IMG/VR virus record: IMGVR_UViG_3300035670_010988
Location: 1 to 43,212 of that record
Length of the DNA: 43,212 nucleotides
Origin: a virus
Reading direction: 5' to 3' (one strand)
The notes below the pieces were generated by a model, which made no database searches, was not told the DNA's origin, and was given only the letters and a program-made list of their open reading frames with translations. The position numbers and the translations under genes are program-made. Shown here one piece after another: positions 1 through 43,212 of the stretch (positions are counted from its first letter, which is position 1; each line of letters starts with the position of its first letter).

Positions 1-13
1 ACGTTAGCTGCAA

Positions 14-286
14 TTAAATTTTTTGCAGTTCGCTATTCAATTGGTTTCTAATTTCAATCCGTTCGGGCGTTTCATCTTCGGGGTAATATGTTACACCATT
101 ACAAGTGCTTCTGTATTTACCACCAAATCCAAGTTTTCCACAAAACCGCCACTCTCTACATCCATACTTATCATCGCAATGGTGGTATATAAAACTACTT
201 CTATCTTCTTCATTTGCACCACCAATTGAAACCAAAAGGTCATACACTTTATTTGCTTTGTCTTTACTCAAATGTTTTGTTTCCAT
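14..286 (-). CDS. Conserved small phage protein, Cys-rich core
   Basis: A 90-aa protein of unknown function. It has four cysteines at residues 37, 43, 49 and 62 next to a His-His pair (35-36), in a block YHHC..KYGCREWRFCGKLGFGGKYRSTC-like in character, which could bind a metal or simply be a compact fold. I recall similar short proteins in flavobacterial phages, but no function is established. I start at the ATG at 286, because the longer reading frame to 322 depends on a TTG codon. It is the last complete gene at the left edge of the window. Confidence 0.7.
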   Translation of the reverse strand: METKHLSKDKANKVYDLLVSIGGANEEDRSSFIYHHCDDKYGCREWRFCGKLGFGGKYRSTCNGVTYYPEDETPERIEIRNQLNSELQKI

Positions 287-370
287 AATAAAGTTACGTT
301 TGCTAACAAGGTATATATGCAATACCCTATTAAGGTTTATATTTAATTTATTACATTTTTTTCAGGTTGT

Positions 371-640
371 CTATTTATATTTCACCATTAAAAATCCTAC
401 ATACTGGGGGGATGTTGATCTAGCAGCAACTGTTTCTTGTACTTGATAACCTTTAGACAAGTACTTATACATATTTTTTGTTCCTACCACATAAACTGTA
501 TTTAAAGGTTTGACAGGAATTGTATATTCAATGTTAGTATTATTATTTCTCTTTTTTGCATCAGATTGAGAAACTGACAACATTGTGGAAAATATAATTC
601 CACATATAAAGGCTAATGTTATATACTTAATGTTTTTCAT
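371..640 (-). CDS. Small secreted or membrane-anchored protein
   Basis: An 89-aa protein of unknown function. Residues 1-28 form a basic start (MKNIK) followed by a hydrophobic helix (about YITLAFICGIIFSTMLSVS). This is a signal peptide or N-terminal membrane anchor, so the rest is probably periplasmic or outside the membrane. There is no lipobox cysteine after the helix; the only Cys is inside it. It follows 642-1208 with one base between them and is probably co-transcribed. No catalytic motif is visible. Confidence 0.65.
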   Translation of the reverse strand: MKNIKYITLAFICGIIFSTMLSVSQSDAKKRNNNTNIEYTIPVKPLNTVYVVGTKNMYKYLSKGYQVQETVAARSTSPQYVGFLMVKYK

Positions 641-641
641 A

Positions 642-1208
642 TCAAATCTTTTTAAGTATTAAGCAGCCATTTGAATCGAGTTTAGGTCTATATTCTGGTC
701 TTTCTTCTCCTTCTTTGGGCATATTTGCTGGGTAATATATTTTTTCTGTTTCAATTTCAACTCTTATTTCATTAACTTTATTTTTGTGTTCTAAAATATA
801 ATCAATGTTATTTAAAATGTTATTAACATAATCAGGTAGTGTTAAATCTTTTTCTTCTCTACTTTTTTTAGCAATTTCAAGCATAAGTTTTTTAACTTCA
901 TTTATAGTAAATACCTTATCTTTATTCAACTCCATTGCTTTGTTGAAGCCCCAAACAACCCCAGAATTTCTTGCCAACCAAGATTCTTCATCACCTTGAT
1001 TAGGAAATCTTAAATCAGCATCTTCTTTAGCCAACTTCTCAACATCGACAACTCCAAATATCTCGTCACAGTTTTGTTTGGAGAGTTTTTGCTCAAATAT
1101 TTCTTCATCAGGATTTAATGATGCTACAAGTGCTTCCGAATTATCAGTTCTTGAAACAAGGAAATAATTATAATCTCCTCTATGCTTTAATATTAGTTTT
1201 GCTTTCAT
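642..1208 (-). CDS. Hypothetical phage protein (188 aa)
   Basis: An unrecognised soluble protein that is mixed-charge and mostly helical in its second half (about residues 90-150, rich in K/E). It has no membrane segment and no recognisable nucleotide-binding motif. Its ATG overlaps the stop of 1205-1399 by an ATGA-type junction, so the two genes are probably translationally coupled. A gene this size with coupled neighbours is likely to be expressed, but I assign no role. Confidence 0.75.
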   Translation of the reverse strand: MKAKLILKHRGDYNYFLVSRTDNSEALVASLNPDEEIFEQKLSKQNCDEIFGVVDVEKLAKEDADLRFPNQGDEESWLARNSGVVWGFNKAMELNKDKVFTINEVKKLMLEIAKKSREEKDLTLPDYVNNILNNIDYILEHKNKVNEIRVEIETEKIYYPANMPKEGEERPEYRPKLDSNGCLILKKI

Positions 1209-1399
1209 TTTGAATAGGTTTCGTTGTAGTATTGTTCTGCATCTGCTCTTTCATCTTGATCATTCCATCCATTATTAGAATAAGCATCTATTATCTGTTG
1301 CTTTTCCAACTTCTTAGCATACATAATCATTGCTTCTGTTGGATGATAATTAACTTTTTTAAGCTCTTGTAATAACCACATTACTGCTGTTTGTTTCAT
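1205..1399 (-). CDS. Conserved small phage protein (64 aa)
   Basis: A short protein of the type MKQTAV.WL...L...QQIIDAY, ending in an acidic/Tyr-rich tail (DERADAEQYYNETY). I recognise this pattern from many phages of Bacteroidetes, where its function is unknown. It is probably all-helical. It lies between the 52-aa gene upstream and the 188-aa gene downstream, which it overlaps by four bases. Confidence 0.75.
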   Translation of the reverse strand: MKQTAVMWLLQELKKVNYHPTEAMIMYAKKLEKQQIIDAYSNNGWNDQDERADAEQYYNETYSK

Positions 1400-1411
1400 T
1401 GTTTTTGTTGT

Positions 1412-1570
1412 TTAAAGGTTAATAATGTTTCCGTATGATGTTAGTCCTTTATCAAATCTTCCATCAAATACACATGCAGCATTAGAATAGATAGCATCTC
1501 TTGCTTCTTGTTGCTCTTCTATTCCATCAAATTCCATTGTTATCTTCATCTCTTTTTTGTCTTTATCCAT
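1412..1570 (-). CDS. Small phage protein (52 aa)
   Basis: A complete 52-aa gene: ATG at 1570, TAA at 1412-1414. It has a beta-strand-like start (MKITMEFDG) and an EEQQEARDAIYS helix. The context GAAAGTTATG before the start matches other genes in the window. A consensus promoter (1594-1622) lies 24 bp upstream, so it is the first gene of a small operon with 1205-1399, 642-1208 and 371-640. Function unknown. Confidence 0.7.
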   Translation of the reverse strand: MDKDKKEMKITMEFDGIEEQQEARDAIYSNAACVFDGRFDKGLTSYGNIINL

Positions 1571-1593
1571 AACTTTCTTTCTTTTATACTCTA

Positions 1594-1622
1594 AATATAT
1601 GAAAAATATTTTAAGAATCCAA
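1594..1622 (-). promoter_or_regulatory. Sigma70-spaced promoter (TTGG-N19-TATATT)
   Basis: Read on the minus strand, TTGG (1622-1619) is followed after exactly 19 bases by TATATT (1599-1594), with TTTTTCA just before the -10. It drives the operon starting at 1570. The TTGG overlaps the region immediately upstream of the stop of the gene at 1626-2120. Confidence 0.75.
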
Positions 1623-1625
1623 AAT

Positions 1626-2120
1626 CTAATCCCAGAATCCTCTAATATCTTTTTCTATCATCTTCCATAGTATTCTATGTGCTCGATCTTGTTTTTCTTG
1701 TGACATTTTGAATAGTTCATCCTTTATCTGTGAGATTTCTTCTGCGTTATCCCATTTCTCATATTCAAATTGCATTTTAAACATTGTTGGTTTGGATTTA
1801 TCTTCAATAAAGTTCACATCCAAAACATTCTCTCCATACATTTCTTTTAGTATTTCCTGGTATTCACAAGCATAATCATCTTCATAAACTTTATCCATCA
1901 ACTTAATAATAGTGCGAATACGTTTTGCTGTATCCTTAGCGCACCGAGTGATTGCTTTATCCGATTCTAAAAATTCTGCTTGTTTTTGAAGTTGAAATTT
2001 GAATACCTCGATTGAATAGTGGTAGTCAAAATCATACTGTTTCCAGATGATTGGTAACCATCGGAATACGTTTCTTATCTGTTGAAATTTACGAGTAAAC
2101 CAGTATTTTATTTTGGCCAT
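1626..2120 (-). CDS. Conserved hypothetical phage protein (164 aa)
   Basis: A basic, aromatic N-terminus (residues 1-35, many W/R/K) is followed by a charged, largely helical body (about 40-160). I recall similar proteins in other large phages, with no known function. It overlaps the upstream gene (2108-2362) by 13 bases, so it is part of the operon that starts at promoter 2810-2838. The N-terminus is amphipathic rather than a clear membrane helix. Confidence 0.75.
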   Translation of the reverse strand: MAKIKYWFTRKFQQIRNVFRWLPIIWKQYDFDYHYSIEVFKFQLQKQAEFLESDKAITRCAKDTAKRIRTIIKLMDKVYEDDYACEYQEILKEMYGENVLDVNFIEDKSKPTMFKMQFEYEKWDNAEEISQIKDELFKMSQEKQDRAHRILWKMIEKDIRGFWD

Positions 2121-2362
2121 ATCTTTATTTTTGGTGTATTTGTATTTTTAACATAACCATAATCTTTCCTGATCCAATCTAGGAGTTTTCCATTAATTAG
2201 ATATTCATTTTCTCTCCCATAAATGTTTGTCCTCCAAGAATTGTGGGAGTCTTCTAATGTCCATATAGGTCCTTCCCAAAATGTATCATATAAAAATACT
2301 CCTTTTGGATGAAAATTTATTTTATATCTTTTTCTAACCTTTTTTAATAACCTTGTTTTCAT
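2108..2362 (-). CDS. Hypothetical protein (84 aa)
   Basis: A small basic protein with several Trp/Tyr residues and no recognised domain. I place the start at the ATG at 2362, not the one at 2368. It sits in GGTTATGA, forming an ATGA overlap with the stop of 2359-2787 and matching the start context seen elsewhere. The gene is the middle member of a three-gene overlapping operon. Confidence 0.65.
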   Translation of the reverse strand: MKTRLLKKVRKRYKINFHPKGVFLYDTFWEGPIWTLEDSHNSWRTNIYGRENEYLINGKLLDWIRKDYGYVKNTNTPKIKIWPK

Positions 2363-2787
2363 AACCATCCTTTTTGCTCTAAGTGTCTTAGAAAGTTTTT
2401 AAATTCTTTTAACCCGGTTGGGTCAAACATATCTCGTGCTTCTTTCATAGATTCTGGGTTATTCTCTAAAATACCCCTCATCCAAATAGGATTATCTACA
2501 TCTTCTACAGTCCAATCATCTCTATCCGGGAGTCTTTTATCTGTAATTTGAATGGAAGGGTCTGGGTAGTGGTCTTGGAATGTTTCTGCTTCATCTCTTA
2601 AGATAACAAATGCCTCAAATGCCCAATCACCTGACTCATAGGTGCATGTGAGTGAATTTGTTACGGCTATCTCTTCTGCTTCTAAGTGATCTAGTGGATC
2701 ATTGATAGAATCTTCTCTAACATACCATACTCCGTTTATTTCAATTCGGTCTTCAATATGCATGTTTAATCTAAATCTATTTTCCAT
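2359..2787 (-). CDS. Acidic hypothetical protein (142 aa)
   Basis: A strongly acidic soluble protein with many D/E residues (for example DPLDHLEAEEIAV and DRDDWTVEDVD). Charge like this is common in phage-encoded binding or DNA-mimic proteins, but nothing here proves such a role. It is the first gene after promoter 2810-2838, with AAAGTTATG before its start. Function unknown. Confidence 0.75.
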   Translation of the reverse strand: MENRFRLNMHIEDRIEINGVWYVREDSINDPLDHLEAEEIAVTNSLTCTYESGDWAFEAFVILRDEAETFQDHYPDPSIQITDKRLPDRDDWTVEDVDNPIWMRGILENNPESMKEARDMFDPTGLKEFKNFLRHLEQKGWL

Positions 2788-2809
2788 AACTTTCTTTCTT
2801 TTATACTAT

Positions 2810-2838
2810 AATATACGAAATCTTTTTTAAAAACCCAA
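2810..2838 (-). promoter_or_regulatory. Sigma70-spaced promoter (TTGG-N19-TATATT)
   Basis: TTGG (2838-2835), 19-base spacer ending in TTTCG, then TATATT (2815-2810), 23 bp upstream of the ATG at 2787. It lies just after the terminator of the DUF932 gene, a terminator-promoter arrangement that isolates the two transcription units. Confidence 0.8.
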
Positions 2839-2854
2839 ACTTTTAGTTAACAAA

Positions 2855-2872
2855 AGCCCCTAAAAAGGGGCT
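2855..2872 (-). terminator. Intrinsic terminator after the DUF932 gene
   Basis: The arms AGCCCC/GGGGCT form a six-base-pair GC-rich stem around a TTTTTA loop, followed on the minus strand by TTTTG. It sits 27 bp after the stop of 2899-3651 and before promoter 2810-2838. Confidence 0.8.
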
Positions 2873-2898
2873 CAAGTTATAGGTTATGAAAGTATATC

Positions 2899-3651
2899 TT
2901 AATTTAAAACTAATTGGTTTGCCATTCCAAATAATTCCTTGTTTAATTTAAAATCTTGTCTCATATCTCTAACATTCATAGTTAGATTTTCTTGAATGCG
3001 GTTAAATACTTTCCAAGCATCTGTTCCTTCATCCTCTATTCTATTTACTCTTAAAAGTTCATTTACATGATCTTCTTTAACTTCATTTCCAAAACGTAAT
3101 TTTGCAGCATTGTATGCAAACTTCTTTATATCATCTATAGACATATTTGTGTTTCTCATACGATCAATTTCATCTGCTAAGATTATTGATTTATTATTTA
3201 ATTCTGTAATGAGCTGAGGTAGTTTACTGTAGTTGATTTCGGTATGTTTAATCTTGGTATGTTCTGCTTTTTCCATTTTAACCAATCCATTAGAACAAAC
3301 TAAACGAAAGGCACCTAAACTCATATCTAAAGGTTTTGCTCCACTGCAACTATTTTGAATAGTAATAGAGGCAAGCGCTTCGATTTTTCCATTGCTATTT
3401 TTAATATTAAAATCAGGATGTTGTAGTTGAGCATAGTTGAATCCTACTTTTCTGTTTGATAGTCTTGCTTCAGCTACACCTTTCAATTCCCAACCTTCAC
3501 CTTGTAGTTGTTTTATAACATCTAGTGTATCAATATAAAAAGGTTTTTGTTTAATTTTTTGAACATTTTTAATATTGCTTGAATCTAGTGTGTTAGCGAA
3601 TGCAATAGCTTTGTCGATGTTGTTGTCAACAGGAATAAATTTGTACTTCAT
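2899..3651 (-). CDS. DUF932 family protein
   Basis: A 250-aa protein that I recognise as the DUF932 (phage/plasmid-like protein) family from its central block SNGKIEALASITIQNSCSG-like strand followed by LGAFRLVCSNGLV. The family is common on phages and plasmids of many bacteria. Its biochemical role is not established, though it often lies near replication or recombination genes. Here it is alone between two terminators with its own weak promoter, and directly downstream of a RadA-like ATPase. The start ATG has the context ACGTTATG. Confidence 0.8.
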   Translation of the reverse strand: MKYKFIPVDNNIDKAIAFANTLDSSNIKNVQKIKQKPFYIDTLDVIKQLQGEGWELKGVAEARLSNRKVGFNYAQLQHPDFNIKNSNGKIEALASITIQNSCSGAKPLDMSLGAFRLVCSNGLVKMEKAEHTKIKHTEINYSKLPQLITELNNKSIILADEIDRMRNTNMSIDDIKKFAYNAAKLRFGNEVKEDHVNELLRVNRIEDEGTDAWKVFNRIQENLTMNVRDMRQDFKLNKELFGMANQLVLN

Positions 3652-3677
3652 AACGTTTGATTTTTGAACTTTCAGTT

Positions 3678-3706
3678 AATATACGAAAGGGAGATTGCTC
3701 TCCCTA
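3678..3706 (-). promoter_or_regulatory. Degenerate promoter (TAGG-N19-TATATT) overlapping a terminator
   Basis: TTTCGTATATT is intact (-10 at 3683-3678), but the -35 position, exactly 19 bases upstream, reads TAGG instead of TTGG. The spacer contains the terminator hairpin of the upstream gene. It would serve the DUF932 gene, whose ATG is 27 bp downstream. Confidence 0.55.
3689..3704 (-). terminator. Hairpin terminator after the RadA-like gene
   Basis: GGGAGA-GCAA-TCTCCC is a perfect six-base-pair stem with a GCAA tetraloop (GNRA class), followed by only TTTCG. The short T-tract makes it a weak or conditional terminator. It occupies the spacer of the next promoter. Confidence 0.65.
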
Positions 3707-3712
3707 TTCCTT

Positions 3713-4501
3713 TTATTCTTCATTTTGATTGAAAGCATAGTGCACACCATCTCTATAGATCGAAAAGAATATTTTAAAATCTTTATCACAGTCTCGATTT
3801 TTCTCAAAATGTAATGTTCTCTCTAAACCATCTTTTGAACGTTCTACTTTACAATAGGATTCCATCATATGTTTTAATCTATTTGATCCTGCAAATTCCT
3901 CTGATTTGGTGAATTGTTGGATATTGATGAATGAAGTATAATATCCTTTTGTATTTTTTCCATTTTTAACTTCATCCTGAAGTTTCAAGAACCACGATTC
4001 GGCTTGTTTAGATGAACCTCCATTTTGATCCTTATACATATCTAATATCTCAGCAATTGAATCAATAGCAATCACGTCATACCCTAAATTAAAGACATGT
4101 TCAATTACTTCTTTAACATTGTCCATGTGATCTTTTAGAAACAATGTTTGGATACAACTGAATGCAGGCATTCTCTTACAATATTTGTAATGGCCAATTT
4201 TATCCATTTCTCCTTGCACTAGCAAACATTTCAAACCTTGCATTGTAAACTTTGAAAGCATATCCATTACTAGGGTAGATTTACCTGACCCCGGTCCACC
4301 TGCAATCATCATTGATGTACCTGGCATTAAACCACCTTCAGTAGATAATATAATATCTATTTCTGTGTTTGTTTTTAATGGAATAAACAGTGATTCGTTA
4401 AACTGTAATTCACTTCCTCTAAACAGTTTTACTGTTGAAAGATCAATTTCTTTTTTTACTTCCATTTTACTTGGTCTTCCTCTTCTTTTTGTAACTTGCA
4501 T
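3713..4501 (-). CDS. RadA/RecA-fold recombination ATPase
   Basis: A 262-aa P-loop ATPase. Walker A GGPGSGKST lies at residues 68-76, GEMD at 97-100 (compare GEES of RadA/Sms) and Walker B DVIAIDS at 142-148. A later block (INIQQFTKSEEFAGSNRLKHM) matches the RadA pattern of a TK motif followed by AG..LxHM. It is therefore closer to the RadA/Sms core than to classical UvsX, and lacks the RadA zinc finger and Lon-like domain. The N-terminus KRRGRPSK resembles an AT-hook. The likely role is strand exchange or branch migration during phage recombination-dependent replication. UvsX remains an alternative. Confidence 0.75.
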   Translation of the reverse strand: MQVTKRRGRPSKMEVKKEIDLSTVKLFRGSELQFNESLFIPLKTNTEIDIILSTEGGLMPGTSMMIAGGPGSGKSTLVMDMLSKFTMQGLKCLLVQGEMDKIGHYKYCKRMPAFSCIQTLFLKDHMDNVKEVIEHVFNLGYDVIAIDSIAEILDMYKDQNGGSSKQAESWFLKLQDEVKNGKNTKGYYTSFINIQQFTKSEEFAGSNRLKHMMESYCKVERSKDGLERTLHFEKNRDCDKDFKIFFSIYRDGVHYAFNQNEE

Positions 4502-4531
4502 AACCTTTTACTTTTTCAAATTTATAACCTT

Positions 4532-4560
4532 AATATACGAAAAATTCTTTTAAAATCCAA
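4532..4560 (-). promoter_or_regulatory. Sigma70-spaced promoter (TTGG-N19-TATATT)
   Basis: TTGG (4560-4557), 19-base spacer ending TTTTTCG, TATATT (4537-4532). It drives the RadA-like gene, whose ATG at 4501 is preceded by AAAAGGTT. Confidence 0.8.
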
Positions 4561-4569
4561 ATTAAACAA

Positions 4570-4797
4570 TTATCTCCAATTGTTCATATCCAAATTACGT
4601 TGAAAATAAACGTATCCAGGAGTGTGATCGTAGTTTTCCTTGTCAAGTTTATCTTGTCTTTCCTTCATATAGTTTCCAAATACACTCAATCCTATTACTA
4701 TTAACCATGCTTTCCACCAATGTTTGGGATGGAACATAAAGTAGAATAGTATGAAGATAAACGCTAAAAAACCTAACCCTCTTAAAAAATCTTTCAT
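4570..4797 (-). CDS. Small membrane protein (75 aa)
   Basis: It has two hydrophobic stretches, about residues 5-23 (LRGLGFLAFIFILFYFMF) and 28-42 (WWKAWLIVIGLSVFG), followed by a charged C-terminal tail. It is probably a two-helix inner-membrane protein. I start at the ATG at 4797, one base after the stop of 4799-4987; the longer frame begins at TTG inside that gene. Function unknown. Small phage membrane proteins often act in lysis or superinfection exclusion, but nothing here shows which. Confidence 0.65.
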   Translation of the reverse strand: MKDFLRGLGFLAFIFILFYFMFHPKHWWKAWLIVIGLSVFGNYMKERQDKLDKENYDHTPGYVYFQRNLDMNNWR

Positions 4798-4798
4798 T

Positions 4799-4987
4799 TT
4801 AATTAAATTTAGTTGAAAACACAACAACCTCAAATGCCTCTTGTAGTTTTAGGTCTGGGTTTTTTATTTGCCACCTAACTAGATTGCAAAAGTCATTTAT
4901 ACCACCTTGTGGGGCTTTTTGTGTAACAACTCTTCTAGCGTTTTTTTCTGCTAAAGCAAGTTTATATAAATAATCTTGTGAATACAT
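4799..4987 (-). CDS. Hypothetical protein (62 aa)
   Basis: A short basic protein with a helical N-terminus (YLYKLALAEKNARRVV) and no recognised motif. It is the first gene behind promoter 5012-5040, with AAGGTTATG at its start, and is followed after one base by a small membrane protein. Function unknown. Confidence 0.65.
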   Translation of the reverse strand: MYSQDYLYKLALAEKNARRVVTQKAPQGGINDFCNLVRWQIKNPDLKLQEAFEVVVFSTKFN

Positions 4988-5011
4988 AACCTTAATTTTT
5001 TAATATACTTT

Positions 5012-5040
5012 AATATACGAAAGAAAATTTAAAAATCCAA
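5012..5040 (-). promoter_or_regulatory. Sigma70-spaced promoter (TTGG-N19-TATATT)
   Basis: TTGG (5040-5037), 19-base spacer ending TTTCG, TATATT (5017-5012). A second TATATT lies 10 bases further downstream. The -35 is inside the last codons of 5029-5241, so the operons abut without a terminator. Confidence 0.8.
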
Positions 5041-5241
5041 TTCCTCCCACTCAATATCTTCTATAGTCTCACAAAACATAAAATGGGTATTATCTCTTAA
5101 AACATGATCTGCCCCACACCAATCTCTAAATATTTTTACATTATCCATGTTTAAGAGATTATCTGAAATGTTGAATCTGGAGATTGGTAAAGTTCTTAAG
5201 ATGAGGTAGGCTTTTCCACCGTGAATATATAACTGTTTCAT
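5029..5241 (-). CDS. Hypothetical protein (70 aa)
   Basis: It starts MKQLYIHGGKAYLIL and ends in an acidic WEELDF tail. It has one Cys-Gly pair (DWCGADH) and no recognised domain. It forms an ATGA overlap with the 32-aa membrane peptide gene upstream and is the last gene of an operon of overlapping small genes running from 6126. Function unknown. Confidence 0.65.
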   Translation of the reverse strand: MKQLYIHGGKAYLILRTLPISRFNISDNLLNMDNVKIFRDWCGADHVLRDNTHFMFCETIEDIEWEELDF

Positions 5242-5336
5242 TTTCTTTTAAAGATTTCATATAATATTGCTCCCAAACCACCAACAGCAACTACCCACAT
5301 CCAAGTTTGAGTTAATATTTTTAACAGATCAATCAT
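5238..5336 (-). CDS. Single-helix membrane peptide (32 aa)
   Basis: A very short gene: ATG at 5336, TGA overlapping the next start. The peptide has one hydrophobic helix (TWMWVVAVGGLGAILY) and a basic end (EIFKRK), which suits a single-pass membrane peptide. It overlaps 5329-5541 by eight bases and 5029-5241 by four, so the tiling of an operon supports it despite its size. Function unknown. Confidence 0.5.
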   Translation of the reverse strand: MIDLLKILTQTWMWVVAVGGLGAILYEIFKRK

Positions 5337-5541
5337 CCCTATCTTTTAGGTTTTTTATGTTCTGGAAGATTCCATAGATAAATGCGCCTATAAATATTAA
5401 AAGAGTTAATGGCCAAATAACAGCTATTATAAAACGTTCATACATTTTTAATTCACCTTTGGTTTTTGAATGAAGTACTTCTATAAAGATAAGAAATACC
5501 AACCCTATTAAACAATAATTTAAAACGCTATAACTAAACAT
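5329..5541 (-). CDS. Two-helix membrane protein (70 aa)
   Basis: Hydrophobic segments at about residues 5-22 (SVLNYCLIGLVFLIFIEV) and 39-60 (IAVIWPLTLLIFIGAFIYGIF) with a charged loop between them and a charged tail (NLKDRDD). It is probably an inner-membrane hairpin. It overlaps both neighbours by eight bases. Function unknown; it forms a small membrane-protein cluster with 5238-5336 and 4570-4797. Confidence 0.65.
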   Translation of the reverse strand: MFSYSVLNYCLIGLVFLIFIEVLHSKTKGELKMYERFIIAVIWPLTLLIFIGAFIYGIFQNIKNLKDRDD

Positions 5542-5746
5542 AATATTTTTCTAAGTGAGTAAAATACGTTCCTTTTTTAATCATCTTAACCTGATTATCG
5601 TTTACAAGAGGTTTAGCATCCTCTAAGTTAGGAGAGAAGAAGGGATATCCTCCCTTCAACCCTGCAAATACCTCTGCATTTTCATTCAATAGGTAGAACT
5701 CGGGTTCTTTTTCCTCTTGATATTTTTTATTTAAAAGTCTTTTCAT
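5534..5746 (-). CDS. Hypothetical protein (70 aa)
   Basis: A charged N-terminus (MKRLLNKKYQEEKEPE) is followed by a beta-rich region with FAGLKGGYPFFSPN. No known domain was recognised. It lies between 5749-6126 (two-base gap) and the membrane protein 5329-5541 (8-base overlap), in one operon. Function unknown. Confidence 0.65.
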   Translation of the reverse strand: MKRLLNKKYQEEKEPEFYLLNENAEVFAGLKGGYPFFSPNLEDAKPLVNDNQVKMIKKGTYFTHLEKYYV

Positions 5747-5748
5747 AC

Positions 5749-6126
5749 TTAAAATCCATAGAATGGGTCAAAAGATAGATCCATACCTTTTTTAGGTTCC
5801 TTTTCTTCAACATCAAACTCTTTAGAGTCATCTTCATACCAATCATCTCTTTCCAAAGCCTCTATCAACTCATCCCCATCTTCATCTTTGTATTCAGGCA
5901 ATAATCCAACACGTTCAATTAAATGCCAAACTCGATCTTTCCAAAGGTCCAACTTAACCCCTTCAATAATATCATCTCCTTTCATCCCATTTTCAGTTAA
6001 CTCTGAAAGATGAACTAGGAGTTGTCCACTCAAATGGTCAAAAGCCTCAACATCTATGTTATCGCTTTTAAACATTTGTTTAAGATCAAGAAATTGGTTT
6101 GTGATTGGGAATTCTGTTTTTATCAT
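5749..6126 (-). CDS. Acidic hypothetical protein (125 aa)
   Basis: Its C-terminal half is very acidic (YKDEDGDELIEALERDDWYEDDSKEFDVEEKE). I start at the second ATG (6126), because it has the AAAGTTATG context seen before other promoter-proximal genes; the alternative ATG at 6135 would add three residues. It is the first gene behind promoter 6151-6179. Function unknown; the acidity recalls DNA mimics, but there is no further evidence. Confidence 0.7.
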   Translation of the reverse strand: MIKTEFPITNQFLDLKQMFKSDNIDVEAFDHLSGQLLVHLSELTENGMKGDDIIEGVKLDLWKDRVWHLIERVGLLPEYKDEDGDELIEALERDDWYEDDSKEFDVEEKEPKKGMDLSFDPFYGF

Positions 6127-6150
6127 AACTTTCATTTTTAAATATAGTAA

Positions 6151-6179
6151 AATATACGAAGGCCTCTTTAAGAGGCCAA
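6151..6179 (-). promoter_or_regulatory. Promoter with a hairpin as its spacer
   Basis: TTGG (6179-6176), N19, TATATT (6156-6151). The spacer is almost entirely the palindrome GGCCTCTTTAAGAGGCC (6161-6177), which overlaps the GG of the -35 and ends just before TTCG and the -10. The same arrangement recurs at 22974-23002. It serves 5749-6126 and may also act as a terminator for 6185-7234. Confidence 0.75.
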
Positions 6180-6184
6180 CTTTT

Positions 6185-7234
6185 TTATCTAAGAGTTTTT
6201 ATGGTAGAACCATCATCATATACTTCAATGACAACTCCCCTATAACTTTCATCTATATCCTGTCCTAACATATTTGTTATTTTAACAAGATTTTTCTTTA
6301 CTCTATTATCTATTGAGATAGGCCCATATGTTTTAGAATTTCCATCCATATCAACCTGAACTAGTTGGTAATAGTTGATTTGGTTTGGAAAAGATTTATC
6401 CACAAAGCTGTATTGTATCTTTTCTTGGCTATTCCCTGAGGCTTCGGTTATTGAGATAGGTGTAGATTCATCAAACACTCCATTAGAGGATCTTTTAAGC
6501 AAAAAGTGAGATGAATTGTGCTCTGAGGAAGTTTCCCATCTAATAATATTGAGGTTATCAACTGTAATCCCATTAAACATGATCAACTCAACGGGTAACC
6601 CTGATAGTTCAAAAAGTTCAATATTATCTATCCACCAATCTTCTCCATTTGCATTTGCTCTAACATATAAATCTACCGCTAAATTAGTGTTTCCTTGCGG
6701 TATAACTAATGATATATCTGACCATCCATCACCTGTATTGGTTCTATCTCCCCCCGCTGTTGGTGTATAAACTTGATTTACCCCATCCAATGTTTCTGAG
6801 ATTACCCCATTTGTATTATAGTTCCATGTTGCATTATTGAACCCACGGATTCTCATTTCAGCCAAATATGAAAATCCTCCATCTGTTGAAACCTGAACTT
6901 CAACATAATCTCCAGTATCCATCCCACCTGATGCTGCTGCAGGATTTGATAGGCGTTGAGCTGCTAACCTAAACTTAAAAAGATGTGGTTTTGTTGGGTC
7001 TAACGGAACATTTGGTAAAACATACCAATCGTATTCGTAGGTGCTTGTTCCAAATCCAATTAATGCTGCCGATACTGTTGGAGAAACTGATATGTCTGTG
7101 TAGAATCCTGAGGAGTTATAGAGCCACCAGTCTCCAAACCAAGTAAAGTTTTCAATATAATCGTAGTAGATAGGGGTTTGTGAATTTGAGATACTACTCA
7201 AACTCAACATTAAGGTTGTTAATAACTTTTTCAT
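6185..7234 (-). CDS. Secreted protein with T9SS-type C-terminal module
   Basis: A 349-aa protein. Residues 1-19 (MKKLLTTLMLSLSSISNSQ) are a signal peptide. Residues 20-210 form a beta-rich, Trp/Gly/Asn-rich domain ending EDWWIDNIELFE. Residues about 214-300 carry the block LPVELIMFNG...IIRWETSSEHNSSHFLLKRS, typical of surface proteins of Bacteroidetes. The end (ITNMLGQDIDESYRGVVIEVYDDG) resembles a type A T9SS sorting domain, but the usual YPNP motif before it is missing. It probably leaves the host cytoplasm or decorates the cell or virion surface. It is the strongest host marker in the window. Confidence 0.75.
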   Translation of the reverse strand: MKKLLTTLMLSLSSISNSQTPIYYDYIENFTWFGDWWLYNSSGFYTDISVSPTVSAALIGFGTSTYEYDWYVLPNVPLDPTKPHLFKFRLAAQRLSNPAAASGGMDTGDYVEVQVSTDGGFSYLAEMRIRGFNNATWNYNTNGVISETLDGVNQVYTPTAGGDRTNTGDGWSDISLVIPQGNTNLAVDLYVRANANGEDWWIDNIELFELSGLPVELIMFNGITVDNLNIIRWETSSEHNSSHFLLKRSSNGVFDESTPISITEASGNSQEKIQYSFVDKSFPNQINYYQLVQVDMDGNSKTYGPISIDNRVKKNLVKITNMLGQDIDESYRGVVIEVYDDGSTIKTLR

Positions 7235-7249
7235 TTGTATTTTGTTAGA

Positions 7250-7765
7250 TTAATCTCCTGTCCATCCTCCTTTTGAAGGTCTTCCTCCAGGCTGTTCATA
7301 AGGGTTTATATTGGGGTTTTCTTTAAAGCCAAAATTGGTTTTAGGATATTTGATTTTTGGGAAGGTAACTTCAACTCCATTTCTCCTCAAAATTCCCATC
7401 ATTTTTTCAAGGTAAGTTTCACTTGGTCTTCCATTTAAAATAAAAGAAACTACAACATCTTTACTTTGTTGTGGTTCAAACTCCTCATCTGGGATATCAT
7501 TGATTGCTAAAGCATTAGCTATAATGTCTTTTCTTGGAATTAAAGGATAAGGTGATTCATTCAATGGTAAGGAAGTATCCTTTCTAAACACTAATTTTAT
7601 ATTCCCATTTGTGAGTTGAATTTTTAGAGTGGGACCACCATCATCCTCTATAACCTCGGCTCTTCCACCTTTCCATAGGATTGTTTCTCCTACCTCATAG
7701 GTGTTTTCTGATAGGGCTTTTTTAAGTTCCTCTCTAATGAGTTGTTTTAGTTGTGAGTGTTTCAT
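7250..7765 (-). CDS. Leader-bearing putative virion protein (171 aa)
   Basis: It begins MKHSQLKQLIREELKKALSE, an amphipathic leader shared with the genes at 30364, 33907 and 35434. IRE and LSE fit the (L/I)xE cleavage consensus of T4 prohead protease gp21, so I infer a capsid-targeting peptide. The rest includes a beta-rich part (TILWKGGRAEVIEDDGG) and a Gly/Pro-rich tail. It may be an internal head protein or another processed virion component. It overlaps the upstream gene 7762-7989 by four bases. Precise function unknown. Confidence 0.65.
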   Translation of the reverse strand: MKHSQLKQLIREELKKALSENTYEVGETILWKGGRAEVIEDDGGPTLKIQLTNGNIKLVFRKDTSLPLNESPYPLIPRKDIIANALAINDIPDEEFEPQQSKDVVVSFILNGRPSETYLEKMMGILRRNGVEVTFPKIKYPKTNFGFKENPNINPYEQPGGRPSKGGWTGD

Positions 7766-7989
7766 TGCATTCTTTTTCTAAAAAATTCTCTCAATTCAGC
7801 TTCCTCTTGGTTAGGTAAAACATAGTCATAGTCATCCATGGACAATACTCTGCCTTCACTAGACATTTCAATAATATTATCTGCTAATGTATGAAGATCC
7901 ATATCTGTTTTAGCATCCTCTCTTGCATATTCAAGTAGACGAATGAACAAAGGAACATCTAGTTTTATTACATCTTTTGGGTTTGACAT
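7762..7989 (-). CDS. Acidic hypothetical protein (75 aa)
   Basis: Starts MSNPKDVIKLDVPLF and is mostly helical, with a charged C-terminus (EEAELREFFRKRMQ). I choose the ATG at 7989, because the box AATATTTATAATA lies directly upstream and the longer frame would run through that box and into the GIY-YIG gene. It is co-transcribed with the leader-bearing protein 7250-7765, which it overlaps by four bases. Function unknown. Confidence 0.7.
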   Translation of the reverse strand: MSNPKDVIKLDVPLFIRLLEYAREDAKTDMDLHTLADNIIEMSSEGRVLSMDDYDYVLPNQEEAELREFFRKRMQ

Positions 7990-7994
7990 ATTTT

Positions 7995-8007
7995 TATTAT
8001 AAATATT
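7995..8007 (-). promoter_or_regulatory. AATATTTATAATA box
   Basis: On the minus strand the sequence reads AATATTTATAATA, ending five bases before the ATG at 7989. It overlaps the stop of the GIY-YIG gene. I read it as a probable late promoter; it could instead be an A/T-rich translation signal. Confidence 0.5.
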
Positions 8008-8767
8008 AAAGTTTTTCTTTCCATATATATCCATAAGCAGTTTTTTGTTTTCCTCTGATGCATGCTCTTATGTTGTCACTTCCTTTTTTATTAAATGATT
8101 CTTCTGCTGATGCTGCTGAGGGATATTGAGCAATGAAATTTCCTTGTTTATCGTACTGGGAGGCAGGGGTTGAGGTGGATTCAATGGATTTTTTTCTCAT
8201 TTTATCTAACCAAGGTCTATTCTTTCCTATTTCTCTAAATTTTTGCTTGGATTCTTCAGTATGTATTGGAACCCCAGTTTTGGATTTTGAAATTTTCTTT
8301 TTAGTTTCTTCTTTCATTTTATAAGGAGGCCTAGAAGGTTTTTCTTTTTCTCTTTTCAGAGTAGCCTTACTTTTTTCTTCCCATAGGGGTTTTAATACTT
8401 TTAATCTTTTATTTTTATGTTCTTTACTTTGGGATATCCCTTTTTTAGCTTCACTCATTAGTTTTTTAGTTTGACTACTAAACAGAGAGTTTTGTTCTCC
8501 TAATTTACAATTCAATCCATCTTCTAAGGCATCATAGAACAAACCCCAATAAATTTCTCTCTCATTTAGTTTTTCAAGGGGACATATTTCAATAATTTCC
8601 CACACGTGGTTTTCTATACCATATTTTTCAAAAGATCTTTTTATTTTAGGCATACTAGCCTTATTTACTCCCCCAGATAGATACCATTTCCTCCTTCCAT
8701 CTAGATTTTTACTTTGTCCTACATAAACTCTATTTGTTGGGGATGTCCATTTATATATTCCAACCAT
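8006..8767 (-). CDS. GIY-YIG homing-type endonuclease
   Basis: A 253-aa protein with an N-terminal GIY-YIG domain: GIYKWTSPTNRVYVGQSKN at residues 3-21, R26 region, and glutamate-containing NEREIYWG near 70. Basic NUMOD3-like repeats follow (KLMSEAKKGISQSKEH, KISKSKTGVPIHTEE) at about 95-190. The C-terminal module is QYDKQGNFIAQYPSAASAEES...GYIWKEKL, shared with the two other GIY-YIG genes here. Family members nick or cut DNA to spread into related genomes. It is a free-standing gene between 7762 and 8786 with an upstream AATATTTATAAT box. Confidence 0.88.
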   Translation of the reverse strand: MVGIYKWTSPTNRVYVGQSKNLDGRRKWYLSGGVNKASMPKIKRSFEKYGIENHVWEIIEICPLEKLNEREIYWGLFYDALEDGLNCKLGEQNSLFSSQTKKLMSEAKKGISQSKEHKNKRLKVLKPLWEEKSKATLKREKEKPSRPPYKMKEETKKKISKSKTGVPIHTEESKQKFREIGKNRPWLDKMRKKSIESTSTPASQYDKQGNFIAQYPSAASAEESFNKKGSDNIRACIRGKQKTAYGYIWKEKL

Positions 8768-8775
8768 AATATTTT

Positions 8776-8787
8776 ATTATAAATATT
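8776..8787 (-). promoter_or_regulatory. AATATTTATAAT box before GIY-YIG gene
   Basis: AATATTTATAATAAAATATTATG on the minus strand has the box nine bases before the endonuclease start. It overlaps the stop codon of the upstream SWIM protein gene (8786-9250). Confidence 0.5.
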
Positions 8788-9250
8788 AGATTTTTCCACT
8801 CTCCATCACCCAGGAACGAACTTCTTTCAAATGCTTACAATTTCCTTTAGATCTTATAGCTCCAAAACAATCACAAAACAGAGTACCTTTCTTTGTATAT
8901 CGAACGGTATATGTACCTCCTCCACTTGAGGATTCAAATTTCCATGTTTTTGGTTCCTCAACTATCTTTTCCTCTTTTTCCTGTTGAATATGTTTTTGAG
9001 ATTTTACCTCTACAATATCAGAGAATTCAGTATCGGGATGACATTCAATTCCTGATGGGAAAATGTAGGTTTTGGTGCCTAGTTTTACAATTGCTGGAGG
9101 GGTATAATCGTGTTTTTCAACTTTATATTTAAAGGGTTTTACTAAACAGTGTCTAATCCCCTCATCTTTGATTTTGATTATTGGTTGACCACTCACAATT
9201 TCTTTATCCTCGGAATAGTCCATGTATATTCTCCAAACTTCGTAAAGCAT
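8786..9250 (-). CDS. SWIM zinc-finger-like protein
   Basis: A 154-aa protein. Residues 126-140 contain CDC...CKH (Cys126, Cys128, Cys138, His140), the CxC-x(n)-CxH pattern of SWIM zinc fingers, which bind DNA or proteins. The region before it has a Gly-rich strand (SSSGGGTYTVRYTKKGTLF), also usual for SWIM. The N-terminal half is beta-rich and unrecognised. It is the only gene directly behind promoter 9271-9299. The role is likely nucleic-acid binding, with unknown target. Confidence 0.7.
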   Translation of the reverse strand: MLYEVWRIYMDYSEDKEIVSGQPIIKIKDEGIRHCLVKPFKYKVEKHDYTPPAIVKLGTKTYIFPSGIECHPDTEFSDIVEVKSQKHIQQEKEEKIVEEPKTWKFESSSGGGTYTVRYTKKGTLFCDCFGAIRSKGNCKHLKEVRSWVMESGKI

Positions 9251-9270
9251 AACCTTCTTTTTATAAACAA

Positions 9271-9299
9271 AATATACGAAAGGATTTTTTAAAATCCAA
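9271..9299 (-). promoter_or_regulatory. Sigma70-spaced promoter (TTGG-N19-TATATT)
   Basis: TTGG (9299-9296), 19-base spacer, TATATT (9276-9271). The spacer holds the small palindrome GGATTTTAAAAAATCC. The start of the SWIM gene (9250) has AGAAGGTTATG. Confidence 0.8.
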
Positions 9300-9300
9300 G

Positions 9301-9639
9301 TTAAGATATAGTAAGTGAGTAAGCTCCTGTTCCTCTTAACCTATAGGTACTTCCTGTAACAGCCAAATCGGGGGTGAAAACAAATGAAGATACTCCGGGT
9401 TGAACCACCACAGATGCTATATAGGATGAAGTAACCAAACTCATTGAACTTGATACAACGTATGTTCCTTCAAAATTCTTAACAGACCCACTATCATAAA
9501 ACCCATAATAGTTTCTGTTGGTCTCCATTGTAAAATAGGATGATACTGAAGGGTTTGTGAAGGTGAAAGTTTGAGCTCCACTCAAATCCTCACCAATAGA
9601 TCCTGTCCCATATAGTTGAGAAGAGGTATATGTTGCCAT
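9301..9639 (-). CDS. Ser/Thr-rich putative structural protein (112 aa)
   Basis: Very rich in Ser, Thr, Tyr, Val and Gly (SSMSLVTSSYIASVVV, TGSTYRLRGTGAYSLT), with almost no lysine. It is probably an all-beta fold, as in phage decoration, neck or fibre proteins. No signal peptide is present. It follows 9640-9945 with no gap. I did not recognise a family, so structural is an inference from composition only. Confidence 0.6.
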   Translation of the reverse strand: MATYTSSQLYGTGSIGEDLSGAQTFTFTNPSVSSYFTMETNRNYYGFYDSGSVKNFEGTYVVSSSMSLVTSSYIASVVVQPGVSSFVFTPDLAVTGSTYRLRGTGAYSLTIS

Positions 9640-9945
9640 TTATTTTTTCTTTTCCTTTAAATATTCTAATGCTTTAACCACCTCCGAACATACCTCATAC
9701 ATTTCATATTTCTCTAAAATGGGAAGTTGGTTGGTTAAGGTTTCCTCAAAATCTTTTCTATCAATGGTAATATCATATATACTCCCATCCTCAATCACAG
9801 CCACACTAAAAACGTGTAAATGTCTTTTTCTACCCTTAAGGTTCTTCAAAATAGTTTCAACTAATGCTCCCGAAACTTCTCTATCTTGGTTATTGATCAA
9901 ATCCTCAAATTCATCATTGTTGTTTACTGTAAGTTCCAAAGCCAT
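9640..9945 (-). CDS. Hypothetical protein (101 aa)
   Basis: A mixed-charge, alpha/beta protein. It has a central HLHVFSVAVIEDGSIYDITIDR strand pair and a helical C-terminus (EVCSEVVKALEYLKEKKK). The next gene begins one base after it and the previous one ends one base before, so three genes (9947-10102, 9640-9945, 9301-9639) form a tight unit. Function unknown. Confidence 0.7.
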   Translation of the reverse strand: MALELTVNNNDEFEDLINNQDREVSGALVETILKNLKGRKRHLHVFSVAVIEDGSIYDITIDRKDFEETLTNQLPILEKYEMYEVCSEVVKALEYLKEKKK

Positions 9946-9946
9946 G

Positions 9947-10102
9947 TTAAAATAATTTTAAAAAATCAGTATTTATTTGTTTTGATTTGAGCTTTTCATT
10001 CCTCTCATCATCTTTAAGCATCTTATCTGCTAACTTCTCTAAGTGTTTTTCTTTTTGCTTATCAAAGTCTTTAACAATCTTGGTATGCTTTTTATTTTTC
10101 AT
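9947..10102 (-). CDS. Lysine-rich short protein (51 aa)
   Basis: A complete 51-aa gene: ATG at 10102, TAA at 9947-9949. The protein is strongly charged and helical throughout (KDFDKQKEKHLEKLADKMLKDDERNEKLK), probably a coiled coil. The AATATTTATAAT box sits two bases before the start, and the next gene begins one base after its stop. Function unknown. Confidence 0.6.
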   Translation of the reverse strand: MKNKKHTKIVKDFDKQKEKHLEKLADKMLKDDERNEKLKSKQINTDFLKLF

Positions 10103-10104
10103 CA

Positions 10105-10116
10105 ATTATAAATATT
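10105..10116 (-). promoter_or_regulatory. AATATTTATAAT box
   Basis: Reads AATATTTATAATTG directly before the ATG at 10102, overlapping the stop of 10115-10765. Same element class as at 7995 and 8776. Confidence 0.5.
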
Positions 10117-10765
10117 ATACTTTTTTACTAACTAATGAATATGGATCATCATCTTCGTTATCATAGAACCCTAGTTCACGTAACCTAGCAATGTGATATT
10201 CATCCAACTGCATTTGGTCGTTTTGAATTTTCTGAGTTGTTTGGTGAGATTCTAATTTCTCAACATCTTTTTCAGAGAATATCTGGCCATAGTATAGAAA
10301 GTAACAATTATAGCATACAAGGGAAGCATTCCCATTTCCCCAATTTGTTGATTTTCCATCTTTAAAATGCAATATCAAGGGCACTTTATTATCCAAAACT
10401 CTCCTCTCATGAAACCCACACGAGTGGCATTCCTCTTTCCACAACCCCTCAACAACCATCCTATGTTTTAGTTTTTGAGGAGAAAAATGAGATGCATCTA
10501 CCCTACCCTCTATTATATCAAGTAGAGGTGGTTCTTTTCTTTTATAATTCCCACCATTGGCGGCAAACTTTGGAATACCTTTCCCAGATTGGTTCTTATG
10601 TAGTTCAAACAAGGTTTTCCCCGTCTCCTCATCCACATATCTCTTCATCCAATCTTTCAAATGCCAATAAGAACAATTCAAGTAACGTGCTGCTGCACGT
10701 ACCGATTTGGTCTTCTCCATAGCATCTATAATCTGTCCTTTGGTATAATCTTTTCTTCTAGGCAT
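10115..10765 (-). CDS. HNH-like zinc protein with N-terminal helix-turn-helix
   Basis: A 216-aa protein. Residues 8-45 look like a helix-turn-helix (TKGQIIDAMEKTKSVRAAARYLNCSYWHLKDWM). The central part has CHSCGF ... ILHFKDGKSTNWGNGNASLVCYNCYF, which follows the HNH nuclease layout of two CxxC pairs around an HF-DG-N core. HF replaces the usual first HH, so activity may be altered. It could be a homing endonuclease or a DNA-binding regulator. It follows a C4 zinc-finger gene by three bases. Confidence 0.65.
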   Translation of the reverse strand: MPRRKDYTKGQIIDAMEKTKSVRAAARYLNCSYWHLKDWMKRYVDEETGKTLFELHKNQSGKGIPKFAANGGNYKRKEPPLLDIIEGRVDASHFSPQKLKHRMVVEGLWKEECHSCGFHERRVLDNKVPLILHFKDGKSTNWGNGNASLVCYNCYFLYYGQIFSEKDVEKLESHQTTQKIQNDQMQLDEYHIARLRELGFYDNEDDDPYSLVSKKV

Positions 10766-10768
10766 GCG

Positions 10769-10942
10769 TTATTCATCATCCTCTACAAACTCAATATCAT
10801 TCCACGTATCCTCCTTTTCCCCATAAAGTCGCGTCTGTACGCGTTTAGGTTTCATATCAGAACAATCAACACACACTTTGGTGTTTGGCAATGCTTTAAG
10901 TCTTAAAGGGTTAATTTCATTTTTACATTTTACACAGTTCAT
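10769..10942 (-). CDS. Small C4 zinc-finger protein (57 aa)
   Basis: The gene runs from ATG 10942 to TAA 10769-10771. Cys3, Cys6, Cys24 and Cys27 form two CxxC pairs 17 residues apart (CVKC...CVDC), the layout of DksA/TraR-type zinc fingers. A basic segment (KPKRVQTR) and an acidic end (IEFVEDDE) follow. DksA-like phage proteins act on host RNA polymerase, but here the coiled-coil domain is absent, so that role is only possible. It is probably co-expressed with the HNH-like gene downstream. Confidence 0.65.
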   Translation of the reverse strand: MNCVKCKNEINPLRLKALPNTKVCVDCSDMKPKRVQTRLYGEKEDTWNDIEFVEDDE

Positions 10943-10967
10943 ATCATATATTTTTCCAATATGTATG

Positions 10968-11366
10968 TCATATTTTAATTTTTTTCAAAACCCTATACAA
11001 TTGTTTTGGAGTGTTTATGATGTGTTCCTTCCCATCATTTAACCTTAAGGTCAAGTTTTTTCCCTTCTCTTTTTCAGGATAGGACAACACCCACCACATT
11101 ATGATTTGCGCCTTAACCTGTCCATAATATTTATATATCAGCCCCTCTATAATATGGTGTAGTGGATCCTCATATAAGGTCAAATCAATTCCTACCTCCA
11201 ATAGTTGTAGAGTTCTCTCATCCAGGGTAGTTATTGCCTCCAATAGGTTACAGAAGAACTCCTCCTCTTTTCTCTCCAAGGATTTGGGGTTCTCGGTGAT
11301 TTGAACTCCCTCACCCATAAAATCGGTGATGCTTTTTAAAATCTTACCTTCTTCTTTTCTCAACAT
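10968..11366 (-). CDS. Hypothetical protein (132 aa)
   Basis: An unrecognised helical protein with a conserved-looking core (IIEGLIYKYYGQVKAQIIMWWVLSYPE) and a basic C-terminus (TPKQLYRVLKKIKI). I use the first ATG (11366, MLRKEEGK); a longer frame exists only from TTG at 11390. It overlaps the 54-aa gene upstream by 23 bases. No assignment is justified. Confidence 0.7.
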   Translation of the reverse strand: MLRKEEGKILKSITDFMGEGVQITENPKSLERKEEEFFCNLLEAITTLDERTLQLLEVGIDLTLYEDPLHHIIEGLIYKYYGQVKAQIIMWWVLSYPEKEKGKNLTLRLNDGKEHIINTPKQLYRVLKKIKI

Positions 11367-11508
11367 TAAACAGTTTTGTAAATTCTTCAATAGTTAATTT
11401 TTTAATTTTGGCGAACATTTGTGTTGCCTCTTGGTGTGTTTGAGCCAATGTAGAGCCTATGGGCTCTTGGTTTGGGTCGTTTTTACTATAAAAAATGTAA
11501 GTTTTCAT
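11344..11508 (-). CDS. Short protein (54 aa)
   Basis: Runs from ATG 11508 to TAA 11344-11346. It starts MKTYIFYSKNDPNQEPIGS, a strand-turn typical of small phage proteins, and ends in four basic residues (EKRRR). It is the first gene behind promoter 11521-11549 and overlaps the next gene by 23 bases, which suggests coupling. Function unknown. Confidence 0.6.
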   Translation of the reverse strand: MKTYIFYSKNDPNQEPIGSTLAQTHQEATQMFAKIKKLTIEEFTKLFNVEKRRR

Positions 11509-11520
11509 CTTTATGGTTTT

Positions 11521-11549
11521 AATATACGAAAGAAAGTTTGAGTTTACAA
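11521..11549 (-). promoter_or_regulatory. Promoter (TTGT-N19-TATATT)
   Basis: TTGT (11549-11546), 19-base spacer ending TTTCG, TATATT (11526-11521), 13 bp upstream of the ATG at 11508. It re-initiates transcription after the long glycosylation operon. Confidence 0.75.
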
Positions 11550-11585
11550 GGGGTTTTTAATTTGAGGACTGTATATACGTATTAA

Positions 11586-11601
11586 GGTGGGGTGGGGTGG
11601 G
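11586..11601. other. G-rich tract (possible G-quadruplex / C-rich mRNA tail)
   Basis: The plus strand reads GGTGGGGTGGGGTGGG, immediately after the stop codon of the last glycosylation-cluster gene. In an AT-rich genome this is a striking outlier. The plus strand could form a G-quadruplex. The minus-strand transcript carries the complementary C-rich, G-free tract, of the kind Rho recognises. No U-tailed hairpin follows, so this may mark a Rho-dependent end. Confidence 0.45.
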
Positions 11602-12666
11602 TTAGGAAAGTTTTATGAGATCTTTTTGATATTCTGTTAGTGAGTTTATTGTTATTTTTAAATTTCCTAATTCAAATTCTCCTATTTCTCCACTATCTTT
11701 GATTATAGCATTTAGCTGTTGAATTATTTGAAAATCTTGTTGTGAGAATTTGTTTCCATCTATCTCTACTATTATATCCTTCCCCTCATTAAACCATGGT
11801 TCTAGAGCTTGTTTTAGTTGAGGGTTTGGGTTAACTAACTTATAGGTTTTTTTATAAACAGGTGATACAATGGGTTTCATCATATTAGTATGTTGAACAT
11901 TTGTACCCCATTTTTTAATGAAAGCAATAGTTGATTTATCCATATCTTCCTTCCATTTTTTATGTCTTTGCTCATCTCCATCAAATGAACCTGCTCCTCT
12001 ACCCGTAAAATGATAAACAAACCCACTCCATGTTTGGACAAATCCAAACCCAGCTAAATCCATCCTATTAAAAATATCAGAATCTTCTCTACAAGAGTGA
12101 AGGATTGGATCATGTCCACCTAGTATTTCCAAATATTCTTTTTTGTACATCATCCAAGGTGCAAATATACCTTCTGTGGTTGGGATTGTTGGGTTATATT
12201 CTTTAACATATTTGTTAAATTCATCCTCTTTAAATTCTTCAGGGTACACCCCAAAATCTTCTAATATTTTTTCTCCGTTATTTGGATGTAAAGGTGGTTC
12301 AATACGAGTTGCACATACTACTGTTTTTTCTTTCAAGTGTTTATACAACTCATAATCAGCATTTGGGGCCAAAATCATATCAGCATGGAATATCATGAAT
12401 ATGTCTGTGGTTGAATGTTCAATACAATAGTCATATGCTTTTCCAATTCCAAATAAACTTTTACCCAAATTTGGATTTACAAAGTACTTTAAATTATATT
12501 CATCTTTTACTTGTTCTAACCACTCTACCGTCCCATCTTCATCAGAATCAACGAATATTATAATTTCATGGTCTTTTCGGGATGCATTTTCTCTAATTGA
12601 GGGGATACAAGTTTTAAGGTATCTTAAGTTTGATTTACTTGGGATGCAAAAGGTTATTTGTTTCAT
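11602..12666 (-). CDS. GT2-family glycosyltransferase with C-terminal extension
   Basis: A 354-aa GT-A glycosyltransferase. Residues 1-95 are the nucleotide-sugar domain (FCIPSKSNLRYLKTCIPSIR, then IIIFVDSDEDGT), with HADM (about 94-97) in the DxD position. The acceptor half has GIFAPWMMYKKEYLEILGG and HSCREDSDIFNRM, where the ED pair is the likely catalytic base. Residues about 265-354 are an extra helical/beta extension. Sugar donor and acceptor are unknown. It is the last gene of the glycosylation operon, overlapping its neighbour by four bases, and its family resembles 20876-21718. Confidence 0.82.
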   Translation of the reverse strand: MKQITFCIPSKSNLRYLKTCIPSIRENASRKDHEIIIFVDSDEDGTVEWLEQVKDEYNLKYFVNPNLGKSLFGIGKAYDYCIEHSTTDIFMIFHADMILAPNADYELYKHLKEKTVVCATRIEPPLHPNNGEKILEDFGVYPEEFKEDEFNKYVKEYNPTIPTTEGIFAPWMMYKKEYLEILGGHDPILHSCREDSDIFNRMDLAGFGFVQTWSGFVYHFTGRGAGSFDGDEQRHKKWKEDMDKSTIAFIKKWGTNVQHTNMMKPIVSPVYKKTYKLVNPNPQLKQALEPWFNEGKDIIVEIDGNKFSQQDFQIIQQLNAIIKDSGEIGEFELGNLKITINSLTEYQKDLIKLS

Positions 12667-13514
12667 AATGATTGGAGGGCTAAATTAAATATATGTTTAG
12701 TATCATTATTAATTTGAGTTAATTTTTCAGAATTATATTTAATATAATTTACATAAATGGGATTATTTAAATATTTTCTATTTTCTTGTATAGTGATACC
12801 CTTCATAATATATTGGGTAGCATTTAATTTTTTGGATGATTCTGCTATAAATGTATCTTCTAATCCATACCCTTTAACATCTGATGGGAATTGAATTTGG
12901 GATATTAATTTAGAACTTATAGTAGTAAACCAACCACCTGCAAACTTTATATTTTTATTTTGAATTAATTCAACTTCTTGATTGATTGCTTTTACTATAA
13001 AAGGATCAACTGCATTTACATCAGTCCCATCGTAAGGTAAATAACTTAAAGAATCCCATGATTGGTCCCAAAATTTATAAACTTGTGGGGATATAATGTA
13101 TAAATCTTCTTTTACATGTTCAAGCGTTTCTTGTAAATAATAAAAAATATAATCATTAAATATTACATCTAGATCTAATAAAATAAATCCATCATATTGA
13201 TCTGTTAATGTTTGTAAGTATACTCTTTGATCAACAATACCCCAATATTTGTCTGTGTGATTTATTTCAATTTTATTTTCATTAGTCCAATCAAATTTAG
13301 TTAGTATATGATTAAATTTATCTAAAATAAAATCTTTAGAAAGAATACTTTTATCCCAATCAATAATTTCAGTGTTAAGATTTAAAACAATATGAGTATC
13401 TATCAACATGTTATCTGAGGTATATTTAGATGCTACTTTTAATTGGGAAGCAATATTATCAAAATCATCTATTTCTCTAGGGAATATATGGAGTAAAAGA
13501 AGAAATTTTTTCAT
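12663..13514 (-). CDS. Putative GT-A glycosyltransferase
   Basis: A 283-aa protein with FILLDLDVIFNDYIF (about residues 108-123), a DxD-type metal and nucleotide-sugar motif in a Rossmann-like fold. Later come FAGGWFTTISSKLI and GLEDTFIAES, like acceptor-side motifs of glycosyltransferases. No known family is certain. It is AT-rich and Ile/Asn-rich even by the standard of this window. It overlaps both neighbours by four bases and probably adds a sugar in the same glycan as the nonulosonic acid made upstream. Confidence 0.65.
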   Translation of the reverse strand: MKKFLLLLHIFPREIDDFDNIASQLKVASKYTSDNMLIDTHIVLNLNTEIIDWDKSILSKDFILDKFNHILTKFDWTNENKIEINHTDKYWGIVDQRVYLQTLTDQYDGFILLDLDVIFNDYIFYYLQETLEHVKEDLYIISPQVYKFWDQSWDSLSYLPYDGTDVNAVDPFIVKAINQEVELIQNKNIKFAGGWFTTISSKLISQIQFPSDVKGYGLEDTFIAESSKKLNATQYIMKGITIQENRKYLNNPIYVNYIKYNSEKLTQINNDTKHIFNLALQSL

Positions 13515-14371
13515 AATTTGATTAGTTTATTAATTAATTGTTGTTTTTTAAAAGGTGTAATTTCTAAATCATCATATGTTGATTGTTTGAAATCACAATA
13601 TTCTTTACATATTTCTGAACCATGGAGTGAGGTAAGTTTATCTTTCCAAATGGTATTATGAGTTACCATAGCATGGATTTCTTCATTACTCCATTCAAAT
13701 GTTTTTCCATCATAACCATTTGATATACCATTATCACCATATCCAACTACTATTACTTTATCAAATCCCATAAACCAAAGTAATTGAAATAAAATACCAG
13801 ATACATTACCGCCAGGGATTAATTGGAGTGGATTAGTGCCATATCCAATAATACTTTCTGGGATGTCTGGGCTTAATGGGGGATAAGATTCACCTTGTTC
13901 ATTTCTATATTCGATACAAAGGTGGGTGTTAGGTGTTGATTTGCAATATTCTTCTCCATGATGTTTGGGTAATTGACCTGTTGTAAATGAATAATTATAA
14001 ATTGGAAATTCATTACAAGCAATAACTTTAATTAAGTTAGGATTTTGTTGTATAATTTCTTTTTTACCTTGTATCCAAATTGGTTCAGAATCATAATTAA
14101 ATCCTGCTTGATTTCTAAGTAATTTCCCACCAGTAAATTTAAATAAACAAAATTCTTTATCTTCAAAGTATTCTCTTGCAATTGAATTATCAGCAGTAAT
14201 ATACATATCACAATTTGGATATGTTTTAATATTATGGTTTACAGTAATGGTAAAGTTATTAGAAATAATATCTTGGATGTCTTTAACTTGGTTAGTTGAA
14301 GGACCTCCTAAAATACAAAACGCCGTATGACCTTTTGCTATACCTTTCCAATTATCATTTATATAACTCAT
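13511..14371 (-). CDS. DUF115/GT42-like protein, candidate nonulosonic acid transferase
   Basis: A 286-aa protein. It starts with a nucleotide-binding loop FCILGGPSTNQVKDI (about 18-32), then ITVNHNIKTYPNCDMYITAD, and later SGILFQLLWFMGFDKVIVVGYG (about 190-212). This order matches Cst-type sialyltransferases (GT42) and the DUF115 family of flagellin Maf proteins, both of which handle sialic- or pseudaminic-type sugars. The CMP-sugar synthetase and NeuB homologue in the same operon support a transferase role. Alternative: a distant DUF115 protein with another substrate. Confidence 0.6.
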   Translation of the reverse strand: MSYINDNWKGIAKGHTAFCILGGPSTNQVKDIQDIISNNFTITVNHNIKTYPNCDMYITADNSIAREYFEDKEFCLFKFTGGKLLRNQAGFNYDSEPIWIQGKKEIIQQNPNLIKVIACNEFPIYNYSFTTGQLPKHHGEEYCKSTPNTHLCIEYRNEQGESYPPLSPDIPESIIGYGTNPLQLIPGGNVSGILFQLLWFMGFDKVIVVGYGDNGISNGYDGKTFEWSNEEIHAMVTHNTIWKDKLTSLHGSEICKEYCDFKQSTYDDLEITPFKKQQLINKLIKL

Positions 14372-14553
14372 TTATTATTAGCTAATTTTTTAGATAATTC
14401 ATTTATAAGATTATCATCATTAGTAATTCTCTTAAATACTTCTCTTGTTTCTTCAGGAGCATGAGTGAATGCTATACGTAAAATGTCCATCCAATTTACA
14501 TTGTTTTTACCTCTTACTTTCTGGATTTCATCAATAATTTCTAAATCAGTCAT
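14368..14553 (-). CDS. Small helical protein in the sugar operon (61 aa)
   Basis: Starts MTDLEIIDEIQKVRGKNNVNWMDILRIAF and is helical and charged throughout. The pattern IQK.R..NN.NWMD.LR.AF recalls small proteins that accompany NeuB-type pathways, but I cannot name a family. It overlaps the putative sialyltransferase gene by four bases, so the two may work together. Function unknown. Confidence 0.65.
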   Translation of the reverse strand: MTDLEIIDEIQKVRGKNNVNWMDILRIAFTHAPEETREVFKRITNDDNLINELSKKLANNK

Positions 14554-14554
14554 A

Positions 14555-14974
14555 TTATTGTTGTTTAATGTATTTTATTTCATCTAATTGATTGAATCCA
14601 TTCTTTTGGACCATTTTAATTGAAGCTATATTTTCAGGTTTAATTTCAGCTATAAAATTACCTGTTTTATCTTTTAAAAATAATTCAAGAATTTTAGTTC
14701 CATAACCATTTCCCCTTTGATTGGGAGCAATACTCCATGATAAAATATATTTGTTAGTTGCTACATTATCTGATCTAATAGATCCTACAGGAATGTTATT
14801 ATCTTCTAGGATATAAATTTCTCTATATGGATTGAGTAAACTATCGTTGAACCATAATTTATGAGTTTGTTCAGATACTTCTCCTGTTTCAAATGAATTT
14901 TCTCTAGTTGTAGGATCATTTCTCCAATCTAGGAGAATTTTCCAATCGTTATGTGTTGATTTTCTTAATTGCAT
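14555..14974 (-). CDS. GNAT N-acetyltransferase (PseH/NeuD-like role)
   Basis: A 139-aa GNAT-fold protein. It starts QLRKSTHNDWKILLDWRNDP, the RimJ/PseH-type beginning, and has the acetyl-CoA loop QRGNGYGTKILELF (about 88-101, Q/RxxGxG/A). By position next to a NeuB homologue and a PseB homologue, it probably N-acetylates the amino sugar precursor of a nonulosonic acid. It overlaps 14965-15942 by ten bases. Substrate not shown by sequence. Confidence 0.78.
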   Translation of the reverse strand: MQLRKSTHNDWKILLDWRNDPTTRENSFETGEVSEQTHKLWFNDSLLNPYREIYILEDNNIPVGSIRSDNVATNKYILSWSIAPNQRGNGYGTKILELFLKDKTGNFIAEIKPENIASIKMVQKNGFNQLDEIKYIKQQ

Positions 14975-15942
14975 ATAAAATCGTCTTCATTATAATCTCT
15001 ATCTGCTGTTTTACCTAAAGTAAATTCAAAATGTTTTGCAGGTATATTTCCTTCTAAAAATGGTCGTTTAGTTGTAATATTATCCTCAGTTAATATATCC
15101 CCTTTCTTAATATCAGTTTTAGCTACTACTGAACGCATTGCTTGTTTGAATGATTGTTCTGATTCGGAGTATTGGTTAAGTTGGGGAGTAATGGTTAATT
15201 CTGCTTGTTTAATTAAATCAATCATTTCTTTTAATTGATTAGGTTCCAAAGCAAATGGATGATCAGGGCCTGGTAAATGTCTGCTTAGAGTAAAATGTTT
15301 TTCAATTACTGTTGCTCCCATAGCTACAGCTAAAGCAGGAGTTAAAGTAGACATAGTATGATCTGAGAATCCGGTTTTATATCTAGAGTCTAAAGATAAT
15401 GATTGAACTATTTTTAATCCAGCATCTTGCATTGGGGTAGGATAAGCATTATTACAATGCATTAAAGTTAAATCATTTCCGTATTTGTCTGCTATTTCAA
15501 ATATTTTACCTAAGTAATTCATTTCAAACCCAATACCTAAAGAAATAACTAAAGGTAATTTAGCTGAGGCAACCATATCAACAAATCTGAAGTCGGTTGA
15601 TTCGAATCCTGCTATTTTGAGACGTTTAACACCTAGGGCAACTAATTCATCAACTGCTTTTTCATCAAATGGTGTTGACATAAATTCAATACCTTTTTCA
15701 TCACAGTATTGTTTTAAATCTTTTTGCCATTCACGTGGTAAGGCAATATCATCAATTAGTTTATTAATATCTTTATAACCAGCAAAATCAGGAGTGTTTT
15801 TACTATATAAAGTATTTGATGAATATGTTTGAAATTTACAAGCAGATGCTCCAGCTTCTAAAGCAACATCAATTAATGATAGTGCTTGTTTAAAATTTTT
15901 ATTATGATTAGCTCCTGCTTCTGCTATTACAAATGTGTTCAT
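14965..15942 (-). CDS. neuB: Nonulosonic acid synthase (NeuB/PseI/LegI family)
   Basis: A 325-aa enzyme that condenses phosphoenolpyruvate with a 6-carbon amino sugar to give a 9-carbon nonulosonic acid. It has a TIM-barrel core with EAGANHNKNFKQAL (about 8-21), KFQTYSS, MSTPFDEKAVDELVALG, KIAGFES, LMHCNNAYPTP, GFSDHTMSTL and EKHFTLSR. The C-terminal SAF domain (about 265-325: MRSVVAKTDIKKGDILTEDN) completes the family length. Neu, Pse and Leg synthases cannot be separated reliably here. Neighbouring genes supply dehydratase, aminotransferase, acetyltransferase and CMP-transferase. Confidence 0.9.
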   Translation of the reverse strand: MNTFVIAEAGANHNKNFKQALSLIDVALEAGASACKFQTYSSNTLYSKNTPDFAGYKDINKLIDDIALPREWQKDLKQYCDEKGIEFMSTPFDEKAVDELVALGVKRLKIAGFESTDFRFVDMVASAKLPLVISLGIGFEMNYLGKIFEIADKYGNDLTLMHCNNAYPTPMQDAGLKIVQSLSLDSRYKTGFSDHTMSTLTPALAVAMGATVIEKHFTLSRHLPGPDHPFALEPNQLKEMIDLIKQAELTITPQLNQYSESEQSFKQAMRSVVAKTDIKKGDILTEDNITTKRPFLEGNIPAKHFEFTLGKTADRDYNEDDFICN

Positions 15943-16748
15943 ATTAAATATTTTAATAACTTATTTGCTTCTTCAAAACTATTTATACAATGTGCATTAT
16001 TTTTAACGCAATTAACAAAATACTTTATTTCTTCAACATACATATCATTTTTTATTTCAAAATGTACTCTACGTAATATATCCCCTTCTAAAATATCAAA
16101 ATAACGATGGTATTCTTCTGAAAGATAGTTTAAAGTAAAATCAGCTATAGTTCCATTTTGAAACTCTATTCTACCAATAACTAAATCTTCAGTATCATTT
16201 GTTATATTTGTTAACTTATTTTTAATATACGAAATATTTTTTATATCTCCAAATTTAGAATAAAGATAATCCAATTCATGTATAACATCTAAAAGTACTC
16301 CACCTCCCAAATGCTTATTAGCACTATACGATTTTAAGTGATCAGTTTGTGATCTCCATTTTTTTAAATCATACCCAAAGTAAACGTTAATATATTTTGA
16401 ATTTGGATTAATTGATTTTACTTCGTCTGTAAATCGTAGATTACATCCCACCATTGTGGTTAAATCTTTTTTTTTAATTATATTTAATAATTCTTCAACC
16501 CCTTCATTTGACGAATAGAATGGTTTTTCACAAAATATAGGGATATTATATTGAGCTAACTTAATACAATGTTCTATATGTTTTATATTTGGAGAACAAA
16601 CAAAACCTAAATCAAAACCTTCTTGCAATATATCATCTATATTATCAATTTCATCTATATCAACTATTTTAGTTTGGATTCCTAGATTATTCAAATTAGT
16701 AGAATGTCTTTTTCCAATTGAGCCTCCTCCTATTATAATTGCTTTCAT
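15939..16748 (-). CDS. Gfo/Idh/MocA-family NAD(P)-dependent oxidoreductase
   Basis: A 269-aa protein with the Rossmann start IIIGGGSIGKRHSTNL (residues 4-19), the family CEKPF motif (about 93-97) and an alpha/beta C-terminal substrate domain with GGVLLDVIHELDYL (H-x-x-D-x-x likely catalytic). Such enzymes accompany NeuA/NeuB genes in some surface-sugar clusters and probably tailor the sugar nucleotide. It overlaps both neighbours by four bases. A consensus promoter lies inside it at 16224-16252. Slightly short for the family (usually 300-370). Confidence 0.85.
   Translation of the reverse strand: MKAIIIGGGSIGKRHSTNLNNLGIQTKIVDIDEIDNIDDILQEGFDLGFVCSPNIKHIEHCIKLAQYNIPIFCEKPFYSSNEGVEELLNIIKKKDLTTMVGCNLRFTDEVKSINPNSKYINVYFGYDLKKWRSQTDHLKSYSANKHLGGGVLLDVIHELDYLYSKFGDIKNISYIKNKLTNITNDTEDLVIGRIEFQNGTIADFTLNYLSEEYHRYFDILEGDILRRVHFEIKNDMYVEEIKYFVNCVKNNAHCINSFEEANKLLKYLI
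16224..16252 (-). promoter_or_regulatory. Internal promoter inside the oxidoreductase gene
   Basis: TTGG (16252-16249), N19 ending TTTCG, TATATT (16229-16224): a perfect match, including the TTTCG, in codons for a GDIKNISYI segment. It would start a shorter transcript beginning with neuB. Chance occurrence in AT-rich DNA is possible. Confidence 0.5.
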
Positions 16749-17434
16749 TTGTTTAAGTATAATTTTTCTGCTACTTCAAATTGCCAAGGCCAATCAATAT
16801 CAAAACATTCAATTTCTTCCATTACAAAGAAATTAGGATTGCCTGGTTCTTTAAAAGTTCCCATATAAATTCCGTTTGCAATATCTTCTGTAGATCCCGC
16901 GTACAATGAATGGGCTGCTTCATAACAGGTTTCAACAAACTTAGTCTCTAATGTAGCTAAGTATTTATCTTCTCCAAAGAAACGATTTAACATTTTACCT
17001 TCATTATCAAATAAAAATGTTTTTTTCTCAAATACTCCAAATAAACCATTTGAATCTACCTCTAAAAATTGCTTAACAAAATTATCTATTGTTTCTACTT
17101 TTAATAGTGGGTTACAAGCATTAATGATTACAAAGTGTTTGAATGGAAGTTTATCATGCCATTCTAGGGCTTTTTGTAATGTAACGGGTTCTTGAGTTGA
17201 TTCCTCACTTCGAACAAAATAATTTACATTATGTTTTCTAGCAATTTCAATCAATTCATCATCCATAACTGAAAGATAAAAGTTATCTTTTGGGATGATT
17301 GATGATTGGAGTACTTTCTCAATTGTTATTTCAAATAAACTTGAGTGAGCAAATGGTCTAAGCATTTTATTTGGAACACGGGTTGATTGTGTTCGAGCTT
17401 GAATTATAAAAACGGTGTCTTTAATGTTTTTCAT
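16745..17434 (-). CDS. CMP-nonulosonic acid synthetase (NeuA/PseF-like cytidylyltransferase)
   Basis: A 229-aa sugar-nucleotide transferase. Residues 9-24 hold the N-terminal nucleotide loop IIQARTQSTRVPNKML (Q-A-R-x-x-S-x-R-x-P-x-K). Next come NYFVRSEE and ACNPLLKVETIDNF (the T.P-type loop), with FDIDWPWQFEVAE near the end, where D-x-D-x-P-x-D is typical of CMP-NeuAc/Pse synthetases. It charges the NeuB product with CMP. Adjacent to the aminotransferase gene (one-base overlap). Confidence 0.82.
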   Translation of the reverse strand: MKNIKDTVFIIQARTQSTRVPNKMLRPFAHSSLFEITIEKVLQSSIIPKDNFYLSVMDDELIEIARKHNVNYFVRSEESTQEPVTLQKALEWHDKLPFKHFVIINACNPLLKVETIDNFVKQFLEVDSNGLFGVFEKKTFLFDNEGKMLNRFFGEDKYLATLETKFVETCYEAAHSLYAGSTEDIANGIYMGTFKEPGNPNFFVMEEIECFDIDWPWQFEVAEKLYLNK

Positions 17435-18711
17435 TAGCTATTTTTTCTAAAGATTGCAGTACCACGTTTACCTTCTAATGCAGAATCAATATTATTTATA
17501 TTTTTACTCACAAACTCAAAAGCTTTATCAGCAGCATCAATTGTTTTTTGAATATCTTTCTTCGTATGTGAAAAATTGATATAAATAACATTCGGAAATA
17601 ATATATTTTGTTTTACCATTTCTTGATAAAATAAATATTTTAACCCATCTGCATCTTCATACGTTTCTGGGTTAAATGTTAGGTTATGTCTTGGGGCATC
17701 TCCAGCAAATATTACATCTAAATTATGTTTTTTGGCTGCATTTTTAATACCAACATCCAACATATTTCCAAGTTCCCAAATATGATTATAATCTTTAGTT
17801 TGTAATTCTTTAACAGTAGCAATAGCAGCTGCTATAGATAATGCTTCACCACCAAATGTCATTGAGAAGAAAGCATGATTCAATTCATTCATGTATTCTG
17901 CTTTACCAGCAATAATACCTAAAGGCATCCCGTTAGCTACTGCTTTTCCCATACAACATAAATCAGGGGTAACTCCAAAATATTCTTGAGCCCCACCTAA
18001 ACTCCATCTAAACCCAGTTACTACTTCATCAAAAATAAGTACGGCTTTATATTTAGTACATAATTTTCTAACACCTTCTAAAAATCCTGGTTTAGGGGTG
18101 GTTAAGGCTTGGGGTTCAATAATAACACCCGCAACGTCTCCTTTTTCAAGTAATTTCTCTAAACTTTCAAGATTATTATATTCGAATTCACCAATTAATT
18201 CTTTTAAACAAGATGGTACTCCATATGGTCTCATTGAAATAGCATGCCAATCTCCCCAACCATGATAACCACCTGCTGGTTTAAGGATTTTTTCTTTACC
18301 AGTATATGAGCGAGCAATTCGAACAGCAGCCAAATCAGCATCAGTACCATTCTTACAGAATCTAACTTGTTCAGCACAAGGGACTACATCTGAAATTAAT
18401 TGGGCTAATTCTTGTTCTAATAATGTAGGCCAAGAAAATATGATTCCATCTTTAAGTTGTTTTTTAATGGCTTTATTTGTTGATTTGTGATTATATCCTA
18501 AAATAATAGGACCTAAAGCACACATGTAATCAAGATACTTTTTTCCATCTAAACCATACAAATAAGCTCCTTTTCCTGATTTTACAAATTTAGGATAAAC
18601 CCCATCAACAAATTGATCAGGACATTTACTCATCGTTTGAGTACCTCTAGGCATTAACCTAAGAGCATTCCCCCAGAGTTCTTCTTCATTGATTTTTTTT
18701 CTAGTTAGCAT
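17434..18711 (-). CDS. Class III PLP aminotransferase (GSA aminomutase-like)
   Basis: A 425-aa PLP-dependent enzyme. It has GTDADLAAVRIARSYTGKEKI, AGGYHGWGDW, the Asp-containing IFDEVVTGFR (PLP ring), and GKAVANGMPLG with the likely Schiff-base lysine. It is of the glutamate-1-semialdehyde 2,1-aminomutase subfamily, members of which act as sugar aminotransferase-like genes in surface glycan clusters; a role in haem synthesis is unlikely here. I start at ATG 18711, which has AAAGGA seven bases before it; the longer frame uses TTG. It overlaps 18701-19711 by 11 bases. Confidence 0.82.
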   Translation of the reverse strand: MLTRKKINEEELWGNALRLMPRGTQTMSKCPDQFVDGVYPKFVKSGKGAYLYGLDGKKYLDYMCALGPIILGYNHKSTNKAIKKQLKDGIIFSWPTLLEQELAQLISDVVPCAEQVRFCKNGTDADLAAVRIARSYTGKEKILKPAGGYHGWGDWHAISMRPYGVPSCLKELIGEFEYNNLESLEKLLEKGDVAGVIIEPQALTTPKPGFLEGVRKLCTKYKAVLIFDEVVTGFRWSLGGAQEYFGVTPDLCCMGKAVANGMPLGIIAGKAEYMNELNHAFFSMTFGGEALSIAAAIATVKELQTKDYNHIWELGNMLDVGIKNAAKKHNLDVIFAGDAPRHNLTFNPETYEDADGLKYLFYQEMVKQNILFPNVIYINFSHTKKDIQKTIDAADKAFEFVSKNINNIDSALEGKRGTAIFRKNS

Positions 18712-19711
18712 CTTGTAATCCTTTTTCAATTAATTTAATTAAATATTCTTTATCATGATTTAAGAAAATCCCTGAGTTGAACTCAGGGCCATCATATTTT
18801 TTAAGGGGATATTCTTTATTTGTAAATTGTGGGATAACACAAAGTAATCTATTACAATGCTCTGTTGTAAACCCATCTAAAAATTTAGATTCGTATGTAA
18901 AAGGTAATTCTGTTTTAGCAATCATATCTTCATGAAATTTTTCCCCGGGTCTCATTCCAACAACTTTATATTTAATTTTTTTATCTAATTTAAGAGATAA
19001 TGATTGAATAATAGTTTCCATATCAAATGAATCAAAATAAGGAATAAATACCTCTCCTCCAATACTGTTGATTAATGAAGATAAAACCGTGTTAACTGCA
19101 TCTTCTAATGTAAATAAAAATCTGGTGCAATCTAATGATGTAACATTAATGTTTTTATCTTGAGATAATAAATCCACCCATAATGGAATAAATGAACCTC
19201 TACTTGCAATTACATTTCCGTATCGTACTGAACTAAAAATGGTGTGGTTTGAATTATGATCAAAATTGGAGAATAAACGTTCAGCGGTAAATTTAGATGC
19301 TCCATAGACATTAATAGGAATACATGCTTTATCTGTTGATACTAAAATACATTTATCAACCATAGCTTCTAAACAAGCATTAGCTACATTAATAGAACCT
19401 TGAATATTTGTTTTAACACATTCTTCAGGGTAATATTCCATATCATCAATTCGTTTTAAAGCCGCAGTATGGATAACATAATTTGGTTTATATAAACGTA
19501 ATGTTTTAGATAATTGTTCATAATCCCTTATATCGCCAATTACTCGAATAATTGATTTGTCTTGACCGAAATATAATGCTTGTTTACCTTCGTCTCTACT
19601 GTATACAATTATTTTACAATTGTATTTTTTTAATTTTTGGATAATAGCTCTACCTAAAGAACCAGTACCTCCTGTAATCAAAATTGTTTTGTTGTTAAAA
19701 TTATCAGCCAT
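18701..19711 (-). CDS. UDP-GlcNAc 4,6-dehydratase-like SDR (PseB/FlaA1 family)
   Basis: A 336-aa extended short-chain dehydrogenase. The NAD(P) loop is ILITGGTGSLGRAI (residues 10-23). Then come VIHTAALKRIDDMEYYPEECVKTNI, VSTDKA (catalytic D-K) and YGASKF (Y-x-x-x-K), followed by SVRYGNVIASRGSFIP and MRPGEKFHEDMI, both PseB/CapD signatures. The enzyme removes water from and usually inverts UDP-GlcNAc, the first step towards pseudaminic acid or related sugars. It is the first committed enzyme of the operon. Confidence 0.86.
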   Translation of the reverse strand: MADNFNNKTILITGGTGSLGRAIIQKLKKYNCKIIVYSRDEGKQALYFGQDKSIIRVIGDIRDYEQLSKTLRLYKPNYVIHTAALKRIDDMEYYPEECVKTNIQGSINVANACLEAMVDKCILVSTDKACIPINVYGASKFTAERLFSNFDHNSNHTIFSSVRYGNVIASRGSFIPLWVDLLSQDKNINVTSLDCTRFLFTLEDAVNTVLSSLINSIGGEVFIPYFDSFDMETIIQSLSLKLDKKIKYKVVGMRPGEKFHEDMIAKTELPFTYESKFLDGFTTEHCNRLLCVIPQFTNKEYPLKKYDGPEFNSGIFLNHDKEYLIKLIEKGLQDAN

Positions 19712-19712
19712 G

Positions 19713-20873
19713 TTAATTGTATATGTTTATTAAATAATTTGCTATTCTTTGGGATGCATTACCATCATTGAATTCATCATATAATTCTAGCAATGCCGTA
19801 TTGTCATATTCGAATTTTTGATTTAAATCTACGACATCTTCATACGGTTTCAAAATATTTTTAAATTTACTCATAAACAAATCGTATCTATCTTTAAATT
19901 TTTCTATTCTATGTTCTCCTATTTTTTCTACAAATTCATCCCATGAATTAACATTCATTAATGGAGCCCAAAAATTATATTCATTTCCCTTAAAATTTTC
20001 TAAATCCATATCAAACATAACTCCACTATCATCTGAGTCAACATAATATACTGTTTTATTGAAGTATAATGGATAGTACATAACTGATGTAATAACCCCA
20101 ATATGAATATCTCCTAATTGGGAGAATGAATACATTTCATTTTCATCTCTAATTAGTCTAAATTGTGGAGATGGGGTGAGATTATTTTCTGTAAAATCAC
20201 TAGGAAAATCTGTAAATTCTTTTGGGTGTGGTTTATAGAATAAATGATGAGTTGAACCATATTTACTTTCTAATTCTTTGGAAATATTAATAATGTTTGG
20301 TCTAATATTATCTTCCATTGAACCATATAAAACTATTACTGGTTTGGTTAGGTTATATTTCTGTTGAATGGTTTCTGTTGGGACATTTTTTAAAATGTCA
20401 AATTTAGGGATACCTGTTACAATAGATTTTCTTTTAATCCAACCCGCTTCAAGTTTAGATTGATATGTCCATGTACTATGATCAAAGAAAACATCAATCA
20501 TATTTGTTGGAAATTTCATTCTACTTAAAATTTCTAATCTAGTTTTTATATTATTATAAAGCCAAGATGAATTTTCTAAATTACATACTATAGCCCCAAT
20601 TTGTTTAAATTCTATTATTATATTTGTTTCAGGTAACCATGATTCTCTAGTAATTAAAACTATGTCTGGTTTGAATGGGAGTAGAAATCCAACTGATTTA
20701 GATTCAAAATTAGGGTAAGTAAAGTAATCTATATTTGATTCATATCCAAATTGACCATCTGTAGGGTAAACAAAAATATAGTCACAATCTCTTTGTGATA
20801 GTTCATTAACCACATTCTTTACTTCAATATATCCTCTATTATCAGAAGCATATATTAATATTTTTTTTCTCAT
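19713..20873 (-). CDS. GT-B-fold transferase (CDP-glycerol phosphotransferase-like)
   Basis: A 386-aa protein. The N-terminal half has a Rossmann-like start (KKILIYASDNRGYIEVKNVV) and KPDIVLITRESW. The C-terminal half has PVIVLYGSMEDN, HHLFYKPHPKE (a KPHP motif, common to CDP-glycerol glycerophosphotransferases and related capsule proteins) and LGDIHIGVITSVMYYPLYF. It may transfer a sugar or polyol phosphate, or be a hydrolysing 2-epimerase relative (NeuC-like fold), which the pathway otherwise lacks. Two bases separate it from each neighbour. Confidence 0.6.
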   Translation of the reverse strand: MRKKILIYASDNRGYIEVKNVVNELSQRDCDYIFVYPTDGQFGYESNIDYFTYPNFESKSVGFLLPFKPDIVLITRESWLPETNIIIEFKQIGAIVCNLENSSWLYNNIKTRLEILSRMKFPTNMIDVFFDHSTWTYQSKLEAGWIKRKSIVTGIPKFDILKNVPTETIQQKYNLTKPVIVLYGSMEDNIRPNIINISKELESKYGSTHHLFYKPHPKEFTDFPSDFTENNLTPSPQFRLIRDENEMYSFSQLGDIHIGVITSVMYYPLYFNKTVYYVDSDDSGVMFDMDLENFKGNEYNFWAPLMNVNSWDEFVEKIGEHRIEKFKDRYDLFMSKFKNILKPYEDVVDLNQKFEYDNTALLELYDEFNDGNASQRIANYLINIYN

Positions 20874-20875
20874 GT

Positions 20876-21718
20876 TTAAAATTGTTTGATCATTCCATAT
20901 TGATCAAATTGAGGCATTTTTCCCCATTTTGATAACCATTTTTGAGCATTGTCTGCTTCTGCTTTTCTTTGACGATCTGAAGATCGACCGTTATTTTCTT
21001 CTAATCTATGGCTTCCTCTAGCTCCAAAATGCCATACTATTGAAGATGAAGGTAGGATAAAACGAACACTATGTTGTAACATTCTTAAAAATAAATCATG
21101 GTCATCCCAAGATGTAGGAGCAAATAATGGATCATTTCCTCCAACTTCATCCCATAATGATTTTTTAACTAACCCGGAAACACCTTCACCTTTAGGAATT
21201 TCATAACCTTCATTCATTTGTTTAAATTCTTCTACCCAATTCTCAAATGAAGCACTATCAAAATCATGATAGTATGCTCCAAACATATCCAATGGAATTA
21301 AAGATGTTCCATATCTATCTGGGGAGTTAAATATGTTAGGTTCTATTCTATATGAATTCACCCATAATTTTTCATTTGGGTACTTTTCATGGATATCTAA
21401 TAATGCTTTATCCCAATCTTTAGTTACATAAAAATCAGAATGTAAAAAGTTAATAAACTCTGTTTTTACTTTATCTGCACAAAAGTTCATCCCACCCCCA
21501 ATCCCTAGAGGTACATCATTTTTATCTATATAATATTCTAGGTTATACTTATCTTGATTTTCCTTTAACCACTCATCAGTCCCATCTGTGCAATTTTCAG
21601 CATGGATAATAAAAGGAGCATCTTTAAAATAACTATTTTTTCTAACAGATTTAATAGCCAGTTTTAAATATGGAAGATTATTATAAGTAGATATACAAAA
21701 TGTCAATGGGTTCATCAT
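20876..21718 (-). CDS. GT2-family glycosyltransferase
   Basis: A 280-aa GT-A enzyme. It starts LTFCISTYNNLPYLKLAIKSV, with EYYIDKNDVPLGIGGGMNFC and FLHSDFYV (HSD at the DxD position). The acceptor domain has GVSGLVKKSLWDEVGGNDPLF and SWDDHDLFLRM (W-D-D-H-D, catalytic base). It is related in layout to 11602-12666. Its start overlaps the stop of the 56-aa gene by ATGA. Donor sugar unknown. Confidence 0.82.
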   Translation of the reverse strand: MMNPLTFCISTYNNLPYLKLAIKSVRKNSYFKDAPFIIHAENCTDGTDEWLKENQDKYNLEYYIDKNDVPLGIGGGMNFCADKVKTEFINFLHSDFYVTKDWDKALLDIHEKYPNEKLWVNSYRIEPNIFNSPDRYGTSLIPLDMFGAYYHDFDSASFENWVEEFKQMNEGYEIPKGEGVSGLVKKSLWDEVGGNDPLFAPTSWDDHDLFLRMLQHSVRFILPSSSIVWHFGARGSHRLEENNGRSSDRQRKAEADNAQKWLSKWGKMPQFDQYGMIKQF

Positions 21719-21885
21719 TTCTTCTGTAATTTAACAAATTCTCTAACTTTAGCTCCTAACTCTTGATCATTTGGGTATGAGTTAGTTAAACTTGTGATAA
21801 TATCAAGTTTTAGTTTTAAGTCTAAATATTTAACCTTATTGTTAAAGTTATCTTTTTCTAAGCCAGTATACACCTCGTTACTCAT
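21715..21885 (-). CDS. Small helical protein (56 aa) between two glycosyltransferases
   Basis: A complete gene: ATG 21885, TGA 21715-21717. It overlaps the genes on both sides by the same ATGA junction, which is strong evidence that it is translated. The protein is helical, Leu/Lys-rich (NNKVKYLDLKLKLDIITSL) and ends basic (VKLQKK). Its role is unknown; it may assist the flanking transferases. Confidence 0.65.
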   Translation of the reverse strand: MSNEVYTGLEKDNFNNKVKYLDLKLKLDIITSLTNSYPNDQELGAKVREFVKLQKK

Positions 21886-22505
21886 ATCGTCTCGTAAAAC
21901 TTGTTTTGTTTTTCTTGTCTTTCTATTTGTTTTGGATGAAATAAAGACATCTCTAAAGCCTCAGGAAATTTTGTCCACGTTTTAAATCCTGTTATTTTTT
22001 CATGCACTTTACCTTCCCATTTAATTGCAGGATCATTTCGATAAAGTCTCATTTGATAATCGGGCCAATTCACCCATCCATGTTCATTTACTCTCCAGCC
22101 CCATTTTTGAACGTGTGCGTCGGTTAAGCCTTCAACTGTGTTGACTCTAGGTACCATACAAACATCAAAATCATTTGACTCTATAATGTTATGAAGGTTT
22201 TCTATTAAGAATTCATTTGGAATCTCATCTGCATCTATTTGAAAGATGTAGTCGCCTGAGCAATGTTTGGTTAGGTTGTTTTTAAATTGAGCGAAGTCTT
22301 TGTCAAGCTCATGAATTAAAAAAGTAATATTATCCTTTATTCCATCACTTGTAAGATAGGTATAAACACCATTATCTAGTTGACCTCCATTATCTTGTTG
22401 CACAACAATCTCATCTTCCTCTCGTTTATGTTTGAGGATGAATGGAATCAAACGTTTGATTTCCTCTATTTCGTTACAGACTGTTATTGCGTAAGAGATT
22501 TTCAT
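21882..22505 (-). CDS. GT2-family glycosyltransferase (short)
   Basis: A 207-aa GT-A protein. It starts ISYAITVCNEIEEIKRLIPFI, with DEIVVQQDNGG and FQIDADEIPNEFLIENL (DAD metal motif, about 91-95). The segment QMRLYRNDPAIKWEGKVHEKI is the family's acceptor-side motif of waaE/KdtX-type transferases. Such enzymes add glucose or other hexoses to LPS cores, but the donor here is unknown. It overlaps the genes on both sides by four bases. Confidence 0.8.
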   Translation of the reverse strand: MKISYAITVCNEIEEIKRLIPFILKHKREEDEIVVQQDNGGQLDNGVYTYLTSDGIKDNITFLIHELDKDFAQFKNNLTKHCSGDYIFQIDADEIPNEFLIENLHNIIESNDFDVCMVPRVNTVEGLTDAHVQKWGWRVNEHGWVNWPDYQMRLYRNDPAIKWEGKVHEKITGFKTWTKFPEALEMSLFHPKQIERQEKQNKFYETI

Positions 22506-22741
22506 TTTAATACGTGTCTTTTAAGATTATTCAATAGAGCTTGAAGATCAGCAAAGTTCGTGTATCTAACAGCCGGATCCGTGTCAAAAAACTCAACAAA
22601 CCATTCACCATTTTTAACCTCATCGTTAGCACTTGAGATAAAGCTTAGTCCGTTTGCTATATCTAATGTATAGTAATAGAAATCATTATCTGGGGAGGTT
22701 TGTTTTTCAAAACCTAGAAGTTGTATTTCTTTTTTTGTCAT
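22502..22741 (-). CDS. Hypothetical protein (79 aa)
   Basis: An alpha/beta protein with FYYYTLDIANGLSFISSANDE and WFVEFFDTDPAVRYTN, acidic-aromatic in composition. I recall relatives in flavobacterial phages, without a function. It overlaps both neighbours by four bases. It could fold as a small ferredoxin-like domain, but that is a guess. Confidence 0.65.
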   Translation of the reverse strand: MTKKEIQLLGFEKQTSPDNDFYYYTLDIANGLSFISSANDEVKNGEWFVEFFDTDPAVRYTNFADLQALLNNLKRHVLK

Positions 22742-22956
22742 TTTAATAGATTTTGTTCTAAAAGTTGTTCTCGTTTATAGTTTAATTTGCTTCTTAAGTG
22801 GTCAGCTTGCCACAAATATTCATCTGCATTAAAATGATTTTGATTTTTAAAGTTTTGAATACATTTCATTGCAGGGAAAGTTTGTTGATAGGTTTGACAA
22901 GAATCAATAACTTTCTCTAACCATACTAAAACGTCTGCGGGATGTTTGCTTCTCAT
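22738..22956 (-). CDS. Hypothetical protein (72 aa)
   Basis: A helical, Leu/Gln-rich protein with two Cys residues (SCQTYQ, KCIQNF). No domain recognised. It is the first gene behind promoter 22974-23002, which suggests that the whole run 22956 to 20876 and beyond starts here. Function unknown. Confidence 0.65.
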   Translation of the reverse strand: MRSKHPADVLVWLEKVIDSCQTYQQTFPAMKCIQNFKNQNHFNADEYLWQADHLRSKLNYKREQLLEQNLLK

Positions 22957-22973
22957 AACTTTTAATTTGATAA

Positions 22974-23002
22974 ATTATACGAAAGCCTCTTTAAGAGGCC
23001 AA
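22974..23002 (-). promoter_or_regulatory. Promoter with a hairpin as its spacer (TTGG-N19-TATAAT)
   Basis: TTGG (23002-22999), N19 ending TTTCG, TATAAT (22979-22974). The hairpin arms GCCTCTTTAAGAGGC (22985-22999) fill the spacer and overlap the -35, nearly identical to 6151-6179. It is placed between 23010-23456 and the glycosyltransferase operon, so it may both end one transcript and start the next. Confidence 0.75.
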
Positions 23003-23009
23003 CGTTTTT

Positions 23010-23456
23010 TTATCCTTCTAAAGCTCCAATATAGTCCAAAGCCGCTACATACTCATACTCTTCAAACAACTTCATAGTGTTCATATCAGTTTTGTAAGAA
23101 GTTTTTAAAGTGGAGTTTGACTGTTCTTCTTCTGTTACAGGGCGTGATTTAACAGAGGCCCACTTCCAATTTGAACCATTTGATCCATAGGGAAACACCA
23201 TGCCTTTCCCTTCAGCATTAACGGTTTGTGGTATCCATGTTAATCCAGTTTCAGGATCTTTCCATGCTAGGTCCTTATAGAGTTCGGGAAGGGTTTCTGT
23301 TTGTTGTTGGTAGAATTCTTCTCCTTCTTTCATTAAACTATTTGTCCAAAAACCGCAAGATAAACTCATATAGGTTGTAATTTCAGGGGTATTTTGGATT
23401 TTATAGCATAAAGATCCTTGAGATTTTGGGCATTTGATTATTTCGTCGTGTTGCAT
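23010..23456 (-). CDS. Conserved hypothetical protein (148 aa)
   Basis: A soluble protein with Trp-rich stretches (GFWTNSLMKEG, WKDPETGLTWIPQTVNAEGKGMVFPYG). I recall similar sequences from marine phage genomes, but no function. Four Cys in the first 35 residues (CPKS, CYK, CGF) could chelate a metal but lack a known spacing. It has its own promoter (23470-23498). Confidence 0.7.
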   Translation of the reverse strand: MQHDEIIKCPKSQGSLCYKIQNTPEITTYMSLSCGFWTNSLMKEGEEFYQQQTETLPELYKDLAWKDPETGLTWIPQTVNAEGKGMVFPYGSNGSNWKWASVKSRPVTEEEQSNSTLKTSYKTDMNTMKLFEEYEYVAALDYIGALEG

Positions 23457-23469
23457 ATTTTTTTATTTT

Positions 23470-23498
23470 AATATATTAATTATTTTTTATATTTCCAA
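23470..23498 (-). promoter_or_regulatory. Promoter (TTGG-N19-TATATT) beginning inside a homing endonuclease
   Basis: TTGG (23498-23495) lies in the last codons (TGG of YIWKYKK) of the GIY-YIG gene, followed by N19 and TATATT (23475-23470), 13 bp before the ATG at 23456. The spacer lacks TTTCG, so it is a weaker match. Confidence 0.55.
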
Positions 23499-24259
23499 AT
23501 ATATCCAAAAGCTGTTTTTTGTTTTCCTTGACAACAGGCTGTTATATCTCCTTGTCTGTTTGGTTTCTCTAAATATAAACATGCTTCTGTTATACTTTGG
23601 AAATCTTTAATATGATTTCCTTGTTTGTCATATTGGGTAACTGGTTTATTACCTTTATTTTTCATTAAATATGACATTTTATCTTTAGTTTCCTGTGTTT
23701 TTGGAGGTTTGTTGTTGAAAGGAATATATAGATTTTTTTCTATAAGGTATTTTTTAATAGTGGAGAAAGTAACATTTAATGTATTGGCTATCTCTTGAAT
23801 GTTTTTAGTTTCATATAATTCTTCTATCTTACCTTCAGGGATATTTTTTAATTTGTAGGCATTTCCAATTTTATTTTGGGTTATCTTTTTACAGGTTTCC
23901 TCAGATAAAGGTTTTCCCTTTCTCCAAATAGATATCTTTTGCTTTGTTTCTTCGGAATGGTTAAATCCAGATACACCTTCTCCACCATCTGTTAAATTAC
24001 ATAAATTTTTTCTCCCTATTTCCAATATAATTTTCTTTTCAAGATCCAAACATTCTTGTTCATCTTTTGATTCAAAAACAATTTCAATATCAAATACTCC
24101 ATTCAATTTTTTTATTTTATTGGTCAATTTTTTATTTTTGTTGTGAACCCAATAGTTTAAATGATAATTGATTCTATCATAAGTTTCAGTTCGTTTTCCT
24201 TTTCCAACATAAAAAATAACCCCATTTGAAAGTAATCTATAAACATAAAAAATTTCCAT
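23480..24259 (-). CDS. GIY-YIG homing-type endonuclease
   Basis: A 259-aa protein. The N-terminal nuclease domain has FYVYRLLSNGVIFYVGKGKRTE (residues 4-25) and the glutamate region ECLDLEKKIILEIGRKN. A NUMOD3-like basic linker follows (HSEETKQKISIWRKGKPLSEE) and a helix-turn-helix-like part (NIQEIANTLNVTFSTIKKYL). The C-terminal module is QYDKQGNHIKDFQSITEACLY...GYIWKYKK, shared with the other two. It sits between 23010-23456 and a glycosyltransferase, preceded by an ATATTTATAAT box. Confidence 0.87.
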   Translation of the reverse strand: MEIFYVYRLLSNGVIFYVGKGKRTETYDRINYHLNYWVHNKNKKLTNKIKKLNGVFDIEIVFESKDEQECLDLEKKIILEIGRKNLCNLTDGGEGVSGFNHSEETKQKISIWRKGKPLSEETCKKITQNKIGNAYKLKNIPEGKIEELYETKNIQEIANTLNVTFSTIKKYLIEKNLYIPFNNKPPKTQETKDKMSYLMKNKGNKPVTQYDKQGNHIKDFQSITEACLYLEKPNRQGDITACCQGKQKTAFGYIWKYKK

Positions 24260-24269
24260 ATATCGTTTT

Positions 24270-24281
24270 ATTATAAATATA
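24270..24281 (-). promoter_or_regulatory. TATATTTATAAT box before GIY-YIG gene
   Basis: The minus strand reads CCATATATTTATAATAAAA, ending about eight bases before the ATG at 24259. Same element class as the other GIY-YIG genes. Confidence 0.5.
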
Positions 24282-24296
24282 TGGAAACTTTAAATT

Positions 24297-25601
24297 TTAC
24301 CCATTTTGGGGTTCAACTTTACTCAATTTGGGGAGTTGAATGCGTTTGAGGGAGGGCAATTGCAATTGAACTTGTTTTGGGAATTCTGGGATTTTATTGT
24401 CGAGTATTTCTCCAAGTTTTTCTTTCATTTTTTCAAAGGAGAAGTTTGTACGTGATTTATATCCTTGACGTTTCCCTTTATCTACATAGTTTTTATAGTT
24501 TTCAAAAACATCTTTCAAGTATTGACCTACATGACCTGTATCAACGCTAAACCATTCTGCTTCTTGGAGAAGCATATTGTTTGCTGCAGATGGATGAACT
24601 TTTGTCATATTTCCTGGGAGTAGAGTTGTGAATTCGGGGTCTAGGAAATCTGTATGGCCACTCCAATTTGTTGTGATGATTGGTTTGTTTGTTAAGCTGA
24701 ATTCAAGTAGAGGTCTACCAAATCCTTCCCCTTTAGTTAGGTTAACCATTGCTTTAACTTTGGAGTGATTGTAGATGGAGTTCATTTCCTCATCTGTAAA
24801 ATCTCCATGTAAAAGATACACATTGGGTAGTTTAGTTGCTTTTACTGTTGATTTGATTGCTCTAATTCTTTTTAACAATTCATCACGATCCATATATGAT
24901 GTTGAGACTGTTGAGGTTTTTAAAATGAGAGCAGGTGCTTTAGATTTGTTTTTGAATGTTTCAAAAAATGCTTTGATAAGCAACCCAACATTTTTTCTAT
25001 CCTCACCCATTTGTCCTTGCATCCAATGTCCTACAAAAAGATATGCAAAATCTTCTTTAACATTAAAATCTACTTTACAAGGTGAATTATCAGGTTTATA
25101 AACTTCTGTATTTGCTCCTTCAAACAATATTTCACTATCTCCTGTCCACTCAATATACCCAACAACTTGTTGTGTTCTTTGATCTCGTTTTTCAAATTTA
25201 GAATTTTTCAAAACATCAATTGTATGTTTTGAGGATCCAAGTACTAGATTCATTCTTTGACAACCTTCAACCCACTCTGCAGGAGCAATTGTGGTTTCAA
25301 TTCCTGCTGTAATTAAACAATTCCATTTTCCAACTTGCTGGGCTTCTGAAGGGATGGTGATCCAAAACATAATGTCGGGTTGGGATGATAGTTGGGGGGT
25401 GAAGTACTCCTCTAAAAATTTCCATTCTGGGTTTTCATTTATGAAATTCATAGAGGTATTTCCCCACCTACAAGGGATAATTTTAATATCCCATTCATCT
25501 TTTTTTAACTCAATAATAGCTTTAGCTATATCTCTACTTCGAGCTCCGTAACCTGAAAAGGTTTGTACTGGGGCGTATATTGCGCATGTTGTTTTATTCA
25601 T
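24297..25601 (-). CDS. GT4-family glycosyltransferase
   Basis: A 434-aa GT-B enzyme. The N-terminal domain has FSGYGARSRDIAKAI (residues 15-29) and SSKHTIDVLKNSKF. The C-terminal Rossmann domain has FLFVG-like AYLFVGHWMQGQ, NVYLLHGDFTDEEMNSIYNHSK and the E-x7-E block KGEGFGRPLLEFSL (about 290-303), with NWSGHTDFLD. This is a retaining transferase; donor unknown. The C-terminal tail is Lys/Gln/Pro-rich. It is followed directly by a homing endonuclease. Confidence 0.87.
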   Translation of the reverse strand: MNKTTCAIYAPVQTFSGYGARSRDIAKAIIELKKDEWDIKIIPCRWGNTSMNFINENPEWKFLEEYFTPQLSSQPDIMFWITIPSEAQQVGKWNCLITAGIETTIAPAEWVEGCQRMNLVLGSSKHTIDVLKNSKFEKRDQRTQQVVGYIEWTGDSEILFEGANTEVYKPDNSPCKVDFNVKEDFAYLFVGHWMQGQMGEDRKNVGLLIKAFFETFKNKSKAPALILKTSTVSTSYMDRDELLKRIRAIKSTVKATKLPNVYLLHGDFTDEEMNSIYNHSKVKAMVNLTKGEGFGRPLLEFSLTNKPIITTNWSGHTDFLDPEFTTLLPGNMTKVHPSAANNMLLQEAEWFSVDTGHVGQYLKDVFENYKNYVDKGKRQGYKSRTNFSFEKMKEKLGEILDNKIPEFPKQVQLQLPSLKRIQLPKLSKVEPQNG

Positions 25602-26298
25602 GGATTTCTATTTTGTTATTGTAATGTATGATGATAAATTTACATTTCAAAGCTTTTATAATTTTTTCTTGTCTTTTCTTGTCTTTTTTATTTTGTTTGG
25701 GGAGGGAGTGATGTTTTTCATAATATTCTATAACCACATTTCTTTCAATATCATACCCATCAACCCAATAACCTAATTGTTTTATTCTAAATTCCCCTCC
25801 GTTTAACGCATGTTGAAAGCTATATCCATTTTCTTTTCCATATTGTTCTATTATTTCACAAGCTTTAGGATTAAATTTAGGTTTCCATATTTTATTTTTA
25901 AAATAATATTCTTTTTGGCAATCCCTATTACAAAAATGGTGGGAATCTAATCTATGTTTTTGACTTTCTATTAGATTGTTACATTCTAGACATTGGATAG
26001 TTAATTTTTGGTGAGATTCCCATATATAAGATGTATCCCTACCTTTTAGTTTTTTAGATATTTTTTCTCCTCTAGAAGTGTTATTTTTTATAGAGGGATG
26101 GTTCAACATCTTTTTTGAAATAGCATCCTTGACATGTTGGCTTCTCTTTTTACCCTTATTTTTTAAACCTGTGTTTTGTCTAGAGCAATAACTACATATT
26201 TTATTTCCTTTTTTACTTTTTAAGTAACTATACTTGTCTTTATAAGTTATTAATTTTTGACATTTAGGGCAATTTTTCTCCCATTTTTCTTCTTTCAT
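25594..26298 (-). CDS. Vsr/PD-(D/E)XK-like mobile endonuclease
   Basis: A 234-aa protein. It has a basic N-terminus with zinc-binding pairs CPKC (about 10-13) and CSYC (about 35-38), a NUMOD3-like basic stretch, and a second pair region CLECNNL ... CNRDCQ. The C-terminal part has LGYWVDGYDIERNVVIEYYEKHHS and DKKRQEKIIKALKCKFIII, the layout of Vsr-type/EDxHD homing endonucleases (D, E, HH, then K-R helix). A mobile element lacking intron sequences. It overlaps the glycosyltransferase gene by eight bases and the RHH gene by 35. Confidence 0.72.
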   Translation of the reverse strand: MKEEKWEKNCPKCQKLITYKDKYSYLKSKKGNKICSYCSRQNTGLKNKGKKRSQHVKDAISKKMLNHPSIKNNTSRGEKISKKLKGRDTSYIWESHQKLTIQCLECNNLIESQKHRLDSHHFCNRDCQKEYYFKNKIWKPKFNPKACEIIEQYGKENGYSFQHALNGGEFRIKQLGYWVDGYDIERNVVIEYYEKHHSLPKQNKKDKKRQEKIIKALKCKFIIIHYNNKIEIHE

Positions 26299-26416
26299 CT
26301 TTAATATTTTTTAAAATTAAATTTTCTACAAATTTTTGAAGTTTTAATCCATTATCGTCACAATATTTTTTTAATTGTGTATGAACTTCTTCTTTGATGA
26401 TTATAGACTTTTTCAT
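26264..26416 (-). CDS. Ribbon-helix-helix-like small protein (50 aa)
   Basis: Sequence MKKSIIIKEEVHTQLKKYCDDNGLKLQKFVENLIL fits the RHH layout: a strand (KSIIIKEE) and two helices (VHTQLKKYCDDN, LQKFVENLIL). RHH proteins bind operators as dimers and often regulate nearby genes. I start at ATG 26416; the longer frame begins with TTG upstream of the AATATTTATAAT box. Overlaps the endonuclease start by 35 bases. Confidence 0.65.
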   Translation of the reverse strand: MKKSIIIKEEVHTQLKKYCDDNGLKLQKFVENLILKNIKDERRKMGEKLP

Positions 26417-26419
26417 TTT

Positions 26420-26431
26420 ATTATAAATATT
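26420..26431 (-). promoter_or_regulatory. AATATTTATAAT box before RHH gene
   Basis: Reads AATATTTATAATAAAATG, with the box only three bases from the ATG at 26416. This is the shortest spacing in the set, so a promoter here would give an almost leaderless mRNA. Confidence 0.5.
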
Positions 26432-26473
26432 AAAGGGGTATACCAAAGTATACCTTTTTATATTACTCTTTTA

Positions 26474-26698
26474 TTAATTATTTATTGGGGAGGTTGCTGC
26501 TTTAACTGCCCACATTGCTGCTTCTTCATAGCTGGTTTGGGCTAGGGATGCTAAACGGGCATCTTGTTTTTTTAAAGCTTCACATATATCTATCAATTCA
26601 GCTGTTTTTATTTTTAACTCAGTCACTAAATTGTCATTTTTTACATTAAATGAAACGCGAACTCTTTGTTCTCCAATTGTGTTTTCTTGATTTTCCAT
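26474..26698 (-). CDS. Acb2/Tad1-like helical hairpin protein, candidate CBASS/Thoeris sponge
   Basis: A 74-aa protein. Its body is LVTELKIKTAELIDICEALK (helix 1, about 24-44), then DARLASLAQTSYEEAAMWAVKAATS (helix 2, about 47-71). The pattern IKxxxAEL ... R.A..A.T..E.A.M.A..A resembles Acb2, the cyclic-nucleotide sponge encoded by T4-like and other phages, in which a short helical hairpin assembles into a hexamer. This is recognition by eye only. A 2H phosphoesterase gene follows two bases upstream. Acb2 members are about 60-95 aa, so length fits. Confidence 0.5.
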   Translation of the reverse strand: MENQENTIGEQRVRVSFNVKNDNLVTELKIKTAELIDICEALKKQDARLASLAQTSYEEAAMWAVKAATSPINN

Positions 26699-26700
26699 GT

Positions 26701-27270
26701 TTAATCTATGTTTATATTAATTTTATCTTGGTCTCCATTTGGTTTTGAATATATAACGAGTTGAGGGGTTAATTGAAATTCTTGTCCTTTTAGCATGTCT
26801 ACATATTTTTGCCCTTGTCCTGGTTTGAGATACCCTATAGTAGTATGGGGATGGTAATCAGGGAAATTTGTTGTGTGAGGGTATTGGGTTAATTCTTTAT
26901 TTATTTCATGAAGATTATCTCCAACAACATCAAATTTTAAAACATCATATTGCTCATTTTTAAATAAAGAAACATTATGAAGTTTACAAGTATAAAATGT
27001 ATATTTATCTGTTACTTTTTCTACATCTTCAGTAGTCACTTCAGGATGAAGACCATATAAAAGAGTACAATGAGGTTCATCTTCTAACCCAAATGTTCTA
27101 TCTCCTTCTTCATAATATATATCTTCAGGGTCAATAACATCATGTATTTTATTCATTTCAGGAAAATTGAAATATACCATAGCACAACCAAACTCATATA
27201 TTTGGTCTGATCCTTCTTGAAGGAGGGGGTTATTGTTAAGGTATTCTTTTAAGTTAAAATCGTCTGCCAT
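26701..27270 (-). CDS. 2H phosphoesterase, candidate Acb1-like anti-CBASS enzyme
   Basis: A 189-aa protein. It has two HxT motifs, PHCT (His67-Thr69) and PHTT (His142-Thr144), each followed by a strand (LLYG, IGYL), the defining pair of 2H phosphoesterases (LigT, CPDase and Acb1). Acb1 of T4 cleaves CBASS cyclic nucleotides, but other members act on 2'-5' or cyclic RNA ends, so substrate is open. The first 20 residues (FNLKEYLNNNPLLQEG) look like a leader with an LQE cleavage-like site. It lies between two glycosyltransferases and next to the Acb2-like gene. Confidence 0.7.
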   Translation of the reverse strand: MADDFNLKEYLNNNPLLQEGSDQIYEFGCAMVYFNFPEMNKIHDVIDPEDIYYEEGDRTFGLEDEPHCTLLYGLHPEVTTEDVEKVTDKYTFYTCKLHNVSLFKNEQYDVLKFDVVGDNLHEINKELTQYPHTTNFPDYHPHTTIGYLKPGQGQKYVDMLKGQEFQLTPQLVIYSKPNGDQDKININID

Positions 27271-27273
27271 TTT

Positions 27274-28710
27274 TTAATATAATAATTCGTGTGAAACATA
27301 TTCATCTTGGGTCTCATTGGCATTGATGAATTCAAATTTTACTCGTGGTGTCCACGTTTCAAAAAGTTTATCTAGCGCGTTTATTACACGAACCCCCATC
27401 AACTCACCTGTGAAACCTGCCTCATCAGACAATGCCCATTCTCTACCGGCTTTACCTAACTCTTTACGTTCTTCTCTACTCATATTGTATAGCTCAACCA
27501 AATGTTCAGTTGCATCTTCAGGTTTACATCTGTCATCCCAAATATAAGGTGTTTTAGGTGAGCCTTGTAACGAACGGTTAGTTGGATATACTGGGAAGGC
27601 CCACCTACCATGTCTCAGGTATTTACCTGTATGATTAGAAGGTACTTCAGGGGTTGGTGTGTACCACTCTCCATTTTCATCTTCAAAACGCATTTGATCT
27701 TGCATTCCACCTGTTACATTTGCTATAATGGGTGTACCTGCTAAAATAGCCTCTGTTAAGGTAAGACCCCAACCTTCATTTGATGTTAACAAGATTTGTG
27801 CATCTGCTATATTATATAGCATGTTTAGTTCTTGTTGTGGAAGTTTGGATTGAGAGAAATAGATAGCATTTGGATAGTCTTTAAACAATACTTTTCTAAC
27901 TGCCTCTAAATCTGTCCCATGTTCACTTACTACTTCTGTGTGAAGAATAAAAGCACATTTTTCTGCTTCTTCTTTTGGCAAACGATCTAGAAAATATCTC
28001 CAAGCCAACATTGCATCTGGAATTTGTTTTCTTCGGATGTTTCTAGAATTAAAAAATAGTATAAAGTTTTTTTCTTCTCCTGCAAACACATTCTTTTTAA
28101 AAGAAACCATAGATGGATCGTTGTCAGGAATGGGGTAGTATAGTTTTTCGTTCAGACCATGTGGAACATATTCTAGGATTTTACCTTTTGCTTTATCCCC
28201 TAAAACTAGCTCATTGATGAGTTTTGTTTGTTTTGAAATCGCTAACAACGCATCACAAGCCTCATAGTATGGTTTGTTATACATTGGAGTTGGAAAATCA
28301 TCCCAAATGTTAAGATAGATAATTGGGGTTGTTTTGCGGATTTCTGCCTCCATAGCAAACAACCATTCAAAGTATCTTGGATCTGTGATGATCATGATGG
28401 CATCTGGTTTTTCTACTTGGATAAACTGACGAAGTAGGTCAGGAGTGCCATATCCATCTACAGGATAGAGAAAAACAGATGAATCATCTATCCCAGCATT
28501 TTTATTGGTGTCTGCTGAAATGTCAAAACGTTTTCCTTTTTCAGGGTGTTGTATTGCTCCTGCTATGTTTACCCAATTAAAGTGCTGAGCAGTGTTGATG
28601 ACAATCTCACGAGCAACTGTTGCTACACCTGAATGTACTCGAATATCATCACAGATTAGCAAGATTTTTTTCCTCTCATTTTGAGGGAGATAACCGAATT
28701 TTTCTTTCAT
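27274..28710 (-). CDS. GT4-family glycosyltransferase
   Basis: A 478-aa GT-B enzyme. The N-terminal domain has ILLICDDIRVHSGVATVAREIV (residues 15-36) and DAIMIITDPRYFEW. The C-terminal domain has FILFFNSRNIRRKQIPDAM, ILHTEVV and the E-x7-E block SNEGWGLTLTEAILAGTPII (about 305-325), then NVTGGMQDQM. A retaining transferase; donor unknown. The C-terminus ends in an acidic tail. It follows the RHH gene 28759-28932 by 48 bp and heads the glycosyltransferase stretch. Confidence 0.88.
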   Translation of the reverse strand: MKEKFGYLPQNERKKILLICDDIRVHSGVATVAREIVINTAQHFNWVNIAGAIQHPEKGKRFDISADTNKNAGIDDSSVFLYPVDGYGTPDLLRQFIQVEKPDAIMIITDPRYFEWLFAMEAEIRKTTPIIYLNIWDDFPTPMYNKPYYEACDALLAISKQTKLINELVLGDKAKGKILEYVPHGLNEKLYYPIPDNDPSMVSFKKNVFAGEEKNFILFFNSRNIRRKQIPDAMLAWRYFLDRLPKEEAEKCAFILHTEVVSEHGTDLEAVRKVLFKDYPNAIYFSQSKLPQQELNMLYNIADAQILLTSNEGWGLTLTEAILAGTPIIANVTGGMQDQMRFEDENGEWYTPTPEVPSNHTGKYLRHGRWAFPVYPTNRSLQGSPKTPYIWDDRCKPEDATEHLVELYNMSREERKELGKAGREWALSDEAGFTGELMGVRVINALDKLFETWTPRVKFEFINANETQDEYVSHELLY

Positions 28711-28758
28711 TTAAAAACTTTTATTGGTAATGTAAAAAACTAATTTGAATATTCCAAG

Positions 28759-28932
28759 TTAAACTTTATGACCATGAACTTTCTTTCTAAAATCCTCATC
28801 TTTCATATAAAGATCTATAGCACGTTCTGCTAGTTTTTGAAAAGAAAATTTTCTTTTGATACATTCTACTTTAAAATCATTAAATAGATCCTCATCTATT
28901 TTTACGCTTGTTAATTTTTGTTTATCACTCAT
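28759..28932 (-). CDS. Ribbon-helix-helix-like protein (57 aa)
   Basis: Gene from ATG 28932 to TAA 28759-28761. The sequence MSDKQKLTSVKIDEDLFNDFKVECIKRKFSF shows the RHH layout: strand (KLTSVKID), helix (EDLFNDFKVECIKRK) and helix (SFQKLAERAIDLYM). Likely a dimeric DNA-binding regulator. It lies between the Fe-S nuclease and the GT4 gene, each within 50 bases, and is preceded by ATATTTATATA-like DNA. Confidence 0.65.
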   Translation of the reverse strand: MSDKQKLTSVKIDEDLFNDFKVECIKRKFSFQKLAERAIDLYMKDEDFRKKVHGHKV

Positions 28933-28968
28933 ATATACTTATATTTATTGTTTGTATATAAATATATG

Positions 28969-29916
28969 TTAATTTTGGAAAGTCGCAGAACAGTGGTGAG
29001 TTTTGTAAAAGGGGCACCACTTACAATTATTATTTTCTAAGGGTTGATGATCTACTTCTTTATATCCACTAGAATCAAATGCCTCTGTTATAAACTTTTG
29101 CAAAGCTTCTCCTACCCTCTTTTGTTTAATTTTTCCTGAAGGGGGAGAGAAGGTTTGGATTCTTTTGATAATAAAATCTTCATGTTCATATAGATGGCGT
29201 TTCACAATAAAAAATTCAATTTCAATATTTTTCTCATCTATTCCAAATATTTCTGAGAAGTATTTTTTATAGAGGATCAATTGGAATTGTTTGAGTTCAT
29301 CTTTTTTTGTTTTGTCATTCCATCCACTTTTGCTAGTTTTAATGTCTATGATTTTAAAGGTATTTGTGGGTTCATGGTACATTACTATATCTAGAAAACC
29401 ATTGTAAACAACATTGGGTTTACTTTTGTCAGGTGTGATTTGGATAGGAATTTCACATCCTACAAGCCACCACCCACGTTTTGAGAAATATTTACCTTTA
29501 TTTTTAGCAAAATCTCTTATAATCTCAATCCCATCATCAAAAAACTCTCTAAGTTCTTGTGGAGAAGAGAAATGTTGCCCATTGTTTTTTTTATATTGAG
29601 TTTTATATTCTTCTCTTAATTTTTCCTCAAACATATCATATGTGTTTATACGATCTGCTGCTGCCCCACTCTCATCATACATCACAGTTATATAATGTTG
29701 AAGTACCTCATGTAATGCTGTTCCAAAAACTGTATGGATTGTTGAGGTAAATTGTTTGTATCCTTCTCTATACTGTAGGGACCATTTTTTAGGACACTCA
29801 GTGAACATAGAAAATTGTGAATAGGATATTACTTTTTGATTTACCCAATCTATTTCTTGGGGTTTAAAATTTCGTATATCTTTTACGATTTGGGGAATTT
29901 TTTTCTTTTTAGCCAT
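28969..29916 (-). CDS. Cas4/RecB-like PD-(D/E)XK nuclease with Fe-S cluster
   Basis: A 315-aa protein. It starts basic (AKKKK), then SQFSMFTECPKKW (first cluster Cys, about 41). The nuclease core has GTALHEVLQHY, YNGFLDIVMYHE (GxxD) and FKIIDIKTSKSG (D-x-K; about 188-198), followed by QFQLILYKKYF (QxxxY). The C-terminus has CKWCPFYKTHHC, three Cys that with the first complete a 4Fe-4S site as in AddB/Cas4. It is probably a 5'-3' exonuclease used in recombination or host DNA breakdown. No CRISPR array is present, so a Cas role is not implied. Confidence 0.85.
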   Translation of the reverse strand: MAKKKKIPQIVKDIRNFKPQEIDWVNQKVISYSQFSMFTECPKKWSLQYREGYKQFTSTIHTVFGTALHEVLQHYITVMYDESGAAADRINTYDMFEEKLREEYKTQYKKNNGQHFSSPQELREFFDDGIEIIRDFAKNKGKYFSKRGWWLVGCEIPIQITPDKSKPNVVYNGFLDIVMYHEPTNTFKIIDIKTSKSGWNDKTKKDELKQFQLILYKKYFSEIFGIDEKNIEIEFFIVKRHLYEHEDFIIKRIQTFSPPSGKIKQKRVGEALQKFITEAFDSSGYKEVDHQPLENNNCKWCPFYKTHHCSATFQN

Positions 29917-30253
29917 ATTTTATAACTTTGACAGGCTTGTCATACTTTTTACATAGTGAAAGTGAGTGTTGGGTTCCTTTAGATATCCCATCCCAAAACG
30001 CTATACAAACATCACAGTTTTTAATTATATCATCATTTCGGATAAACCCAGCACGTTTACCATGTTTATCCCAATCAGCATAGAAGATTAAAGTTTCAAT
30101 ACTATTTTCAATAGCCCATTTTTCTCCTAACTTATCTGCTCCTCTAGCACCACCTGATACTGCTAGAGTGATTTTGGGTTTATATTTTTCTAAGGTTGAA
30201 CAAAGAAATTCATAATCTGTAAAATCTCTACTTCCTATTATTGCAAGTTTCAT
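29909..30253 (-). CDS. SLOG-family (DUF2493/YspA-like) nucleotide-binding protein
   Basis: A 114-aa protein with the SLOG-type fold: MKLAIIGSRDFTDY (residues 1-14), VSGGARGADKLGEKWA (about 34-49) and RNDDIIKNCDVCIAFWDGISKGT (about 72-94). Family members bind nucleotide-derived ligands; function in phages is unknown. Start at ATG 30253, because the longer frame starts at TTG within the promoter -10. It overlaps the nuclease gene by eight bases, so they are co-expressed. Confidence 0.8.
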   Translation of the reverse strand: MKLAIIGSRDFTDYEFLCSTLEKYKPKITLAVSGGARGADKLGEKWAIENSIETLIFYADWDKHGKRAGFIRNDDIIKNCDVCIAFWDGISKGTQHSLSLCKKYDKPVKVIKYG

Positions 30254-30259
30254 AATTTT

Positions 30260-30288
30260 AATATACAAACTTTATTTTGAATTTCCAA
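30260..30288 (-). promoter_or_regulatory. Promoter (TTGG-N19-TATATT) with very short leader
   Basis: TTGG (30288-30285), N19 ending AGTTTG, TATATT (30265-30260). The ATG at 30253 is six bases after the -10, so the predicted transcription start falls at or next to the start codon. This implies a leaderless mRNA or a second site. Confidence 0.7.
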
Positions 30289-30291
30289 GAA

Positions 30292-30327
30292 AAAAACCAC
30301 CTAGGTAGCGACACTTAAGTGGTTTTT
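30292..30327 (-). terminator. Intrinsic terminator (with two more hairpins before it)
   Basis: Arms AAAAACCAC/GTGGTTTTT (nine base pairs) around an 18-base loop, followed on the minus strand by T7. Two more hairpins lie between the stop at 30364 and this stem: TTTGCG/CGCAAA (30331-30345) and ACGGT/ACCGT (30345-30359). It ends the gene at 30364-30735. Confidence 0.75.
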
Positions 30328-30363
30328 AATTTTGCGTAACGCAAACGGTCCTAAACCGTATCT

Positions 30364-30735
30364 TTACATTGGGGTTATGCTTTCGGGGTTATAGTTAAAT
30401 GAAACCACATCTGGAACTTTTCGGATCATGTTTGCTATATCGGTAATTTTTTCTCGAGAGAAACCACCTGTTTTTATAAATGGATATCCATCTATTTTTA
30501 GGTTGAGGATAGTTGTGAATTGATCAAAATTTTGTTCACTATAATCTTCAAGTTCAGTTGTTGAAACAACTGTTATACCTGCAATAGCTCTAATGTCAGA
30601 CAAGATTTCTTTTTGTGGTCTGTTTTTAATGTTTGTGATCAAACGACCCTTCATTTTGTACTGGTCCTGGTATTTTTCGGTGAGGGCTTGTTTAAGCTCT
30701 TCTCGGATTAGATCTTTAAGTTGGGACGGTTTCAT
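30364..30735 (-). CDS. Leader-bearing putative virion protein (123 aa)
   Basis: Begins MKPSQLKDLIREELKQALTE, the shared leader, with IRE and LTE cleavage-like sites. The remaining about 100 residues look like a ferredoxin-like fold (ILSDIRAIAGITVVSTTELE, then TTILNLKIDGYPF and ITDIANMIRKVPDVVSF). It would be targeted to and processed in the prohead. Function unknown. Upstream DNA reads AATATGTATAACATATG, a two-mismatch version of the AATATTTATAATA box. Confidence 0.62.
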   Translation of the reverse strand: MKPSQLKDLIREELKQALTEKYQDQYKMKGRLITNIKNRPQKEILSDIRAIAGITVVSTTELEDYSEQNFDQFTTILNLKIDGYPFIKTGGFSREKITDIANMIRKVPDVVSFNYNPESITPM

Positions 30736-30748
30736 ATGTTATACATAT

Positions 30749-30976
30749 TTAAAGAGGACGGTTTCCAAACAGCTTTTCTAATTTTTCTAAATATAAAATT
30801 CCATCCATTAACTCTTGTTTCATGTGGACAATCCACTCTTGGAGGGTTAAGTCGTTTCTATCTAAATCGGTTCCATATTTTTTCTTTCCAACTTTTGCTC
30901 TTTCTACAAATTGGTCAATGATAGAGTCTACAATGGTGTCTGTTACGGGGATTTTTCTAGAGGAGAATTCGTTCAT
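30749..30976 (-). CDS. MazG-like fragment or small NTP hydrolase-like protein (75 aa)
   Basis: A helical protein with FVERAKVGKKKYGTDL, LTLQEWIVHMKQELMDGILYLEKL; the QELMDGILYLEKL helix resembles the E-x-x-D helix of MazG-type nucleotide pyrophosphohydrolases (EELxDxxxYL). At 75 aa it is shorter than MazG (about 100 aa or more), so activity is not certain. It overlaps the clamp-loader small subunit gene by four bases, consistent with a nucleotide-metabolism or replication role. Confidence 0.6.
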   Translation of the reverse strand: MNEFSSRKIPVTDTIVDSIIDQFVERAKVGKKKYGTDLDRNDLTLQEWIVHMKQELMDGILYLEKLEKLFGNRPL

Positions 30977-31404
30977 TTTAAAATATGTTTAATTTCTTTT
31001 TCATCATATCCCATATGAGAAAGAATATTTTTATGGTCTTTGGGTTTAAGGATTTTGACATGTGATTCTGCTTCACTTACACTACATTCAAAAAACTTTG
31101 TGAATTCCTCTACGAGTTTTTGAGGTGGAGACTTGTGGGAGGATTTTAGATATTTAAAAAACATTTTCTTTTTGGGTAAATACTCCTTATAAATATTATA
31201 AAGTTGTTCTTTATTATCATAGGGAGTGATTTGAACATAATTAGCTAACTCAACATAGTTTTTATCCATTGAGATAAACCTATTAACCATATAAGAATTA
31301 AACTTATCCCAATCCTCCTCTGTAAATTCAGAGGAGGGGGTTTTGTAGTAGGTCATATGGTTTAACCAATCAAAGATATTTTTTATGTTATGCTTCGATG
31401 ACAT
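30973..31404 (-). CDS. 62: Clamp loader small subunit (T4 gp62-like)
   Basis: A 143-aa protein with NIFDWLNHMTYYK (about 9-21), FNSYMVNRFISMDKNYVELANYV and YLPKKKMFFKYLKSS, conserved in gp62 homologues of cyanophages and other T4-like phages. gp62 with gp44 loads the sliding clamp onto primed DNA. T4 gp62 is 187 aa; marine homologues are shorter. I take ATG 31404; a GTG at 31422 gives a longer frame overlapping the neighbour by 35 bases. Placed two genes after gp44. Confidence 0.75.
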   Translation of the reverse strand: MSSKHNIKNIFDWLNHMTYYKTPSSEFTEEDWDKFNSYMVNRFISMDKNYVELANYVQITPYDNKEQLYNIYKEYLPKKKMFFKYLKSSHKSPPQKLVEEFTKFFECSVSEAESHVKILKPKDHKNILSHMGYDEKEIKHILK

Positions 31405-31636
31405 AGTCTTTATATTCTTCACGCAATTCTTTTGGAATTGAATCTACTAAAATTTTACGAGTTTCCAAATCATAGAATACAGGGATGGGGAGAAGGGCAT
31501 CTTCGGATCCTCCAACTACGAATTTGGATACTTTTCTAAGGATTACTGCTTGACCAAATAGTACCCCACCATCAAATCCTTCTACGGATGTTGTGTTTTT
31601 TAGGTCAATGTTCATTTGTGGTTGATTTTCCATCAT
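31388..31636 (-). CDS. Small protein between the clamp-loader genes (82 aa)
   Basis: A beta-rich protein: MNIDLKNTTSVEGFDGGVLFGQAVILRKVSKFVVG, ending acidic (DYVIEA). It lies exactly between gp44-like and gp62-like genes and overlaps the latter by 17 bases, so a replication role is possible. No domain recognised. Confidence 0.7.
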   Translation of the reverse strand: MMENQPQMNIDLKNTTSVEGFDGGVLFGQAVILRKVSKFVVGGSEDALLPIPVFYDLETRKILVDSIPKELREEYKDYVIEA

Positions 31637-31658
31637 AACAATATATATTTGTTTTTAA

Positions 31659-32582
31659 TTAAATTACTTGGGGTTTTATAGCATCTATAATCTTACTTAA
31701 ACATGACGCAATGTTAATTTCTTTGTCTATTCTAAAATTTGCTTGATACAGATGTTCATTTAAGATAACAGACACTGTTCCCTCCCTTCCAGGAGCATAT
31801 TTTGAAACATGGTCAAACAAAAACCTATATAGTTCTTCAAAATCATTTACACCAGAGTCCAAAATAATTTGCCTCAGGGTAGTCCAACTAGGTTTAGTTT
31901 GTTTGAGTTCCTTTAAAATAGAGTTCATATAGCTAGAGGATACAACAACTGTTTTATCTACTTTCAAAGTACTATCTATGATTGAAAGTTGGATTGTGTT
32001 AAGCATCTTTCGAAGATCTGGATAGAATTGGGTTACAATATTTCCTATATCTTCTAATTCATAGGATACATTTTCTTGATCAAGTATTTCAACTAGATGG
32101 TGTGCTATTTCTTTTTTAGAGGGTGGGATTACTTTTAGAACCTGGCATCTAGATTGGATTGGGTCAATGATTCTTTCGATGTAGTTGCAAGTTAAAATAA
32201 AGCGAGTGGTGCGTGAGAAAGTCTCTATCACATTTCTTAATGAAGCCTGTGCGTTAATAGTGAGAAAATCTGCTTCATCTAATATTACCACTTTTAGAGA
32301 TTTGAAAGATGCTGTGGATGCAAAACCTGTTACTTTTTCTCGGATAGTGTCAATCCCACGCTCATCACTCGCATTTAAAAGAAGATAATCACAGTCCATA
32401 TTTTGTACTATAATCTTAGCTAAAGTTGTCTTTCCACAACCCGCAGGGCTATAGAATAGCATATTAGGAATGTCATTTTGATCAATAAATTTTTGTATAT
32501 TAGTTTTTATATTGTCATTCCCCACAAAAGTGTCTAATGTTTTAGGTCTATATCTTTCATTTAATAACCCGTGATCCTTCAT
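31659..32582 (-). CDS. 44: Clamp loader large subunit ATPase (T4 gp44-like)
   Basis: A 307-aa AAA+ ATPase. It has NERYRPKTLDTFVG (8-21), Walker A SPAGCGKTT (45-53), Walker B LDEADFL (101-107), and the SRC motif PIQSRC (141-146) with its arginine finger, then a helical collar. It drives clamp opening and loading with gp62. Length agrees with T4 gp44 (319 aa). It follows promoter 32613-32641. First gene of the clamp-loader operon (gp44, 82-aa, gp62, MazG-like, leader protein). Confidence 0.92.
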   Translation of the reverse strand: MKDHGLLNERYRPKTLDTFVGNDNIKTNIQKFIDQNDIPNMLFYSPAGCGKTTLAKIIVQNMDCDYLLLNASDERGIDTIREKVTGFASTASFKSLKVVILDEADFLTINAQASLRNVIETFSRTTRFILTCNYIERIIDPIQSRCQVLKVIPPSKKEIAHHLVEILDQENVSYELEDIGNIVTQFYPDLRKMLNTIQLSIIDSTLKVDKTVVVSSSYMNSILKELKQTKPSWTTLRQIILDSGVNDFEELYRFLFDHVSKYAPGREGTVSVILNEHLYQANFRIDKEINIASCLSKIIDAIKPQVI

Positions 32583-32612
32583 AAATTATATTTTTATAAC
32601 TAATTATAGGTT

Positions 32613-32641
32613 AATATATGAACCCTTTTATAAAACTCCAA
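32613..32641 (-). promoter_or_regulatory. Sigma70-spaced promoter (TTGG-N19-TATATT)
   Basis: TTGG (32641-32638), N19 ending TTCA, TATATT (32618-32613). It lies between a GIY-YIG gene and gp44 and controls the clamp-loader operon. Confidence 0.75.
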
Positions 32642-32649
32642 ATAAAAAT

Positions 32650-33240
32650 TTAATTTTTATATTTCCAAATGTAACCCCCTGAGGATTTGTATTTTTGGTT
32701 TTGGTAGCCACTGGCTACTTCAAATATTGCTTTAGCTCCAGTGGCTCTTTCTGCTTCTTTCATACTATCCCATTCTTTTATAAAATTTCCATTTTTGTCA
32801 TATTGTAGTACTGGTTTGCCCCAAGTAATATTTCTTCCTTTGAGTTTTTTACTTATCTTTTCTTTAGATTCTTTACTTAATTTTCTAACCTTCCTTGTAC
32901 ATTTACCTTTTCGGTCTTGGGACATTTTTTGTTTAAATTCTTCAGTATGGGTATACCCTTTATTTCCATCCCCTCCTATACTTCTATTAACAAGAGTACC
33001 TCCTTCATCTATTTGCCTCCTCCCTAAATGAGATATTAACTTCATTTCAATATCTTCAGCTTGTTCTCTAGTTAAATTTTCAGCTATCATTTCTACTTTA
33101 AAACCATGTTTATTAACATAGTTTTCCCAAAATTTGTTCCTCCCAGCCCATTGATTCCAAGCACGGTTACCCTTTCCTATACCAACATAAAATACTTCTT
33201 TGGTTTTAGGATTCAAATGTGTATAAACATAGTATTTCAT
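32650..33240 (-). CDS. GIY-YIG homing-type endonuclease
   Basis: A 196-aa protein. N-terminal domain: YYVYTHLNPKTKEVFYVGIG (residues 3-22), R27 region, and TREQAEDIEMKLISHLGRRQ with the catalytic-type glutamate. A NUMOD3-like basic segment follows (TEEFKQKMSQDRKGK, KESKEKISKKLKGRN). The C-terminal module is QYDKNGNFIKEWDSMKEAERA...GYIWKYKN. It stands directly upstream of the gp44 operon, a common site for homing genes in T4-like phages, and has an ATATTTATAA box at its start. Confidence 0.88.
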   Translation of the reverse strand: MKYYVYTHLNPKTKEVFYVGIGKGNRAWNQWAGRNKFWENYVNKHGFKVEMIAENLTREQAEDIEMKLISHLGRRQIDEGGTLVNRSIGGDGNKGYTHTEEFKQKMSQDRKGKCTRKVRKLSKESKEKISKKLKGRNITWGKPVLQYDKNGNFIKEWDSMKEAERATGAKAIFEVASGYQNQKYKSSGGYIWKYKN

Positions 33241-33241
33241 A

Positions 33242-33253
33242 TTTATAAATATT
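33242..33253 (-). promoter_or_regulatory. AATATTTATAAA box before GIY-YIG gene
   Basis: AATATTTATAAATATG: box one base before the ATG at 33240. This copy has A in place of the T of AAT. Confidence 0.45.
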
Positions 33254-33298
33254 ATGGTTTTACGGACTAGCTACATTTTATCTAAAGATAAAAAAAAA

Positions 33299-33318
33299 AG
33301 CCTGTCGATAGACAAGCT
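33299..33318 (-). terminator. Strong intrinsic terminator
   Basis: Arms AGCTTGTC/GACAGGCT (eight pairs including one G-T) with a TATC loop, followed by a run of ten T on the minus strand. It lies between the stop of 33368-33889 and the GIY-YIG gene start. It ends the leader-protein operon. Confidence 0.9.
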
Positions 33319-33367
33319 CTTTTTGTTAGGAATTTAATTTTTTATAGTCGTAAAGTAATGATTTGTT

Positions 33368-33889
33368 TTAATATTTATCTTTTTCTTTTTTAACGAAACT
33401 CAACATAGTTTGCCAGAGTTTAAACCTTTGATTGGAGGTCAGTTTAGGTAAATACTCATCTAATACATCATAGGTTTGTCTTCCAATTACTTTCCCTTCA
33501 AAATCCAATTCACCCTCATTCAACTCCCCTTCCTCCAACATATCCATTCGCATGTTTGCTTTTGCAGCTTCAGGTAGTTCATTAAAATCTTTCTCTGCCA
33601 TTTCCTCTGCCATATCAGGATCGTCAAATACTGTTAAGAGAAGACTTACTCTATCGTCAATTGATAGTGAAGGCCAAGCATCTCGTACTTCTGTTGCGTA
33701 GTTTTCTTCTACTTTTTCTTCGTATCTTTCTGATAGGAAGTGTTCGAAAGCATCTTCGTATTGCTCTTTTTCACGATCGAAAATGTTTCCAACCATCCCC
33801 ATTCCAACGAAGTTTTCATCTAGCTGTTGTTTATCTGTTGGTTCTGGTAGGCCTGCTAGTTTAGCCCATCTTGATTTTTCTGTTGACAT
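33368..33889 (-). CDS. Leader-bearing acidic protein (173 aa)
   Basis: Begins MSTEKSRWAKLAGLPEPTDK; the KLAGL block resembles KLAGI at the start of 39154-39600, a second type of N-terminal tag found in this group. The rest is very acidic (AEEMAEKDFNELPEAAKAN, MLEEGELNEGELDFEG), mostly helical and lacks Cys. I start at ATG 33889, which follows an AATATTTATAATA box; the longer frame begins with TTG. Function unknown; probably a virion or head-assembly protein. Confidence 0.65.
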   Translation of the reverse strand: MSTEKSRWAKLAGLPEPTDKQQLDENFVGMGMVGNIFDREKEQYEDAFEHFLSERYEEKVEENYATEVRDAWPSLSIDDRVSLLLTVFDDPDMAEEMAEKDFNELPEAAKANMRMDMLEEGELNEGELDFEGKVIGRQTYDVLDEYLPKLTSNQRFKLWQTMLSFVKKEKDKY

Positions 33890-33896
33890 ATTTTTT

Positions 33897-33908
33897 ATTA
33901 TAAATATT
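33897..33908 (-). promoter_or_regulatory. AATATTTATAAT box
   Basis: Reads AATATTTATAATAAAAAATATG before the ATG at 33889, overlapping the stop of the gene at 33907-34458. Confidence 0.5.
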
Positions 33909-34458
33909 ATAGGTTTTTTATTCCTATCATTCGTAATTGCCCAGGATGCCAATACCTATCCAATGTTGCTTTGTCTACTGGGGTGTTTATCCATTTATCT
34001 TTTAGTTTATAGTCAGTGTATCCACTTTTTGGATCACTATATGAAATGCGTACATTTCCATCTCTATCTACATCACGATACATGTTAGCTAAAGTGTAGT
34101 ACATGCTATCTGGGGTACCTCTCCCATTGTCTGTAGTTAAAGGGAGGAGGTTGTTTAAGTAACGTTCTCGGGCTATTTTATCTTCTGTGTCTCTTTTTTC
34201 TCTATAGCTTTTTCCCCAAAAATCATCGCGGTATTTTTTTACCATTTTAGTAACTTTGCTTTTTTCTTGAGGTGTTAAAGGTCTACCCATTACATTTTGA
34301 ATATGGTTTTTAGCTTCATATTCATGAGACCACTGGTTTTCTTTTGTGTATGGGTTGTTTTGGAAAAAACTATCCAATTCAGAAGCTATATCAATTTCTT
34401 CGGTGAGGATTTTTTTGATTTCCTCTTTGATCATTTGTTTGAGTTGTTCTTTTTTCAT
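33907..34458 (-). CDS. Leader-bearing putative virion protein (183 aa)
   Basis: Begins MKKEQLKQMIKEEIKKILTE, the shared leader, with IKE and LTE sites. The body is basic and helical with a PLTPQEKSKVTKMVKKYRDDFW helix and GNVRISYSDPKSGYTDYKL. It follows 34460-35437 by one base. Likely a processed head or ejected protein; specific function unknown. Confidence 0.65.
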   Translation of the reverse strand: MKKEQLKQMIKEEIKKILTEEIDIASELDSFFQNNPYTKENQWSHEYEAKNHIQNVMGRPLTPQEKSKVTKMVKKYRDDFWGKSYREKRDTEDKIARERYLNNLLPLTTDNGRGTPDSMYYTLANMYRDVDRDGNVRISYSDPKSGYTDYKLKDKWINTPVDKATLDRYWHPGQLRMIGIKNL

Positions 34459-34459
34459 T

Positions 34460-35437
34460 TTATTTTATAATTCCTGCTCTAACAAGCATCCTACGCTTTT
34501 CAAAATCAGCTTCTTCTTTAAGATTTTGTTTAAAATCAAAGGCTAGAGGTTGAATTTTGGATCTTTGATCTGATGAAATTCCTGTTACAACTAGTTTATA
34601 TTTTCTGTCTGCTCCTGTTCCAACAGGTTCAATTTCATATTTTGCTCCTTGAACATCTCCTAATCTATTTTGCAATAGTTTACGAAGTTTATCTGCTTGA
34701 TCAGCAGTGTTTACAGTGGTTGATAGAGGTGGTACTGTTGGTTTTTCTACTTTAGCGATTACAGGAGCAGTTTCTATTTCTCCACCCTCTTTCTCAACAT
34801 CAACTATCTTATAATCCAACCCCGAATTATCCATTATAGTTTTTAAAACTTTTTTAAGATAAGATTTAGGGTTAAAGGGTGAGTTTTCTTGTGGGAATAC
34901 TATAACATTATCTTTAACCACGTAATGAACATCTTTATCCATTTTCCCCGCATATTTTTTAAGGTTGTCTGGGGTTTTCATGGGGAAATAGTTTTTACCA
35001 TATTTTCCATAGAATTCTAGAGGTAAAGATCTTCCATTTAGAGATTTTAACCATTCTTCAAAATCCCCCTCGTTCCCTTCAGCTTTCCAAGCCTCAAATT
35101 TTGAAGTATTTTTCTCAACCGTGTTTGACCATTCCTCAGGAACACGATTTTTTATATCTGCTATTTTAGCATCTTTTTCTTCATTGGATCTTTCATCCCA
35201 ATCTTTCCAAGCAGCTCCTGCTTTTTGTGCAGGAATAGAAGGACCAAATACTTTTTTGATAACATCAGGTTTACGCATGTTTTGTGCGTAGATTCCGTAA
35301 TTATCTATGTTATCTAATGCTTTAATAGCATCTTCAATAGATGATGGTTGGATAGCAAGGTCGTATTGGGCTCGAACAACTTTTTGCTCTCCACCTTGCT
35401 CATCTTCTACTTCTTTTAAGAGGTCGGTTAATTTCAT
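34460..35437 (-). CDS. Putative virion or internal head protein (325 aa)
   Basis: Begins MKLTDLLKEVEDEQGGEQ, an acidic helix with an LKE site, a shorter version of the leader. The body is rich in Lys, Asp and Glu, has no Cys, and has repeats such as WKDWDERSNEEKD. A C-terminal ferredoxin-like part (LRKLLQNRLGDVQGAKYEIEPVGTGADRKYKLVVTGI) may be a nucleic-acid or protein-binding domain. It overlaps the next gene by four bases. No known homology. Confidence 0.65.
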   Translation of the reverse strand: MKLTDLLKEVEDEQGGEQKVVRAQYDLAIQPSSIEDAIKALDNIDNYGIYAQNMRKPDVIKKVFGPSIPAQKAGAAWKDWDERSNEEKDAKIADIKNRVPEEWSNTVEKNTSKFEAWKAEGNEGDFEEWLKSLNGRSLPLEFYGKYGKNYFPMKTPDNLKKYAGKMDKDVHYVVKDNVIVFPQENSPFNPKSYLKKVLKTIMDNSGLDYKIVDVEKEGGEIETAPVIAKVEKPTVPPLSTTVNTADQADKLRKLLQNRLGDVQGAKYEIEPVGTGADRKYKLVVTGISSDQRSKIQPLAFDFKQNLKEEADFEKRRMLVRAGIIK

Positions 35438-35961
35438 TTTGATAATATTATCTCTTTTGGTTTATTTTCTACTATTTTAATATCTGGGTGGGGGTATTTG
35501 GTTATGAGTCTTTTTGTAAATTGGTATCTTTTAATATCTAAAGGGATTATTTTAAGAGTATTGTTGTAGTTTTGTGATAGGAATCTAGGTAAAATTTCAT
35601 CTTTGTATATTTTAGCTATAGTATCACTTCTTCTTTCATCTATTTCTCTAGCACTTTGTTTTAAATATTTTTGTTGTTTTGGTAAGTCAACCCACCCCAT
35701 TTTTATCTCCCAATATCCTTCTCCAACAGGTTGAAACAACATTCGAACAAAAAACTCATACCCACCGTCATCTTTAAATACCCAATATCCTTTAGTTAAT
35801 TCTTCGTATGGGTAAGAGTTGGTTGGGTCTAGTAATTCACCCATTAACCAATAACTTTCAAACAAATTTTTTCCGACTATATCCAACTCTTGGTAATCCG
35901 GGGAGAGATTTATTTTATGTATCTCTTCTCTAATGAGTTGTTTTAGTTCGGAGTGTTTCAT
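35434..35961 (-). CDS. Leader-bearing putative virion protein (175 aa)
   Basis: Begins MKHSELKQLIREEIHKINLS: ten of the first twelve residues agree with the leader of 7250-7765. The body has a beta-rich part (GYWVFKDDGGYEFFVRMLF, GEGYWEIKMGWVDLP) and a basic C-terminus. Function unknown. It is the first of three genes (35434, 34460, 33907) joined by short overlaps. Confidence 0.65.
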   Translation of the reverse strand: MKHSELKQLIREEIHKINLSPDYQELDIVGKNLFESYWLMGELLDPTNSYPYEELTKGYWVFKDDGGYEFFVRMLFQPVGEGYWEIKMGWVDLPKQQKYLKQSAREIDERRSDTIAKIYKDEILPRFLSQNYNNTLKIIPLDIKRYQFTKRLITKYPHPDIKIVENKPKEIILSK

Positions 35962-35979
35962 TTAAAGTCAATTATATGG

Positions 35980-35991
35980 TGATAAATATTG
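35980..35991 (-). promoter_or_regulatory. Degenerate AATATTTATCA box
   Basis: CAATATTTATCA on the minus strand lies 18 bases before the ATG of the leader-bearing gene at 35961. One or two mismatches to AATATTTATAATA. Confidence 0.4.
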
Positions 35992-35998
35992 CAAGATA

Positions 35999-36256
35999 CT
36001 AGTAATCCCCATATATGTTAAAACGTTTTGGTGGTTCAACCACCACTTCTTCTTCATGTTCTTTTATAGCATAGAGTTTACTATTTAAAGGCTCTAACCT
36101 AAAATGAACATTTTCACCTGTTTTTTGAAAATATGCTTCTAGAGCTTCAGTAAGGGAAGGACGTTCAACATCCTCCCCTACTAAAATCCAAGTATCACCT
36201 TTTCCTTTAACACGTTCTGCTATAAGGATATTATGTTCTACTGTTTGTATTTCCAT
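35999..36256 (-). CDS. Hypothetical protein after GroEL (85 aa)
   Basis: A small, acidic alpha/beta protein (MEIQTVEHNILIAERVKGKGDTWILVG, LTEALEAYFQKTG) ending in a Tyr-rich tail. It starts one base after the GroEL gene and so is co-transcribed. It could be a GroEL client or modulator, but there is no evidence beyond position. Confidence 0.65.
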   Translation of the reverse strand: MEIQTVEHNILIAERVKGKGDTWILVGEDVERPSLTEALEAYFQKTGENVHFRLEPLNSKLYAIKEHEEEVVVEPPKRFNIYGDY

Positions 36257-36257
36257 A

Positions 36258-38201
<1,944 letters not shown>

Positions 38202-38205
<4 letters not shown>

Positions 38206-38558
38206 ATTTCGTTTTTGTTTAATAGTGTTTCGATTCCGGTTTTTACTTTATCCCATGAGTTGATGTAGGATTGGATGGAGGTGAATTCACCTTCATTTTC
38301 ATAGAATTTATGTTTAGCAACACAATTTAGAGCATTTTTAAAACTAGTATAGTAACCTACAGTTTTTTCTACCTCTTTAGGTTCGGTTTTTTTGCCTTTA
38401 AACCCTCGTGTAGATATTGAAACTTCAATTACCTCAAAGTTGCTAGCATCTTTTTTAATGTAGAATGGTTCCATTAGTGGATCCTTAATAATACATTGTG
38501 TAGTAAAATTTTCTGATTCGCCTTTTTTAGGGCGACCTTTTCTTTTCATTTCTTCCAT
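38202..38558 (-). CDS. Hypothetical protein with AT-hook-like start (118 aa)
   Basis: Begins MEEMKRKGRPKKGESE, where RKGRPKKG resembles an AT-hook, then a beta-rich body (NFEVIEVSISTRGF) and helix (YYTSFKNALNCVAKHKF). It is the first gene of the groES-groEL operon behind promoter 38580-38608. A DNA-binding role is possible. A similar N-terminal motif (KRRGRPSK) begins the RadA-like protein. No family recognised. Confidence 0.7.
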
Positions 38559-38579
38559 AAAACTTTTATTTTTGTTTAT

Positions 38580-38608
38580 AATATAAGAAAGATATTTTAA
38601 AAAAACAA
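38580..38608 (-). promoter_or_regulatory. Promoter (TTGT-N19-TATATT) of the chaperonin operon
   Basis: TTGT (38608-38605), N19, TATATT (38585-38580), 21 bp before the ATG at 38558. The TTGT overlaps the left arm of the Hsp20-flanking inverted repeat. Confidence 0.7.
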
Positions 38609-38620
38609 GCTTTAGGGCAC
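38605..38620. repeat. Left arm of inverted repeat flanking hsp20
   Basis: ACAAGCTTTAGGGCAC. Its reverse complement recurs at 39105-39121 with one inserted base (the right arm read on the minus strand is ACAAGACTTTAGGGCAC). The 11-base core CTTTAGGGCAC/GTGCCCTAAAG is perfect. The arms lie about 485 bp apart, outside both ends of the Hsp20 gene. Confidence 0.75.
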
Positions 38621-38636
38621 TTTTTCTTTAAAACTC

Positions 38637-39050
38637 TTATTTAATTTTCAAAACTTTTGGTTTAGATACTTCTGAATATGGGATAAAGATTTTAAGAAGA
38701 CCATTCTTCATTTCAGCATCTGTTTTTGTAATGTCCAATTTAGATGAAATCCTATAACCTAAATTAAATGAACGACGTGCTATACCTTTATGGATATATT
38801 CACATTCGTTTACATCACAACATTTATCATCTTCTGGTTTGTTGTAGATTATTTTTAAAGTATCCCCTTCAGTGCTTATTTCAACATCATTTTTCTCAAG
38901 ACCAGTACAAGCTATCTCAAAGAATAGTCCTTCTTTGTTTGAATAGATGTCTAGGGGGTGGGGGAATTTGGTTTGGGTTGGGGGGAGGAAATACGTCCCT
39001 TGATCGAAAAAATTTCTAAATAGAATGTCGAATTCTTGTAGTGTACTCAT
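38637..39050 (-). CDS. Small heat-shock protein (Hsp20/alpha-crystallin)
   Basis: A 137-aa chaperone. The alpha-crystallin domain spans about 30-125: PLDIYSNKEGLFFEIACTGLEKNDVEIS, a CCDVNECEYIHKGIARRSFNLG segment in which the loop is Cys-rich, and KNGLLKIFIPY, ending with KPKVLKIK. It binds unfolded proteins without ATP. Hsp20 is common in T4-like marine phages. Three Cys in the loop (DDKCCDVNEC) are unusual. The gene is flanked by an inverted repeat and contains a G-rich coding stretch near its start. Confidence 0.9.
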   Translation of the reverse strand: MSTLQEFDILFRNFFDQGTYFLPPTQTKFPHPLDIYSNKEGLFFEIACTGLEKNDVEISTEGDTLKIIYNKPEDDKCCDVNECEYIHKGIARRSFNLGYRISSKLDITKTDAEMKNGLLKIFIPYSEVSKPKVLKIK

Positions 39051-39104
39051 ATCACTTAAATTTTGTGAGCGCCTAAGCTGCTCGGGTTAATAAAAAATAT
39101 AACG

Positions 39105-39121
39105 GTGCCCTAAAGTCTTGT
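39105..39121. repeat. Right arm of inverted repeat flanking hsp20
   Basis: GTGCCCTAAAGTCTTGT, reverse complement of the left arm at 38605-38620 apart from one inserted T. It lies in the 103-bp region upstream of the Hsp20 start, which also holds a GC-rich hairpin (GAGC...GCTC, about 39067-39083). Confidence 0.75.
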
Positions 39122-39124
39122 TAT

Positions 39125-39137
39125 ATTAATAAATATA
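39125..39137 (-). promoter_or_regulatory. TATATTTATTAAT box upstream of hsp20
   Basis: The minus strand reads CCATATATTTATTAATATAA, a variant of the AATATTTATAATA box, 75 bp before the Hsp20 start and just after the gene at 39154-39600. If it is a late promoter, Hsp20 would be expressed late with a structured leader. Confidence 0.4.
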
Positions 39138-39153
39138 TGGTATTTTTAAATAG

Positions 39154-39600
39154 TTAATTTTTAATTTGCACCTGAATTTCGTATGAATTTCTGGTACCAC
39201 TGGGGCTAATTTCGGTAAAATACTTTTGAAAGTTTGGGTCTTTATTAATCTGGTCATAGCGAAGACTTTTTGGGGATATAAACTCAGATGTATTTAAATA
39301 CAAAAACCCAAAAGTCCCTCCCCCTAGTTCTAAAATACGGAATCCCATGGAATCGAAATTAAAATAATCAGCATAAGTTCCAGTAGGAGTGCGCATGGAA
39401 CTTAAAACTTCAATCAATCTAGTTCTCGATGTTTTTGCATTATCTGCAATATCCATTTTATTTTGAATTAAAGATTTTGCATAATCAACTTCTTCTTCAA
39501 AATTCCCACCAGATACTTCACCCATAATTTCTTTCTCCTTATACTCACTTTCAGTAATAATACCGGCGAGTTTTTGCATATGGAAAAATTCTTTGTTCAT
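39154..39600 (-). CDS. Leader-bearing hypothetical protein (148 aa)
   Basis: Begins MNKEFFHMQKLAGIITESEY; KLAGI with ITE resembles the second tag type. Then come a Glu/Gly-rich part (EIMGEVSGGNFEEEVDYAKSL) and beta-rich segments (FRILELGGGTFGFLYLNTSEF). It lies between the sliding clamp and Hsp20, with a TATATTTATAAT box upstream of its start. Possibly a virion protein. The internal ATG at residue 8 is an alternative start. Confidence 0.62.
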   Translation of the reverse strand: MNKEFFHMQKLAGIITESEYKEKEIMGEVSGGNFEEEVDYAKSLIQNKMDIADNAKTSRTRLIEVLSSMRTPTGTYADYFNFDSMGFRILELGGGTFGFLYLNTSEFISPKSLRYDQINKDPNFQKYFTEISPSGTRNSYEIQVQIKN

Positions 39601-39622
39601 TTTATTTTTATTAAGTTATTTT

Positions 39623-39634
39623 ATTATAAATATA
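39623..39634 (-). promoter_or_regulatory. TATATTTATAAT box
   Basis: Reads CCATATATTTATAATAAAA, 22 bp before the ATG at 39600, with more A/T-rich DNA between. Matches the copy before the GIY-YIG gene at 24259. Confidence 0.5.
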
Positions 39635-39641
39635 TGGTTTT

Positions 39642-40382
39642 TTAAAAATCTGTACTTTCTTTACGAACCATATAATACATACTTGAAATATCTCCAACTT
39701 TAAATTCAAGCTTCATCAAACCCTTGGAGCTAATATACATAAAACCACTCTCCATATCTTTATTGGCATTTAAAATTGTTCGGAACATGTTTGAGTTAAA
39801 AGGCAATTTAATGTCTTCTTTGTATATTTTACCATACATTGAATAGGTTATTTTATTGTTATGGCCATGTTCATCTCCAAAGGTAAATTTACAAATAGTC
39901 TCATCATCTAGATTCTTTTCAGTAGATATAACCATGTTATCTATTTCTGATAGAGCATTTTTAGCCTTGATAAGGTTCAGAATATGATTTTCTTCTGGGG
40001 TAAAGGTTATGGTTACATCCCATTCAGGTTCATTTACTGTTCCTACTTTACCTATCAATAAAAGATCTGCTAAAGCGTATGATAAATTAAAGTTTTCATC
40101 TGAAATGTTTAGTTTAGTGAAGATCTTATTGTTTTTTTCTAGATCAAGTATAACATCTCCAAGGGTAATACCAATAATATTGTTGAGTTTTTTGGTGTCA
40201 AAAATTGCTATATCACTATCCTCTAAAGGAAAGTTTTGGCAAGAAACATTTCCAATAACTTCTTTGTTTGGTGAAACAAAGTCAATTGAGAGTTTTTTAT
40301 TTTTGGTAGACCATTTTACAGATTCATTTTCACCCAAATAGTATTTGGTGATGATGGATTGTAGTGTGAGTTTGTTTATCAT
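39642..40382 (-). CDS. 45: Sliding clamp (T4 gp45-like)
   Basis: A 246-aa protein, beta-rich throughout, with DSDIAIFDTKKLNNIIGITLGDV (about 54-76), NLSYALADLLLIGKVGTVNEPEWDVTITF and GFMYISSKGLMKLEFKVGDI near the end. T4 gp45 is 228 aa and forms a trimeric ring that holds the polymerase to DNA and also activates late transcription. Its start directly adjoins the stop of the polymerase C-terminal gene, so the replisome genes are transcribed together. Confidence 0.85.
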   Translation of the reverse strand: MINKLTLQSIITKYYLGENESVKWSTKNKKLSIDFVSPNKEVIGNVSCQNFPLEDSDIAIFDTKKLNNIIGITLGDVILDLEKNNKIFTKLNISDENFNLSYALADLLLIGKVGTVNEPEWDVTITFTPEENHILNLIKAKNALSEIDNMVISTEKNLDDETICKFTFGDEHGHNNKITYSMYGKIYKEDIKLPFNSNMFRTILNANKDMESGFMYISSKGLMKLEFKVGDISSMYYMVRKESTDF

Positions 40383-41315
40383 TTATTCAAAGTTAAAAAA
40401 GTGATCCATGTAAGGGTTGAGGTTTAACCTCCATCCCAAATCATCGTAAAAGTTCTCTAGTTTATTCAATAAGATAGAATCAAATATTTTTTCTCTATCT
40501 GCGTATTTTTCCATGAACTCGTTTATCTTATCGGGGATATCGAAGTCTAGGAAGCCAAGTGCATCTACTTGGTATGGGTTGGGTTTAAGATAAACATACT
40601 TTATCTTATCTCCTTGAGCAATATATGAATGGTCTTTATTTAAGCCCCAAAATCTTATCAAGTCATTATAGACAATAGCTGCTTTTGTGTTTACAGGTGC
40701 ACCTTTTTTAGTGATAGTAAATATTTCTCCTACTTTGGGCTTACGTTCTATGTATTGGTTAAGTTTTTTAACCCCTGTTGGATTACCAAGGTCAGCTAAA
40801 GATATTTCACCTTTTAATATCTTGGCTTTCATTTCTTTAACCCTTTTATCTATTTCAGCTTGTGTGGCACCCTTCAAAACATCCACTAGTGCCTCTTTAA
40901 AAAATGTACCTAGTATTTTTGGGAAGTTTGCTTTTTTAAACTCTAAACCTTTAACATCTAGTTTTTCTTTTACAATACCTTCTTGTTTTGTAATCCATTG
41001 AGCATATCTTCGAGTTTTTCTAAAATATGCTGAGCGGATAACACACTCGGTTTTCATTTCGAGTCTATGTTCAGGAACGTTAAAGCATTCCTTGGCTAAG
41101 GTGTCATAGTAGGAGGTAATATGATCTTGATAGTATAGAGCTACTTTCTCTAAAAGTTCATCTTGTTGTTCTTTAGGGAATTCATCCCAATTTGGGTAAA
41201 GTTTTTTTAGGAGAGGTTCAGCATGAAGATATACTGAATCTGTATCTGAATATGCACAAAAATTTGTATCATTTTCGTCACATACCATCCAAGGAACCTC
41301 TTCTAAGTGTTTCAT
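40383..41315 (-). CDS. 43B: DNA polymerase gp43, C-terminal half (motif C)
   Basis: A 310-aa protein. It carries polymerase motif C YSDTDSVY (residues 22-29), the catalytic Asp pair of family B, then CFNVPEHRLEMKTECVIRSAYFRKTRRYAQWI (KxY-type thumb region) and a C-terminal thumb ending MDHFFNFE, probably the clamp-binding tail. Motifs A and B and the exonuclease are missing, because they are on the separate gene 41626-43212. It begins right after the stop of the 92-aa gene (TAAATG). The halves must associate to work. Confidence 0.9.
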   Translation of the reverse strand: MKHLEEVPWMVCDENDTNFCAYSDTDSVYLHAEPLLKKLYPNWDEFPKEQQDELLEKVALYYQDHITSYYDTLAKECFNVPEHRLEMKTECVIRSAYFRKTRRYAQWITKQEGIVKEKLDVKGLEFKKANFPKILGTFFKEALVDVLKGATQAEIDKRVKEMKAKILKGEISLADLGNPTGVKKLNQYIERKPKVGEIFTITKKGAPVNTKAAIVYNDLIRFWGLNKDHSYIAQGDKIKYVYLKPNPYQVDALGFLDFDIPDKINEFMEKYADREKIFDSILLNKLENFYDDLGWRLNLNPYMDHFFNFE

Positions 41316-41594
41316 TTATCTCAAATAATTTAAATCAACATCATCTCCAGTATGGTCAAGGGGTTTAGCAGCTGAGTCTAGGTTTCCTCTGCTATTCATA
41401 ATTTGTTCTTCAACCATTATTTTATAATGTTGGCCTTTGATCTTAAATTTACCTCCTTGTTTTAGGAGTTTACGAAATAGAGCCTCCTCATTGTTTGTCC
41501 AAGATTCAGATAGTTGGATTAGCTGTTCTTTTGTTGCTAATTCATCGTTGATGAATATTTGGATATTACCTCTAATTGATTGTTTATTTAACAT
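41316..41594 (-). CDS. Small gene inserted between the polymerase halves (92 aa)
   Basis: Sequence MLNKQSIRGNIQIFINDELATKEQLIQL, then KLLKQGGKFKIKGQHYKIMV and ending in DDVDLNYLR. It has no GIY-YIG, HNH or LAGLIDADG motif and no intein signature. It has its own promoter (41609-41637) and stops one base before the motif C gene. It may be a remnant or a helper protein for the split polymerase. Function unknown. Confidence 0.7.
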   Translation of the reverse strand: MLNKQSIRGNIQIFINDELATKEQLIQLSESWTNNEEALFRKLLKQGGKFKIKGQHYKIMVEEQIMNSRGNLDSAAKPLDHTGDDVDLNYLR

Positions 41595-41608
41595 GGTTTT
41601 TTATTTGA

Positions 41609-41637
41609 AAAATAATAAAAATATTTTAAATCTCCAA
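41609..41637 (-). promoter_or_regulatory. Promoter (TTGG-N19-TATTTT) between polymerase halves
   Basis: TTGG (41637-41634) lies inside the last codons of the polymerase N-terminal gene, N19, then TATTTT (41614-41609), 15 bp before the ATG at 41594. The -10 is weaker than consensus. It lets the 92-aa, motif C and clamp genes be transcribed apart from the first half. Confidence 0.6.
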
Positions 41638-43212
41638 AGATATTTCACCCTTCATAACTTTATTCATATGACGATTTGCAGCCAAAGCACTTTCCTGGAT
41701 GATACGCCACCCTGATAGTGTAATTGCTTCACTCAATATTGCTTTGTTCATTGAATATCTGAATGAAGGTAGTGCTGTTGCTCCATAAAGTGAGTTAAGT
41801 AGGATTTTCATTGTATATTGTAGTAGATGGTATTTTTCACCACCTTTTTCATCTCCTGCTTTATAGCACTTTTTCATTTCATTCTTATAGTAAACCCTTT
41901 CCTGGAACCATTTATCTAGAATGATTGAGAAGACGGATTTTCTATCTGTTCTGAAGAAGGTACCATTAGCTGAGATTGCCCACTTGTTGGCTTCTATATG
42001 TTTTATTAGAGTTTCAACAGGTATTCGGGTTCGTTTTCCCTTTGCATTCTCAACTAGCAACTCTTCATTTGGGTCTTTCTTTTTAAGATCATTTAAACCT
42101 AGATAGTTGTGTCTATCAGGTTTAGGGGCGTTTGTATCTGAGTCTAGGTAAGGTTTAAAGTAGAGATTATCGGGGAGAGTTTCGTTTATGATTCTTCCCA
42201 CAAATGTTTCTTTACCAATGTTTAGTGACATGATAATACAAGGATATAGTGAAGTTAAATCCTCATCAAACATATTTTTATAGATACCTGCTTTAGGGCA
42301 AAATAGATAACCCCCTGCATATCCTTGTTTTTTAATCTGTTTTCTTTCTTTGGATGGTGGAACTATACCCTCAGATAAAAGATAAGCAGAAATTGCACCA
42401 TCATGTATTACAGATGAACTATATACCTCACTATATCTGGTTTTTCCTTTGTGGGCTAGGTTTCGTGTTAAGGCTAGATATTGAGATTTTTTATCCCATT
42501 CAACTAAAATTTCAACGTCTCGAAAGTTGTATTGGATAAACTTGAGTTTATCTTCCTCAAATAATCTATCTAATGAACCGTTGTATTCTATTTTATTTAA
42601 ACCAGCATATTTTTCTCCTAGGGCATCTAGTTTCCAACTTGGTTCATCCTCCCAACTATATTTTTTATGCATTCTCATATAGTCAAGACTCTCTACCCCC
42701 ACTATATCTATGGGTTGGTCTGTATCCCAGAATTCATCCGAATTCCACATTTTTCTTTCAATAACTTTCCCTATTGGGGAAAGATAAGCAGCCATTTCCT
42801 CTCCCAAAACTTTACATATTCTATAGTAAAGGTAAGGAATATCGAAGTAGTCACTGTTGTATCCTACGAGTATATCGGGGTCGATTTCTCTAAAACGTTC
42901 TAGGAATTTTGCTAAGAGTTCTTCTTCTGCTTCAACAGGGATAATTTCTTTATTTTTTACATGATAATGTTTGAGAGTACGTTTAGGATCCAAAATAAAA
43001 ATATACCACATATCTACTTGCTTGTCATATAGAGCAATGGAGGTTACTTTCTTTGGGGATGATCTAATGTATTCTGCGGTAAGTTGATCTCCCATTTCAA
43101 TCTCAATATCGAAAAACACCTCTCTATGGGTAACTGAGGGTTCATCGTTTATTCCATATTTTTCAATGAGGAATTTTTGGTGGGGTTTCATATCGTGGAA
43201 GTGAAGTTTGGG
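41626..43212 (-). CDS. 43A: DNA polymerase gp43, N-terminal part (exonuclease, motifs A and B); 5' end beyond window
   Basis: At least 528 codons; the frame is open to the window edge (PKLHFHD before the first Met at 43191), so the true start lies upstream. Exonuclease motifs: FFDIEIE (Asp28, Glu30 from that Met), YNSDYFD (Exo II, about 111-117) and YNFRDVEIL (Exo III). Polymerase motifs: LTSLYPCI (motif A, DxxSLYP) and KILLNSLYG (motif B). It ends GEISLEI with a normal TAA before motif C, which is on the next polymerase gene. It replicates the phage genome with 3'-5' proofreading. Confidence 0.92.
   Translation of the reverse strand, partial: PKLHFHDMKPHQKFLIEKYGINDEPSVTHREVFFDIEIEMGDQLTAEYIRSSPKKVTSIALYDKQVDMWYIFILDPKRTLKHYHVKNKEIIPVEAEEELLAKFLERFREIDPDILVGYNSDYFDIPYLYYRICKVLGEEMAAYLSPIGKVIERKMWNSDEFWDTDQPIDIVGVESLDYMRMHKKYSWEDEPSWKLDALGEKYAGLNKIEYNGSLDRLFEEDKLKFIQYNFRDVEILVEWDKKSQYLALTRNLAHKGKTRYSEVYSSSVIHDGAISAYLLSEGIVPPSKERKQIKKQGYAGGYLFCPKAGIYKNMFDEDLTSLYPCIIMSLNIGKETFVGRIINETLPDNLYFKPYLDSDTNAPKPDRHNYLGLNDLKKKDPNEELLVENAKGKRTRIPVETLIKHIEANKWAISANGTFFRTDRKSVFSIILDKWFQERVYYKNEMKKCYKAGDEKGGEKYHLLQYTMKILLNSLYGATALPSFRYSMNKAILSEAITLSGWRIIQESALAANRHMNKVMKGEISLEI

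Follow-up and report, generated by a model that had tools for sequence, protein, structure and literature searches.

In bacteria, the routes to pseudaminic acid (PseB-PseC-PseH-PseG-PseI-PseF) and to legionaminic acid (the Leg counterparts) combine a dehydratase, an aminotransferase, an N-acyltransferase, a NeuB-family synthase and a CMP-sugar synthetase in one operon, and the phage locus analysed here is like them in this respect. Unlike them, it encodes an aminotransferase of class III (AT3) rather than of the DegT type, carries an extra Gfo/Idh oxidoreductase and lacks PseG and NeuC, and all of its enzymes score under the curated cut-offs. Pseudomonadota clusters of the composition PseB-DegT-AKR-CTP-AT3-PseG-NeuB, together with the O-antigen locus lp6_763-775 of Legionella pneumophila serogroups 6 and 12 (PMC3694923), share the same nonulosonic acid (NulO) enzyme set and contain the closest kin that we found for the phage AT3; in one case a formyltransferase and PIG-L are present too. 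These bacterial clusters retain DegT, aldo/keto reductase and PseG, whereas phages of the type described here (type A) are without all three and have Gfo/Idh. When the literature was searched for NulO clusters with a class III aminotransferase, one paper came up, on Legionella. In Acinetobacter, prophage epaA-epaB modify a nonulosonic acid (PMC12053666), and prophage O-acetyltransferases are reported as further NulO tailoring genes (PMC6586298). Such prophage genes modify a host-made NulO, whereas the phage here carries most of the backbone pathway. If this reading is true, phages encode most of a sialic-acid-like backbone pathway, beyond prophage tailoring enzymes; we found no description of a phage-encoded NulO backbone pathway in the open literature, a search that left most subscription journals uncovered.

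The window is a viral contig of 43,212 nucleotides (IMG/VR record IMGVR_UViG_3300035670_010988) from an uncultured, T4-like phage, with a T4-type DNA polymerase (PHROG 262, 8e-104), a clamp loader and a phage GroEL. An earlier note had described seven adjacent genes as a nearly complete NulO route. ORF and Pfam analysis confirmed that all seven are present, intact and tightly packed on the minus strand at 13511-19711; six are named by Pfam far above chance, and the gene at 13511-14371 is without a significant match of its own. They belong to a packed unit of 12 ORFs running on the minus strand from 21718 down to 11602, with intergenic gaps of -29 to +2 bases, which includes a 61-aa ORF missed previously (Table 1). 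No TM-like segments were found in the unit, nor does it encode a flippase or polymerase. The same gene set occurs in many further viral contigs (NeuB identity 45-100%), and the cassette is unbroken and syntenic across dozens of them. Bacterial contamination is ruled out by the phage replication genes and by this synteny. Even a distant NeuB (25-32% identity) is rare in deposited phage records, with three cases in 50,697. Because the ORF caller is biased to long ORFs and calls genes wrongly where GC content is high, GC-rich genomes were read as stop-free frames instead.

Table 1 Features of the packed unit and its conserved upstream flank.
Feature	Position	Strand	Evidence or remark
GT2 glycosyltransferase, first gene of packed unit	20876..21718	-	PF00535 1.8e-13; 2 bases to next gene
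GT-B fold protein, candidate transferase, directly upstream of PseB gene	19713..20873	-	AF2, profile comparison
PseB-like UDP-GlcNAc 4,6-dehydratase	18701..19711	-	PF02719 1e-75
Class III (GSA-type) aminotransferase, AT3	17434..18729	-	PF00202 (Aminotran_3) 2e-49; PRK06209 3.7e-97
CMP-sugar synthetase, family level only	16745..17434	-	CTP_transf_3 2.4e-14
Gfo/Idh/MocA oxidoreductase, obligate AT3 companion	15939..16748	-	GFO_IDH_MocA 7.8e-13
NulO synthase of the NeuB family, carrying a SAF domain	14965..15942	-	NeuB 8.5e-67
GNAT N-acyltransferase	14555..14974	-	PF13302 1.1e-11
Conserved 61-aa ORF	14368..14553	-	No Pfam family
Possible MptE-like/DUF115 protein, weak candidate transferase	13511..14371	-	PF01973 in relatives
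Protein of packed unit, in some relatives	12663..13514	-	No Pfam match; 4-base overlaps with neighbours
GT2 glycosyltransferase, last gene of packed unit	11602..12666	-	PF00535 2.4e-16; conserved cassette edge
GT2 glycosyltransferase, conserved upstream flank	21882..22505	-	PF00535 1e-8
GT4-like glycosyltransferase, conserved upstream flank	24297..25601	-	PHROG 2170, 7.9e-18
GT4-like glycosyltransferase, conserved upstream flank	27274..28710	-	PF00534 1.1e-9; PHROG 2170

The type of pathway is upheld by the Pfam families of the PseB-like dehydratase, aminotransferase, N-acyltransferase, NeuB and CMP-sugar synthetase. Scores against curated models fall short of the cut-offs for the dehydratase (PseB model, 2.1e-79), the CTP-transferase (PseF model, 3.5e-11) and the GNAT (PseH model, 5.6e-10). 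The same is true of NeuB, at 290.6 bits against a cut-off of 399.65 for the NeuB equivalog (TIGR03569) and 250.9 bits against 340.25 for the PseI equivalog (TIGR03586). The phage cytidylyltransferase looks similar to SpsF of Bacillus subtilis.

The earlier note had made its proposal depend on a synthase that keeps its catalytic residues, and these are conserved in the alignment: E8, K36, K109, E114, N165, Y167, H195, E214, H216, D227 and R293 show little or no variation across 21 copies. They align with the catalytic residues of NmNeuB. Phage NeuB sequences form a phage-only clade (stem 1.06 changes per column) that excludes the references for Pse, Neu and SpsE; these references were three PDB sequences and NCBIfam-scored genomes and serve as an approximate substitute for a characterised NeuB/LegI/PseI set. 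The product is therefore not nameable from the tree. SpsE of the B. subtilis sps system resembles the phage NeuB and is its second-best PDB match (1vli, 9e-50), but it too falls outside the phage clade.

The aminotransferase had been singled out as class III and not the usual DegT type, and this holds (PF00202 matches, and PF01041 is absent from the window record). A comparison covered 54 IMG/VR contigs that carry a NeuB of this clade and remained after de-duplication; 51 of them encode the CTP-transferase, 50 PseB and 50 a transferase for acyl or formyl groups. Class III with Gfo/Idh and without DegT was seen in 14 of the 54, the source phage being of this type A version, and DegT without class III in 38; a single contig combines the two, with a DegT that is a short, stray copy. 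Gfo/Idh accompanies every AT3 (15/15 contigs). The class III aminotransferase is thus a marker of a cassette version, and the type A and DegT kits, one or the other of which recurs in more than 50 related phage sequences, are interchangeable. Other genes follow the version to varying degrees, with 1 change on the tree of the GT-B protein, 2 on that of the CTP-transferase, 5 for PseB, which tracks it partly, and 10 for NeuB, which does so loosely. If true, aminotransferase modules have been swapped under a common synthase, which would provide a natural series of variants bearing on which enzymes determine the structure of a NulO.

The phage AT3s also form a phage-only clade (stem 0.92 changes per column), whose nearest bacterial kin sit in NulO clusters. 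A first contig scan with narrow motifs (YHGWGDW, LMPRGTQT) gave no close bacterial relatives, and many of the distant ones were Thermoleophilia without detected NulO neighbours; better relatives came from a search of 399 genomes in the phylum to which a Rhodospirillales genome belongs. A captured HemL (glutamate-1-semialdehyde aminomutase) is excluded by the hemL model, against which AT3 scores 278.9 bits at a cut-off of 527.3. Bacterial AT3 stands beside DegT, so a role for AT3 as sole sugar aminotransferase is putative.

In known pathways a hydrolase is needed between acylation and condensation. As noted earlier, a PseG/NeuC hydrolase is missing: it occurs at none of the 54 loci, and searches for PF02350 and TIGR03590 in the window and 24 related virus records found none at E values up to 1. 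The lack is a conserved absence across cassettes, and the host therefore probably supplies the UDP-sugar hydrolase, which gives a sharp prediction on usable hosts; alternatively, a pathway that is everywhere without hydrolase could use different chemistry. The neighbouring GT-B protein had been pointed to as a possible stand-in, which would make the phage pathway complete. It has the fold class of NeuC and the 2-epimerases, its gene adjoins PseB wherever present in both versions, and its N-terminal half has conserved acidic residues, but profile comparison by hhalign favours PF04464-type transferases (95.5%) over 2-epimerases (Epimerase_2, 13%) and PseG (0.7%), and 32 of the 54 cassettes are without this gene as well as without PseG and NeuC. 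A hydrolase role is thus improbable. PF04464 matches 7 of 16 family members (best 3.9e-5), and the window protein itself reaches 16.2 bits against a gathering cut-off of 22.1; its AF2 model (pLDDT 90.7) matches GT-B structures at TM about 0.5. Its profile comes nearest to CDP-glycerol-type transferases, and the protein is a candidate transferase. Among the 54 contigs no recurrent unassigned gene was found as a general hydrolase candidate; even the most frequent family without assignment is limited to 25 contigs, and the member taken as its example joins a PhyH-like dioxygenase to an FkbM methyltransferase.

Taken together, the unit is probably a type A phage cassette for NulO biosynthesis and transfer that borrows a host hydrolase. 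The PF02719 dehydratase would yield UDP-4-keto-6-deoxy-HexNAc, to which AT3 with its constant Gfo/Idh partner would add an amino group; the GNAT would acylate this group, a host hydrolase would release the sugar from UDP, NeuB would condense the freed sugar with PEP, and the CTP-transferase would activate the NeuB product with CMP. Attachment by the GT-B and GT2 proteins, and perhaps by the MptE-like one, would follow in the cytoplasm, a location favoured by the lack of a membrane protein in the unit, with virion proteins as the likely acceptors. We infer each chemical step, the host origin of the hydrolase and the acceptor from the genes, and the acceptor and transferase assignments are guesses. 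A bolder version, which we hold only tentatively, is that there are two interchangeable phage NulO kits with a shared phage-only synthase, that the type A product differs from the known nonulosonic acids, that both kits, being without the hydrolase, work only in NulO-making hosts and that they divert the pathway of the host to glycosylate virions.

Other readings differ in when AT3 acts, where the product goes and whether the cassette is used at all. AT3 and Gfo/Idh could act late, oxidising and then aminating a NulO side-chain hydroxyl, so that type A turns a NeuB product common to both versions into an extra-aminated NulO whose C4 amino group comes from host enzymes. NeuB is common to both versions while the last-acting CTP-transferase follows the aminotransferase, bacterial AT3 joins DegT and in three genomes shares a frame with the CTP-transferase, and a prophage CTP-transferase-reductase fusion is reported to act on pseudaminic acid C8 (PMC12053666). 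However, the phage AT3 replaces DegT rather than joining it, which is odd for a different job, and PseB too follows the version to a degree, so that late action seems rather unlikely. Decoration of the host surface instead of the virion, for superinfection exclusion or receptor masking, is somewhat easier to entertain, though still doubtful: prophage enzymes do alter capsular nonulosonic acids in Acinetobacter (PMC12053666), but a unit without membrane protein, flippase or polymerase would need host export machinery. That the cassette is passive, decaying host DNA carried by chance is very improbable despite the bacterial relatives of every enzyme, given its intact, syntenic state and the deep phage-only NeuB and AT3 clades. 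Cytoplasmic synthesis and transfer with a borrowed hydrolase remains the preferred reading.

The last of the seven genes had been labelled DUF115/GT42-like. The label is a weak lead. For DUF115, PF01973 (MptE-like) matches 3 of 6 close relatives weakly (best E 0.0058), and hhalign gives 10.5% to an MptE set; for GT42 (PF06002), hhalign gives 0.5% to a single CST-I-like sequence, whose frame is doubtful. Both hhalign comparisons are uninformative. The AF2 model is unusable (pLDDT 52), making a fold search from it meaningless, and the protein is at most a weak MptE-like/DUF115 candidate transferase. In relatives, the domain of the adjacent 61-aa ORF is fused to formyltransferases or a GNAT.

Seven adjacent genes had been read in the earlier note as a nearly complete nonulosonic acid (NulO) pathway. 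All seven are indeed intact, minus-strand and located at 13511-19711. Six match known families strongly (PF02719 dehydratase, class III aminotransferase, CTP_transf_3, GFO_IDH_MocA, NeuB with SAF, and GNAT), but for the seventh, called a candidate transferase, family searches returned no significant match of its own. A 61-aa ORF overlooked in that reading was also found. Intergenic spacing is -29 to +2 bases from 21718 to 11602, suggesting that 11 long ORFs and the 61-aa ORF form one transcription unit. The 61-aa ORF has no Pfam family and no match among deposited phages; the same sequence forms the C-terminal tail of formyltransferases in three related viral contigs (L004, L010, L013) and of a GNAT in a fourth (L006). 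The contig is viral, since it encodes a DNA polymerase (PHROG 262, 8e-104), a clamp loader and a phage GroEL, and the 43-kb record is probably a fragment.

Coordinates of selected features of the window
Feature	Position (strand)	Remark
Seventh gene	13511-14371 (-)	
61-aa ORF	14368-14553	
Class III aminotransferase (AT3)	17434-18729 (-)	
GT-B protein	19713-20873 (-)	
Homing-endonuclease-like ORF	23480-24259	PHROG 314; within glycosyltransferase flank; absent from most relatives
Homing-endonuclease-like ORFs	32650-33240, 8006-8767	resemble 23480-24259 ORF by sequence
GroEL homologue and a second ORF	36258-37904 and 38637-39050	PHROG 5725; second ORF resembles small heat-shock protein, judged by eye
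T4-type DNA polymerase, two ORFs	41626-43212, 40383-41315	
92-aa ORF between them	41316-41594	

The cassette is real and recurrent among uncultured phages. Its gene content lends good support to the prediction that it makes some NulO; the sugar's identity, step order, hydrolase source and acceptor are what we infer. The synthase can be aligned to solved NeuB, PseI and SpsE structures. Catalytic residues of N. meningitidis NeuB (E25, K53, K129, E134, N184, Y186, H215, E234, H236, D247, R314) correspond, in order, to E8, K36, K109, E114, N165, Y167, H195, E214, H216, D227 and R293, and these 11 are invariant or nearly so among 21 phage copies. Thus the proposed pathway withstood the sequence-level attempt at refutation, which had looked to a loss of these residues. 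This NeuB scores below the NCBIfam cut-offs of both the NeuB and PseI models, and in a tree the main phage copies, 23 in number, group together (100/100) and separate from PseI, NmNeuB, SpsE and bacterial cluster copies, so no name can be assigned to the sugar product.

In viral-contig relatives, the exchangeable region is flanked by conserved glycosyltransferase genes. Among 54 contigs of this NeuB clade (near-identical or badly cut contigs were removed by hand), PseB is present in 50, CTP-transferase in 51, and an N-acyl or formyltransferase in 50. AT3 accompanies Gfo/Idh in 14, all lacking DegT. DegT without AT3 occurs in 38 (one with a Gfo/Idh), one contig has neither, and one (L237) has both, although its DegT copy measures 208 aa and sits in another part of the locus. 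The two aminotransferase forms are mutually exclusive, in agreement with whole virus records (Aminotran_3 in 16, full-length DegT in six, both at full length in none). Changes between versions numbered two on the CTP-transferase tree (shuffled mean 12.4; 0/500 shuffles as low), five on the PseB tree (10.9; 0/500) and ten on the NeuB tree (13.3; 12/500); a smaller set gave one, three and six, and one for the GT-B gene. These few changes for CTP-transferase and many for NeuB indicate that the enzyme predicted to activate the final sugar is tied to the aminotransferase, whereas the synthase is largely common to both versions. The sequences, being related, are not independent, and recombination by itself could decouple NeuB from version.

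The best bacterial relatives of AT3 that were found sit in clusters with the gene order PseB-DegT-aldo/keto reductase-CTP-transferase-AT3-PseG-NeuB, one of which has a formyltransferase and PIG-L, like some phages; in three bacterial genomes CTP-transferase and AT3 share a single frame. In L. pneumophila serogroups 6 and 12, the O-antigen locus is listed with this same set of genes (PMC3694923). AT3 is therefore additional to DegT in bacteria but replaces it in the phages, so its chemistry can be read in two ways: it may aminate C4 as DegT otherwise would, a reading that we prefer only slightly, or it may aminate the NulO at a later step. HemL, another candidate identity, was ruled out by model score. 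One 206-kb viral contig (L318) combines DegT, NeuB, PseG, CTP-transferase and AT3, as in bacterial clusters.

The reported lack of a PseG/NeuC-type hydrolase was confirmed: neither PseG (TIGR03590) nor Epimerase_2 (PF02350, the family containing NeuC) was detected at E up to 1 in the window, in 24 virus records related to it or in any of the 54 loci. The GT-B protein, whose gene adjoins that of PseB, had been offered as a possible stand-in. Its AF2 model is good (pLDDT 90.7) and, with TM near 0.5, resembles 2-epimerases, NeuC and TagF/TarL to a similar degree. Profile comparison favors a PF04464 type (95.5%, against 13% for Epimerase_2 and 0.7% for PseG), and 32/54 cassettes lack the protein, which disfavors a hydrolase and makes a transferase more likely. 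We conclude that either the host supplies the hydrolase or some unrecognized protein acts as one; no unassigned phage gene occurs in more than 25/54 contigs. Four more distant viral contigs (L295, L296, L298, L299; NeuB 39-40% identical) combine DegT, NeuB and PseB with a homologue of Epimerase_2, and a NeuC-type step may thus be encoded by some phages.

At the threshold used, none of the unit's proteins shows a TM-like segment; the unit thus encodes no export machinery, which makes cytoplasmic glycosylation the simpler reading. Virion proteins would be the natural candidate acceptor for a T4-like phage; alteration of the host surface by the product is a live rival.

In some relatives of the DegT type there is an additional, shorter NeuB (276 aa, no SAF domain match) adjoining a HAD-like protein, as at L004:6603-8040, where a YhcH-family protein is also found; similar sets occur in L007 and L016. 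Seven cassettes (L242:10231-11562 and six other contigs) encode a metallo-beta-lactamase-fold protein of ~444 aa, which may resemble CMP-Neu5Ac hydroxylase.
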